This document shows positions 1 to 64,000 of a stretch of 64,000 bases of DNA, piece by piece (within the stretch, counting starts at the first letter, position 1; every line of letters begins with the position of its first letter). The notes beneath the pieces are model-generated. The model ran no database searches. It worked only from the letters and a program-made list of their open reading frames with translations, and was not told the origin of the DNA. The stretch is from Tricholoma matsutake (taxonomy: Eukaryota > Basidiomycota > Agaricomycetes > Agaricales > Tricholomataceae), in NCBI GenBank assembly GCA_026075535.2, contig AP026546.1:9300001-9364000 (forward strand), in the 5' to 3' direction. Made by a program: the position numbers and the translations under genes.

Positions 1-2164
1 ACAGTTGATGGAACAGAGCCTGACTCAATCCTATGCATCATATCGATGTGATTTTGGCTGCCGCCCATGGCCACAAACAATGGCAACCCCCAGATTTCGA
101 CACTCAGTCAGCCGATTGCCTTAAAATGTTCAGCATAAGTGTGGTTAATCGGGACAATTTACAGGATTGAATAGGTTAGGCATAAATTGATTGTAAATTT
201 GCACTTTGCTGGATTCCACCTTGTTAAGTGACCATCAACAGTGCCTGTCCTCATGCCAATTGTTTCTCAACTCGATCCCCACCCTTCGCTGTTCTCTGCA
301 ACCTCAACACATGCTTGTTGCTCATTAGACCCACACACCCTTGGTTGCACAGAGAACATGGCTTTGCTCTTGCTTCAAAACCAGGCATACGCCTGGACAC
401 AAAATTTGCAAGATCTGCAGGTTTGGATCAGACATCATGAAGCTGGTTGAGGAAGGCACCATGACCCATGAAATGAGAGACGTGCAAGGTATGTGCTGCA
501 TTGACCGCTGACATATTGGTAGGGCTAACCTCTGCCAGCCTGCTGCCAGATTCAAGTGACACCTGGTAAGTATACCAAAGACACTGACTCCAATTTCAGA
601 TTGTTTAACCTCTATTGCAGGCTCCATGGTCATGTATGCCATCTCAAGCATCCAAGATAGTGCTGTCAGATGTATCTCAGACAATGCATCATCATTCGGA
701 CAGCTTTCGCAGCTTGGCTACTTCCCTGTTAGCATCTGTGCCACAATGATCCCTGCAACCCATGTGGCATAGGTCTATATGATGTTATTCAAACCCTGAG
801 CCACCCCTTACAACTGCCACATTCTACAGAAAAACATTACCTCTCTCTGCCCCTGCTCTCTGATTAACAGCGTGTTGCATTCCTGTGGAGATATACTCCT
901 GACATTATTGACTTTTTTGGAATACCTGGTTCAGTCTACTCTCTGGTGCATGTAAAAGGCTCTTCTACTATCTGGGTGGTCTCTAACTCAAGGGAACATG
1001 TATTACCATGAGATTACACCATTATCTCTGCACTATGTTGAGACATAAAGGCTCTGTATGCCTTGGGTGAGTGACTGTAACCTACCTGAATGTATTGACT
1101 CCTCCCCTCTCTTTTACAGACTCATAGCCCGCTCTAAAGTGGTATTTATACTTAACATACCTTGGTATATGTGTATATACAACCACTAGTGGTCCTCATC
1201 AGCTGGCATGGAGTAACAAGGAGAATAGGTGAGTAGTTGAAGATACTGTCTTTTAGGATGAAGTATTGACCATATGGACAACCTGTAGGTCATAAATGAA
1301 GGGTAATAGACTACTATAAATGCAAAGGAGAGCCTTTGGATGATAGGAACAGTGTGTGCTTCATGGTGAGTGAAGTTCACCTATGTTGATGGGAGGCCCA
1401 TGCCCTGGTGAGCCAGAACCTTCTCCCCCAACTATTTCCTCTATCTACACTCAATCTACATTATTGTTAGGCCTAGGAAACAAAGAAAGCGAACCTTTTG
1501 GTGCCACGGATCTCCCAGAGTAAGCATACTCCCTCCTGACTCCATATTCTCAATCCTGGCTATCCTAACAACTGTAGGGTCTTCATGGGGTCTATCAGAT
1601 CATTTATTAGGACCATTATATACTCTTTTTGTGTGGGGGAAGGCATAGGGATGCAGGTCAGTGACAGCCTCTCCCCCTCCCCATACAGGTGTCCTGTCAG
1701 AAAGCCCCTTGTTCCCAGCTTTCCCAATATCAATCTCCACCTCTACAGACACCCTTATACCCCTCTACACACACACCTTTGGCTGAAGAAAATGCACAAG
1801 CCCAGTAGATGGTACCTGTCTCATACTTCCCTCACTTCTCCCCATTCCCCTCCTTCCCACTTCATGAAGCTCCCTTCCTCTGTCATGTATATATTATATA
1901 TATAATTATATAGCCCTGTACATGTAGTTGAGCCCCTCAATGAAAAGAAGAGACCCCTCCTCTTCCCCTTATGAAGGGAGAATGTTGGTTTACAAGCTTA
2001 ATATAGGTGAAAAAGCGAAAATATGTGTTTATTAACACTATATATACATGTAAAAGTGTTATATACACCAAAAAGTGAAGGAAAATGTTGGAGAATGAGT
2101 GGAATAGTGTGTTCATCATTGGGGATGATGAGTGCATGGTTAGCTTGATCAACTGTGGGAGACC
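1..2164. other. No recognisable gene
   Basis: No open reading frame in this stretch resembles a family I know. A possible spliced fragment lies around 560-770 on the plus strand: a GTAAGT donor near 566, an acceptor at about 620, then an open frame of roughly 50 codons beginning near GSMVMYAIS. It has no start, no partner exons and no recognised motif. Around 1880-1910 there is an AT-rich TATATA run. The stretch may be decayed mobile DNA, but I cannot assign it. Confidence 0.5.
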
Positions 2165-2680
2165 GTGATCTGTAGGGCACGGCACAGGTAACCCTTGGGT
2201 ATATTTTCTTATACCCCTACCCGTACCCATGAACACTGTATCCACATGGGTAGGGGTATGGTGTTACCGTGAGTTTCTGTGGGTTAACCATGGTTATTCA
2301 CGTGTTTCAGCATGAATAGGTATTTTAATAATCTAATTACACTAAATTAATATACAGAAAGTGACCCCCCTCTCGCGTTTGGAGCAAGGGAGGGGGGTGG
2401 TGCCTGTAGTCGCCGAGAACAGAATGAGTAACCCCCCCACTCGCATTTGCAGTGAGAGAGGGGGGGGGTGCTGCCTGTAGTCATTGATCCCCATTTCCAC
2501 CCCATGAGCAGTTGCTCGTGGTGGCAGTTGGGTCCTCGGGTCCTCCTCCTGGTCATCATTGTCATTCCACCCACTATCCACCCCACGAGCAGTTGTGGGG
2601 TGGGTGGTGTGCCATCGTGACGTGGCAGCATTGGCATGGGGTCATTCCATGTGAGCTCCTTGTTCCAAGGGAATTCCAAC

Positions 2681-2781
2681 CTAGGAAATGAAAGAAACAA
2701 AATAGTTAGTTTACAAAAAAAGAAACGAATGAAAAAAAAACTTACCATGGGACCAAACAACACAATCACGTCATTTGGGCC
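2681..2781 (-). other. P1 palindrome plus predicted intron (C1, second module)
   Basis: A second, less perfect P1 palindrome at 2751-2781 is followed on the minus strand by GTAAGT (2745-2740), CTAAC, and a TTTCCTAG acceptor at 2681, giving a 65-nt predicted intron. It lies about 70 nt downstream of the first module's acceptor, so C1 has two palindrome-intron units in series. C3 repeats this two-unit layout. Confidence 0.7.
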
Positions 2782-2850
2782 TGGGTGACATGGCACTGTT
2801 GGGTGTGTGTTGTTAGCTGTCATCGTCCCTTGTTATCTGTAGCTTAGAAC

Positions 2851-2951
2851 CTGAAAAAGAAGAAACATAATCAGTTAGTTTACAAAAAACAAGAAATGAA
2901 ACACAAAAAAACTTACTATAGGCCCAAACGACGATTCGCGTCGTTTGGGCC
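2851..2951 (-). other. P1 palindrome plus predicted intron (C1, first module)
   Basis: The palindrome at 2921-2951 has arms GGCCCAAACGACG and CGTCGTTTGGGCC. Four bases downstream on the minus strand is a GTAAGT donor at 2916-2911. A CTAAC branch-like site lies at 2878-2874 and a TTTTTCAG acceptor closes the 66-nt predicted intron at 2851. This is the cleanest P1 example in the window. Confidence 0.75.
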
Positions 2952-3200
2952 ATGCTATGGTGGTGGTTGGATCATCCTATAGTTTAGAATTAGACGTGTC
3001 ATGAGTATTCAACAAGGTCAGATGATTACTCACCTGACCAAAATCTGGGTACTGGCATACCCGCACATACCCGTAACACCATGGAAAAGGGTACAGTGTT
3101 GCCTGGGTATGGCAATCCCATACCCATACCCATACCCATGCATACCCGTAACCGGAAACACACGGTGTTACCCGTACCCGTGCCGTGCCCTAGTGATCTG

Positions 3201-4324
3201 TTGATGATCGGAGCGGTGGGAAGGTGCCGTGCACAATGCCGCACATGCCCGAAGCTATAGCTTATGTGAGCACAGTACATAGGCTTACCTAAGTTACCTT
3301 TGAAAGTTAGAAATAAGCATTTGGGGAGGAATTAATACCGGTGTTGGGTATTAACGACATCGAGCCTAGCAATACTTAGTCACGAGCATGATGCCTCACT
3401 ACTATCACCATTAGGCTCTTACTGTGGGAAGGTCAGGTGGTTTGGCAACGGCTCTCGTTCTATAAATAGAACTCGGAATCATGTCCTCTGATGCAGCTGT
3501 ACGTGCATCAGCCCTGCCAGGGTCTAAGTAGTACTGGTGTCTCTCTATCCCCTTCTATTTTACTGGCCGGCACCTATTGCCCAAAGACATCGGACCTCCA
3601 GCCTCATGCAAGCCTCGTGTATTCCTTCGATTGCGAAAGTCAGCTCATTTTTGCTATTTTCGGGATAATTATACCATGGTGTGTCAGTGGTTTCATGGAC
3701 GTTGGTGATAGCTGAAGGTACACATTGACATTCTTGACTGCACTTGAACGGTCAGTCGCGTTATATGCTATGTAGTTGACTAGGTCATACATTACCGAGA
3801 GTTTCAAATGCATGCCTGGGTAGGTGGTTAGAGCACTTTGAAGCGGAATCAAGATACAACGTCCACGCCTACCATGATACTGCGCCTACTAAGGATTACT
3901 TATCTTCGCTTTATCCTCGGAACATGGAGTCTGGACTCTGGAGGTGATTGCGACCGCTGACATCGTCAGCTCAGGTGTTGTCTACGCTCATTTTGAGGAG
4001 ATGAGAAAGGAACTCGTGTAAGTACTATGTCGATAACGCGGCGTAGATGCCCGTTTTATCTCTTCTATCACCATATGAACCCTCGTGGTGCTTTTAACAT
4101 CACCCCAAACTGTGGAATGCGCAGCCTAGGACCACTCTGGAATCGTGTTATGGGAAGTTAATACTAATGCTTCGAATCAGAACATGCAAGAAGATGGCAT
4201 TCTGACCTAGTGAGTGTGAAATCATGATGGGAGGCCTGGATGTTCGAAGCTGTTCATGGCGCCTATGTCTGCTCATTTAATATCCGTCTGTGGCACACTC
4301 AAAGCCCCAGAGAGCATCACCACG
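3201..4324. other. Upstream region of the dynamin-like gene
   Basis: I see no coding region here. The stretch lies between element C1 and the ATG of the dynamin-like gene, and its base composition and lack of low-complexity repeats resemble the host gene rather than the mobile DNA. It probably holds the promoter and 5' leader. A TATA-like TATAAATA lies at about 3460, too far upstream to be assigned to the gene with confidence. Confidence 0.45.
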
Positions 4325-7117
4325 ATGTCCACCAGTCGAAACTCAAGCTCTCCTGCGAATGACGACCCAAGCGACAGGGGTTCAGAAGATGATACAATCT
4401 CCTCCACGGAGTACGCACTCCGGTGCAGAGAGTTCCTTCAATTTCTCAAGGATCTTAACAATCTTGGGTACGCGCCGTGGACCTAAGCCTATCAATTTAT
4501 GCTCAGTCCTCCCAAGCACAGATAAGTATTTTGATATGCCTCGTATAACTGTCATCGGTGGCCAATCAGGTGCGTAAATAAAGTTTCGGTTGAAAGAATT
4601 CCTAGATGATATGATATTCCAGCCGGAAAGAGTTCCTTAGTTGAAGCAGTAAGCGGGGTAAGCCTATTGTTTTGCATCTGCTTCGAGAGACTAGGTTAAT
4701 TAATCTCCTCCAGATCAACGTTCCACGAGATAGCGGAACTTGTACACGGTACTGTTGCTTCCCCCTCTTGAACATGCGCCGCTAATTCCTGATGTTCATC
4801 GAAAGGTGTCCAATGGAATGTTCAATGTCAAGTAATGCAGACGCCTGGTCTTGTCAAATAACTTTACGCTACTCAGTGGATGGTAATGGACGTAACCTCG
4901 CAATCCCAGAACGTGCTCTCTTCGGCCCACCCATCAGAGACAAGGAATCAATGGAGCTGTGGCTCCGCCGGGCTCAGGCAGCGATACTCAGCCCACATAT
5001 GGAGCATGGAGATTTTCACGACAAAACTTTAGAGGATTTGCAGGAGGCGATGAGGACCGATCTCAATGTTCTCCCGTTTTCGAAGAACGTGATCCAGGTC
5101 GAGGTCGAGGATCCAGATCTCACAGACCTCTCCTTTATTGATCTCCCTGGTGAGATGTGCTCTTCTTTTTTTGTGATCCTCATCATTTAACTATTGTCTT
5201 TCGGAATCGGATAACAGGCTTGATTCAAAACTCCGATGCCAACATTATCAACTTGGTACGAGAATTAGTGGAGTCACACATAAGCGGCCAAAATACCTTA
5301 ATTCTAGTCGCGATTCCTATGAGCGGTGAGTACTTGAGTCGATACAATCTCTCTGCTTTACTAAACGAAGCTGAACCAGATGATATGGAGAACCAACAAG
5401 CCGTGCGCCTTGCGAAAGAGGCTGACCCATCTGGAGAGCGAACTATCGGTGGGCGTGAAATGTCTGCCTTACAGAATCCAAAACTAAACACACATTAGGC
5501 GTCTTAACAAAGCCGGATACACTCCCGCCGGGTGCTTCTGGCTCCAGGAAGAGATGGGCGGACATCATCGAAGGCCGCCAACATCCATTGAAGCATGGAT
5601 ACTATTGTGTTCGTCTTCCAGATGACGATGAGCGTGCTCGCAGGATTTCTCGTACGGAATCAACCAAGATCGCCAGGGAGTTCTTTAAAAGCACTCCACC
5701 TTGGAATAAAATCAGTCGCCATCGCTTTGGGGTTCATAACCTTATCTCAGACCTGAGCTTGATTCTCGTTGGCCTCATCGAAAAGAAGTAAGCAAGCCCC
5801 CTTCACTCTACCAGGCCGTTCTTTGAAGGACGTTCAGTTTACCAGCGTTAAAGAACACGATTGACGAACAGCTTCGGACGTGCCATGACAGCCTCAGCGA
5901 ACTTCCCACCCCTCTCACAACTGATCCGTCGACCGAGTTTCTTCTCCGCGTAACAAAGTTCTGCACGGATTTTCATTCAGCAGTCCTTGGCGAGGACCAC
6001 AGGACACTTGTTCAGCATAATAGACAGCAATACAGCCAACTCAAATCTGACATTTACAGAACATGCCCGGATTTTAGGCCATTTGGAGACTCCACTACGT
6101 ATCATGACCCAGACCTTGAAGGGCCTGCAGGATATTCAAGGCCGCCTCTCGATCTGGAAGATGTTCAGAAGGTCATAAACGAGTGAGTTGCATTATTGCG
6201 CTGGAGAGTCCTACACTAACCTCATTTTCGACGCAGTTCCATCGGGTGGGAGTTACCAGGTTATGTCCCATTCCACGCAACGGCGAAGCTCATCCTTGAG
6301 ATTACTGAGCAATGGAAAACGCCCTCACATGCGTGTTTTAAGAACGTTTTTGATTCCTCTTCACATTTTGTTGACGAACTGGCCACACGTCATTTTCACC
6401 GGTTCAAGGCTCTTGAAGCACACGTAAAGTCAGGTCTATTTCAGCGCACCTATTCCTTAACGCTCAATGCTGCACTTTCTTTTGTAAGATCCGTGGTTCA
6501 TATAGAACTCGAGAAACTAAATGCCAGTGCCCTTCAAGCTGTTGATAAGGCGCTTCAGCTGGAACGATATCCAGTATATACCCAGAACACAGACTTCTTC
6601 GCGACTGAAAAGCGAAAATGGTCCGAATTGTACACTGATGTCCGACGACGTCCTTGGCTGTACCCCATCAATACCGCCAATGCTAGTGATGTCTCTGATG
6701 ATGGCAAAGACGAAGTAGTTGCGGGGGACACATTCAAGTTTGAGCAGGCTTTATCCGTGATGGCGAATGTGCGGGCATTCTTCGAGGTCATATACAAGGT
6801 AACCTTTTCAAAATGACCCTTCAGTCCCGAGCTGCCAAGGATTAATGAGTTTGTTTGTCTAGCGAATCGTCGACTCTATTCCTTTGGTCATCGAGCATGA
6901 ATTCCTTCAAATTGCTATGACTAATTTTCGAGCGAGCCTTTTCGAGAGTCTGCCCAAGGGCCATGATGCATCAGAACGAACGAAGGCCTTGTTAAGTGAA
7001 GATCCAGTCGTTGCCAGGGAACGGTCGTCCCTGGAGGGCAAAGGGGATCGTTTAACCCAGATAAAACTTAGGTTGGACGAATTCCACAGGAAAGTGGGCA
7101 GACTGCTTGGGTCCTGA
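4325..7117 (+). CDS. Dynamin-family GTPase, 11 exons, complete
   Basis: This is a large membrane-remodelling GTPase of the dynamin superfamily. I predict exons 4325-4467, 4517-4569, 4623-4657, 4714-4748, 4806-5149, 5218-5325, 5371-5448, 5499-5787, 5838-6182, 6237-6798 and 6863-7117. Phases agree throughout and give 748 residues. GTPase motifs are all visible: G1 GGQSAGKSS, a threonine in the SGTCTR loop (G2), DLPG (G3) and TKPD (G4). A stalk region follows, and the last exon (from RIVDSIPLVIEHEFLQIA to LGS) has the character of a GTPase effector domain. There is no sign of a PH or proline-rich domain, so it resembles the Mx/fungal dynamin-like proteins more than classical endocytic dynamin. 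The start was chosen at MSTSRNSSS because it opens directly onto the domain; an ATG at 4256 in the same frame is an alternative. No stop or frameshift was found. It is the only intact cellular gene in the window. Confidence 0.93.
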
Positions 7118-7468
7118 TTCATCTGATCTCGTAGTCTGCATTTCCTCGCCATACTTATGGTCGCACTCATTATACTTATCTGAGTTTGAGTTCAATGTAA
7201 AATATTATTTGATAACCGGGTAGCGCGCCGGCGGAGCGGCGGCAAAGCCCACTGCTTTCGTAGTGCAAACAATGGCAAATGAGAGCACGTTATGTAGTTT
7301 GGCCTTTCTGTTTGGATAGGGAATGTATGCTTCAGATCTATCTAAAAAGAAGGATTAAAAGAAGATTGTTGTCAACGCTTTTATCACATGCCAAGCAATG
7401 AATGTGCCAGTGTTACGGTGTAGCTACTGCCAGTTACTGGACTTCAAGTTGTGAGAGGTTAGAAGAGC
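7118..7468. other. 3' flank of the dynamin-like gene
   Basis: No gene is visible. It presumably contains the 3' untranslated region and polyadenylation signals of the upstream gene. A short GC-rich patch (about 7222-7248) stands out from AT-richer surroundings but forms no feature I can name. Confidence 0.4.
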
Positions 7469-7852
7469 CTAGTAGTATACGCTGCCGGAGCGAAACAATT
7501 GACTTATTTTATTTTTCAAATCATCAGATACAGTGGATGGCCAATTTCTTTCGATTTCGGCTTGTCTTGAATTTGTCGGTGGAAATCTGCGAGACTGTGC
7601 TTGCATCACAGATGTTTTCCCTTTCTGGAGTTGATTAATGTACTTCTTTAAAGTTCGACGGAGAACATTAAATGATGCGTTGGTGTCATGCTCTATGTTA
7701 TACAACTGAAGTAATCTGCACAAGGGACATCGACATATGTTATTGCTCAGTTGTGTCAAAAAGAACACGCGCATATCATCATCATTATCAGGCATCTGTG
7801 CATCAGCAAAATCAAGGATCGACTTATTTGGCTTATTTGGCTTAAACCCCAA
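7469..7852 (-). CDS. Hypothetical protein fragment, 127 codons
   Basis: The open frame contains a compact, well-behaved sequence (motifs SILDFADAQMPDNDD, DICRCPLCRLLQLYNI with I read as N at one site, HDTNASFNVLRRTLKKYINQL). It looks like real coding sequence rather than a shadow: the paired cysteines (CRCPLC) and a long basic helix are coherent. I do not recognise the family. Its first ten or so codons are made of the CTTATTTGGCTTA repeats at 7816-7850, so the true amino end was probably displaced by insertion of that repeat element. It may be the last exon of a larger, now truncated gene. Confidence 0.45.
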   Translation of the reverse strand: MGFKPNKPNKSILDFADAQMPDNDDDMRVFFLTQLSNNICRCPLCRLLQLYNIEHDTNASFNVLRRTLKKYINQLQKGKTSVMQAQSRRFPPTNSRQAEIERNWPSTVSDDLKNKISQLFRSGSVYY

Positions 7853-8202
7853 TTAAGGGAATTAAGGGGAATTAAGGAAAATAAGTTCATTTTTTCCCTT
7901 AAAACTGATAACCGTTAAGCAGATATAATCAACCAAGCGGTATAAGCAACATGTAAGCAAATTAAGGCCGTAAGGAGCGTGTAATCCCTTAAGGCCTTAA
8001 GGACTTTTTCGAATTTTCTTCCAAGTCCCTCTCGGCATTTCCCGAAAATGGAAATTCAAACTCAGCATCACCGACGTCACACGTTGTTTGTGTTCAATCC
8101 ACCGCTTCCGCTCCACACCTCTACACCATATCCATGCCAGCCAGAGCCACTAGTGACTGCAAACAAGATTCATATTCTATGTATGTTGTAACAATGAGAC
8201 AG

Positions 8203-8637
8203 TGCCAAGACTATAAGGGCAACCTAAGCCTCTAGCAAAGGGAAATCCGAAGTTAAAATTATGCTACATAATACAGGGATTGGGGGCGCACCTAGCAAAG
8301 GGAAATCCGAAGAGAAAACTCTCAGGATCCCCTTGCTGATGCCCAGTATATGTGAAGACGACAAAAATCAAATATAACCTAAAAATAGAAAAAGGCGGAG
8401 ATAGGTGGATCAAGGCCGCCGAATGACATCATACCAAGGGGTATGTGTCAGAAGGGGTACTCCACCTCTAAATATAAAAGTGTCAACATGTACAAACATG
8501 ATAGCAAGGGAAAATTAGTAATAAAATCCGGAAAAATCATAGAAAATGAAGAATAGAAGGAAATGAGGTGGGGAAAAATATAGGACGAACATAAAAAATA
8601 GGAAAAACACACAGGGCACCCCCCTAGTCCCCTTACA
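8203..8637 (-). repeat. LTR of the G2 Gypsy family, inverted
   Basis: Read on the minus strand, this begins TGTAAGGGGACTAGGGGG and closely matches the sequence that starts at 29127, directly after the polypurine tract of Gypsy G2. It has TG...CA ends and is about 435 bp long. No internal retroelement sequence adjoins it, so it is a solo LTR or a recombination product. Target duplications are not clear: flanks are GACAG and AAGAC. Confidence 0.75.
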
Positions 8638-9520
8638 AAGACACCCATGCCTAGGACAACGACCCAGGATGGGATCAGGAGAACCCACCGCTGCAAACCC
8701 CTGCTCGCAGGGTGGATGGAGGGACAAATGATGAAGATGAAGATGAACCACGAGGGGGAGAGGATGACGACGACAAACAATGAACCGCTACCACAGCACC
8801 TCTAACCACCACGGCGAACAACTGCTCATGGGGTACAAATGGGGAGCAACAAGACAGGATGACAATGCCAGGGGACTGGGATGGAGAGGGGTACAAATGA
8901 CGCATGCGGTGAGGAGGAAGAGAATGGTGATGGGGCCAAAAAAAACATCAAAAGGTGAGTTTTTTTTCTTTCCCCTTTTCTAATTTCATTTCCTTGTGGC
9001 TAACAACAAAAATTTTAGGTAGTGATTTTACTATTGACAACAATGACAGGCGCCCCCTGATCGACCCCCCACTACTGCTACGAGCCCCTGTTCGTGGGGT
9101 GGTTAGGTGGTAGCACGACCATATGCCCACGAGGAAGGCCACAAGGAAGATGGGGTGACATGACAGCAGCACCCGCCATAGCAGGTACCACGATGCAAGG
9201 AATGCAGCCACCCCTCCCCCCCCGTCATCTCCCTCACAGCGAGATGGGGTTTTTCACTTTGTAGCATTGAGACGGCATGACGCCCAACCAGGACACCATA
9301 ACGACGAACAGCATGCCACCAGCCACCAGCCTTGCGAGCAACTGCTCGGGTGGATTGCGGGTGGAATGACGATGATGACAAGGCCGCCATGATGATGGGG
9401 GAGCAGCAATGATTGGGGGCGAAGGGGAGCATTTAGGACAGTGAAAAGGGGTGTCGAGTGGGGGTTGGGTAAACACATGGGAACGACGGGAGCAGGGATG
9501 AAACCGTAGTCAGCGATGTG
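8638..9520 (+). repeat. Palindrome-cargo sequence without recognised ends
   Basis: This stretch resembles the interior of the C and D elements. It has several P2-type palindromes built on GAGCAG/CTGCTC (about 8696-8715, 9078-9104, 9336-9354) and a predicted intron at 8955-9018. Terminal inverted repeats were not found, so it is either a truncated C/D element or a third carrier. Many short antisense and sense frames occur, but none is conserved with the other copies. Confidence 0.5.
8955..9018 (+). other. Predicted intron of the palindrome cargo
   Basis: GTGAGT followed by a long T-rich run, GGCTAACAAC, and an ATTTTAG acceptor give a 64-nt intron-like sequence. The expected P1 palindrome upstream is degenerate; only a GGGGCCAAA half at about 8933 remains. 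It is placed by analogy with the better modules. Confidence 0.5.
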
Positions 9521-9961
9521 CTTATATATATATATTATTCTTATTTTTTTGCTTAAACTGCTGCTTAAGTTTCCTTATTGACATGGCTAGGCAGCCCCCT
9601 AAGAGCCCAAAAGCGGTTTAAGAAGTGATATAAGCATGAATAAGGGGAATTTTGCTTAATTCAGGAAACAACCCTACTTATTCCAAGCAGAATTTCCTTA
9701 ACAGCCATTTGCTTAATCTTCCTTAATTTCCACTTTAAGTGCAATAAGGAGACATTAAGCATAATAAGTTAGTGTCGGATTTTCCTGATGTGTCAGCTCC
9801 TTTGGGCAATTGTCTCATAGTTTAGCACATGCGGGAGGTAGCATAACTTGAAATCGAGAACATGCTTTTTCACTGATGTGCACCATAATTGTATTTTTAA
9901 TTTCATCCAGCATCCCAAGAGGGGATAGTCCATGGCTAGCAGCCATAGCTCAGATCTAGTT

Positions 9962-12030
9962 TAGTGATTCAGTAAGGCCCAGCTTGGCTCGGGCTTCAAG
10001 GGCTCGGCAGCCCGGGCTTCAGGGCTTTGGGCCGAGCCTTGGACAGGCTTTCTAGGGCTCAAGGCTTGGCTTGTATTATTAGAAGCCTGAGCCGAGCCCT
10101 GAAGCTGCGGCTTTCAAGTGTACTTAACTGTTGTAAAATTGACGTGTTGACTTCATGTCATGTGCTGTAAGTCAATTAAATAGGTGCCTTGCTCATATCG
10201 TCAACAGTCATCAACCTGGCGATGCAAGCCTTAATAACTACATACAGCAAATCAAAGCATTACAATCCTGCCAAACCTGATGCTGATCTTGCAAGGCCCA
10301 AACGTGACGAGGTGGGACTGGTGCGAGCAATCTGTGTCAAGGTATTTCTTCACATGATTATTGATGTTTTTCCATCTTGACAGTTTCCATCCTGAGGCGT
10401 GCTCCTCTGCAAAGCATAAACAATGCTTTGCTGATATCCAAACACGAGGTGGCTTGAAGACTACCCATCAGCTTCTTCTCGATATGGCTGTGCTCTTCCA
10501 CCTACGTGATGACATCACGAGCTGAGGCCAAACGTCCAGTATGTATTTCTCCATGCAGCTCATGGGCAATGCTGACAAGTACTAGTTTGTTGATACTTTT
10601 GTGTATGAGATTGGATGAGAGAAAGACCTCTCAAAACATAAAAAGATTGATGACCTGTTTCTCTCAGATGCTGAATGGGAGTGCATTGGTTTATTCAATG
10701 ATCTACTTGCGGTAAGCTGTTACATTTTTGGGTGATCTATAATGTGCTGATGTGGTATCATGACAGCACACTGACAATGCACAGCAAGCTTTTTCGTCAG
10801 ATAAGGGAAGCGCCCTTCATCTCGCATTGCCTGCGCTCGAAGCATTACATAAGGCATGGACCAAACGAGCTGAGCGCATCAAATATATTGATTTTGTCCC
10901 TGCCCTGAATGCTGGACTGGCGAAAATCATGGAATACTATGATCGTACAGCTGATTCTGATGCGTATACCTTTGCTATGTGTTCGATTACTTCCCTGTGT
11001 CCACTAATAAACTATGACACCTGTTTAGTACTTGATCCCTCACAGAAAACAGAACATATTGGGGTCAGAAAAAGTTGGAAAGTATCCTCAAGGAGGCCAA
11101 AGAAACAGTCAGTGTCTTGAGTTTGGGAGTTTTGGTGTGCGCTCACAATGATATTATAGTACAAGCAACTCTACCTTGGAATGTACAGCAACAATTCAGT
11201 ACCAGCACTGGCACAGCGTAAAGGAAAGTCAGCAATGCGCAAGGTTGGCATACTAATCTGTGAATTATCTGATGATGACGATGAAGATAATAATGGTGTC
11301 CAATCCTGTGCATCCCCCATCATGCCCAGTGAACCAAGTGCTCCTTGGCGCAAAGATTTCTTTGAATATTTGAACTCAACAGATCAACTCAGCAATATGA
11401 CAATTGTCGAGTGGTGGGGGGTACATGTCCCTCACATCATGTTTGATTTGATAGTCATCTGACTTACGGTGTAGTGGAATACTACACGCTATGATGTCTG
11501 GGCATCTCTTGCACACAATATGCTCCTGATTATGGCATCATCAGTTTCAAGTGAATGTGCATTCTCATCTGCAGGGATCACAATTTTGAAGCGCCGCAGT
11601 CGACTCAAACCTGATATCATTGAGGCGTTACAGTTCCTCAAGTGCATGTACTGTCGTGAGCTCCTCTTCTGGGAAGAACCTAGCCCAGTGCTCGAGGTGG
11701 AGGAATATGATGATCTTCAGGGAGCCGGTGACAGCAATCTTCATGATGCAGAACAGGTGGGCTGGGATGGATTGGTTGATGATCTTGCCGATGATGAGGG
11801 CTTCGTCGATCATGATGAAGATGATATATTTGTGCAAGATGTATTGTAGGAGCTCTGAGACTAATTTTGCCATGATCTTCACTACAAAGCCAAGGCCTGA
11901 GCCCGAGCCCAGCCCAAGCCCAGCCCAAGCCCTTAACTAGGGCTCGGCTCATGTTCTATCCAAGCCTGAGCCTGGTCAAGCCGAGCCCAAGCCCAGGCTT
12001 TCAAGCTGAGCCGGGCCCTATACATCACTA
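9962..12030 (+). mobile_element. hAT DNA transposon, 2069 bp, decayed
   Basis: Ends are TAGTGAT... and ...ATCACTA, flanked by a perfect 8-bp duplication ATCTAGTT at 9954-9961 and 12031-12038. Subterminal zones of about 100 bp at both ends are dense in GGGCTCGGGCTT-type repeats in inverted orientation, as is usual for hAT transposase binding. The encoded transposase is incomplete and interrupted. The element lies within the minus-strand gene described above. Confidence 0.95.
10189..11849 (+). pseudogene. hAT transposase, degenerate
   Basis: Fragments in order match a basidiomycete hAT transposase. They are LAMQALITTYSKSKHYNP near 10207, VDTFVYEIG near 10587 in a shifted frame, MPALEALHKAWTKRAERIKY at 10827, DPSQKTEHI near 11033, and the C-terminal dimerisation segment (MASSVSSECAFSSAG, LKPDIIEALQFLKC) at 11529-11650, followed by an acidic tail. 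The dimerisation block corresponds to the hAT C-terminal family. The amino-terminal BED zinc finger is not seen, and stops and frame changes separate the blocks, so no active enzyme can be made. Confidence 0.9.
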
Positions 12031-12987
12031 ATCTAGTTAGATACTCAAACTTCTTTAAGGAATCCTGAAAATTTGGAAGAACACCATCTTGAAGAGTATC
12101 ATGCCAAGCTCGCATCCAATGTAACAATTGCTGATGTTCAAGCACGTCCGATTTGCATTGATACCCCAGACCTTTGCAAAGAACACAAAAGATATTGAGC
12201 GGAGCATTGAGGACATGGGTTGAAACAGCCAGTGCAACATTGAGAACATTATTCATCATTGCAACAGACTGACAGCCTGCATGAGAGCTGTAAACACAAA
12301 CACCATTTACAAGATGATGAATAAGCACCATTCGAGAGAATTGGAAGTCATCATGCACAGGTATTCCATGAGACTGAAAGAATATTTCCAATGAAGGAGA
12401 TGGGCCATCACAATAGATGGGAGATGCAGGATTTAATAATATTTCATGAATTATAGGGAGATTATTAATGGTAGGCACCAAACTGGAAGAAGCAAGGGAA
12501 GTGGAATCGATGATGATCATTTGATCATCGTGACAAGTGCATCTCATTGTTTCCCAGGTTGTGCTCTGGTTATCTACATGCAAAAATTAAACACAGTAAA
12601 AAGAGAAACAGAAATCAATGACTTGCCTGCATTTTTCACCTGCTGCTCACATTGGAATGACCTGAACACCACCAATCCCTCCAAAATGAGATATTCTCAA
12701 TAGTACGTCATCCAATCTCTCCCAAGTACAACATCAGAACATAGTTCATTATCAACTTCCAAATTCACAACACAAGTAAAGCATCCAGAACCCATGTCAG
12801 CATTGATGGGAAGTGAGACATTGTTGCCAAGCATGTTAAGCATAGTTGCCAGTGTTTGAGATATCCTAGAACCAGAAAATGAACCATCAAAGGTTGCGGA
12901 GACAAGTTCACCAAGAACTCGAGCTTGTGACATGATGATAGGCAAATGGAAATGACAAGGCTTTCCTGATGACATTCTGTGGTCCAC

Positions 12988-13496
12988 TTACAAACAGATC
13001 AACTGACCATTCACGACCAATGAGAATCGAAACAGTCATGATTTGTGACCAATTACATACACATGCAAATCGGGCAAACATGGATCTTGCACATCATCAG
13101 ACAGTAAAACCCACTACTAAAGTAGTGGGAATAACACATTGCAAATAAGATTTTAGCACATGATGCTAGTCATGTGACAGGTGCATCATGATGCTTCAAA
13201 GTGGAAAGCAAAGATCGCAATCAGAATCTTTGGAGTGTGCCCCATTAGTCCCACAAACAGACAGAAAGTCTGAAGGGGAAAAATGAGACTAGCATGAAGC
13301 AGCACAGCTCACAACAGACAAGTCTCTTCAGACTAGGCACCCCAAACTAGAGCTGAGCAAGGGAACAGATATAATATTTGATGGAGCAGCCTGCAGACAT
13401 TCATAACAATAAATGAGGTATGCAGCAAGTCTAGCAGCACTAATGAGATGACATAGGGAGACAATGATAACAAGCATATGTGTCCATGGTGGCTTC
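12988..13496. other. Unassigned, possible 5' part of the split gene
   Basis: Minus-strand frames near 13040-12990 read ILIGREWSVDLFV and could extend the gene at 9815-12987. The rest has no recognised content. The stretch ends at the terminal repeat of element A1. Confidence 0.35.
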
Positions 13497-15458
13497 TAGG
13501 GACTACCATGGATGCATCCGGGTAAATATCCATGGATGGTGGATAAATTCTTGTGGATATGGATGATATCCATGGATTATCCACATCATCCACAAAACTG
13601 ATAAGTGAACTTTTTGCCAAAAGGTTGTTGTAATATGCACTGTTGATGTGTAACTACTAGTATACAACTAATAGTTATGTGTTTGAAGTACCTATCACTG
13701 AGAAAAAGGCAAATTTAGTGTTTCAATGCATTTTTGGATATTACCAAGAGAAATTGAATGTCACTGATTCAATTGGGCATGTAAAATCATGAAAATATTT
13801 GAGTAGGTGCTTACAAGACTTGTGTATTGGACTATATAATTTATTGTTGGGATTTATTTATTTATTCCTTGAAAATAGCCTAAAGATCATTTTATATAGA
13901 GTTACACCAATGTGGTATAGTATTTTGAGATTTTCTTATCAAATATTGCACAAAATTAAGAATTTATTTTTCTCTCTTTAAACACCCTTACTGGTATAAT
14001 ATGCACAAAAATTTCCAAAAATTTTAAATATATAAAAGACAAATGAATATTGCATATACAAAAGCATGAGAGCTGGTCATCAGAAATGCAAAAAAAACAA
14101 ATACCATGGCAACTGTTACAAATTCAATATCACAAAAAAATCTGGCTTCTTCATCTGAGTATTTTCAAACTCAGCTCAAAATCCTGGTTAGAATGGTATA
14201 CAACATCACTATATTCCATTTATGGTAAGTCACATGACTCTCCTGATGTCATTTTTGAACTCCACTCAAAAAATTGATCAGAATGGTATATAACATCACT
14301 ATATTCCATATATGGATGGTTCCATCACTATGTACATGTCATTTTGAAACTCAGCTCAAAAAACTGGTTAGAATGATGTATAACATCACTATAAATTTTT
14401 GACTCCCACAGTTAGTAAAGTCAGTAATTTTTGTAAGGTAAGGGCAATCCATACACATCCAATATCAGCTGTTGTGACTGATGTGTGACAAGACCTTAGC
14501 ATGCACTAAATTGATCACGTGTTTGTTTCACTTGGACACTGTAGAATCTCTTGAAAACACATATCATTTATTCATGCTGATGTCACAAAAATGTACAACC
14601 ACCAAAAAATCATGAAGTGGAAATAAAAAATTTTGGTGGTGGCAGATTGCTTGAAATTTATGTGCTTTCTTTGATATGCAAATTTTTGCACTTTTGTCAT
14701 GTTCATCACGCCAAATCAGGTGACACTGGATGCATATGGATTTCCTCTACCTTAATGGTTGCTGAAATTACTAACCATGGGGAAAACAGACATGGAAAAA
14801 TGGTCACACTGAATTTTTCATTGATTCCAGTTTTGAAGAATGAGTCTCAACTCTGTTAAGGACTTGTAAACCTACCAAAAAAAAGTGAAGGAAAAAGGGC
14901 CAGGAATGAGTGGAATAGCATGAGGAGATGATGAGCACAACACTAGCTGAGGCTGTGGCACATGTTGATCAACTGTGGGAGACAGTGATCGGGTGGTGAT
15001 TGGCATGAGAACTGGTGGTAGGGTTTTGATGCAATCAAGTCTAGGAATAGTGAGGCAGACACAGGATGCCTCACTATTCATAGGCTTGTATTGTGGGAAG
15101 GTCAGGTGCTGGTGGTGGTTGCATGCAGATCCCTAGTGGCAATATCAATCATCAGTGGTGTGGCAACGGTTGTGTTGACTGCCAACACACTGTGTGAAGG
15201 GTCTCAGTAATCAACGGGTCAGCAATTCTAATACCATAGTAACCATGCAGAACCCATGATCTGAACACCACGGATTTTACCGTACCCATACCCATGTCAT
15301 TCCTTACCAAGACTATATTACTCATTTATTTAAATTTAATAGTAACCATCCATTCATCCATGGATATCACCCATGCAATATCCATATCCATATCCATCCA
15401 TCCATATATCGTATCCATGGATGGTCATCTGGATGATGGCCATCCATGGTAGTCCCTA
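13497..15458 (+). mobile_element. A1: TIR element with CCATGGAT-rich ends
   Basis: The element starts TAGGGACTACCATGGATG and ends with the inverse, CATCCATGGTAGTCCCTA. Both ends carry subterminal clusters of CCATGGAT and GGATATGG. The TAGGG start is hAT-like, but neither an 8-bp nor another clear duplication is present; only TA is shared. No transposase is visible. Nearly the whole sequence recurs in inverted orientation as the outer parts of A2 (38564-43233). Short frames inside are identical between the copies only because the DNA is; they do not look coding. Part of the interior (around 15200-15300) includes CCCATACCC repeats recalling family C. Confidence 0.75.
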
Positions 15459-15461
15459 CTT

Positions 15462-18400
15462 GTGATCCCCTCGAAAATATGCCAAAACTCAATCCTCATC
15501 CCCCATTGTTTATCCCATCTCCCCAATATTCGCTTGAACAAAAAGCTATTATTGACAAAAATCACCCTGGCGGTTTCCTATGGCCAGAAGAATGAAAGCT
15601 CATGCATGACTTTATTCAAAATCACGAAAGTTTTCACCCCGACTTCTTCCCTCCTATTGAATTCCCTGTCATGCCTCACACTCCTTGGGTTGAACATAAC
15701 ATCCCTATACCTCCTGGTCTGTATGAACAGATCTGTGAAATGCTGAAAAAGAAGATAGAAGCAGTAGTATACGAGTCATCAAACTCATCATATTGATTGT
15801 GATGGTTTTGCATTTTGAAGAAAGATGCAAAATCACTTTGAATAGTCTACAGTCTTGAGCTGCTAAACCAAGTAATGATTCAGCACTCTGGCATCGTCCC
15901 GATCCCTGAGCATTTGGCTGAACAGTTTGTGGGATGTGCTTGTGGTGGAATGTTGGACTTATATGTTGCATTCGATGAAAGGCTAGTAGCTGAATCTTCT
16001 CGAGATCTAATGACTTTCCAGACTCCATTTGGCACACTTCAAATTGTCACCCTACCAATGGGTTGGACAAACTCAGTTCCGATCTTACATGATGATGTCA
16101 CATTCATCCTACAACCCAAAGTCCCTCATATCACGATCCCTTACATCAATGACACACCAGTTAAGGGTCTGAAATTGGAATATTGAATGATCAGTGGATC
16201 TTACAAAACAATCACCGACAACCCAGGCATTTGACGATTTGTCTGGGAGCATTTTGGGAATTTGAATCGCATTGTCCAACGCATGAAGTATTGTGGAGGA
16301 ACATTTTTGGGTCCCAAACTCTATCTTTGTGTCCCTGAAATAATCATTTTAGGGCATCAATGCAACATCAAAGGTCGTATGGCCAATCCTACTCACATCG
16401 AAGCAGTTAGCAAATGGGGACCTTGTTGAAGCCTTACCAAAGTTAAAGCATTCTTAGGAACTATTGGAGTCTGTCATATCTTTATTTGAAATTTTGCTCA
16501 ACATGCTACAGCGCTGATTCACCTCACTCAAAAAGATGTTCCTTTCAAATTCGGACCAAAGCAAATCACAGCACAGGAAGATTTGAAGCAGGCCTTAATC
16601 AATTCCCCAGCAATTCGAGCAATCAACTACTCATCTCCCACCCCAGTTATCTTATCTGTCAACACTTTGCACATCACTGTTGGTTTCTTTCTTGTGCAAT
16701 GTGACCCCAACAATCCTCGAAAACAGTATTGCAGTCAATTCAGCTTGATCATGCTTAACAACCATGAATCCCAGTTCTCACAACCAAAACTTGAACTCTA
16801 TGGTCTATATTGCACCCTTGGTGCACTTTGATTGTATTTGATAGGGGTCCGAAACCTTATCATCGAAGTCGATGCAAGGTATATCAAAGGCATGCTCTCA
16901 AATCCTGATATTGCACCTCGTGCTAGCATCAATTGATGAATTGTTTTGATCCTAACCTTCCACTTCATGCTAGTCCATGTTGCAGGTACACACCATGGAC
17001 CAGATGGTCTTTTGCAATGTCCTTGACAATCAGAAGACAATGATATCGAAGTAGAAGAAGAATTCAGAGACTGGATCGACCATCTTCACAGTTTTGCACA
17101 TCAAATCAATCCTATCATGACATGCCCCTTCTCCTCCCAACAAATTTCAACACTTGCCCTCTCCTCAGATTTCAGTAAGGGGGAGGATTTTACCTACAAT
17201 GACATGCCACAAATGAACAACGCAAAAAAGGATGACAAATGATCACTTCACGCTTGAAAATGGTTAGATGATTTGGTACAACCCCCAGACTTATCGGATT
17301 CCAAATACACTACTTTCATCCGATATTCACCGCTTTCTTCTTAGATTTAGGCAAACTATGGAGAAAGGACTCCCATGGAGCTCACAAGATTGTCACAATC
17401 CCCAAACATCATCTCAAAATAATTTGTGCAGCACACAATGATATCGGTCACAAGATGATTTTTGCTACAAAATCTGTCATTGCCCTACAATTTTGGTGGC
17501 CTAACATGAAAGCCGACATCACATGGTTTATCCATACCTGCCACCTCTATCAGATTTGACAAACTCGAAATTTTCTTATCCCACCTACAGTCGCAACACC
17601 AACACCACTTTTCGGCAAAGTCTACATCGACACAATGCAAATGCCCCCATTGAACACATTTAAGTATATCGTTCAAGGTCGATGTTCGTTAACAGCATAT
17701 CCAGAATGGCAAAAGCTTTGACATGAAAATGCCATGACACTTGGTGACTGGATCTTCGAAGATGTCATTTGTTGATGGGGATCTCTATACAAAATCATCA
17801 CTGATAATGGTTCTGCATTTGTCACAGCAATGGAGTATCTCACAAAACAATACCATATTAACCACATCCGAATTAGCAGATACAATTCTCATGCTAATGG
17901 ACTCATCGAATGAGCCCACTTCGATGTTTGACAATCACTATTCAAAGCAGTCAATGAAGATCAGAGCAAATGGTCAGCTGGAGCACACTCTGTGTTTTGG
18001 GCAGAATGAGTCACAGTTCATAGACACATGGGTTGTTCTCCTTACTTTGCAGTTACAGGCTCGACATCTCCGAAGCTATGTATTTGCAACCCCCTCCAAA
18101 TTCAATACTCTCAACAACCAATCTTATCACATGACAAGCTATTGCTTTGCAAAAATGTTCAATTGACCTCGAAATTCTTTATTTGAAGGTTCTTTTGGCA
18201 CGTCGTGAAGCTGCGAAACGATTCAAACAAGTCCACCAGTGGACTGTCAAAGACTACAACTTTGCAAAAGGTGATTTAGTGCTACTTTGAAACACACAGA
18301 TTGAGAAGTCCCTCAATCACAAGATGTGACCTCATTACTTAGGTCCCTCATAGTCATCGATCAAAACTATGGAGCCTACATCCTTTGCGAACTCGATGGA

Positions 18401-18520
18401 TCAGTACTCCACCAGCCCATTGCTGCATTTCGACTTCTGCCATACCTAGCTCAAAAATTGATTCCACTCCCTCCAAACTTCCTTGACATCGCCTCAGAAC
18501 ATCTCAAAACACTTTGAAAA
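15462..18520 (+). pseudogene. G1: Ty3/Gypsy pol, heavily mutated
   Basis: Reverse transcriptase, RNase H and integrase can be followed in order despite many stops. RT segments include PWVEHNIPIPPGLYEQI (about 15685), SRDLMTFQTPFGTLQ (16001) and LPMGWTNSVPI (16054). The catalytic region is altered to YINDTPVKG, where related elements have YIDD. RNase H-like sequence lies at 16620-16930. Integrase segments include FWWPNMKADITWFIHTC (about 17492), ITDNGSAFVTA (17800) and the following GLIE-stop-AH. Most stops are TGA where the family has arginine, for example 15794, 15800, 15839 and 17911. The amino end is cut by A1. The order continues with D1, an antisense ORF, C2 and an LTR-like region to about 23.4 kb. 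Confidence 0.85.
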
Positions 18521-18654
18521 ACTTTGGACATCAACAAAGATATTCCTGAAGACATTCTGGACTTCGAAGACAATTAATTATTCTCTTTTCCTTGTTTGCA
18601 ATTACTTACCTATGATTTCAATTTCTTTTAGTGCACAATACAAGTTGCGATATC

Positions 18655-19482
18655 TAGTGTTTACAGGTCCAGTTCAGTCCGGTTTTTTATGTCTAAATGG
18701 GGCAACCGCAACCGCAACCGGTCCAAAACTGACCCAGATATTGCTGAACTGCAACTGTACCGCATAGGACCGGTCCATATCAGTCCATGGACCGAAAAAA
18801 ACCAGTTTGAACCGACTTTTTGCTGTAAAATTTGTTCTACCAATATAACCCATATACTTCTCGACAACTATTAATTGGACTATCTTACCATTACACAAGC
18901 AGTTGGATATTGTAATTTCCCGGTGACAGGTCCAACTTTTAAGAGATTTCATCAAGATCTGACAGAGATATGACCAAAACAAAAGTACATTGTATTCCAT
19001 GTTGTAGTTTGTAGTTTGTAGTTACAACTTGTTAGGGCTGTTAAATGAATCAAATACACATGGTATAGATGTTTATGTATGTTATTCCTTTGCCTTGGAT
19101 AATGTCCAATTGTGCCCAACATTTTTGTAGCACAAGGTATAAACAGTACAGTCACAGCTGCTCAAATGACATCAAAATACTCACATCAAAATGTATTTTG
19201 TCATATCTCTCTCAGTTCTCAACCGTTTTTGATGGTCCAGAGAGCGAAATTGAAGCCATTATGTGTGGAAATCAGGGAATATAGTGTACGTGACCTATAA
19301 ACTGGTTGAAACCGGTTCAGATTGGTTTTCATTGGTTCAATGATATTTGTCAAAGCAAAAGACTGGCAACTGGACTGCAAAAGACCGGTCCTATAAATAG
19401 CCACCTGATGAACCGGACTTTGGTTCAGTTCAGTCCGGTTTCGGTCTTTTTCCGGTTCGTAGGACCGGACCTTTAAACACTA
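18655..19482. mobile_element. D1: short non-autonomous hAT-type element
   Basis: Ends are TAGTGTTTACAGGTCC and GGACCTTTAAACACTA, with a perfect 8-bp duplication GCGATATC at 18647-18654 and 19483-19490. Subterminal regions consist of AACCGGTT, GGACCGG and CAACCG repeats. At 828 bp this is the shortest D member and it lacks the palindrome-intron cargo. It is inserted just downstream of the G1 pol region, inside that retroelement. Confidence 0.93.
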
Positions 19483-19779
19483 GCGATATCACATTATAGC
19501 ATGGTCATGCAAACTCCAAAAAGGGTTTTTTGGCCATGATGATCTACTGAGCCCTTCCCTTATTTTCTCTATTTCTTTTACTTTTCTTATCGCTACTTTT
19601 TGAGACTCACAAAAATTTAAAATTGCAAAAAGAAAAAAGCTACAAAGTTTTTTTATTCCTCCAACATTTCCTCCACCACTTCTATCTGCCTACATAGTAC
19701 TTCCAATTTGACCTTCATGCCTGCCAATTAAATTTCTTTATGAGGATCTGGCGATGCATCACCCACTCCAAAAAAAAGC

Positions 19780-20975
19780 CTCAGCCTCCTCGAACCCAGG
19801 GACCTCCTTTGCCTTTGCCTTTGCCTTTGCCTTCAACGCCCTCTTTCTCTCCTTCGCTGGTTTTGAAGGTCCCATGATTGGTTCAACTTCCTTAATGGGG
19901 CCCACAATGCAGATTCAAGGCACTTCCTGATCCAAGAAATAGGTTAGCAAACACTATGAAATTATTTCAAATGACTTTTGTACATGGTTTTGGGTGTGTT
20001 GCCCACTTCAAACCCCCACTCTTTGTTCCTCCAACCTTCACTGCCTCACCCTTGCGAAGCCCCCTCCTCAAAACTCCATCCCAATAGCACCCCTGCACTT
20101 CGGGGCCACCTCCTTCACAATACACGTCGGTTGGGACTTGAACCCAGTGCATCAATCACACTACAAATCAAATTTGTCAATAGTTCGAAAAATAGAGAAA
20201 TAATTCAAAACACTTACTGGCCCCACAAAATTGAGTAGACCGGTACTTGCAAACTTTGCCCATTTGACCTCTAAACAATCCTCCTCCAACTCATCCACTT
20301 CATCCTCACCAGTTTCTAAGGCAACAACCTTCCATTTTTGTATCCTGATTACAGGCAGCTCCTCTGCCTTTTCAGGCTCATTCTCTCCTTTTTTTGTTCT
20401 CACCTTCTGCCTCATCCTGCTCAATTGCCTTTGCCTTTGCCCCCACTACAGATCCTCCTTTGAAAGAGTCTTCATGCAAAATTTGCCCAGAACCGTTTTT
20501 CGAGCCTCAACAAGTGCCCCTTCCAATCATTGAGCCTGGATTTCTTCGCAGCCACTGCTGCCCATCATGTGTCTTCTTCCGCTTGTTGAACCACTTGCTC
20601 TTCCTCCTGAAACCATTTCACCTCTTTGTCATGCATTTCCTGCTTCACCTTGTTGCACAATTCCAAGAACAAAAGCTCCCTGCCCCACTCCAGCCACTCA
20701 CAATGTGCCAATGGCTTGAAGAGCTCAATGACCTCAATGATGATGTTGTGGATGGCTGGGTCATGTTCCTTGCCCAGATTGTCTGCTAGCTCGTCATATT
20801 CAGCCTAAATGAAACACTTTATCCCCCTCAAACAGTAAAACAAACTCAAAAACTTACTATCTTCTCACAAAACACCTTCCCCCATACTTCAAAATCCAAA
20901 TCTTTGGCAATGGCATGTTTGGGCATTGATTTGTGTAATTGAGCACTCCATTGTTGAGATCAGCAATGAGAGACA
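19780..20975 (-). pseudogene. Antisense ORF of Gypsy G1, coiled-coil and Cys-rich
   Basis: On the minus strand a spliced but broken gene runs against the direction of G1. The first exon reads MPKHAIAKDLDFEVWGKVF near 20923. A GTAAGT...TTTAG intron follows (about 20857-20804). The next exon reads AEYDELADNLGKEHDPAI through a glutamate-rich coiled coil (QEEEQVVQQAEED). Downstream an acidic, lysine-rich region (20424-20220) is followed by a second intron and a short cysteine cluster (CD-stop-CTGFKSQPTC). Low-complexity GCCTTT repeats at 19806-19834 encode a Lys/Ala-rich tail. Its position, after integrase and before the 3' LTR, and its general plan match the antisense ORF of G4 (53877-54847). 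Function is unknown; a DNA- or RNA-binding accessory role is a guess. Confidence 0.6.
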
Positions 20976-21053
20976 TGATGGGAGCAAGTATTGAAGATAT
21001 AGGAGTTGATGAAGAAGAACGGGAAGGTTTTGAACCTCATTTATATACATGAT

Positions 21054-21600
21054 TAGGGCACAGCATGGGTATGGGTAACACCGTGTGTTTCTGGTCACAG
21101 GTATGCATGGGTATGGGTACGGGTATGGGATTGCCATACCCAGGCAACACCATACCCTTTTCCACGGTGTTATGGGTATGTGCGGGTATGCTGCTACCTG
21201 GATTTTAGTCAGGTGAGTGATCATCTGTGTTGAGATTTCGACTTTTTAATGACATATCATGGGAAAAAACCCTGTGATGAGATGTGAACATCTTTTTCAG
21301 CAAATTTCTATCAAATATCATGAAAAATAACAGTAAAACATGCAGGGGTACTTTTTGATGACATATTGTGGGAAAACCTGCAAGTCAGGGTGACATGACT
21401 CACGGGTTTACCCCCTGTGAGAAGATGCAAACATCTTTTCCTATCAAATATAATGAAAAATATCAATACCCATGAATAACCACGGGTAACCCACAAAAAC
21501 CCATGGTAACACCATACCCCTACCCATGCAGGTACGGTGTTCATGGGTATGGGTAGGGGTAAAAGAAAATATACCCGAGGGTTACCCATGCCATGCCCTA
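21054..21600. mobile_element. C2: short C-family element without cargo
   Basis: The ends are TAGGGCACAGCATGGGTATG and CCCATGCCATGCCCTA. The flanking 8-mers TACATGAT (21046-21053) and CCCATGAT (21601-21608) match at six positions, consistent with an old duplication. It is 547 bp, built of GGGTATGGG/CCCATACCC repeats and two diverged copies of an AT-rich unit (GACATATCATGGGAAAAA near 21249 and 21358). It has no P1, P2 or intron. Confidence 0.8.
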
Positions 21601-21654
21601 CCCATGATCATCATGTGTCTCTGATTGGCTGACTGGGACAGTCAGGATTTCAGT

Positions 21655-23394
21655 AAGGGGGAGGATGATAGGTCCACTTTGTGGATTCAGCTCAGAAACC
21701 ATTTCCACATATTACAGTCAACACCCATGACACTTCAAATGCTTATGAACTTTATGAACCTTTCTCGAAGTTTTTTTGTGACACTTCAAACAACTTTGCA
21801 ACACTTCAAACAAGTTTGAATGACTTCACAGCACCTTGAATACCTTCAGCCGCCATATGCCTATCGCACCACCCTTCAGACAGATGCAGCACACCTTGCA
21901 CAAGTTAGCATGTCACATATCGAGCACCTCTGGACACGAGGAGATATGACAATGCGCTTTTAGGATGTGATTGTGGTGTTTTGACATTTTGATGATATAT
22001 TGGATCAATAGGACAGGTACCCTTAATATATTGTGACTCTACACATTTCCCTTCTCATCATTTCTCATTTATTTTCTGATTTAGAAAGTTCTTTATTGTT
22101 TTATATCTTGCCTCATGTAGTCCTCATGTTCTATTTCCTTTTTAGTACTATCTCTCAAAACTTATATAGCCTTGTACTAGCTACCTAGAAGAACAGAATA
22201 CATCATCTTCTCATCTCTATTGTCTGATTTAAAAGTAATTCTCTTGAGTCCAAGCACCCTCATCTTAGTCCTGAAGTTTAGCGGGTTACTGCAAACTTCT
22301 TCGAAAATTCCATACTAGCTTTTTGAAACTATCGTCCATCATCTATCTCCTCTCGAGATCTTGCCACATCATTATCATCTATCTTCATCGTCTTTCGAAA
22401 CTATTCTCATTTGCTACAAACCTCTCAAACTTCCTCGAACACTTTTGAACTCCTTCAAACTTTCTTGAACATCTTCAAACCTTTATTGGACCAAGCACCA
22501 TAGGACGTTTGCTTAAGTAACCTTAGATGTAGATGCATGGCTTGCTTAAGTATAAGTCGGCTTAAGCACCATATCTCCTTAAGCTCATTAAGCCCTTTGA
22601 ACAATGCTTAATCCACATGAACTTTGAATCAAACTCAGACTTAGTCATCAATTTAGTTCATCAATTTAGTCAGGTGTTCAAAGTTCAAAGTTCACCATTA
22701 AACACTGGTTATGCTGCTACTGCCTGCATCAGAGAAGTCCACATAATATAGAATGAAGCAATTTGAGGCCAAAATATATGGTTTCCAAAGGGTGGAAGTG
22801 TCAGTAGAGACATATTTATATTATTGTTATTTGTTTGGCACCTTAATTGGGTGCTTAAGCTGTGCTTGTTTATAAGCTGGCTCATGGACTGCTTAAAATG
22901 CTTATTGAGTGCTCAGTGCTTAAGCACATTAAGTAGTCCTATCCCTGTTTTGAGATTGGAGGTGCTTGAGCAGGATGGGTGCTCAAGCTTGGTGGGTCTG
23001 CTTGAGTGGGGAGCTTGCTTGAGCAGAGAGCATGCTTGAGCAAGGTGGGTGCTTGAGCAGGGAGTGGGGATAGTGCTTGAGCAGGAGGATGCTTGAGTGG
23101 GGAGGGTGCTTGAGCAGGGAGGGTGCTTTAGCAGCATGGTTGAGACAGGACATGAGCTCAGGGTGTTCAATTATTGTTTCTGTGCATACAATATTACAGG
23201 CAATATGTGCTTAAGCCGACTTATACTTAAGCAAGCCGTGCACCTACATCTTAGGTTGCTTAAGCAAACCCCCTATAGATTCATATTGGACCACTTCACA
23301 GAACCTTGTACCCCTTTGAACTTTGACAAATCTCATTGAACCTCTTCAAACTTTGGTCCCCCACTCTTGCTTAACAGTGGTGATATTTAGTACC
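21655..23394 (+). repeat. Polypurine tract and LTR-like region (G1 3' end or G2 5' end)
   Basis: The purine run AAGGGGGAGGA at 21655-21665 is followed at once by TGATAGGTCCAC, the expected arrangement of polypurine tract and 3' LTR. A TATATAG box at about 22163 precedes a pyrimidine-rich leader. The region is interrupted by the MULE-like element at 22494-23284 and resumes with CTTCACAGAACC. Its 3' end is not defined, and I could not pair it with a second copy in the window, so the assignment as an LTR rests on position. Confidence 0.5.
22494..23284. mobile_element. MULE-like non-autonomous element, copy 1
   Basis: Long inverted ends of about 70 bp are built on GTTTGCTTAAGYAACC and TTAAGTATAAGTCGGCTTAA. 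The flanks carry a 9-bp direct repeat ATTGGACCA at 22485-22493 and 23285-23293, the length typical of Mutator-like elements. The centre (22965-23140) is an irregular run of GCTTGAGCAGGGAGGGTG-like units about 15-30 bp apart. No transposase is encoded. A second copy lies inverted at 36302-37094. Confidence 0.75.
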
Positions 23395-26300
23395 ACCTCG
23401 TACCCTTCCTCTAACTTCTGTTATACCATTCAAGACCTGTTAGTGGGTTTTGTTTGGGTTTCCAGGTCAAGTATCATCACCATGCACATAGGTTGGATCT
23501 CTGCTACCACTGTGGGGAAACTGGGCACAGGGGCTGGAGTGTGCCCCCATCATCAGGATATCTGCATGCTCACCCCTGAGGGGCGAGATGAACTCCTCCA
23601 AGACCTGTTGGCACTTGTAGATGTCGAGGAAGCAAAGGATCAGGTTGCAGAGGAGATCAAGTCAGAAGTTGTAGAGGAGCAGGATTTTTCTATTTGAAGT
23701 GAGTGAACTGTATGCCCTCACTGCCTGTCTATAACTACTTCAAAGGTTTGTCAGTTGAATCCCCAGAGAATGAATCTATTACCATGACTGTTCCCCTCTC
23801 TGACCCTTTGAAGTTGGCTGAAGATGTACCTGCTCTTCCTGTCTCTCCCTCTGCTCCATGCCCCAAAATTAAATCATGGGAGTGCAAACTACCATGCAAA
23901 TATATTGTTGCATCCACTCCCTCTACACATTCCTTGAACCTAGCAATTGAACTAGAGACTACAAACACTGGACAGATACTCAGTGTCTCTGCACTCCTGG
24001 ACTCTGGTGCGACCGGTCTCTTCATTGATGCCCATCTTGCACAACAACATCGCCTGAATACTTGCTCACTCTCACATCCAATACCTGTTTATAATGTGGA
24101 TGGGTCCCCAAATGAAGCTGGTGCCATCCAAGAGGTTGCAGACCTGGTCCTCCATTACAAAGATCATAGTGAGTGTGCCCTTTTTGCTGTCACTGAATTA
24201 GGAAAGCAGAAGGTGATTTTGGGCTATCCGTGGCTTCAAGACCATAACCCAGAGGTCAACTTGCGTACCAGGGAGGTTACAATGAGCTGGTGTCCATCCT
24301 GCTGTCATACTTGTTTCATGGAAGCCAGACAAGAATGTCGTGTACAAAGGGCCTCAATACAACATACTCAGAAGTGTTGTGCCGGACCCCTGCCTATACC
24401 TGAAGTGGAGTTAGAAGGGGTTCATGATCTGATGCCAGACTCAGATGATGATGATGAGGAGCCAGAGGAAGTAGAGGAAGGTGATCAGATCTTCTACACT
24501 GTGATTCATCCATTGCACGAGGTGTGTGCTACATCGAACATATCCAAATGCCTTGCTGAGGCCTTCCCCAAAAACAATGCTGCTAAATCCTCTACTGATT
24601 CCTTGCTTCCTCATCTCCATGAGTTCGGGGATGTGTTCTCCAAGGAATCATTAGACTCTCTCCCTGCGCGCAAGCCATGGGATCACGTGATTGAACTCAC
24701 CCCAGGTGCAACCCCTTCATCCTGCAAGGTCTATCCTCTCTCTCCTGAAGAACAGCAACAGCTTGACCAGTTAATCGACAAGCACCTGGCCTCCAGATGT
24801 ATTCAACCATCAAAGTCACCCATGGCCTCTCCCTTTTTCTTTGTCAAGAAGAAGGATGGCTGACTTTGACCAGTTCAAGACTACAGAAGGCTCAATGACA
24901 TCACAGTCAAAAATTGCTACCCATTACCTCTCATCTCCAAATGTGTGAACCAGCTCTGTGGAGCCCGATACTTCACCAAGCTCAACATCCGTTGGGGCTA
25001 CAATAATGTGAGGATAAAGGAGGGAGATGAGTGGAAGGCAGCCTTTTGTACCAACCATGGTCTTTTTGAACCGCTCATCATGTTCTTTGGCCTTACTAAT
25101 AGTCCTGCCACCTTTCAGACCATGATGAATGACATCTTCCATGACCTCATCCTCAAAGGCGTTGTTTGTATCTATCTCGAACACATCCTCATCTTCACTC
25201 GCATGGTTGAAGAGCACCATTGCATCACGCACCTCGTCCTAGAACAACTTTGACTGTACAAACTCTACCTTCATCAAGACAAGTGCGAGTTTGAGAAGAC
25301 CAAGATTGAGTACCTCGGCCTGATTATCTGGGAGGGTCAGGTGGAGATGGATCCTATCAAGGTGAACAGGGTCATGGCTTGGCCAATACCCACAAACAAG
25401 AAAGAGGTGCAGTCTTTCCTGGGCTTCATCAATTTCTATTGGTGTTTTATCAAGGATTTCTGACATCATGCATGACCACTGTTTGACTTGACAGGAAAGG
25501 AGGCATGGAGGTGGGATAATGCACAACAGGAGGCTTTCAAAAAGCTTAAGGAGATGGTCACTTCCACTCCCATTCTTACCTTTGCTGACACTTTGTGCCC
25601 TTTTCATGTAGAAGCTGACAGCTCTGACTTTGTGATGGGTGCCATGTTGTCTCAGCAGTCTCCGGAGCACCAGAAGTGGCATCCTGTTGTGTTCTACTCC
25701 AAAAGCCTTAGTGCTGTAGAGTGAAACTATGAGATCCATGACAAGGAGATGTTGGTGATAATGTGTGCACTTGAGGAGTGGCAACACTTCCTTGAGGGTG
25801 CCCAACACAAGGTGGAAATTTGGATGGATCACAATAATCTTGAGTACTTTATGATGGCCAAGAAATTGAACCATCGTCAAGCTCATTGGTCCTTGTATCT
25901 ATTCAGATTTGACTTCTCCTTGCACCACTGTCCGGGTCACAGCATGGGGAAGACCAATGCCCTCTCCCAATGTGCAGACCATGGGGATGGCGGCAACGAC
26001 AATCAAAACATTGCATTATTGCAGCCAGACCTGTTCACTATTTGGGCACTGGAAGGCATCACACCCCAGGGCAAGGAGCAGGACATCCTACATGACATTC
26101 GTTGTGCAAACCATAGCGGTTTACACGACAATGTTGTTGCCCAAGTTGTTAAAGAACTGAGGAAGGGATCCACCCTGTCCTTGCATGCAGCAGAGTGGGC
26201 TGAAAAGAAGGACTTGTTGTATTTCAGGAATTGCATCTATGTCCCCAATGACCCAGACCTTCACCAGTGCATCATATCCCAACACCATGACTCACAGATT

Positions 26301-28088
26301 GTCAGTCATCCTGGATGCTGGAAGACCTTGGAGCTCACCTCATGGAATATTGGTGGCCACAAATGTCATGGCTCATTGGTCAGTATTGTTGTACTTGTGA
26401 CCTTTGCTTATGCACCAAGATTCCTCATCGCAAACCCATTGGTGAGCTACATCCTCTTCCTGTTCCAGAGAGTCATTGGGATGTTGTCAGTGTCGACTTT
26501 GTGGTGGAGTTGCGGTGATGTGCACAGTTGATTCAGTGGGAATATGCACTCCCTTCATTCCCACTCACACCACTGTCAGCGCCCTGGGTGCTGCCCAACT
26601 CTATCTCCACCATGTGTGGAAATTACATGGACTTCCTGGTGCTTTCCTCTCTGACCATGGCCCTCAGTTCATGGCAGAGTTCACTGACAAGCTGTACCAA
26701 CTTCTGGGGATCAAACTCCTTGCTTCAACTGCCTATCACCCACAAACTGATAGCCAGACTGAGCCAGTCAACCAGGAATGTCTGCATTTTCGTCAATGAG
26801 TGCCAGGACAATTGGGATGATCTTCTCCCCTTGGCTGAGTTTGGATACAACAACCATGTCCATGCTTCCACTCAACAGACCCCTTTCCTCTTGGACACTG
26901 GACAACATCTATGCATGGGATTTGAACCTTGCCAAATTCCCTCACACATTGAGATGGTGAATGAGTTCACAGAACACATGTGGGATAGCTTGGAGGAGGC
27001 AAAGGCAGCCTTAGCGAAGGCGAAGGATGACATGGCCCACTTTTACAACCACCACCATTCTCTGACCCCTCAATACAAGGTTGGTGATTGAGTTTATCCT
27101 GACTCCAGTGACATCTCCACTATGTGTCCATCCAAGAAACTTGCTCATCACTTCCTGGGACTTTTCCCTATTGTCAAGTGTGTTGGGAATGCATGCCTAT
27201 TGTTTACACCTCCCAGCCTCCATGTCCAGACTCCACCCAGTCTTCCATGTCATCAAACTCCTTCCAGCTCCCCCAGATCCATTCCTGGCACACCATTCAC
27301 ATCCACCACCACTGCCTACAGTGATCGAGGGAGAACCCCAGTATGAAGTCGAGTTGATCTTGGACAGTCAGTTGTGTCGAGGAAAACTCCAGTATTTGGT
27401 GCACTGGAAGGGTTATGGTTATGAGGAGAACTCATGGGTCAAAGATAGTGTTTAAGGGTCCGGTTCAGTCCAGTTTTTTGACCACAAGGGGGGTCAACTG
27501 TGGACCGGAACTGGTCCAAACTGACATCCAAAGTTGCAAGACTGCAACCGAACCCCAAAAGACTGGTTTGAACCAGTCTTCAGGCTGTTTTTACGAGTCT
27601 AACTAAACTATAATATATCATAGATAAAACTAATTATATTTACACCCTGCAAGCATTTGCTCACACCGGTGTTGCTAAAAGACTGAAAGAAAACAAAAAA
27701 GAACAAAATAATAGAAAAATAGCCCCACCGTCTCACGTTTGTAGCGACAGTGGGGGGTCAAGAGTGGTTGTTGTTTGTCGTCTCCTCCCCGTCACATGTT
27801 GCCACCTCCCCTGTTCTCGTTGTTGTCCATTTTGTGCTCCCTGTCATTAATCAGCCCCTACCTGTGTGCATTGTTGTTCATCATCGGCACCTCCATTACC
27901 CCCTACGAGCAGTGGCTCATAGGTGGGTTGGTGGTGCTCTGACATGGCATTGGCCATCGTCCCTGGCTGCCGTTGCTGTTGCTGTCTGGAAGTGGCAGTA
28001 CCCGTTGCCACCCTGTGAGCAGAGGCTTGCAGCAGTGACATAGGGCATGGGTGGTGTATGGTGAGGGCCCAGGTGTGTTGCATGGTGG

Positions 28089-28176
28089 CTAGGTGACGTC
28101 GTTAGTAAAAGAAATAAGATTAAACAAAAAAAAACATACTTAACAGCCCAAATGATGACTAGCATCATCTGGGCTG
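28089..28176 (-). other. P1 palindrome plus predicted intron (D2, second module)
   Basis: The palindrome at 28144-28176 (CAGCCCAAATGATG / CATCATCTGGGCTG) is followed by a GTATGT donor at 28139-28134, a long T run, TACTAAC, and a CACCTAG acceptor at 28089, giving 51 nt. The acceptor is the weakest part. Confidence 0.6.
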
Positions 28177-28372
28177 TCTGCAGCAGACCCCCCTGATTCA
28201 TTCTTGTCCCCCTGATTTGTCATCCTCATCGTCCCCGCTATTCATCATCAACAGTTGTCATCATCCAGGAAAGGGCCTGTTGCCACCCTGCGAGCAGAGG
28301 CTCACAGTGGCAGTGCTGGGCTTGTGTGCATCGTTTGGTGGGTGGGCAGCATTGTTATCAAAATGCAAAAAC

Positions 28373-28476
28373 CTAATAATGAAGAAAAACAAGTAGTTAG
28401 TAAAAGAAAGAAGAAGTGAGCTTTAAAAACATACCCTAGGGGGGCCCAAATGATGCTAGTTCATCATTTGGGCCCC
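28373..28476 (-). other. P1 palindrome plus predicted intron (D2, first module)
   Basis: The palindrome at 28441-28476 has arms GGGGCCCAAATGATG and CATCATTTGGGCCCC. On the minus strand a GTATGT donor lies at 28434-28429, CTAAC follows, and ATTATTAG ends a 62-nt predicted intron at 28373. The inner arm is AAATGATG/CATCATTT where C1 has AAACGACG/CGTCGTTT, so both arms changed together. Confidence 0.72.
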
Positions 28477-29126
28477 CTGCTTTGTGTTTGTTGGTTTGCA
28501 TGGTCATGGTTGCAGACCAGGGTGGTGACACAGTATTGTTGATGTTGTTGTTGTGGTCATGGGAAGTCTTCAGGCATATGGTGCCACTTTTGTTTTTGTG
28601 AGCAAAAACATGATCACATGGTCTGTGCGCAGCCACATGGTATAGAAGTACCCACCCAAACAACTCCTTTTATGCTCGCTTGTCCCACTCTATGTAAAAA
28701 TAACTGAAATAGTAATAGTAGTATTTATATTTTGGTCTTTTAGATATTTATTTCTGTATTTTGTGCTGAACTTATGCTATATATCTAGTAGTATAAACAT
28801 GGCTAAAAGACTGGTTAAGACTGGCTTCAACTGGTCTTACATCGGTTTTTGTGAGTTTATGAAAGTGATCAACCGACAACTGAACCAATCCCAATATAGG
28901 GTGAACCAAGACTGACAGTTCGGTCTCTTGTGGTTAAGTTCGGTTAAGAGTCCAGTCTTTTTCCGGTCTTATAGACTGGACCCTTGAACACTAGTCAAAG
29001 AGTCTGATGTGAATGCCCCTCGGTTAGTCAAGGAATTCCACCAACAGCACACTGCATTCAAATTACTGACTTTGGTCGTATGTGATTTTGAATGCATCGG
29101 GGCGATGAATCTTAGAGAGGGGGTGA

Positions 29127-29550
29127 TGTAAGGGGACTAGGGGGGACTTGGGGGGGTGCCCTATGTGTTTCTCCTATTTTTTATGTTCATCCTATATTTT
29201 TCCTCACTTCATTTCCTTCTATTCTTCATTTTCTATGATTCTTCCTTATTTTATTACTATTTTCCTTTCTATCACATTTGTGCATGTTGACAGTTTTATA
29301 TGTAGAGGCAGTGCACCCCTTCCAACATCTACCCCTTGGTATGATGTCATTTGGCAGCCTTGATCTGCCTATCTCCACCTTTTCTATTTTTAGATTATTA
29401 TTTGATTTTTGCAGTCTTCACATATACTGGGCATTGGCAAAGGGGTCCTCAGAGTTTTCTCTTTGGATTTCCCTTTGCTAGGTGCGCCTCCAATCCCTGT
29501 AATATGTAGTGTAATTTTAACTTTGGATTTCCCTTTGCTAGAGGCTGAGG
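29127..29550 (+). repeat. 3' LTR of Gypsy G2, truncated
   Basis: It begins TGTAAGGGGACTAG right after the polypurine tract of G2 and matches the inverted LTR at 8203-8637 through most of its length. The repeat pair CTTTGGATTTCCCTTTGCTAG occurs twice near its end, as in the other copy. The last 15 or so bases are replaced by palindrome-cargo sequence. Confidence 0.8.
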
Positions 29551-29788
29551 TTGCCCTTGGGCCTTATACCACCCCACGAGCAGTTGCTCATGAGGCTGGT
29601 GTGTTGTTGTTGTCTCCTGTCCCTGTGCCTGGGCATCATTCCACCCACCAACCACCCCACAAACAGTTGCTCATGAGGCTGGGGGCAGGTGGCATGTCAT
29701 TGTTCATTGCTGCCATCCCCCATTTGGATTTCTGTTTTTTTTTTTTGGAGGGGGGGGGGTTTGGGCACATCAGTGTGACATGGTGTGA
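29551..29788. repeat. Palindrome-cargo fragment
   Basis: Two P2 palindromes on GAGCAGTTGCTC or its variants (29574-29595, 29658-29678) show that this is C/D-type cargo. It is cut on the right by the short-LTR element at 29793. No terminal repeat is present. Confidence 0.55.
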
Positions 29789-29792
29789 GTAT

Positions 29793-29936
29793 TGGAGTAG
29801 GGTGTGTGGGCACCTACTCCAGTAGTCACCTGATCACCTAGCCAGTAGCCACCTGCATGTACATAGTCACATCACGCTTAGGCTATCACTAGAGCATCCC
29901 ACCAGTCTGCTATAGGAGACGGATCCATCATCTCCA
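29793..29936 (+). repeat. Left 144-bp LTR
   Basis: Direct repeat copy with TGGAG...CTCCA ends. It differs from the right copy mainly at CpG/TpG sites and near its 3' end. Confidence 0.88.
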
Positions 29937-30112
29937 TCTTGGTGATGAGAGCATGATTTGATTCACACTGTTCTCAGTCTGCTCTCAGTGGTCTCCAACT
30001 CTGCTTAGTTCTTGTTCTTGTGTTGTCACACTTGTTGCTCTCATTTGCTCTTGTTGCCAGCCTTCAACTGCAATACCAGTATAATTTCTAGCTTCACTAT
30101 TTGTCTGCTATC

Positions 30113-31963
30113 ATGCCTGGACCTGGGAACTCTCGAATCCCCACTCTGAGTACTATGCCCAAAATCGGCCCCTTTTGTAATCCCACCACAGCCATGTCAA
30201 CAGCTGTTATATGCAATAGCTTACTGCAGAGCGTCATACTAGAGCTTCTAGAGAACGGGAAGGTCAAAGCCTTTGATGAAGGAAAGAAGGAGGGCTACTA
30301 CAAAGGATATGAGGAAGGAAGCTACCTGGCTCGTGAGAACAAAGAAAATGATGTATTCGAGATGTTGAGGAAGGAAGACAAAGAAAAAGTATGGAGTACC
30401 ACACTAGAGGAAGGAAGACAAGAGGGATGCAAGAGGGGACTGAGAGAAGGAGAAGAAAAAGGGAGAACAGCTGAACGAGAGAAATGGGAGACGAAACGCG
30501 AGAGGACCAAGGTCAACAAGAGCATACAAACAGAGTCGACAACTCGTGAAACGATGGATATGAGCACTCAGACCACCCCCACCTCCATCAACGCCGCGAT
30601 GCAAACTGTGCAGGATGACAAACTGCCGTGTCTACTGAATGATGCAGGGATGTCTATCAAGCTTTGCAACACCTGTGAGACAGCAGTACAGACCAATGAC
30701 AGCCCTCAGCCCACCCTCCTGACCTCTTCTCCACCCAACAAGCCCACCAGACCTCCCATGTCACCCCTAGCAACGGCCCCATCAGCCCCATCAATGACGC
30801 CAACAACGTCGACAACCACCTCATTTCCTGCATCAAAACAGCTACCAGTGCCTCATCAATGACAGCACTCGCTGCCTAGTCGACCTACAGCCCCCCTGCA
30901 GCCTCTACAGCCCTTCATCTCACGTCCAGAACTGCCCATTGCCACCGCCACATCATTTTCAACAATGGCAACAAATTTGGCTGCAACTACCATTAAGACG
31001 ACTACTAGGGTTTCGACTTGCACCCAGATGGCTGCTGACACCCTGGAGACCATCAGCGAGGCAATAAACAATGCAGATCAACCTTCTACAGCCCAACAAG
31101 CCAATTCATGAGACAATGAGCAAATGTGTTTGTCAAAACATATCGTCTACTCAACGGAACGACTCTGTTCCCCCCTGAAGCCCAAATGAAGGTCCAGGAA
31201 GCCGTCTACAGCCCCCAGCTCACCCCAGCTCAATCCACAGCCCATCATTCCGCACCCTGAGCCCACCGCTGCTGCTACGTCACCACCAACGCTGCCTACA
31301 CCTCACATAGCTGCCAAGTCACCAACAATGTTGTCTACACCTGGGGACATCCCCCATTTGTCGTCTATGGCTCGTTCGCTGCCTACACACCCCAGAAAGC
31401 CCCAGAAAGCCCAAGCTGTTTTGCTGCATACTGCTTCCTACACCCCTGCCGTGTCACCAATGATGCCATCAACACCTTTAGATGCCCCCTGCTCACTGTC
31501 TATGCCCCTGTTCCCACCCGTACACCCCTGCTCACCCCTGCTCGACCCTAAATGAGCTGTCTTGCCACCTCCCGCACATTTTGACTGGGTCGATGATGCT
31601 GCGTCATTACCCACCACCCCCAGCACCCTGCTGCGAGATCTCTCTGGTCTGAAAACAAGCCGTACACAGCCGTTTGGGACTCTACGATGATGGACTCAAC
31701 AAAGATGACCCCCCACGCAGCATTTCTCATCTCGAAAATTTTTTAATCCAGCCTTGCCTTCTCTTGTTCTACCTCAACCTTTCGTTACTCAACGACACCC
31801 CTCTGGTATAGGCCCAGGCAAGCCCACCATCATAGTGCCCTTTGGAGGAGCACCCACACCTGCACCAGTACCTCCAGTTCCAGTACTTGACTGGGATTGA
31901 GACCCCCGTCTCCTTGATTTGGGTCAGGCACTTCGAGCTTTGGGATGGACACCCCCATGTTGA
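30113..31963 (+). pseudogene. Cargo gene of the short-LTR element, coiled-coil protein
   Basis: An open frame of 249 codons starts at the ATG at 30113 and ends at 30862. After a short N-terminal segment it has glycine-glutamate-lysine repeats (AFDEGKKEGYYKGYEEG, EEGRQEGCKRGLREGEEKG) predicted to form a charged helix, then a Thr-rich tail with repeated xxQT motifs. Beyond the stop the frame is broken but coding-like sequence resumes: FDWVDDAASLP near 31578, PSGIGPGKPTIIVPFGG near 31800, and a C-terminus DWD-stop-DPRLLDLGQALRALGW ending at 31963. I recall this DWDxDPRL...ALGW ending as a multi-copy basidiomycete protein family without known function. It could be a captured host gene or a divergent Gag-like protein of this element class. 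Confidence 0.65.
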
Positions 31964-32130
31964 GTCTTTCACTATTATATTTTTTATATCATGCATAGAA
32001 TTTTTCTGGTTACATCGTTTATATTATTTCTATACGTATTGTTTTGTTTTCAGTTTTTTTTTGTTTTCAGTTTTTTTTTGTTTTCTTTCTGTGGCGACGG
32101 GGATGTTGCCTTTTTTTGGAGGTGGGCAGA

Positions 32131-32274
32131 TGGAGTAGGGTGTGTGGGCACCTACTCCAGTAGTCACCTGATCACCTAGCCAGTAGCCACCTGCATGTAC
32201 ATAGTCACGTCATGCTTAGGCTATCACTAGAGCATCCCACCACTCTGCTATAGGAGATGGATCCGCCATCTCCA
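32131..32274 (+). repeat. Right 144-bp LTR
   Basis: Direct repeat of 29793-29936, preceded by a purine-rich tract and followed by the target duplication GTAT. Confidence 0.88.
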
Positions 32275-32827
32275 GTATGGAGGTTGGTGGGTGCTTACTA
32301 GGCAGGTACCCCCCTTCTGGGGTCTCCTGGCATCCCTTTACACCCTCCTAGCCCATGTCAACAGCCTCACATCCCATTGACTGGGGAGGAGGGGATTGGG
32401 TGGGCATGGGCATGGATTGCATGTTTTTCATCATGGCAGGTCATCCCCAGTAGTATACAACATAAAAAGCAATAAAATACAATTTGTTGATTGATAAAAC
32501 AAAAAGCAAAAAAAGAAAAAAAAGAAAAACTTATCTATGGCCCAAACAACAGTTGCTGTCGTTTGGGCCCACGTTCTGTCCAGTCAGCTCGTTTGAAGGT
32601 GGTGGAGATGGTGGGAGTGGGCATGGTGGTGCTGGTGGTGGGTGTGCATGCAGTGGTGGTGGTAGAGTGGAGAGGAGGTGGTGGTGGTGTTGAAGATGGT
32701 GGTGGTCATGGTGGTTGTGAGCTGGCAGTCATGCAATGCATGCGGCTATGCATATTCTGGTTCATGGCTGGTTACTACGCACCTTGCTTTGGTAATAAAG
32801 GCATTAAATGTATGTCAAGGAATGATT
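32275..32827. repeat. Palindrome-cargo remnant
   Basis: Apart from the P1 palindrome at 32539-32569 and GTGGTGG-rich low-complexity sequence at 32595-32725, nothing is recognised. It is probably the continuation of the C/D-type sequence cut at 29788 by the short-LTR element. Confidence 0.45.
32539..32569 (-). other. P1 palindrome with decayed donor
   Basis: Arms GGCCCAAACAACAG and CTGTCGTTTGGGCC flank a short loop. The expected donor on the minus strand reads ATAAGT instead of GTAAGT, so splicing here is doubtful. A T-rich tract follows to about 32480. Confidence 0.6.
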
Positions 32828-33135
32828 ACTTGGTAGCTCAGCAGTTAAGTGCACTGTTATGTGTGAAGACCCAAGGTCAAGTGTTTAATTCTTGTTGGAT
32901 GTGAAACTTTTATTTGGGAAAGCACGTGCATTCCAGTTATTCCAGTTATTCCAGTTATTCTGGTTATTCTGGTTAGTCCAGTTAGTCTGGTTGTGATGAG
33001 TCTGGTCAGATTCCAGGGATTCCAGGTGTAAATTTGATGCTTATTCTGACTGGAATCATGCTGCATAGGGAGAACTACATACAAAAACAATTCCACTGGA
33101 TTCCAGAAATTCCAGAAATTCTGGCTGGAATAACC
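32828..33135 (+). repeat. tRNA-like SINE candidate, copy b
   Basis: An A-box-like sequence TAGCTCAGCAGT lies at 32834-32845 and a B-box-like GTTTAATTC at 32883-32891, 38 bases apart, the arrangement of an internal RNA polymerase III promoter. A body and a tail of irregular TTCCAGTTATTCC repeats follow (32926-33135). It interrupts a P1 palindrome at 33135. A second candidate with the same order lies inverted at 61050-61322. Confidence 0.5.
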
Positions 33136-33462
33136 ATTGTTTGGGCCCCCAAAGTAAGTCTCCAAACCTTTTTTGACTTTCACTAACCATCCTTTTCTAG
33201 GTTTCTTATTTTTTGCTATCGACATCACCCAACCCCTGGTCCATGCCTCACACTGCTGCTGTGAGCTTCTGCTCGCAGGGTGGCAATGGGTTCTGTTCTT
33301 ACATGGCAACAGTGATGGCCAACAACATGACACCCTCAACAGCAACCTCTGCCACTGCCATGTCACATAGCACCACCTACCTGCCTAAGAGCCACTGCTC
33401 ATAAGGGAATTGGAGGTGCTGATCATGATGGTAGCCATGAACAGGGGCCAACAAACAGCCAG
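33136..33462 (+). repeat. Palindrome-cargo fragment with a predicted intron
   Basis: The right half of a P1 palindrome (TTTGGGCC, about 33141) is followed by a plus-strand intron-like sequence 33154-33200: GTAAGT, CACTAACC, TTTTCTAG, 47 nt. P2 palindromes follow (about 33254-33287 and 33388-33411). The left half of P1 is displaced by the SINE candidate and the right side is cut by the solo LTR. Confidence 0.6.
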
Positions 33463-34880
33463 TGATGATGCTCAACCCGGAAACCCAAACAAAACCCACA
33501 AAATGGCTTCGGATGGTATAACACAAGTCAGAGGAAGGATGTGAGGCCCTCTAGATGTCACCTGTCAGACCGACCATCAAATAGTCATAAAACAACTGCT
33601 TGTCAAAGCAGTTCAAGGCTAAAAGAATGTGTTTTGAGGACTTGCAATGATTTTCGAGGGGTTGCGATGATTTTCGAGGTGTTGCGATGATTTTTGAGAT
33701 GTCGCGATGCTTTTCAAGATGTGGTGATATTTTTCGAAGAAGTTTCAAGGAATTTCGAGTGTGCAGATATGTTCGGATGCAAGATCAGGGGACTAGACGA
33801 GTAGTAGAAGTGAAGAAAAGGCTAATTGAGGGAAGCGAGAGCGAAAATAGTGTAATGCGAGGAATTTCAAGGAATTTCGAGGAAGTTTAGTGTAAAACAC
33901 CAAACTTCGGACTGAATAAGACTAAACTGTACTCTCAGATTACTGTGATCTGGGAGGAAGACAACCACTTTCTTGTTTTTCTTTGTATCTAGTACATCTT
34001 TTTATATAAAATAAAGAAAGTACCTAAAAAGGCTAGAGAACATGAGGCAAACATGTGGAAAACTCGAGGCAAAAGACAATATAAGTATATCAGAACAATA
34101 AAGCGAGCCTAGAAGGGGTGAATATAACACATGATGAAGAAATAATAAGAAAGAATAGCTAAAACTGGACTGTCCTTGTTATAAATTGAATAAAACATCG
34201 GAAACTGCTTCGAGTGGATTGTATGCATGCACATGCGGTCGAAATGTGTTCGATATACTCGATATAGTGTCCCATGTGTCCAGCATGCGTCCGAAGATCG
34301 TTCAAACAGGAAATACTGTGTCCGACAATGTTTTTCGAGGTTTGATGTTTTTCGAAGATTTTCGAAGTTTCTTCGGACTTTGTTCGTGGCCCGATATCGG
34401 TGCGATATTGTTCAACAATGGTAGGGGATACGTCTGGCATGTGTGCGATGATTATTCGGATAGCAATATAGTGTCTGATGTCGATTTGCAATGTTCGATG
34501 ATTTTTGAAGTCGGTCGAGGAAATATCGGACTTGTTCAAAGGCCGATATCACTGCGATATTGCTCGATACTGGTTCGGAACTCATCGACGATGTTCCAAG
34601 TGTATATCCTGAGCTGTACGAAGGTCGGGGGAATTGTACTATGGTGGCCGAAGGCATACGAAGAGTTTCAAGGTGTTGCAAAGAGTTCGAAGTGTTGCAA
34701 AGAGTTTTGAAGTGTTGCAAAGGATTTCGAAGCATTCTCGTGACTTTGTAGAGGTTCGTAGAGCTTCGGAGGGGTTCGTATGGGTTTGTAGAGCTTTGTA
34801 GAGGTCTGTAGAACTTCGGAGAGCTTCGACAATGATCATAGACGTGTTTTCCGAGCTTGAACAACAAGGTGGACCTATCA
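33463..34880. repeat. Solo LTR, family B, copy 1
   Basis: It begins TGATGATGCTCAACCC and ends GACCTATCA. The same start and end bound the 1171-bp copy at 61837-63007, where the target duplication is clear. Here the flanks CCAG and CCGG match at three of four bases. The interior is rich in TTCGA/TCGAAG motifs and has no coding capacity. No second LTR or internal region is present nearby. Confidence 0.78.
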
Positions 34881-35248
34881 CCGGGACAGTGAACACTGAG
34901 GATGATGAATGCCAGGATGACAACAAGGGGCAGGGACAACAAACATGACCATGAATGCAGGGGACAATGAATGCCAGGGATGATGAACACCGGGGACAAT
35001 GACAAGCAGGAATGCAGGACCCACCCTCACTACAAACGCAAGATGGTGGGGCAGCGGGCTGTTTTTTTTCTCTATTTCTTTTTCTAGCTCTTTTTTCTTT
35101 TTCTTTTTCATTCTCTTACACCATGGCTGTGAGCAACTGGTTGCAGTGTGTAAATGGATTTAGCTTTATTTAGTATATAATAGACTTAAGTTAGACTCAA
35201 AAACATAGCAGTAAGACTAAGGCAAGGCAGGGGTAGGGGTATACCCTT
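34881..35248. repeat. Cargo and C-type terminal remnants
   Basis: This holds a P3-like palindrome at about 35018-35054 and, near 35230, GGGGTAGGGGTATACCC recalling the ends of family C. It joins cargo sequence from the left to Gypsy G3 on the right. No gene is seen. Confidence 0.4.
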
Positions 35249-36185
35249 GTGTTTTTCATCAAGCTCGTTGGTCCCTGTATCTATCCAGATTTGACTTCTC
35301 TTGCACCACCATCTGGGTTGCAGCATGGGGAAGACCGATGCCCTCTCCCAATGTGCAGACCATGGGAATGGCAGCCATGACAATCAAAACATTGTGTTGC
35401 AGCCAGACCTGTTCACCATCCAGGCATTGGAAGGCATCACACCCCAGGGTGAGGATTGGGACATCCTATGCAACATTCATCATGCAAACCTAGTATTCAA
35501 AGGTCCAGTTCAGTTTGGTTGCTCCCGAAAAACTGGTTTCGACTGGTTTTACTACCATTTTTTACTGTCTAATTAAATTATATTGTATACTTAATAAAAC
35601 TAATTACATCACCCTGTGAGCAGGTGCTCACAGTGGTGGGATGCTGCTAATAGAAAGAAAAAAAGAAAAAAAAGACCAAATAACAAAAGAAAGAGAAAAA
35701 AAGAAAAGAAACACCCCATGGTCTTGCATTTGTAGTGAGAGTGGGGTGTCGTACGTTGTTCCCTGGTACTCATTGTTGTTGGCCTCATCGTTCGTTGTAT
35801 CCCCCATTCACCTTGTCCTCACATTGTCATTTGTCATCCCCACATTGTTGTTAGTCGTCCCCACACTGTCATTAGTCGTCCCCACACTGTCATTTGTCAT
35901 TGTCCCCATGTTGTCGTTTGTTGTCATTCCCATGTTGTCATTTATCGTCCCCTCCCTCCCTGTCATTTATCGCCACCCTCCCCATTTTTGTCATTGTCTT
36001 GTCGGCCTGTCCCTCATCATCAGCACCTCCATTGCCCCCTATGAGCAGTGGCTCACAGGCGGGGTGGTGGTGCTGTGTGACGTGGCACCAGTTGTGGTCC
36101 AGGAATGGGACCCATTGCCACCCTGTGAGCAGAGATGCTTGCAGTGGCTGTGTGGGGCAATGTAGGGGTGTTGTTGTTGTCAAGC

Positions 36186-36279
36186 CTGAGGAAGAAATCA
36201 AGATGGTTAGTAAAAAAAAAAAAATCAGTGATAACAAACATACCTGCAGCCCAAACGATGCTAGTCGTTGTTTGGGTGC
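36186..36279 (-). other. P1 palindrome plus predicted intron (D3, second module)
   Basis: The palindrome lies at 36249-36279 (GCCCAAACGATG / CGTTGTTTGGGTGC). On the minus strand GTATGT at 36243-36238, TACTAACC and TTCCTCAG at 36186 define a 58-nt predicted intron. Confidence 0.7.
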
Positions 36280-36301
36280 TTTGTGTTTGTTCATCTGTGG
36301 G

Positions 36302-37094
36302 ATGAATCTATAGGGGGTTTGCTTAAGCAACCTAAGATGTAGGTGCACAGCTTGCTTAAGTATAAGTCAGCTTAAGCACATATTGCCTGTAATATTGTAT
36401 GCACAGAAACAATAATTGAACACCCTGAGCTCATGTCCTGTCTCAACCATGCTGCTAAAGCACCCTCCCTGCTCAAGCACCCTCCCCACTCAAGCATCCT
36501 CCTGCTCAAGCACTATCCCCACTCCCTGCTCAAGCACCCACCTTGCTCAAGCATGCTCTCTGCTCAAACATGCTCTCTGCTCAAGCAAGCTCCCCACTCA
36601 AGCAGACCCACCAAGCTTGAGCACCCTTCCTGCTCAAGCACCTCCAATCTCAAAACAGGGATAGGACTACTTAATGTGCTTAAGCACTGAGCACTCAATA
36701 AGCATCTTAAGCAGTCCATGAGCCAGCTTATAAACAAGCACAGCTTAAGCACCCAATTAAGGTGCCAAACAAATAACAATAATATAAATATGTCTCTACT
36801 GACACTTCCACCCTTTGGAAACCATATATTTTGGCCTCAAATTGCTTCATTCTATATTATGTGGACTTCTCTGGTGCAGGCAGTAGCAGCATAACCAGTG
36901 TTTAATGATGAACTTTGAACTTTGAACACCTGACTAAATTGATGAACTAAATTGATGACTAAGTCTGAGTTTGATTCAAAGTTCATGTGGATTAAGCATT
37001 GTTCAAAGGGCTTAATGAGCTTAAGGAGATATGGTGCTTAAGCAAGCCATGCATCTACATCTAAGGTTACTTAAGCAAATGCCCTATGGTGCTT
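36302..37094. mobile_element. MULE-like non-autonomous element, copy 2
   Basis: This is an inverted, near-identical copy of the element at 22494-23284, with the same GCTTAAGYAACC ends and the same internal run of CTGCTCAAGCA units (about 36460-36640). The expected 9-bp duplication is not clear. It sits inside the cargo of D3. Confidence 0.75.
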
Positions 37095-37165
37095 GGGTGG
37101 TGGCAGTGTCATTCCCATTGGTGTCATTCATGTTGCGTCATTAAGAAAAGAACAGAGAACAGAAT

Positions 37166-37250
37166 CTAAAAGAAAGTAAAAAACAATTAGTAGAAGTGAT
37201 CAATAAAAAAAACATACTCTGCCCAAATGACAGACTGGCATCATTTGGGC
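37166..37250 (-). other. P1 palindrome plus predicted intron (D3, first module)
   Basis: The palindrome at 37221-37250 (GCCCAAATGA / TCATTTGGGC) precedes a GTATGT donor at 37217-37212, a TACTAAT branch-like site and a TTTCTTTTAG acceptor at 37166, giving 52 nt. Confidence 0.68.
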
Positions 37251-37425
37251 TGCCTGCATTGTGTTTGTTTGTTTGCGTGGTCATTGGTGTGGACAGAGTG
37301 GTGACATGGCCGTTGTTGATGTTGTTGTTGTGGTCATGGGAAGTTGTCAGGCAACAGGCAAGTGGTGCCACTTTTGTTTTTTGGGAGCACAAGCGTGACC
37401 ACATGGTCCGTGCACTGCCACAGGG

Positions 37426-37433
37426 TATATAAA
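37426..37433 (-). promoter_or_regulatory. TATA-like box of the D3 cargo
   Basis: The box lies in a block, conserved with D4 and D5, that reads on the minus strand TATATACCCTGTGGCAGTGC. It is about 175 nt upstream of the first P1 palindrome and in the same orientation as the predicted introns. Confidence 0.45.
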
Positions 37434-39904
37434 CACCCACCAAATGTCTACTTCCATCGTAGACTTGTTCCACTCTGTTAACAATTAGTTATAATTAGTA
37501 TTATATTAGTATTATATTAGTTCTTTTTATCTATATTTATGTAGCTCTAACTGTATATACAGTACATATTATATAAGTGAGAAGACCGGTCACAAACTGA
37601 TTGTGACCAGTCTGTGATTGGTTTTTGAATATTTTCAATGTGAGGCAACCTGCAACTGGACCGACTCCCAAATGAGGCAACTGCAACCGATGGTCTGGTT
37701 GCCTTCGGTTGGGTTGGGTTCGGTTTCGGTCTTTTTTCTGGTTTATGCAACTGGACCTTCAAACGCTATGCAAATCATAGTGGTTTACATGAGGATGTTG
37801 TTGCCCAAGCTGTTAAAGAACTGAGGAAGGGATCCACCCTTTCCTTGCATGCAGCAGAGTGGGCTGAAAAGGGACCTGTTGTATTTCAGGGATCACATCT
37901 ATGTCCCCAATGACCCAGACCTTTGCTGGTGCATCATATCCCAACACCATGACTCACAGATTGCCAGTCATCCTGGATGCTGGAAGACCTTGGAGCTCAC
38001 CTCACAGAATTATTGGTGGTTACAAATGTCATGGCTCATTGGTCAGTATTGTTGTACTTGTGACCTTTGCTTATGCACCAAGATTCCTCGTCGCAAACCC
38101 ATTGGCGAGCTACACCCTCTTCCTGTTCCAGAGAGTCATTGGGATGTTGTCAGTGCTGGCTTTGTGGTGGAGTTGCCAGAGTCAAATGGGTTTGATATGA
38201 TGATGTGCACAGTTGATTCAGTGGGAAAATGCACTCACTTCATTCCCACTCACACCACTGTCAGCGCCCTGGGTGCTGCCCAACTCTATCTCCACCATGT
38301 GTGGAAGTTACATGGACTTCCTGGCACATTCCTTTCTGATCATGGCCCACAGTTCATGGCAGAGTTCACTCACAAGCTGTACCAACTTCTGGGGATCAAA
38401 CTCCTTGCTTCAACCACCTATCACCCACAAACTGATGGCCAGACTGAGCGAGTCAACCAGGAACTGGAGCAGTACATCCACTTCTTCGTCAATGAGCACC
38501 AGGACAATTGGGATTCCTCCCCTTGGCCAAGTTTGGATACAACAACCACATCCATGCTTCCACTAGGGACTACCATGGATGGCCATCATCCGGATGACCA
38601 TCCGTGGATATGATATATGGATGGATATGGATATGGATATTGCATGGGTGATATCCATGGATGAATGGATGGTTACTATTAAATTTAAATAAATGAGTAA
38701 TATAGTCTTGGTAAGGAATAACATGAGTACGGGTATGGTAAAATCCGTGGTGTTCAGGTCATGGGTTCTGCATGGTTACTATGGTATTAGAATTGCTGAC
38801 CCATTGATTACTGAGACCCTTCACACAGTGTGATGGTGGTCAACACAACCGTTGCCACACCACTGATGATTGATATTGCCACTAGGGATCTGCACGCAAC
38901 CACCACCAGCACCTGACCTTCCCACAATACGAGCCTATGAATAGTGAGGCATCCTGTGTCTGCCTCACTATTCCTAGACTTGATTGCATCAAAACCCTAC
39001 CACCAGTTCTCATGCCAATCACCACCCGATCACTGTCTCCCACAGTTGATCAACATGTGCCACAGCCTCAGCTAGTGTTGTGCTCATCATCTCCTCATGC
39101 TATTCCACTCATTCCTGGCCCTTTTTCCTTCGCTTTTTTTTGGTAGGTTTACAAGTCCTTAACAGAGTTGAGACTCATTCTTCAAAACTGGAATCAATGA
39201 AAAATTCAGTGTGACCATTTTTCCATGTCTGTTTTCCCCATGGTTAGTAATTTCAGCAACCATTAAGGTAGAGGAAATCCATATGCATCCAGTGTCACCT
39301 GATTTGGCGTGATGAACGTGACAAAAGTGCAAAAATTTGCATATCAAAGAAAGCACATAAATTTCAAGCAATCTGCCACCACCAAAATTTTTTATTTCCA
39401 CTTCATGATTTTTTGGTGGTTGTACATTTTTGAGACATCAGCATGAATTACGAATCCTTAACGAAGTTAAGACTCGTTCTTAGAACCTGGAACTGCCAAA
39501 AAATTCAGTGTGACCATTTTTCCATGTCTGTTTTCCCCACGGTCAGTAAGTTCTGAGCAACCCAAAAATTACTGACTTTACTAACCGTGGGACTCAAAAA
39601 TTAGCCGAGACACGGATTTCGAGTATAAAAGGAAATTTCTCATCTGGCTATCTAAGTTACCGGAACCTATAGTAATTGACTTTAATACAATCCATTACAA
39701 ACTGTTATTGATAGTTTCATTACAAACTATTATTGATCAGTTACAAACTTTGTACTGAAATTTTGAAATTTGATGATACTTCGGGGGTGCCCTAAAGTTA
39801 TCATGTGCGTTGACTTCTCTCCCCCCCGAGAGATGTCGATATTGGGCGCATGCGACCGCTTTAGGGTATGCTTTTTGTAGCACATCTACAATGAAATTCT
39901 TGTA

Positions 39905-41330
39905 TCTCACTCATTTCTTGTCTGATTAGGTTCATTTAACTACAGATGGGAAAGTACATCATTGGCCAGTGTACTTGGCATTGTTTGGTATTGTTGTCAT
40001 GGCTAAATATACTATCTCCTTCAGTTTTCATCCAATTTGCACGATTTACAAATGAGAGGTATGCTGTTGGTCTATCATTGGGAAATATTTACAAGTATTT
40101 GGGATTGTTTGTTTATAGATCAAAAAGATCAACATAACTATATCAGAGCCAGTTTTTGTTCACTTGAGTTTATTTAACTTGTGGAAGGGTATGTAACTTG
40201 GACACTTTACCCCTGTGCAGACAAAAGTTGTTTATATTTGTTTGTTAGATTATCAAAATACTAATTCTTGGCTGATTTCTTTTATTTAACTTGGAATGAG
40301 AAGATACATTATTGGCCAATCATTGGGAGGGTATTTGGCATTGTTTGGCATTGTTGTCATGGCTAAATATAGTATCTCCTTCAGTTTTCATCCATTTTGG
40401 ATGATTTAACTTGCAAGATAAAAAGTATACTGTTGGTCTATTATTAAAAGATACTTACAAATATTTGGCATTATTTGTTCATATATCAAAAAATCAAAAA
40501 GATGATGTCAGAGCTGGTTTTAACTCACTTGAGTTTATTTAACTTTTAGAAGGGTGTAGCTTGGGCACTTTACACTGACAAAGGTTGTTTATCTTTAATT
40601 GTTAAGTCATCAAAATACTGTATCTTGCCCATTTCTTGGCTGATTTGTTTTATTTAACTTGGAATAAGAAGATACACTATTGGCCCATCATTGGCCAATC
40701 ATCAGAAGAGTATTTGGTATTGTTTGACATTGTTGTCATGCCTAAATATAGTATCTCTTTTAGTTTTCATCCATTTTGGATGATTTAACAAAAAGATACT
40801 GGTGGTCTATCCTTAAAGGATATTTGCTATTATTTGTTAATATATCAAGCAGATCAAAAAGACTATATCAGAGCCAGTTCTAATTCAATTGAGTTTAACT
40901 TTGTAGAAGGGTATGTAGCTTGGGCATTTTATATTGACAAAATTGTTTATCTTTATTTGTTAAATTATCAAAATGCTGTATCTTGGTCAATTCTTGGCCA
41001 ATTTGTTTTATTTAACTTGGAATAAGAAGATACATTATTGGCCCATTCATTGAGATCATATTTGGTATTGTTTGGCATTGTTTGTGGTATCTCAGTTAGT
41101 TCTTCTTTAATCCAACTGATTTAACCTGAAAATAAAATATATACTGTTTGTACATTATCTGATTTAGGTGTGCTAACAAAGGTTGTTTATATTTGTTATT
41201 AAATCATCAAAAATGCTGTATCTCATTCAATTCTTGTCCCATTTGTTTTATTTAACTTGAAATAAAAAGATATATTGTTGGCCCATTATTGAAATTTCAT
41301 TTGGAATTATTTGGCCTTGTTTGTATGGTT
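39905..41330 (+). repeat. Degenerate tandem repeats, period about 357 bp
   Basis: The phrase TTTATTTAACTTGGAAT with flanking CATTATTGGCC and GTTTGGCATTG recurs starting near 39905, 40262, 40618 and 40976 (spacing about 357), and again near 41216 after a shortened unit. A second conserved half-unit (TCAGAGCCAGTTTT...TTGAGTTTATTTAACTT) lies between. The array is AT-rich and noncoding. Confidence 0.7.
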
Positions 41331-41429
41331 TCAATTTATTATTTCAGTCAGTTCTTATATAAACAATGTTGCATACTATTAGACCATCATTGTTAAGTGC
41401 TGAACTTGAGGGTGGAAATCTGTCAGACT

Positions 41430-41720
41430 CATATTGGATGGTGTATCAGAGAGGACTTGGCTTCAACTTATAAGAAATTGCACCCTTCACCTTGTCAGTG
41501 TCTAATTTCAAGACAAAGGTAAATGTAAGAATATCAGAGTTTGAGAGGAAGTCTGAGACAGGAGAGGAGACTAGAGATTGAGATGGGTAAACTTGGTTGC
41601 TTCATGAACTGAAGAATACAAACAGAAGTAAATAGGTTAAATACTAAAGAGCAGAGTTAGGTCAGAGACCAGTGGAGAACAGAGTAGTGGAGGTATCATA
41701 GGAATGGAAACTATATCTAA
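41430..41720 (-). repeat. Inverted LTR fragment related to G4
   Basis: On the minus strand this reads CTTGAAATTAG...GGTGAAGGGTGCA, then TTGAAGCCAAGTCCT, in the same order as the 3' third of the G4 LTR. It also keeps a TTTAAxxx...TATTCTTCAGTTC stretch matching the TATA-to-R region. It is a diverged partial LTR. Confidence 0.65.
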
Positions 41721-43233
41721 AATACTAATGCTATGCCAATCATTACTAGGTGACCTTGGTGGGAAATAGTTGGAAGTCCAACAAAAATCCACATTGCTGG
41801 AACAGAATCAAGAGATATTATTATATTTTTGTTATTATTTGTTATTAATGAAAATAAGCTATATCTTCCTTAATGTTTAACTTGTAATAGAACAGAATAT
41901 CATTGATGCATCATTGACATAATGGTTTCCACTATTTGGTATCATTTATTAGGGCTAAATATAAAGTTTATATCCTGTATTTTATGTTTTATATATCATT
42001 CTGATCAGCTTCTTGAGCTGATTTAATTTTTTTTATTTCTTTGCATACTATTGGGTTTTTTATTACCAAATATTGTCAGGTATTTAGCATTATTTGATTA
42101 TAGATCATAAAATATAAGGACTCATACCTGCCAGAATTGGCCCTCACCCCCAAGTAAATGATATGTGTTTTCAAGAGATTCTATGGTGTCCAAGTGAAAC
42201 AAACACGTGATCAATTTAGTGCATGCTAAGGTCTCATCACACATCAATCACAACAGCTGACATTGGATGTGTATGGATTGCCCCTACCTTACAAAAATTA
42301 CTGACTTTACTAACCGTGGGAGTCAAAAATTTATAGTGATGTTATACATCATTCTAACCGGTTTTTTGAGCTGAGTTTCAAAATGACATGTACATAGTGA
42401 TGGAACCATCCATATATGGAATATAGTGATGTTATATACCATTCTGATCAGTTTTTTGAGCTGAGTTCAAAAAATGAGAGACTCATGTGACTTACCATAA
42501 ATGGAATATAGTGATGTTGTATACCATTCTAACCAGGATTTTGAGCTGAGTTTGAAAATACTCAGATGAAGAAGCCAGATTTTTTTGTGATATTGAATTT
42601 GTAAAAGTTGCCATGGTATTTGTTTTTTTTGCATTTCTGATGACCAGCTCTCATGCTGTTGTATATGCAATATTCATTTGTCTTTTATATATTTAAAATT
42701 TTTGAAAATTTTTGTGCATATTATACCAGTAAGGGTGTTTAAAGAGAGAAAAATAAATTCTTAATTTTGTGCAATATTTGATAAGAAAATCTCAAAATAC
42801 TATACCACATTGGTGTAACTCTATATAAAATGATCTTTAGGCTATTTTCAAGGAATAAATAAATAAATCCCAACAATAAATTATATAGTCCAATACACAA
42901 GTCTTGTAAGTACCTACTCAAATATTTTCATGATTTTACATGCCCAATTGAATCAGTGACATTCAATTTCTCTTGGTAATATCCAAAAATGCATTGAAAC
43001 ACTAAATTTGCCTTTTCCTCAGTGATAGGTACTTCAAACACATAACTATTAGTTGTATACTAGTAGTTACACACCAACAGTGCATATTACAACAACTTTT
43101 TGGCAAAAAGTTCACTTATCAGTTTTGTGGATGATGTGGATAATCCATGGATATCATCCATATCCACAAGAATTTATCCACCATCCATGGATATATACCC
43201 AGATGCATCCAGATGCATCCATGGTAGTCCCTA

Positions 43234-44098
43234 GACCATGATGAGAGAGGCCCACATCACAGAGGATGGCCCAAACAATGGCTGTCATCGTTTGGGCCAA
43301 TAGTTAAGTTTTCTACTTGATACATTTTTGTTAACTAACTAATACTATGGATTTGTTTTTTAGGTTCTAAACGACACTCCCAGCCCTCCCATGCCCTCAA
43401 CCCAACACCCGATGGCCGCAACAAAGGGAATGCCAATGCCAATGGCCGCTACCAATGCCACCAATGCCAATGCCAATGCCACCAACGACAATGCCGCCAC
43501 TGCCACCACAAACTGCAACTGCACACATCAATGACAGACACCAACAACAATGATGCCAACAACAAATACCAAACAAACAACAAATACCAAATGCCAACAC
43601 CAATGACATGGCACGCCACTGCCACGTCACCACCAGCTAATGATGCGGCACATCACCACCCATGACACTGCTGAACGATGCCCACAGCAATGGCAGGTGG
43701 TGATGACAGACAATGACGAGGCTGGATGGCAAACTCAACAACCCTGAACAGGTTTTTTTCTCTCATTTTGTGCTAACAGGCTGCTCCTCCCTTCCTTCGC
43801 ATCCTGTGAGGTAGAGTTTTTTTGTTTGTTTATGATCCACATGTCTGCTCACAGGCATCTGCCTGCGAGGGGCATTATCTTAGTATAGAATAGTAGTATT
43901 ATTATGTATATAAAGTCAGTTTAGACCAACGTGAGTCAGTTGATGACCAGTTGTCAGACTTGGACTGGACTGCACCGAACCAGTTTCCTGTGGTCCAGTC
44001 CAGTTTTACATACATTTTGAATGTAGTCGAACTGGTCTCGGTCCTGGTTCACTCCAAAAATGGAAAAAAATCGGACCTAACTGGACTTTAAAACACTA
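43234..44098 (+). mobile_element. D6a: partial D element
   Basis: The right end TTAGGTCCGATTTTT... read inversely, finishing GGACTTTAAAACACTA at 44098, identifies family D. Plus-strand cargo begins with a P1 palindrome and intron (43268-43363). The middle has a low-complexity run of CCAATGCC repeats (43420-43500). The left terminal repeat is missing where A2 adjoins. Confidence 0.65.
43268..43363 (+). other. P1 palindrome plus predicted intron (D6a)
   Basis: The palindrome at 43268-43298 (GGCCCAAACAATG / CATCGTTTGGGCC) is followed by GTTAAG at 43303, CTAACTAAT, and a TTTTTTAG acceptor ending at 43363, a 61-nt predicted intron. The donor is off consensus by one base. Confidence 0.65.
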
Positions 44099-45079
44099 CC
44101 TCTCACTAACTAACTAACTAACTCAGAGCCTTTTCTTTTAGGTACCTGTTAGTTTGATAACAAAATCACCCACCCCACCAAACAATGCACCCAAGCCTGT
44201 TACCACCGCTGTGAGCTGCTGCTTGCAGGGTGGCAATGGGCCATTTCTGGACCACAACAACTGTGCCCAATGCCGCCACCTCACCCTACACTGCTGCTGC
44301 AAGCCTCTGCTCACAGGGTGGCAATGGGTGCCACATCACAAAGCACCAACACCCCACCTGCAAGCCACTGCTCATAGGGGGAGATGGAGGTGCTGATGAT
44401 AGTGGAATGGGGGGATGCCAAATGATGACACAAAGATGAATGGCTGGGATGGCAAATGGCAGGCACGATGAACAACAGGGATAGCAAATGGTGGGGACAA
44501 TGGATGGTGGGGACAATGGGGACAACAATGAAGAATGAATACCAGGGATGATGACGTGGCATAACAGCAGGTGACGATGCCAAATGCAGGACAACAACCT
44601 GAATGCAGGATGATGACGCTGAATGGAAAGATGATGACGCTGAATGCAGGATGATGATGCTGAATGCAGGACGACAATGCCAAATGCAGGACAATGATGC
44701 CAAATGCAGGGGACGACAACAAGCACAACCCTACCCTCATTGCCAATGCAAGAGTGGGGTCATTTTTTAGGTTTTCTTTTTCTTTTTCAGCTTATTTTCT
44801 TATTTTCTTTTTTTTGCTCTTTGGATGACTCCTCACCGCTGTGAGCACCTGCTTGCAGGGTGCATTGTAATTAGTTGTATTTAAAATATAGTAAACTTTA
44901 ATTATATAGCAAAAAATGCTGGAAAAACCGGTTTTTTGAGAGCAACTGAACTGACTAGGACTGGTCCTAGGCAGTTTGGTTGCGGTCCTGCCAATTTGGG
45001 CAACTGTTTGGACCAGTTGCAGTCCATGGTTGCCTTTTTTGGGGGCAAAAAACCAGACTGAACCAGACCTTAAAACACT
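44099..45079 (+). mobile_element. D6b: partial D element
   Basis: It opens with the 3' part of a cargo intron (CTAACTAAC repeats and TTTCTTTTAG ending at 44141). It continues with P2-like palindromes (about 44203-44236, 44295-44325, 44359-44382) and a P3-like one near 44730, then ends CAGACCTTAAAACACTA at 45079. Its terminal 300 bp match the left end of D4 in inverse orientation. The 5' part is missing, apparently displaced by D6a. Confidence 0.65.
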
Positions 45080-46471
45080 ACTCATGGAGAGAATCCTCAG
45101 TTCTTACAGCAAAGGCCATGGGATGTGGAGTGAAACATGCATGAAATCTCTGCAAGTGGATCAAGAATTACCTCCACAGGGAGAAGCTTCCTCTCCATCA
45201 GTATGGGACTTACCACTCATCGATCCTCCAGGACAAAGACTTTCAAAGGGATATTCAGCTGCATCTCATGGAAATTGCAAAACAAGGGTACATACATGCA
45301 CAAGACATTGTGGACTATGTGGCAACACCAGAAGTCCAGGAGCAGCTGGGAACAAGGAAACATAGGATTCATGTATGAACAGCACGAAGATCACAGCACA
45401 AGTTGAGCTGGCAGTATCAACAGAAGAAACAAGGCATGTACATTGATGGCCATGAATGCAAGGATGTCATGGCATATAGGAAAGGGTTCATCAAACGCTG
45501 GAAGGAATATGAAAAATGTTTCATTATTTATGACAATGACAGAAATGTCCTTTCAAAACCCAGGATTCCCAGTTCCACAAGGTCTACGCTTTTGGCCGAT
45601 CCTGGTGACACATGATGAGTTGACGTTCTACAAAAACGACTGGAGAAAAATGCACTGGATCAATGACAGCATGAAAGCAGTGGCAGAGAAGAATGTCGAG
45701 GGCCAGTCAATCATGGCATCTGATTTTTTAACATCAGAATGGGGCCGGCTAAAAGATGGAGATGAGTGAGAATGTCTTTTGACTATTATGACACTTGTGG
45801 GACTGACCTTTCAAAGCAGTGAAGCTCATGTGTTCTTCAAAGCAGGGAGGAACAGAGATGGGTACTTTGACACAGATGACTTGCTTCGACAAGTTGATAA
45901 TGCCATCAATATTTTCAAAGCAAATTTTCAACTGGCCTTTTCCTGTTTGATAATGCCCTGAGCCATCAGAGATGAGTGCTGGATGCTCTCTCAGCACAGA
46001 AGATGCCAAAAAATCCCCATGTGACCTGGTGGCACCACAAGGATGGTTCAAAAATGCGAGCAACAAATTTTGGGGTCAATAATATGCCACAAGACTTTTA
46101 CTTCACAGGTGACCACCCGACAATGCCTGGATAGTTCAAAGGCATGGAAACCATTATCTGTGAATGCAGACTTTGGCCACAGAATAGACTGAATGCACAG
46201 TGTGAAGGGTTTAAATGTGAGGCAGGGAAAACAGATTGCTGTTGTCATTGGTTATTATTCACACAGCCTGACTTCGAGAATCAGAAGTCTCACCTGGAGG
46301 AATTCATTACAGCACAAGGTCACATCTGTGATTTCTATCCCAAGTACCACTGTGAGCTCAACTTCATTGAACAGTACTGGGGAGCTGCAAAGCTGATCTA
46401 CAGGAGTAGCCTGAAGACGAAAGACATGAAGGAGATGGAAGAGAATGTAAAGAATGCACTTGATGACATCC

Positions 46472-47180
46472 TGTCAAGAACTGTTCCTCGCCCGATCGGA
46501 ACCCGCATCCATCCGACTCTTTCCCACATGTCGAACATGACTTTTGCCTACGCCTCCCGATTTTGTTCCCGGCCGCCTTGCACTGCCCACACTGCTGTGC
46601 ACCAGGCCACCTTGTACAGCATCCATGGCTGCCTTCCCAAGGCTGCTGTCTCTATTGCAAATTTGACTATGGATTCCTGTGTGGCTCCCGCTAGATAATT
46701 TATCTACGCAGTCGAGACACTGCTGCAGTCTTCATTCCTGTTCCACATTATTCCAGACTACAGTATTTAAGCTTAGTTAGTTTTGCCTTGTATTCCTCAG
46801 TTCGTATATTGACATAGACTCGACTTTAATCTGCCAATCAAAAACCTCCTTCTACTCCAAACCCCAGTTCTCTAAGAGTCTGAACTCTGTTCGACTCAAC
46901 CTCCAGTCTCCCTCTGAAGTTCTATCCTCATCTGAACTTAACCTAAGTCCCTCCGTACTCCTTTCCGTGTCTACCCGCACTTTCCCGTCCCTACCTCCAA
47001 ACCTCCAACTTGAAATTAGGACACTGGATGAGGTGAAGGGTGCAGCTTCTTACAAGCTGAAGCCAAGTCCTTTCCGTTTCCCCCCCCCGCCAAATCCGCA
47101 ATGACCCGACAACCTTCCATAAATAACACCCGCAGTGTCCAATCGGATTCCAACGAACCCTCTAGGATCAGTTCTTAACA
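46472..47180 (+). repeat. 5' LTR of G4
   Basis: It is a 709-bp copy with TG...CA ends. A TATTTAAGC TATA-like box lies at about 46764. It retains CpG at many sites where the 3' LTR has TpG or CpA. Confidence 0.95.
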
Positions 47181-47220
47181 GTATATACAAACTCACACTT
47201 CACTCGTCCATTTCCTCTCT

Positions 47221-48613
47221 ATGACCCCTACTGAGACCTGCCAGCGCACAACAAGAAACTCCCAACGCACCGGTACTATTCCAGGGATCTCTGCAATCCA
47301 GCAATCCACCCTTTCCGACCCTCGACCTGCCACTACTTTTGGAGTGTCTTCCAGACCCTCAAACATCTTCCAACAAATCAGCTCAGGAGCTCCCTCAATC
47401 AGTGCCAATCTCATGTCCACCCGTGCCCTGCAACCTTCTGGCAACCCAGAAGGTTTTTGATCAAGAACTCCCCTTGAGTATGTAGGAGGCATCAACCAGC
47501 CTGAACCCTTCGGGTTGGAAGATCCTGGTCTAGAGGACGGACCCCCTGGCAGACCCGACGACCCTAGTGGTCCTGACGGCCCTGGGGGTGACCCCAATCC
47601 CAATGATCCTGAGGATCAACCTCCCGTGGGGGAAAACCCTGACCCAGGGGATAGGTTCATAGATGTCCTTTACAACCTCTCGGAGAGTATCCACACCCTT
47701 TGTCAGAATAACACACCCAAGACCAAAAAAATCAAAGTTTTGTGACCCTGACACTTTCGACGGCGCCAATCTGAAGAAACTTAGAGACTTCTTAGTCTCC
47801 TGCAATCTTCATTTCCGCAACCATCCACATGTATTTTCCTCTGATGAGAAAAAGATCATATTCATCCTTTCTTATCTTAAGGGATCAGCTCTCAGTTGGT
47901 TTGAGCCTGGTCTGAATGACCCGACAGATTCCGCACACTGGATGTGGGACTACAAAGCTTTCCTTGCTGAGCTGGAAAGTAACTTCGGTCCACACGACCC
48001 AGTCGGAGACACAGAAAAAGCTCTCTCTGACTTAGCAATGAAGAAAGGTGGTCATATCACGAAATATAACGTTGACTTCTGGGAATTAGCTTCTAGGGTC
48101 AACTGGAATGAAGCAGCCCTTCATGACCGCTATTTCCGCGGTCTTCCGCTCTGGCTTCACATAGAAGTGCTCCGGGGTGGTAAACCCAATACTCTCGCAG
48201 AACTATGCTTGAAAGTGCAGGACAGCAATGACATCTACTGGATGCAAGAAGACGAATCCCATTTCAAAACAAAGAATTCCAGTAACATCACTAACTCTAG
48301 TTGGAAGGACTCTTCCAAAAGCCCTTCCCCATCGACAAACCAAGCATCTTCAAACTCCGCCCATGGTAACACCTCCAACCAGCAGTCTTCTGCGACAAAG
48401 AACACTTCCCAGGACAAGCCCAAGTCATCCATCTCTGATAAGTTGGGGAAGAATAGCAAGCTTACTGGGGAGGAACGAGAACGTCGCATGAGAGAACAAC
48501 TTTGTCTCTACTGCAGTGAGGAAGGGCACGTAGCAGGAAACTGCCCGAAATCCAAAGCCGCAAAAGCCCATGCATCCACTGTCGTTCCCAAGACTATGGA
48601 CTTGGAAAAATAG
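47221..48613 (+). pseudogene. G4 gag
   Basis: An N-terminal proline- and glycine-rich region (47221-47740) is interrupted by one in-frame TGA at 47458. A single-base frame change near 47740 then leads to the capsid-like domain (CDPDTFDGANLKKLRDFLV, ALSWFEPGL, FLAELESNFGPHD), typical of Gypsy gag. It ends in one zinc knuckle, CLYCSEEGHVAGNC, at about 48502-48543, with all four ligands intact. About 460 codons in total. The protein packages element RNA in the cytoplasm. Confidence 0.9.
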
Positions 48614-51430
48614 TCCGCAACCCTCAGGATACAGCCATTGGGGCTGGGGGTTGCATTGACCTTACCCACTTGGCTGCCTACATTTGTCTCAACGTGTCCG
48701 CTCTTTCCGACCCTGACTCCCTAACCATTCTTTTAACCTTTCCCGACTCTTCCGCCCCTTTCTGAACCCTTATCAATTCTGGCTCCTCCCACTGCTTCCT
48801 TGACTCCTCTTTTGTGTTGAATAACCAACTCAGCACGGAATCCATTAACCCGATTGGTTTACAACTCTTTGATGGAACTTGCAACTCCACCATAACTCAG
48901 ATCGTCAAACTTCTGGTCACCTTCCCTGCTGGTGAAGTATTCAATTTGTCATTTTATGTAACCTCGCTCGACTCTTCCTGTTCCACTGTACTCGGTCATA
49001 ACTGGCTGAAGCAATACAATCCATTGATTGACTGGTCTTCAAGCCAACTTGCTTTCCACTCTGCAGATCATAGAGTTCCAGCACCCCTGATGTCACCTTT
49101 GTCCCCGAATCTTCCAGTAGAAATCCTCGACTCTTCCGCACTTTCCGAACCCCCCATTGCTCCTGAGTTTACACCTCCTGACATCTCCTTCATCAATGCT
49201 GCCGCTTATGCGCATGCTAGCAAACTTCCTGGGGCAATAGCTTTTCAGATGACCTTCGCTCCAGAAGGGTTATCCACCCGCTCTGCCCATTCCACTAACT
49301 CCTCCAACCTCTCCGATATTCTGCCCGAGTATCATGAATTTGCTGATGTCTTTAATAAGATTAAAGCGGATACCCTTCCTCCACATCGGTATTACGACCT
49401 CAAGATAGAGACAGAAGATAATACTCCTCCGCCTCCGGGCCAAATGTATTCTCTCTCCCCCTCTGAATTAGAAGCCTTACAAGTCTTTATTGATGAAAAT
49501 GTCCGCTCAGGCTTCATCTGCCCATCCAAGTCTCCACATGGCGCTCCAATTCTCTTCATCAAGAAGAAGGACAGTAGTCTCCAACTTTGTGTCGACTACC
49601 GAGGACTTAACCATCTTACAAAGAAAGACCGCTACCCACTTCCTCTCATTTCCAACCTACTTGACTCTCCCCGCAAAGCCTGCTTATTCACCAAAATAGA
49701 CTTCCAGCACGCTTATCACCTAGTCCACATCGCTGATGGTGATGAGTGGAAAACTACTTTCTGCACCCACTATGGATCCTTCGAGTGGTTGATGGTCCCC
49801 TTTGGGCTCACTAATGCACCCGCAGCTTTCCAGCGGTTTATGAATGACATCTTCAGCGACATGCTGGATGTTTGTGTCATCATATACCTCAACGACATCC
49901 TAATCTATTCCGATGACAAGTCCCAGCATGGGGCTCACGTCAAAGAAGTCCTCTGCCATCTCCGGAAAAATGGACTTTACGCCTCTCCACAGAAATGTGA
50001 GTTCCACAAAGACACTGTCGAATATTTGGGTTTCATCCTTTCACCAGATGGACTGTGGATGTCCGAGGATAAAGTCAAAACCGTGCTTGACTGGCCTGAG
50101 CCTAGGAAAGTTAAGGATATTCAATCCTTCTTAGGCTTTTGCAACTTTTACCACAGCTTCATTAACAGCTATTCAGACATTGTCATCCCACTCACCTGCT
50201 TGACATGGAAATCTGCACCATGGGACTTCAACAAGAAGTGCTGTGACGCTTTTGAAAAGCTCAAACAAGAATTCACCCACACCCCCATCTTAACGCAATG
50301 GGTACCTGACTCACAGATGGTACTCAAAACCGATGCTTCTGACTATGCCCTAGCAGCTATCCTTTCGGTTTACACTGCGGATGGAGAAATCCATCCGGTA
50401 GCTTTTCATTCCCGCCCCTTCAATCCAACTAAATTACGACACACATGATAAGGAACTCTTGGCCATTTTCGAAGCCTTCAAACACTGGCAGCAGTACTTC
50501 GAGGGTTCCGCAAACCCGGTTGATGTGGTCACAGACCACAAAAATCTTGAGTACTTCAGCACTACTAGTGTTTTAAGGTCCAGTTTGGTCCGGTTTTTCG
50601 ACCCCAAGAGGGGCAACCGGTTGCAACTGGTGCCCAACTTAGGGCAACTGCAACCGAACCGACTAGGACCAGTCCTAGTCAGTTCAGTTGCCCTCGAAAA
50701 ACCGGTTGCCACCAGTTTTTCCAGCAATTTTCAATACATATTTTAATTTTACTATATATTAAATACAACTAATTACAACACACCCTGCGAGCAGGTGCTC
50801 GCAGCGGTGGGGTGTTGCTAATAGAAAGAAAGAAAAAAAAAGAGTGAACAACACCTGTAAGGTGTGTCTGTCACAATGAAAGAAAGAAAAGAAAAAGAAA
50901 AAAGAACCCACAGACTCGCGTTTGCAGTGAGAGCGGGGCGTCGTATGTTGTCCCGGGTATTCATTATGGTCAGCCCCATCGTTCGTTGTCCCTGCATTGT
51001 CATTTGTCATCCTTGTGTTGTTGTCTGTCATCCCCATGTTGTTGTCCCCGTGCTGGCGTTTGTCGTCTCCTCCCTGTTGCCACCCTCCCATTTTTGCTGT
51101 TGTTGTTGTCTTCTCCCTGTCATCCTCCCTGTTCGCGTTCTTGTTTGTTGTCCCCCCATGGTCGTCAGCACCTCCATCTACCCCTGTGAGCAGTGGCTCA
51201 CAGGCGGGCTGGTGGTGCTGTGACGTGGCAGCATGGTGGCATGGTGGTGCTGTGATGTGGCAGCACGGCAGCATGTTGGTGCCACATTGTTGTGTCATTG
51301 TCGTCATCCAGAAACAGGACCTGTTGCCACCCTGCGAGCAGAGGCTCGCAGCGGTGATGTAGGGCATGGGTACGGTGAGGGCCCAGGTGCGTTGCATCAT
51401 GTCTAGGCGATGTCGTTTGCAAAAGAGACA

Positions 51431-51518
51431 CTACAAAAAGAATTATTAGTAATTGAAATAAGATTAAACAAAAAAATCATACCTGATGGCCCAAATGATG
51501 CTGGTCATCGTTTGGGCC
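51431..51518 (-). other. P1 palindrome plus predicted intron (D4)
   Basis: The palindrome at 51488-51518 (GGCCCAAATGATG / CATCGTTTGGGCC) is followed on the minus strand by a GTATGA donor at 51482-51477, TTACTAAT and a TTTTTGTAG acceptor at 51431, a 52-nt predicted intron. Confidence 0.7.
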
Positions 51519-51705
51519 ATCTGCTTTGCATTCGTTCGTTGGCAGTGGTTTTGGGGCAGGTGGTGTGCATGTGTTGATGGTGGTGGTGGACGGATGGGAT
51601 GGGAGTTGTGGGAGTTGTTTGTTGTCATGGGAGTCATCTGGCAATGGTGCCACTTTTCTTTTTTTCAGGAGCACATGACCACATGGTCTGTGCACGGCCA
51701 CAGGG

Positions 51706-51713
51706 TATATAAG
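51706..51713 (-). promoter_or_regulatory. TATA-like box of the D4 cargo
   Basis: It lies about 190 nt upstream of P1 on the minus strand, in a block shared with D3 and D5 (TATATACCCTGTGGC, then CAGACCATGTGGTCA). Conservation of this block in otherwise diverged elements supports a promoter role. Confidence 0.45.
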
Positions 51714-53876
51714 TACCCGCCAAATAACTACCCCGACTTGTCCCACTGCGTGTAATTGTAGTGTAATGTAGTGTAACCATATGATAAATAGTTATGATTA
51801 GTACTTATGTTAGTTATAATTTCTTACTTCTAAGCAGGTACATAGTACATTGTATATACTGCGAGAAAACTGGTTGCAACCGATTGCAACCGGTTTTGTA
51901 ATGGTTTTTAAATGTTTTCAAAACAAGGCAACTGGCAACCGGACTGAGCTCAAAAGTAAGCAACTGCAACCGAGAAATGGACCAGACCGTGTGTTGGTTC
52001 GGTTCAGTCTTTGGTCTTTTCCCGGTCCTATGGACTGGACCTTTAAACACTAAGCACTACCAAGTTGCTCACCCGCCGCCAGGCCTGTTGGTCTGAGTAC
52101 CTTTCCCAATTCAATCTCGTCATCTGCTTCCGCCCCAGAAAACTAGGGGCCAAGCCAGATGCGCTCACTAGACGTTGGGATGTCTACCGTAAAGGGGGAA
52201 ATAGCGACTTCGCCTCCGTAAACCCAACCAACTTCCAACCTGTATTCACACAGGAACAACTCACCTCTTCCCTCCGCACCACCTATTTCGCCACACCCAT
52301 TCTTCGACAAGCAGTAATCATGGATGTTGAGAAACTTCACCACGACATCTGCACCTCCCTACCCCTTGACCCCTTTTCATCCGCACATCTTCTGACACCT
52401 ACCAACCCCAACTGGACCATAGACGAGGCAGGTCTTCTCCACCATTTCGACCAGATTTATGTTCTGGATGTAGCAGATCTTCGCCTCAAGGTCCTTCAGT
52501 ACAAACATGATCACATCCTCTCTGGCCACTTCGGACAAAACAAAACCCAGCAGCTTGTCCACTGGGAATATGTCTGGCCAAACCTCTGCACCTTTGTGCA
52601 GGAATTCTGCAAATCCTGTACCACTTGCAAACAATCCAAATCACCTTGACACAAGCCCTACGGGTTCCTAAAGCAACTTCCGGTTCTGGAATGACCTTGG
52701 AACTCCATCTCCATGGACTTCATTGAACAACTACCCAACTCCGACGGTCACACCGCTATCCTGGTCATTGTTGACCGCCTCACCAAGCAAGGCATCTTCA
52801 TCCCAACTGTCAATGAAATTACAGCCCAAGAACTAGCCAACCTGTTCGTCCTCCACATCTTCTCCAAGCATGGCATCCCATCACATGTCACTTGCGACCG
52901 GGGATCCAAGTTTGTCTCCCATTTCTTCCACTCCCTCGGAAAAGCGCTCAACATGCGGATCCACTTCACTTCCGGTTATCACCCGCAAGGTGATGGTCCG
53001 ACAGAACGACTAAATCAGACCTTGGAGCAGTACCTCCAGATCTTCTGCAACTATCAGCAGGACAATTGGTCTCACCTCTTGCCCTTGGGTAAATTTGCCT
53101 ACAACAATGCTCCTTCCACCTCTACAGGCATATCCCCCTTCTTTGCCAACAAAGGCTATCACCCAAACATTTCCATCTTTCCAGAATGCGACTTAGCTTC
53201 ACAGCGTGCCCACGAGTTTGTCGTTGACTTAGACAACCTTCATCAGGAGCTTCGGAAACAGCTTGCGGCCGCTCAAGAGCGTTATCAAGGCCCTGCGGAC
53301 AAACATCGGGCACCTGCACCTGACTTCAACATTGGTGACTCTGCCTATGTCACTGCAGAAAATATCCGCACCACTTGTCCTTCCAAGAAACTTTCCGAAA
53401 GCACCATGGCCCCTTCGAAATCATTGCCCGCCCAGGCACTCACTCAGTCACCCTGCAGCTCCCGGATCACATGCGGGCCATTCACCCTGTTTTCCATGTC
53501 TCTCAACTTGAGAAACACTCCCCAAACACAATTCCAAATCGAGTACAACCTCCACCTCCTCCGATCACCATCGACGACGAGCTCGAATATGAGATCGCCG
53601 AAGTCCTCGACTCCAAAGTCGACAACCGACGTCGCTGCAAGATTCTCTACCTCGTCTGATGGGAAGGTTACCAGGGAACTGATGAAGAGACCTCCTGGCT
53701 ACCTGTTACGGAACTTGACCATGCCCAAGAACTCCTTGCAGATTTTCACACCTGCTACCCGCAGAAACCCGGACCATTACCTGCTTAAAGACTATTCACG
53801 TTACTTATTCACTCGGTCTGAACTCAGAAACAAATTTTATTGAAAAAAGATTTTGTCTTTGGATCCGACCGGATCC

Positions 53877-54847
53877 CTACACTACCTCCGCTTCTCCCTC
53901 TCTGTCTTCGTCACCCTCTCCCCCAACCTCGCCCTCTTCTCCACCCTCCTCATCTCCACTCTTGCTCTCCTCCTCGTCATCTGCCCGCCTTTTCTCCAGA
54001 TATCTCTGGAAGGCCTCCCAGTCATCTCCAGATTTTTGGATCCCATGTCCTTCCCGCTGGGACTCTCGCACCGCCCGCTCCACCTCTTCGTCACCCTTGT
54101 CGCTCTCCTCGCCGGCACTCTCTTCCTCCACCCACTTGGGGTCCAAAGCATCCCAGATCTCCCCCATCAACTCCTGCACCGCATTGGCCACCTCAGCGAA
54201 CCCCTTCCTTATCAACTTCATCATATGTTGCATTACTTCTGGGTTTTCCCCAGTCGCCCCCGTTGTTCCTGCCATTTTTGCTGCAGGGGCTTCCTGCCCC
54301 TCCCACACTACCTCCTCACACTTATGTTTGATGCGCGTGCAGTTGTCGCACACGCATCCCTTCACACCCATCTCGAAACACGAGACCTTTTGATATTTGC
54401 ATCTAGGCCACTTGTCAGTAAGAGAACACTGAGAAGGAAAATGATTATGCACCTTTTGCAGGGCAACACGGCCTGCACCCGCACCAGACTCTCCGACTCC
54501 TCCAACCCCACTCGTGCCTTCGACTTGGCAACTTTCTTGTTCTTGGGGGACTTGCTCCCCTCGGCCTCATCCTCCAAGCCTGCAGCCATAGCTGCCCACT
54601 TCTTCTCCACTCGTCTTGCAGCCAATGCCTCCTTTTTCTGTGCCTCTGCCTGACATGCCTCCTCAGCCTTTGCAGCCTCCTCTGCTGCCTTCTGCGCCTC
54701 CTGTGCCCGGCGTTCCTCCTCCCTCGCCGCTTCCTCCAGCTCCTTCATCTCCCATTCCATCTGCTCCTTCATCACCCGCTCCCTCTGTTCATGTTGAGCC
54801 CTCATTGCGGCCAATTTGATCTGCACAGATACTGCTGGAGGGGACAT
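53877..54847 (-). pseudogene. Antisense ORF of G4, coiled-coil and Cys-cluster protein
   Basis: Two overlapping minus-strand frames join by one frameshift near 54450. The amino part (from MSPPAVSVQIKLAAMRAQHE at 54847) is a long Ala/Glu/Arg coiled coil of about 75 residues, then a Lys/Ser-rich stretch. After PCKRC the frame changes and a Cys-rich segment follows (WPRCKYQ, CFEMGVKGCVCDNCTRIKHKC). The spacing of cysteines recalls a fungal Zn-cluster DNA-binding motif without matching it exactly. The rest is acidic, ending GEAEVV. It fills the space between integrase and polypurine tract and runs against pol. The same layout occurs in G1. Function is unknown; regulation of the element or binding of its nucleic acid is plausible. 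Confidence 0.65.
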
Positions 54848-54970
54848 AACTGATAGTTGATGGGGGAAGGAAAGAACGTGAAAATTTTTTCAACCAATTA
54901 CCGCATTCGGAAAATTCAACCAACTTCCTCATTTGGACTCAAACCCTCACGTGCCTCGTAGGCTCGGCAC

Positions 54971-54984
54971 TAAGGGGGGAATAC
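54971..54984 (+). other. Polypurine tract of G4
   Basis: The purine run TAAGGGGGGAATAC directly precedes the 3' LTR and is the expected primer for plus-strand synthesis. Confidence 0.8.
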
Positions 54985-55693
54985 TGTCAAGAACTGTTCC
55001 TTGCCCAATTGGAACCCGCATCCATCCAACTCTTTCCCACATGTCGAACATGACTTTTGCCTACGCCTCCCGATTTTGTTCCCGGCCGCCTTGCACTGCC
55101 CACACTGCTGTGCACCAGGCTGCCTTGTACAGCATCCATGGCTGCCTTCCCAAGGCTGCCATCTCTATTGCAAATTCGACTACAGATTCCTGTGCAGCTC
55201 CCGCTAGATAATTTATCTACGCAGTCAAGACACTGCCACAGTCTTTGTTCCTGTTCCGCATTATTCTGGACTACAGTATTTAAGCTTAGTTAGTTTCGCC
55301 TTGTATTCCTCAGTTCATATATTGACATAGACTCAACTTTAATCTGCCAATCAAAAACCTCCTTCTACTCCAAACCCCAGTTCTCTAAGAGTCTGAACTC
55401 TGTTTGACTCAACCTCCAGTCTCCCTCTGAAGTTCTATCCTCATCTGAACTTAACCTAAGTCCCTCTGTACTCCTTTCCGTGTTTACCCGCACTTTCCCA
55501 TCCCTACCTCCAAACCTCCAACTTGAAATTAGGACACCGGACGAGGTGAAGGGTGCAGCTTCTTACAAGCTGAAGCCAAGTCCTTTCCATTTCCCCCCCC
55601 CACCAAATCTGCAATGACCCAACAACCTTCCATAAATAACACCCGCAGTGTCCGATCGGATTCTGACGAACCCTCTAGGATCAGTTCTTAACA
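54985..55693 (+). repeat. 3' LTR of G4
   Basis: It is a 709-bp copy of the 5' LTR, followed by the duplication CATCC. Differences from the 5' copy are mostly transitions at CpG; for example CGCCCGATCGG at 46489 is TGCCCAATTGG here at 55002. Confidence 0.95.
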
Positions 55694-57097
55694 CATCCCA
55701 GTTGTCCAAATTTGGCAGTAAGCCTTCTCATGTCAACTATTTTTAGCTAATCTTATCAATCAGTTATGCTAATTGAGCTGCCTGGTTTATCAGCCCATAT
55801 GGACAAAATTTGAATGGTCCAGAGGTGGCCTGGGCAAACCAAAATACCATGGTCATCAAACCTTGCCTCCATAGATGGCTACAAAGCTGAAAAAAAGAGC
55901 ACAAAAAGAAGTATGGCACACCAGCCCAGTAATGGATAGCTTTTTATAATATTTTCAGCCCGAATTCTCAGCCAAAACTTTTTCAATTTTTCAAAGCCCA
56001 TATTTTGCCACTCTTGGCACTTACATAAGTGTATTACATAAGGTAGCCAGTTCCTGGTGGTCCCTACCTTATGTTGTTTAATTCTCACATAAATGCAGAT
56101 CCGAATTGTGGTCCACAATCAGAGATAATGGTATCAGGTTAATCCACATAACCACCATACCTGATTTAGGTAGAGGCATGCCAAGCCCAATGATGAGGTT
56201 TCTGCAGTGGTAGGAATAATATGGACCTCCTTTGTAAAGTGGTCACATACTATGAATATTGCATTGTACCCTTGAGCTTTGGGTAGTCCAGTGATAAAAT
56301 CTACAGATATATCTCACCATGGTGCTTTTGGTATGGGGTTCGGCATTAATTTCCCTGCAGGTTTCTCTGGAAATTTCTTCCCCCTCATGCACGTATCACA
56401 TCCATCCACATACCCCAACACATATTTAGAAATTCCGGGCCACCAATAATTTCACATTACTAATTCCAATGTTTTCCATCTTCCTGGGTGTCCAGCAGTT
56501 GGTGTATTGTGATGTAACTGGACAATTAAGGAGTGACACAGGTAACCCTCAGGTATAATTTCCCATACCCATACCCGTGCCCATGAACACTGCTCCCATA
56601 TGGATATGGGTGTGGTGTTTATCGTGGGTTTGCTCGGGTTACCCAGGGGTGGTCCCATGTCTGTTGGCACCCACTATCCACCCTGCGAGCAGTGGCTCGC
56701 AGCAGTGGTGATGGGTGCTGGGTTGCTGCTCATTCATCATCATTGTAGTCCCTCATCATCTGCACCACAAACCACCCTATGAGCAGCTGCTCATAGGTGT
56801 GTCATTTGTGGCTGCCTTGTCCTCCTCATCCCCCCCTTGCCACCCTCATCTGCCCTCGTTCCCCTCATTGTTTCATCCACCCTCATCATATCACCTCCCC
56901 CTCATCATCTCATCTCCACCTCGTCCCTCCTCATCCCCTACTCATCCCCCAACCCTCCCCTATCGTCATTGGCCCCATTCCACCCAGGATCCGCCCCACA
57001 AGCAGTGGCTCGTGAGGCTGGGGGCGGGTGATCTGTTGTCTGTTGTCTGGCACCATTTGGGTGGGCATTGTCTCTGTTATAGCCTATAGTTTAAGAC

Positions 57098-57200
57098 CTA
57101 GTAGATAAAAGAAAGAGATTAGTTACTTTATATAATCAAAATCAAATGAAAAGAAAAACTTACCTAGGGCCCAAACGACATGGATTGCATCATTTGGGCC
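57098..57200 (-). other. P1 palindrome plus predicted intron (C3, second module)
   Basis: The palindrome at 57168-57200 (GGCCCAAATGATGC / GTCGTTTGGGCC) precedes a GTAAGT donor at 57163-57158, GTAACTAATC and an ATCTACTAG acceptor at 57098, giving 66 nt. Confidence 0.7.
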
Positions 57201-57240
57201 AGTCCATCCATCCATCTGTCATTACCCAGTAGATTAGGAC

Positions 57241-57345
57241 CTGAAAAACAAAAGAAAGAGTAGTAAGTTTATAAAAACAAGAAACAAATGAAACAAAAAA
57301 CTTACCACAGCCCAGGCCCCAAACGACGATTCTGTTGTTTGGGCC
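57241..57345 (-). other. P1 palindrome plus predicted intron (C3, first module)
   Basis: The palindrome at 57315-57345 (GGCCCCAAACGACG / TTGTTTGGGCC) is followed after about nine bases by GTAAGT at 57305-57300, and GTTTTTCAG ends the 65-nt predicted intron at 57241. No clear CTAAC lies in this copy. Confidence 0.62.
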
Positions 57346-60300
57346 TCATTGTCGACACCAGAGAAGCTGGCAGAGACCTCCGTCTCGCTTTTGAGGCGAG
57401 GGAGGGGCATTGGATGGGCCGAGTACATCATTGTAGACAAAAGAGTAACCTAATTAACAGACTCACATGACTGGAATCCTGGTACCAGCATACCTGTAAC
57501 ACTGTGGAAAAGGGTACAGTGTTGCGCAGGTACGGCAATTTGGAACCATACCCATGACCAGATTACCCATACCCATGTCACACCCCATGGACAATCTCCC
57601 TTTGCAAATCCTGATCCTTCAGTACATACACCTTCCCTTGGAGTTAAACAACCTGTGCTCCTCAGCCCATTCATCTCCTTTTATATTACCCTTCTTCTCT
57701 CTCTTCAGAGCTTTCATGGCTTCCACTACTTCATCATCCATCTCCAAACATTGTCTAATTTTAGACAACATTTCTGTTTCTGAGCTATCTATTAATATAT
57801 GCCCGTGATGCATAGCACAAATGCAGAAGTATTCAGGTTTGAGTAAGGTAACATTTGTATTGTCCGCCTCCACCCCCCTTTTGTGATCAATATGTCTGGA
57901 TAATGCATCTGCTTTCCTCATTAAGCTTCCTGCTTTGTGGACTAAGTGAAAATTAAAATGTTACAGGAATAGTGCCCAATCTGCTTGCCAGCAGTTAAGC
58001 TTTTTGGCTGACATGAAGCATTGCAGATTTTGATGATCCGTCCAGATTTCAATCTAATGGATACATCCCTCCAAATAATATCTCCACCTCCAATGCTCGT
58101 ATTATTCCCAACATCTCTTTGTCATGCACATCATAATTCCTCTCCACATCATTCAGCCCTCAGGACAAATATGTGCAAGGATGCCATTTGTCATCTTTGC
58201 ACAGCATTGATAATACCACTCCAGTAGCAAAGTCAGATGCATCTGATTCCACTCATAAGGGGCGCATGAAATCTACTGGGGCTAATATTGGTCCCTCCAC
58301 AAACTTCTTCTTCAACTCCTCAAGCACTGTCTGCTGCTGCTCCCCCTACCTCCACACTACTCCCTTTCATGCAAGGTTATGTAAGGGTGCAGCAATTTTG
58401 GAAAAATTATGCACAAAGCGACGATAATAATTTGCGAGTCCCAAGAAGGCTTGAACCTCCTTAAGGCGGGTGGGCACAGGCCAGTCAGTGATCACCTGTA
58501 CCTTGATTGGGTCCATCTTAATTCTGTCAGGGCTGATCAATAATCCTAGGAACTTGATCTCACTTGCACCGAATACACACTTCTCTGGTTTCAAAAATAG
58601 ATCGTTCTCTGATAATCTATGTAACACCTCCTGCACTATTGCCTCATGATTTTCTTCATTTTCCGTAGATATCAGAATGTTGTCAATAAATATTATTACC
58701 ATGCCTTTGTCAATTACATCCTTGAAAATGTTGCTCATCATATTTTGGAAAGTTGGGGTACTATTGGTCATCCTGAAAAACATGACAAGCAATTTGAAGG
58801 ATCCTCGCCATGTGTCAAATGCAGCCTTCCACTCATCTGCTTTCCTAATCCATACATTATTGTATCCCCATCATAGATCCAATTTTGTGAAGACTTTGGT
58901 TTTTCCCACTTTGTCAATTATTTCTGAGATCAAGGGTAGGGGGTACACATTCTTTACTGTCCACTCATTCAGATACCTATGAGCTGTACACATCCTCTTT
59001 CTCTGATCTTTCTTTGGCAAGAAGAATATTGGTGACATCTGTGGGGATTTTGGAGGTCATATGTATCCCTTGCATAATTGCTTGTTTATGAATACATCAA
59101 CTTCTTCTTGTTCCTTTGGAGATAACGGATACACCTTTGACTTCTTTGGCACAAACCCTGGCTTCATCTTGATCCCATGATCCCATGGCTTCTGCACTGG
59201 GATTTGCTCAGACTCCTTCTTCTGAAAGACTGACAGATATTTGTGATATTCTTTTGGTACCCACTCCTCCACTGGCTGCTCCACCTTCACTACATTCCTA
59301 TCTCATGACTGTCCTCCATGAATTGCTCTAAATGGTTGCTTCTGCTCTTCTTTCTCAATCATGATCAGAACTTCCTCATTTGGCATATCCTCATCCTCCA
59401 CTTCCTCCATCATAACAGAATACTTTCTTGGATGGTCTTCTCCTTCTTTTCTTTCTTCTGCTTTTTCACTTTTTTCACATACACATTACATTCCTTAGGA
59501 CAATGAGTCATTTGTACTTTCCCAGTCTTCCAATCATTTTTGGGATTATGCTTGTGTAATCAGACATCCTATTATTAGATTGGTTTTCCTGAGATCGCAC
59601 ACTTTGAATATGGCTCGTTCCTGATGCCCTTGATACTGTAGTACCATAGTCACCTCCTACTTAATAGTTCCTCCACAATTTATCATTCCATCATTATACA
59701 CCATTATTAGTTGTGATAGCTTGCACATGCTAATACTGTTTCCAGTAATTAAGGACTGATTAATAAATAATCCTGTAGAACTGCTATTGAGCAACACTTC
59801 CACATCAATTGCTGCATGCATGTCCACTGTCTTCAATCCCACAGTCAAGGTGATTTCAGGTTCTATTTGTGCAGAGCAAATAAAGAATTTAGGGTTTTTC
59901 AGAAATAGTGTTTGGCAATTTTCTTTGTCACGTGATTGGAGTCGGTTGTCCTCAGCATTGATTTCCTTTTCTGGTTTTCCCTGGTTTTTCTCAGATACTA
60001 ATACATTGTAACAATTAGAATGGGGAAACCTTCACCAGGACTCTTCCACAAAATTCTGCTGCCTGCCCTCCTCCTACTTCACTTCCTCAATTGTAGCTTC
60101 CCTGATCTTTCTCTTCTGCCTGCAATTCCTAGAAATCTGCCCATAGTTAAAACATTTAAGTGAGGATCGTCTCCCCACTTGATCAACATCCATAGCATCT
60201 GGTGCTGCTGACTCCACAACAATAGGTGTCACTGCCATGGCTGGTGGCTGTGCCCTCAGAGTTTGTGCCTGAGGCACCTTTCCTTTCTCAGACTTTCCCC

Positions 60301-60663
60301 CTGATGGCTTTCCAAATTTACTACTTCTAGTGTTTAAAGGTCCAGTTGCATGAACCAGGAAAAAAGACTGAAACCAAACCAAACACAACTGAAGGCACCC
60401 GGACCTTCGGTTGTGGTTGCTCAGTTTGGGAGCTGGTTGGGTTTCCAGTTGCCTCATTTTGAAAATATTTAAAAACTGATCAAAGACCAGTTGCAATCAG
60501 TTGCAACTGGTCTTTTTGCTGTATATAAATGTATCCTACATACAAGTTAAAGCTACATAGATACAGATAAAAAGAACTAATATAGGTACTAAATATAAGT
60601 AATTATGAATGAAATGGGGCAGGAGGGGACAGGTGTATGATAAAAGTACTTGTTTGGTAGGTG

Positions 60664-60671
60664 TTTATATA
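60664..60671 (+). promoter_or_regulatory. TATA-like box of the D5 cargo
   Basis: TTTATATA is followed by CCCTGTGGCAGTGCACAGACC, the block shared with D3 and D4, and lies about 160 nt upstream of P1 in the same orientation. Confidence 0.45.
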
Positions 60672-60832
60672 CCCTGTGGCAGTGCACAGACCATGTGGTC
60701 ACATTTGTGCTCCAAAAAACAAAAGTGGCACCATTTCCTGATGACTTCCCATGACCACCCACAACATCAACAACACTGCATCACCACCTGTCTGCACCAA
60801 CAACGATGCAACCAATGAACACAATGCAGGCA

Positions 60833-60924
60833 ACCCAAATGATGCCAGTCCATTGTTTGGGCAGGGTACATTTCTTTTATGGATTTATTATTACTTCTAC
60901 TAAATGTTTTTTTCTTTCTTGTAG
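60833..60924 (+). other. P1 palindrome plus predicted intron (D5)
   Basis: A weakened palindrome at 60833-60862 (AACCCAAATGATG / CCATTGTTTGGGC) precedes GTACAT at 60866, TTCTACTAAAT and TTTCTTGTAG ending at 60924, a 59-nt predicted intron followed by GTTCTA as in C1 and D6a. Confidence 0.65.
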
Positions 60925-61049
60925 GTTCTATTCTTTTGTTGAAAATGCATGAACAACACTGCCCTCTCCATGCCCCACCCCTCCACTGACACCCATGCCA
61001 CCTAGCTCAGAACCTTGCCACCATGAAAGCTGTAATTTACCCTCCCCCA

Positions 61050-61322
61050 CCTATTCCAATTGGATTCCAGTTATTCCAGTTATTCCAACCGTAATCTGGT
61101 TATTCCAACAAGATTCCAGTTATTCCAACTGGATTCCAGTTACTCCAGATGGTCAACTTAGAGTATCCCCTAATGGATAATCAAATTTCAAGTCTTAAGT
61201 TGTCAAAGTGCCTACAGAATATATTTGTGCAGAGTAAGGATTGAACTCAAGACATCTTGATGAGAGTAATCACATGACAAACCAAACATCTGTGCATAAC
61301 CAGTCAAGCCACAGGAGAACTA
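61050..61322 (-). repeat. tRNA-like SINE candidate, copy a
   Basis: On the minus strand an A-box TGGCTTGACTGG (61311-61300) and a B-box GAGTTCAATCC (61248-61238) are 52 bases apart, close to the RNA polymerase III consensus. A body of about 90 bp and a tail of GGAATAACTGGAATCC repeats (61055-61146) follow. The order head, body, TTCCAGTTATT-type tail is the same as in copy b (32828-33135), though the heads differ. Confidence 0.55.
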
Positions 61323-61421
61323 TTAGTTAGGCCCTGTTCAGTAACTGTCAATAATTTTGACTTGCCAATCAATAAAATATGCTGATTTCAAAAATATCAT
61401 GGGAACAATAAAATAAAGTAT

Positions 61422-63975
61422 GACTGCAATTGCGACAGAATGTGGCGGCACCATGGTGCGGATTCACCCCTCTCCTCCATCTCTCCACACACCGGCAGAT
61501 AAGGCTGTGCAACATCGGAAGGCTCTCGTAGCCACCGTGATCACTCTCACAACTGTGGGGGTTGTTCTTCAGACTTTGGAGGCTTGGTACAATCCTGAAC
61601 CTTATCATACATCTGTGCTATCAGGTGAGGCATGGGTAAATGAGATGATAGATGGACACTCAGATAGGCTAATGGACAATACTGGTCTCTGAAAGCATGG
61701 TTTCCGCAAGTTGAAGAAGGAATTGGTTCGAAAAGGAGGGCTCAAACCTCAGAGACATGTTGGTATCACTGAGCAGATTGGCACATTCCTATACCAGCTC
61801 ATAACCAATTTGTCTGTGTAGAAGATGGCTGAGCAGTGATGATACTCAACCCAGGAAAATCACCAATACTGCCGATGAGGCAACCAATGATATTTGCGCA
61901 AGTCAGAGGAAGGGTGCAAGATGTTCCAAATGTTTGTGGTCTGACCAATGGAAAGTTAACTAGTTGGTACTAGTTGTGAAGGTAGTTCTATCAGAGAGGA
62001 AGGTGTTTAGCATGGTCCGATGGAGTATCAATAGATATTGAGGACAATCGATGATATCGACGGCGAATGATGTTTATTGTTGATGGTCGATGTGTGAATT
62101 CTGAGGACCTTTTGATAGGTCGATAGTATACGAAGGCTAGGAAGTGTCAGGATGGTTACTAGTGCTAACGATAAGAGGGTTGAAAGAGGATCGAGGCCAA
62201 GGCTGATCGCAGAGGTTTCTCATCGATCGAGAAAACTCATAGAAGCTTAGATTGTTTAGAGGATAGATCGGATTCTTAGAACTCTATACGAGGCGATATG
62301 TGAAGATGATTTCTTGTCATTTCCAAGTAGATACTACAGAGTTTTATATGTTTTAAAAGAAACTTCCTAAAATGGTATAAGAAACATGTGTAGAACATGA
62401 GGCAAAAGAAATGAGTTAAGACACGAGGCCAAAAAGGAGACTGGAATCCAAACAAGAAAGAGATATATCATATGATGAAGGAGTAATAAAAGGTATAGAA
62501 CTAAAAAGGGACTGTCCTTTGTGTATAAACCGCCCTAAGTCTGGCAATAATCCATCCAGCAGGTTCTGTACACGATAGGGACTTGGAGCGAGGCTGACCT
62601 ATTATCAGCAGGTTTGAGCACAAGTTGGAATACTCCCTGGCGCATGGTATTCCACCATTTAGATAATGAATGCAGTGCCTGATGTTGCTTGTAGTTTCTT
62701 GATATCGATCGATAATGCTCGATGATAGTCAACAATGTTCGATCGCGGCTGCGGTTGTTCGAAGTTGATCAGGGATGTTCAATATTTGTTCAGAGGGATC
62801 TTAGGGGCTTTCGAGGTAGTCCTAGGTTGTGCAATGTGGTTTCTCGGTACAATTGATGTCACTGGTGATGTTTTGACGCAGTCAATATGATATCGTGATC
62901 GATAGACTGGGTCGCACTGCATCTGGGACATCGTAGGAGTTGGCCGATGTGATTAGAATGTGGTTGAAATGGTGAATCAGCCTTTGAGCCGAGGAGACAA
63001 CCTATCAGCAGTTTCAATGAAGCAATGAGACTACTTCAAAGTGAGTGTGCCTTTTGTATTACTTTGCAATAGCCAACCATACAACTGCCCCAGATCATTT
63101 CAAGTGGTTCTGGATGCAGTAGTCTCTGATCAGTTCCACTCTGCCTACATGGAGCTTCCAAACCCATAGGAGATTCCATATCTCATCCACTCAAACCCCA
63201 AATTCTTCCCATTTTTCAAGGATGCTCTCAGTGCCATTGATGGGTCTCATCTATCTGCAAACCCTCCCTCAGCAACAAAGGCTTGGTATCAAGATCGAGA
63301 TGGCAACTTGACTCAGAACCTTTTGGCTGCATGCGACTTTGACATGTTTTTTGTATATGTCATGAGTGGTTGGGAGGGGAGTGCAGCAAACAGTTTTCTT
63401 TTTCAGAAAGTCATGGTTTCTGGCTTCAATATTCCACCCAACAAGTACTACCTGGCTGATGCAGGGTTCCCCAACTGCCAGCAACTTCTTGTCCCCTACC
63501 ACAATGTCCGTTATCACCTATGTGAGTGGGAAAATGGCAATAAGTGGTTCGTGTCATTTCGGCGTTGTACAGTGCCCTGATATTGACTTTGCTCCTGTTC
63601 AGCCCACAAAACAAGGAGGAGCTCTTCAATTTGCGACACTCACAACTTTGAAACATTATCAAACATATTTTTGGAGTCATCAAACACAAATTCAAGATGG
63701 CTGCTGAGTCAAATGAGTATCCTATCCACATACAAACTGTTGTTCCCATTGCAATCACAACACTTCTGAACTTCATCCATCGTCACCAAGAATCTGACTT
63801 TCTGTTGGAGGTTTCATCATGTCTGCTCCCCCTGCAAGTCCCCCATGGAGACCAGGTGCCAACCTTCGGTGTATCTGAGGAGGAAGCAGAGGAAGCAGAT
63901 TGGAAACGTGAGGAGATCGCAATAGTGATGTGGGTGAGCTATCAGGAGGAGTTAGCAGCACGCAGTTCTCCATGA
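61422..63975 (+). pseudogene. PIF/Harbinger transposase gene split by a solo LTR
   Basis: The gene encodes a DDE nuclease of the Harbinger (DDE_Tnp_4-like) type. The first part (61422-61836) includes LSGEAWVNEMIDGHSDR, KHGFRKLKKELVRKGG and GITEQIGTFLYQLITNLSV. After the LTR it resumes (63012) with the QRSNDT-like segment and an intron (63041-63104). The catalytic domain follows: SAIDGSHLSA (first Asp, 63235), YYLADAGFPNCQQLLVPY (second Asp, 63450), NKEELFNLRHSQL (Glu, about 63620, shifted frame) and a C-terminus MWVSYQEELAARSS. Several stops replace arginine (TGA at 61690 and 63018 among them). An adjoining Myb-like partner ORF was not found. Confidence 0.88.
61837..63007. repeat. Solo LTR, family B, copy 2
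   Basis: It begins TGATGATACTCAACCC and ends ACAACCTATCA. The 4-bp repeat GCAG flanks it (61833-61836, 63008-63011), extendable to AGCAG if the terminal A is shared. Removing it rejoins the Harbinger transposase reading. Its interior is rich in GATCGA/TCGATAG motifs and does not code. Confidence 0.85.
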
Positions 63976-64000
63976 ACGAATGATATGTATTCAAATAACT

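Follow-up and report, generated by a model that had tools for sequence, protein, structure and literature searches.

In a stretch of 64,000 nucleotides of the Tricholoma matsutake genome (chromosome C9, positions 9300001-9364000; hereafter the window) we found repeated copies of a cassette in which a palindrome is followed, on one flank and at a short distance, by a donor-like site and an intron-like stretch. The anatomy of this cassette is beyond doubt. A scan for both palindrome arms with up to 4 mismatches in total, applied to the window and to further loci of the genome (L numbers), returned 12 palindromes in the window. These were the 11 main places of a preliminary description, at all of which the palindrome and the intron-like stretch lay at the bases it had named, and one more at 32539-32569. 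Nine of the 12 palindromes sit in five fully bounded elements (D, B1, B2, B3 and F) spanning 1.0-2.3 kb, while those at 32539, 43268 and 60832 lie in fragments or in elements with one end not placed. The features are given below in window coordinates, starting with the element that holds the copy originally flagged; hairpin 1 is the palindrome of the cassette.

50566..52052, minus strand: element B3, with terminal inverted repeats starting TAGTGTTT and target duplication AGCACTAC on both sides; carries hairpin 1, an intron-like stretch and hairpins 2 and 3
51698..51718, minus strand: TATA-like stretch of B3, a candidate promoter, alike by eye in B1 and B2
51488..51518, minus strand: hairpin 1 of B3, the copy originally flagged, GGCCCAAAYGAY...RTCRTTTGGGCC, with 0 arm mismatches
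51431..51482, minus strand: putative intron of B3, 52 nt, with GTATGA (donor-like), TTACTAAT (branch-like) and TTTTTGTAG (acceptor-like)
51327..51354, minus strand: hairpin 2 of B3
51181..51208, minus strand: second hairpin 2 of B3
50907..50940, minus strand: hairpin 3 of B3
50781..50809, minus strand: last hairpin 2-like structure of B3
2173..3192, minus strand: element D, with terminal inverted repeats starting TAGGGCACGGCAC and target duplication GTGATCTG on both sides
2921..2951, minus strand: hairpin 1 in D; intron-like stretch 2851-2916 with donor GTAAGT
2750..2781, minus strand: another hairpin 1 in D; intron-like stretch 2681-2745
2497..2521, minus strand: hairpin 2 of D
2364..2470, minus strand: two type 3 hairpins in D (2431-2470 and 2364-2399)
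27446..28993, minus strand: element B1, with target duplication GTCAAAGA on both sides
28443..28474, minus strand: hairpin 1 in B1; intron-like stretch 28373-28434
28145..28175, minus strand: another hairpin 1 in B1; intron-like stretch 28089-28139
35491..37768, minus strand: element B2, with target duplications TGCAAACC and TGCAAATC (7/8 alike)
37220..37251, minus strand: hairpin 1 in B2; intron-like stretch 37166-37217
36248..36278, minus strand: another hairpin 1 in B2; intron-like stretch 36186-36243
56527..57587, minus strand: element F, with ends akin to D and target duplication TGGACAAT on both sides
57316..57345, minus strand: hairpin 1 in F; intron-like stretch 57241-57305
57168..57200, minus strand: another hairpin 1 in F; intron-like stretch 57098-57163
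43268..43298, plus strand: hairpin 1 in an element whose ends were not placed; intron-like stretch 43303-43363
60832..60863, plus strand: hairpin 1 (4 mismatches); the B-type element around it begins at 60328 and its other end was not found; intron-like stretch 60866-60924
32539..32569, minus strand: hairpin 1 in a C-type fragment (about 32274-33135), with ATAAGT where the donor is expected
33136..33147, plus strand: donor-side arm alone, with GTAAGT at 33154, in a B-like fragment beside the C-type fragment

Three weaker places had been proposed as well, and these fared less evenly. The copy at 32539 has the full palindrome and ATAAGT at the donor position. Near 33154 a good donor and the donor-side arm are present and the other arm is absent; the sequence ahead of this arm reads as a subterminal part of another element. 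The place near 8955 holds an intron-like stretch whose best arms have 4 mismatches each, and it was rejected as a copy of the cassette for want of a palindrome. The surrounding region (8600-9500) looks like an element with type 2 hairpins and no hairpin 1.

Searching the whole assembly (13 chromosomes, 161,040,721 bases) for the strict palindrome gave 1780 places, and a reversed-pattern control gave 0. Single arms with up to 2 mismatches were also enriched in the window (28 matches, 6.85 expected). Among 17 evenly placed 10-kb samples (L019-L035, 170 kb) 6 were positive, with 11 palindromes between them. Extrapolated to the genome this gives an estimate on the order of ten thousand palindromes with up to 4 mismatches, with a wide error because the copies cluster. 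In a 257-Gb prokaryote collection the strict palindrome matched 3 unrelated loci, none of which had GTAWGT within 14 nt as judged by eye, and IMG/VR gave 0 matches.

Elements carrying the cassette

Non-autonomous, hAT-like elements with terminal inverted repeats and 8-bp target duplications carry the cassette in their interior. Among six window elements the duplications agreed at 8/8 positions in five and at 7/8 in B2; elsewhere they agreed at 8/8 in L005, L011 and L017, at 5/5 visible letters in L009 and at 7/8 in L003 and L050. B3 and F each interrupt an LTR retroelement, and relatives of these retroelements run through without the insertion in L020 (for B3) and in L016 and L024 (for F). The overlap between the two retroelement halves is 8 bp against L020 and against L016, and 4 bp in the alignment with L024. 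Judged from these alignments, the uninterrupted relatives are independent evidence of empty sites.

The ends of the elements are unlike each other and are of at least three kinds (A/C, B and D/F). A-type elements (L005, L009, L011, L017) have the repeat ends CAGTACTTTACAGTCCCCCACC and GAGGTCTTTACACTCCCCCACC flanked by 8-bp duplications, and the end of C-type elements is similar; those of B1, B2 and B3 resemble TAGTGTTT, D ends in TAGGGCACGGCAC and the ends of F are akin to D. Terminal inverted repeats of hAT elements begin with YARNG. The B end TAGTG and the D end TAGGG fit this consensus, the A ends CAGTA and GAGGT and the C end GAGTA do not, and of the two F ends TAAGG fits and TGGGG does not. 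The length of the duplication, and for B and D also the ends, would thus fit a non-autonomous hAT type, with membership tentative.

Exact B-type ends had 1706 matches genome-wide and one exact D-type end had 29. At least 151 hAT-domain matches were found in the genome (150 of 449 candidates scored), and among the matches listed, none of the four in the first 8 Mb of chromosome C1 had an exact B-type end within 5 kb. No transposase frame was seen in the cassette-bearing elements and no autonomous partner for them was found. One autonomous candidate, a pair of B ends in L050 at a distance of 3.83 kb, turned out to consist of two distinct elements. In the window, a match to the hAT dimerisation domain PF05699 (11478-11642, plus strand) looks like a decayed transposase; its ends look like TARGGCYCRGC and no hairpin 1 was seen inside. 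Several other repeats were observed alongside these elements. Short B-type elements of about 0.8 kb have the same ends without the hairpin cargo (window 18655-19482, L017 6736-7565, L050 20-833). A 0.8-kb repeat with a 17-bp tandem array is present twice in the window (36302-37096 and 22491-23284, 95% alike), one copy being nested in B2. In L013 (674-1500) a TAGTGTT-type element with the 8-bp duplication GGCCCAAA is inserted in the 5' arm of a hairpin 1.

Donor, intron and further hairpins

For a closer description we collected 58 copies of the cassette from the window and non-redundant loci. Donors were scored as the 9-mer starting at most 14 nt from the palindrome on each flank, with G or A allowed as first base, and whichever flank scored higher counted as the donor side, a choice that raises the chance level at most twofold. 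On this flank the score was 9/9 in 36 copies, 8 in 16 and 7 in 6, so that 8 or more was reached in 52/58 copies, compared with about 1% of random places. The preliminary description had the palindrome and donor in a fixed arrangement, and this is borne out: a donor-like site lies on one flank in 58/58 copies, and the opposite flank reaches a score of 7 in 2 and of 8 or more in none. With respect to the predicted direction of donor use, the palindrome is on the exon side and at most 10 nt upstream of the donor-like site in every copy (58/58). The distance between the two, given before as 3-12 nt, had to be corrected to 2-10 nt and is exactly 4 nt in 43/58 copies. Nine of the copies had been fetched by the strict palindrome only, with their donors unseen; all nine have a donor-like site at 2-5 nt, in 7 of them at 4 nt, and their flanks are of several quite different kinds.

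Downstream of the donor a branch-like CTRAY follows at 28-80 nt in 50/58 copies. A branch together with YAG is present in 49/58, and in 36 of those 49 the next letters are GTT. By these signals the stretch after the donor has the look of a spliceosomal intron, some 50-75 nt long. A loose intron regular expression discriminated weakly, with 74 matches compared with 52 in the reversed sequence, and only the named cases were used. Introns of the same kind without the palindrome were seen in L018 (at 4718), L031 (at 5961) and the window (8955), and those in L018 and L031 are compatible with deletion between GGGCC repeats.

The first two bases of the donor are GT in 38 copies, AT in 18 and something else in 2. 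In family A the AT donor form CTACATAAGT occurs beside CTACGTAAGT, apparently through a CpG-type change. Among C-type copies, eight (window 32539, L004 30, L010, L015, L016 364, L018 4284 and 4436, L040) have ATAAGT after an ATAG- or ATGG-like spacer, and L041, with a C-like downstream exon, instead carries GTAAGT. The C-type line seems to have spread while lacking a canonical donor at the ATAAGT position, possibly as an AT-AG type of intron or after a fixed loss.

In the direction of the intron, the cargo of B and D elements reads by eye as one end, an exon, hairpin 1 with its intron (at least once), hairpin 2, hairpin 3 and the other end. B elements alone add a TATA-like stretch before the exon and a minisatellite between hairpins 2 and 3. 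Hairpin 2 resembles CTGYGAGCNNNTGCTCRCAGGGTGG, and hairpin 3 resembles CTCTCACTRCAAAYGCGAG in a C/G-rich frame. Within 1200 nt, hairpin 2 lay downstream of hairpin 1 in 142/159 pattern pairs; 47 of those are matches on opposite strands, since a hairpin that is nearly perfect fits the pattern on either strand. For type 3, the pattern matched near hairpin 1 only in L032, and its order elsewhere comes from reading by eye. Hairpin 2 with a GGGTGG tail had 1211 matches genome-wide. Nine element-bearing loci (1.2-3.0 kb) contained 2-7 GC-rich hairpins each, where 0-0.3 were expected from a Markov model (3 shuffles).

ARAGORN found 0 tRNA genes in 10 loci and the window. Letters like tRNA A- and B-boxes were noticed by eye in L017 (2629-4723, near both ends) and L010 (1600-2100), close to the termini of A and C elements; ARAGORN called no tRNA in these two stretches and Rfam gave none in L010. 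Rfam returned 0 matches at gathering score in the window and four sub-threshold matches in seven loci. A stretch of L015 (590-770) matches three miRNA precursor models, all below the cut-off.

Conservation between copies and possible functions

When 56 of the 58 copies were grouped by their upstream exon (two with short flanks being left out), 22 clusters were obtained. Between cluster representatives, the 20 nt upstream of the palindrome were identical at chance level (0.28; shuffled 0.27). Donor identity between the clusters was 0.79 compared with 0.34 in shuffled sequence, the first value being somewhat inflated by the best-match donor scan, and spacer identity was 0.39 compared with 0.26. 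The loops reached 0.41 compared with 0.25, a value which is not independent, as some clusters are sister groups of family A. Past the donor the intron showed 0.59 compared with 0.57, reflecting its T-richness. Identities of 0.86 and 0.89 in the arms are ascertained, the arms having been the search key. Just inside the searched arms the first pair is standard or G.U in 36/46 distinct loops, the second in 20/39 and the third in 4/14. A tie between the hairpin and a 5' splice site signal, as cargo of mobile elements, is supported because the pair persists while the upstream exon drifts to chance identity. That hairpin and donor stayed together while the surrounding DNA changed hints at a spliced and folded RNA made by the elements.

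The explanation that we rank first, at somewhat less than even confidence, is that the palindrome forms an exonic hairpin whose task would be to present, or to regulate, the neighbouring splice site in a spliced non-coding RNA encoded by the element. It is placed first because the preferred 4-nt donor spacing and the constant order make most sense in RNA. The cassette, which is the first part of the non-coding cargo, runs from the putative exonic hairpin of 12-14 bp over about 4 nt to a 5' splice site signal, with which an intron-like stretch some 50-75 nt long begins. A spacing of 4 nt keeps the exon bases for U1 pairing outside the stem. The element would be transcribed, in B elements perhaps from the TATA-like stretch upstream, and the hairpin would fold in the nascent RNA with these bases left single-stranded, where it might present the adjacent 5' splice site or regulate it via a bound protein. 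The product would be a spliced chain of hairpins, and the elements themselves would move as DNA through a transposase supplied elsewhere.

Folding predictions form the stem with a mean pairing of 0.89. The predicted openness of the donor was 0.483 compared with 0.417 when the palindrome letters were shuffled (40/58 copies; p = 4e-5), a small rise that any self-folding insert might produce. If selection acted on an RNA stem in the present copies, G.U should outnumber A.C among arm mismatches on the intron strand. No excess was found (40 G.U and 34 A.C, p = 0.56; 32 and 30 in an earlier set of 47), and most arm changes probably arose after insertion and would be neutral. Spliced-junction copies would be genomic proof of splicing, which a DNA element need not leave. 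We found 0 genome-wide (up to 1 mismatch) and 0 in the loci (up to 2 mismatches) with a pattern that covers only the 4-nt spacer with the GTTNTANNCTAC exon start, B-type junctions falling outside it. We count against an exonic RNA hairpin the AT donors, the spread of the C-type line, the palindrome-less introns, the null mismatch bias and the lack of a junction copy of the kind sought, as well as the weak second and third inner pairs and the small size of the rise in openness.

The cassette might alternatively be a relic. A single exon-intron junction in an ancestral element gene would have been spread by transposition and exchange between families and would now be functionless. CpG-type decay, which is frequent in the arms and donors, would fit this, as would the recurrence of AT donors in a line that spread and the absence of Pfam domains from the single cargo frame that was scanned. 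Spacing and donor nevertheless persist between clusters whose upstream exons are at chance identity, and we consider a relic plausible in outline and on balance unlikely. It is quite unlikely, in our judgement, that the palindrome acts as DNA, either as a two-half-site binding site for a transposase, host protein or transcription factor, or as a recombination site that breeds arrays, with the donor a mere neighbour. Both arms do conserve letters beyond what pairing needs while the loops vary (the arms again being ascertained), arm mismatches are strand-symmetric, and cassette units are often arrayed at a spacing of 119-171 nt. A DNA site would, however, need neither a one-sided donor nor its distance of 4 nt (43/58 copies), and the palindrome is internal rather than subterminal.

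A source of double-stranded RNA, or a decoy for the silencing machinery, appears improbable. Element-bearing loci are rich in hairpins and the palindrome is present in thousands of copies (1780 by the strict pattern), but a stem of 12-14 bp is short as a Dicer substrate and the window is without an Rfam family at gathering score. Very little speaks for a protein-coding exon left from a degraded gene for a transposase or for cargo, in which the palindrome would simply reflect the encoded protein. Some frames in exon 1 do stay open as far as the donor (by eye, in B3 and L017), whereas palindromes of 30, 31, 32, 33 and 36 nt represent all three remainders of 3 and break any frame, and a single start-to-stop frame of at least 180 aa (50759-51400, with no Pfam domain) exists in the five bounded window elements. 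We rejected this explanation on the palindrome lengths and the scarcity of long frames. Just as remote is an introner-like mobile intron jumping on its own. Intron and hairpin do form one repeated unit that is sometimes arrayed, yet the unit bounded by target duplications is the entire element of 1.0-2.3 kb, the intron-like stretches are internal to it with neither splice site at an element end or in a target duplication, and introners are introns of host genes as described in the part of PMC9860276 cited here. On this anatomy the introner was rejected.

Should the cassette indeed work in RNA, its copies, estimated to be on the order of ten thousand, would form a natural experiment on what a hairpin placed in the exon at a fixed distance does to a 5' splice site. 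DNA elements would then be maintaining a spliced non-coding RNA. A wider version, which we hold to be doubtful, is that one gene for a structured and spliced non-coding RNA is the common cargo of element families whose ends are unrelated, recognisable by a hairpin 4 nt ahead of each 5' splice site. The hairpin would be an RNA device that controls this splice site and that evolved in or was captured by transposons, and the RNA would serve the elements, for example against silencing or for expression. If the cassette is a relic, it would still cleanly mark some of the unclassified repeats, whose share of the matsutake genome is 25.4% according to the section of PMC10211490 consulted.

Comparison with known systems

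The literature searched on element cargo combining a hairpin with a donor yielded no element with such a plan, in agreement with the preliminary description, whose author knew of no such cargo. In their terminal inverted repeats, 8-bp target duplications and lack of a transposase frame the cassette-bearing elements are like non-autonomous, MITE-like hAT elements, and hAT dimerisation domains exist elsewhere in the genome. They differ from these in adding a cargo of several hairpins and spliceosomal intron signals, common to elements with unlike ends. Helitrons have no terminal inverted repeats and no target duplications, and carry a short GC-rich hairpin near the 3' terminus followed by CTRR. 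Some matsutake copies resemble such an end in having a GC-rich hairpin followed by CTRR-like letters (CTAG, CTAA, CTGG), but here the hairpin is internal, the spacing is other and the elements have terminal inverted repeats and 8-bp duplications, on which grounds a Helitron end was rejected.

Introners are repeated elements, some with terminal inverted repeats and target duplications, that carry spliceosomal splice signals, and in the cited part of PMC9860276 the element is itself the intron, whereas the matsutake introns are internal to the element. Stwintrons, repeated in fungal genomes, have short near-terminal inverted repeats able to pair as an RNA stem close to splice sites (as described in the passages of PMC12403724 used here). 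Their repeats lie inside the intron and, according to these passages, join its two ends, whereas the matsutake stem lies wholly in the upstream exon. The closest working analogue, by analogy of position and going by the portion of PMC7776569 cited, is the exonic silencer upstream of IVS3 in the P element of Drosophila, a transposon with 8-bp duplications in which an exon site upstream of a 5' splice site controls U1 binding. That site, in the transposase gene, is a pair of pseudo-5' splice sites to which PSI and hrp48 bind. The matsutake palindrome lies in non-coding cargo and is arrayed, and is thus alike in place and unlike in sequence or gene.
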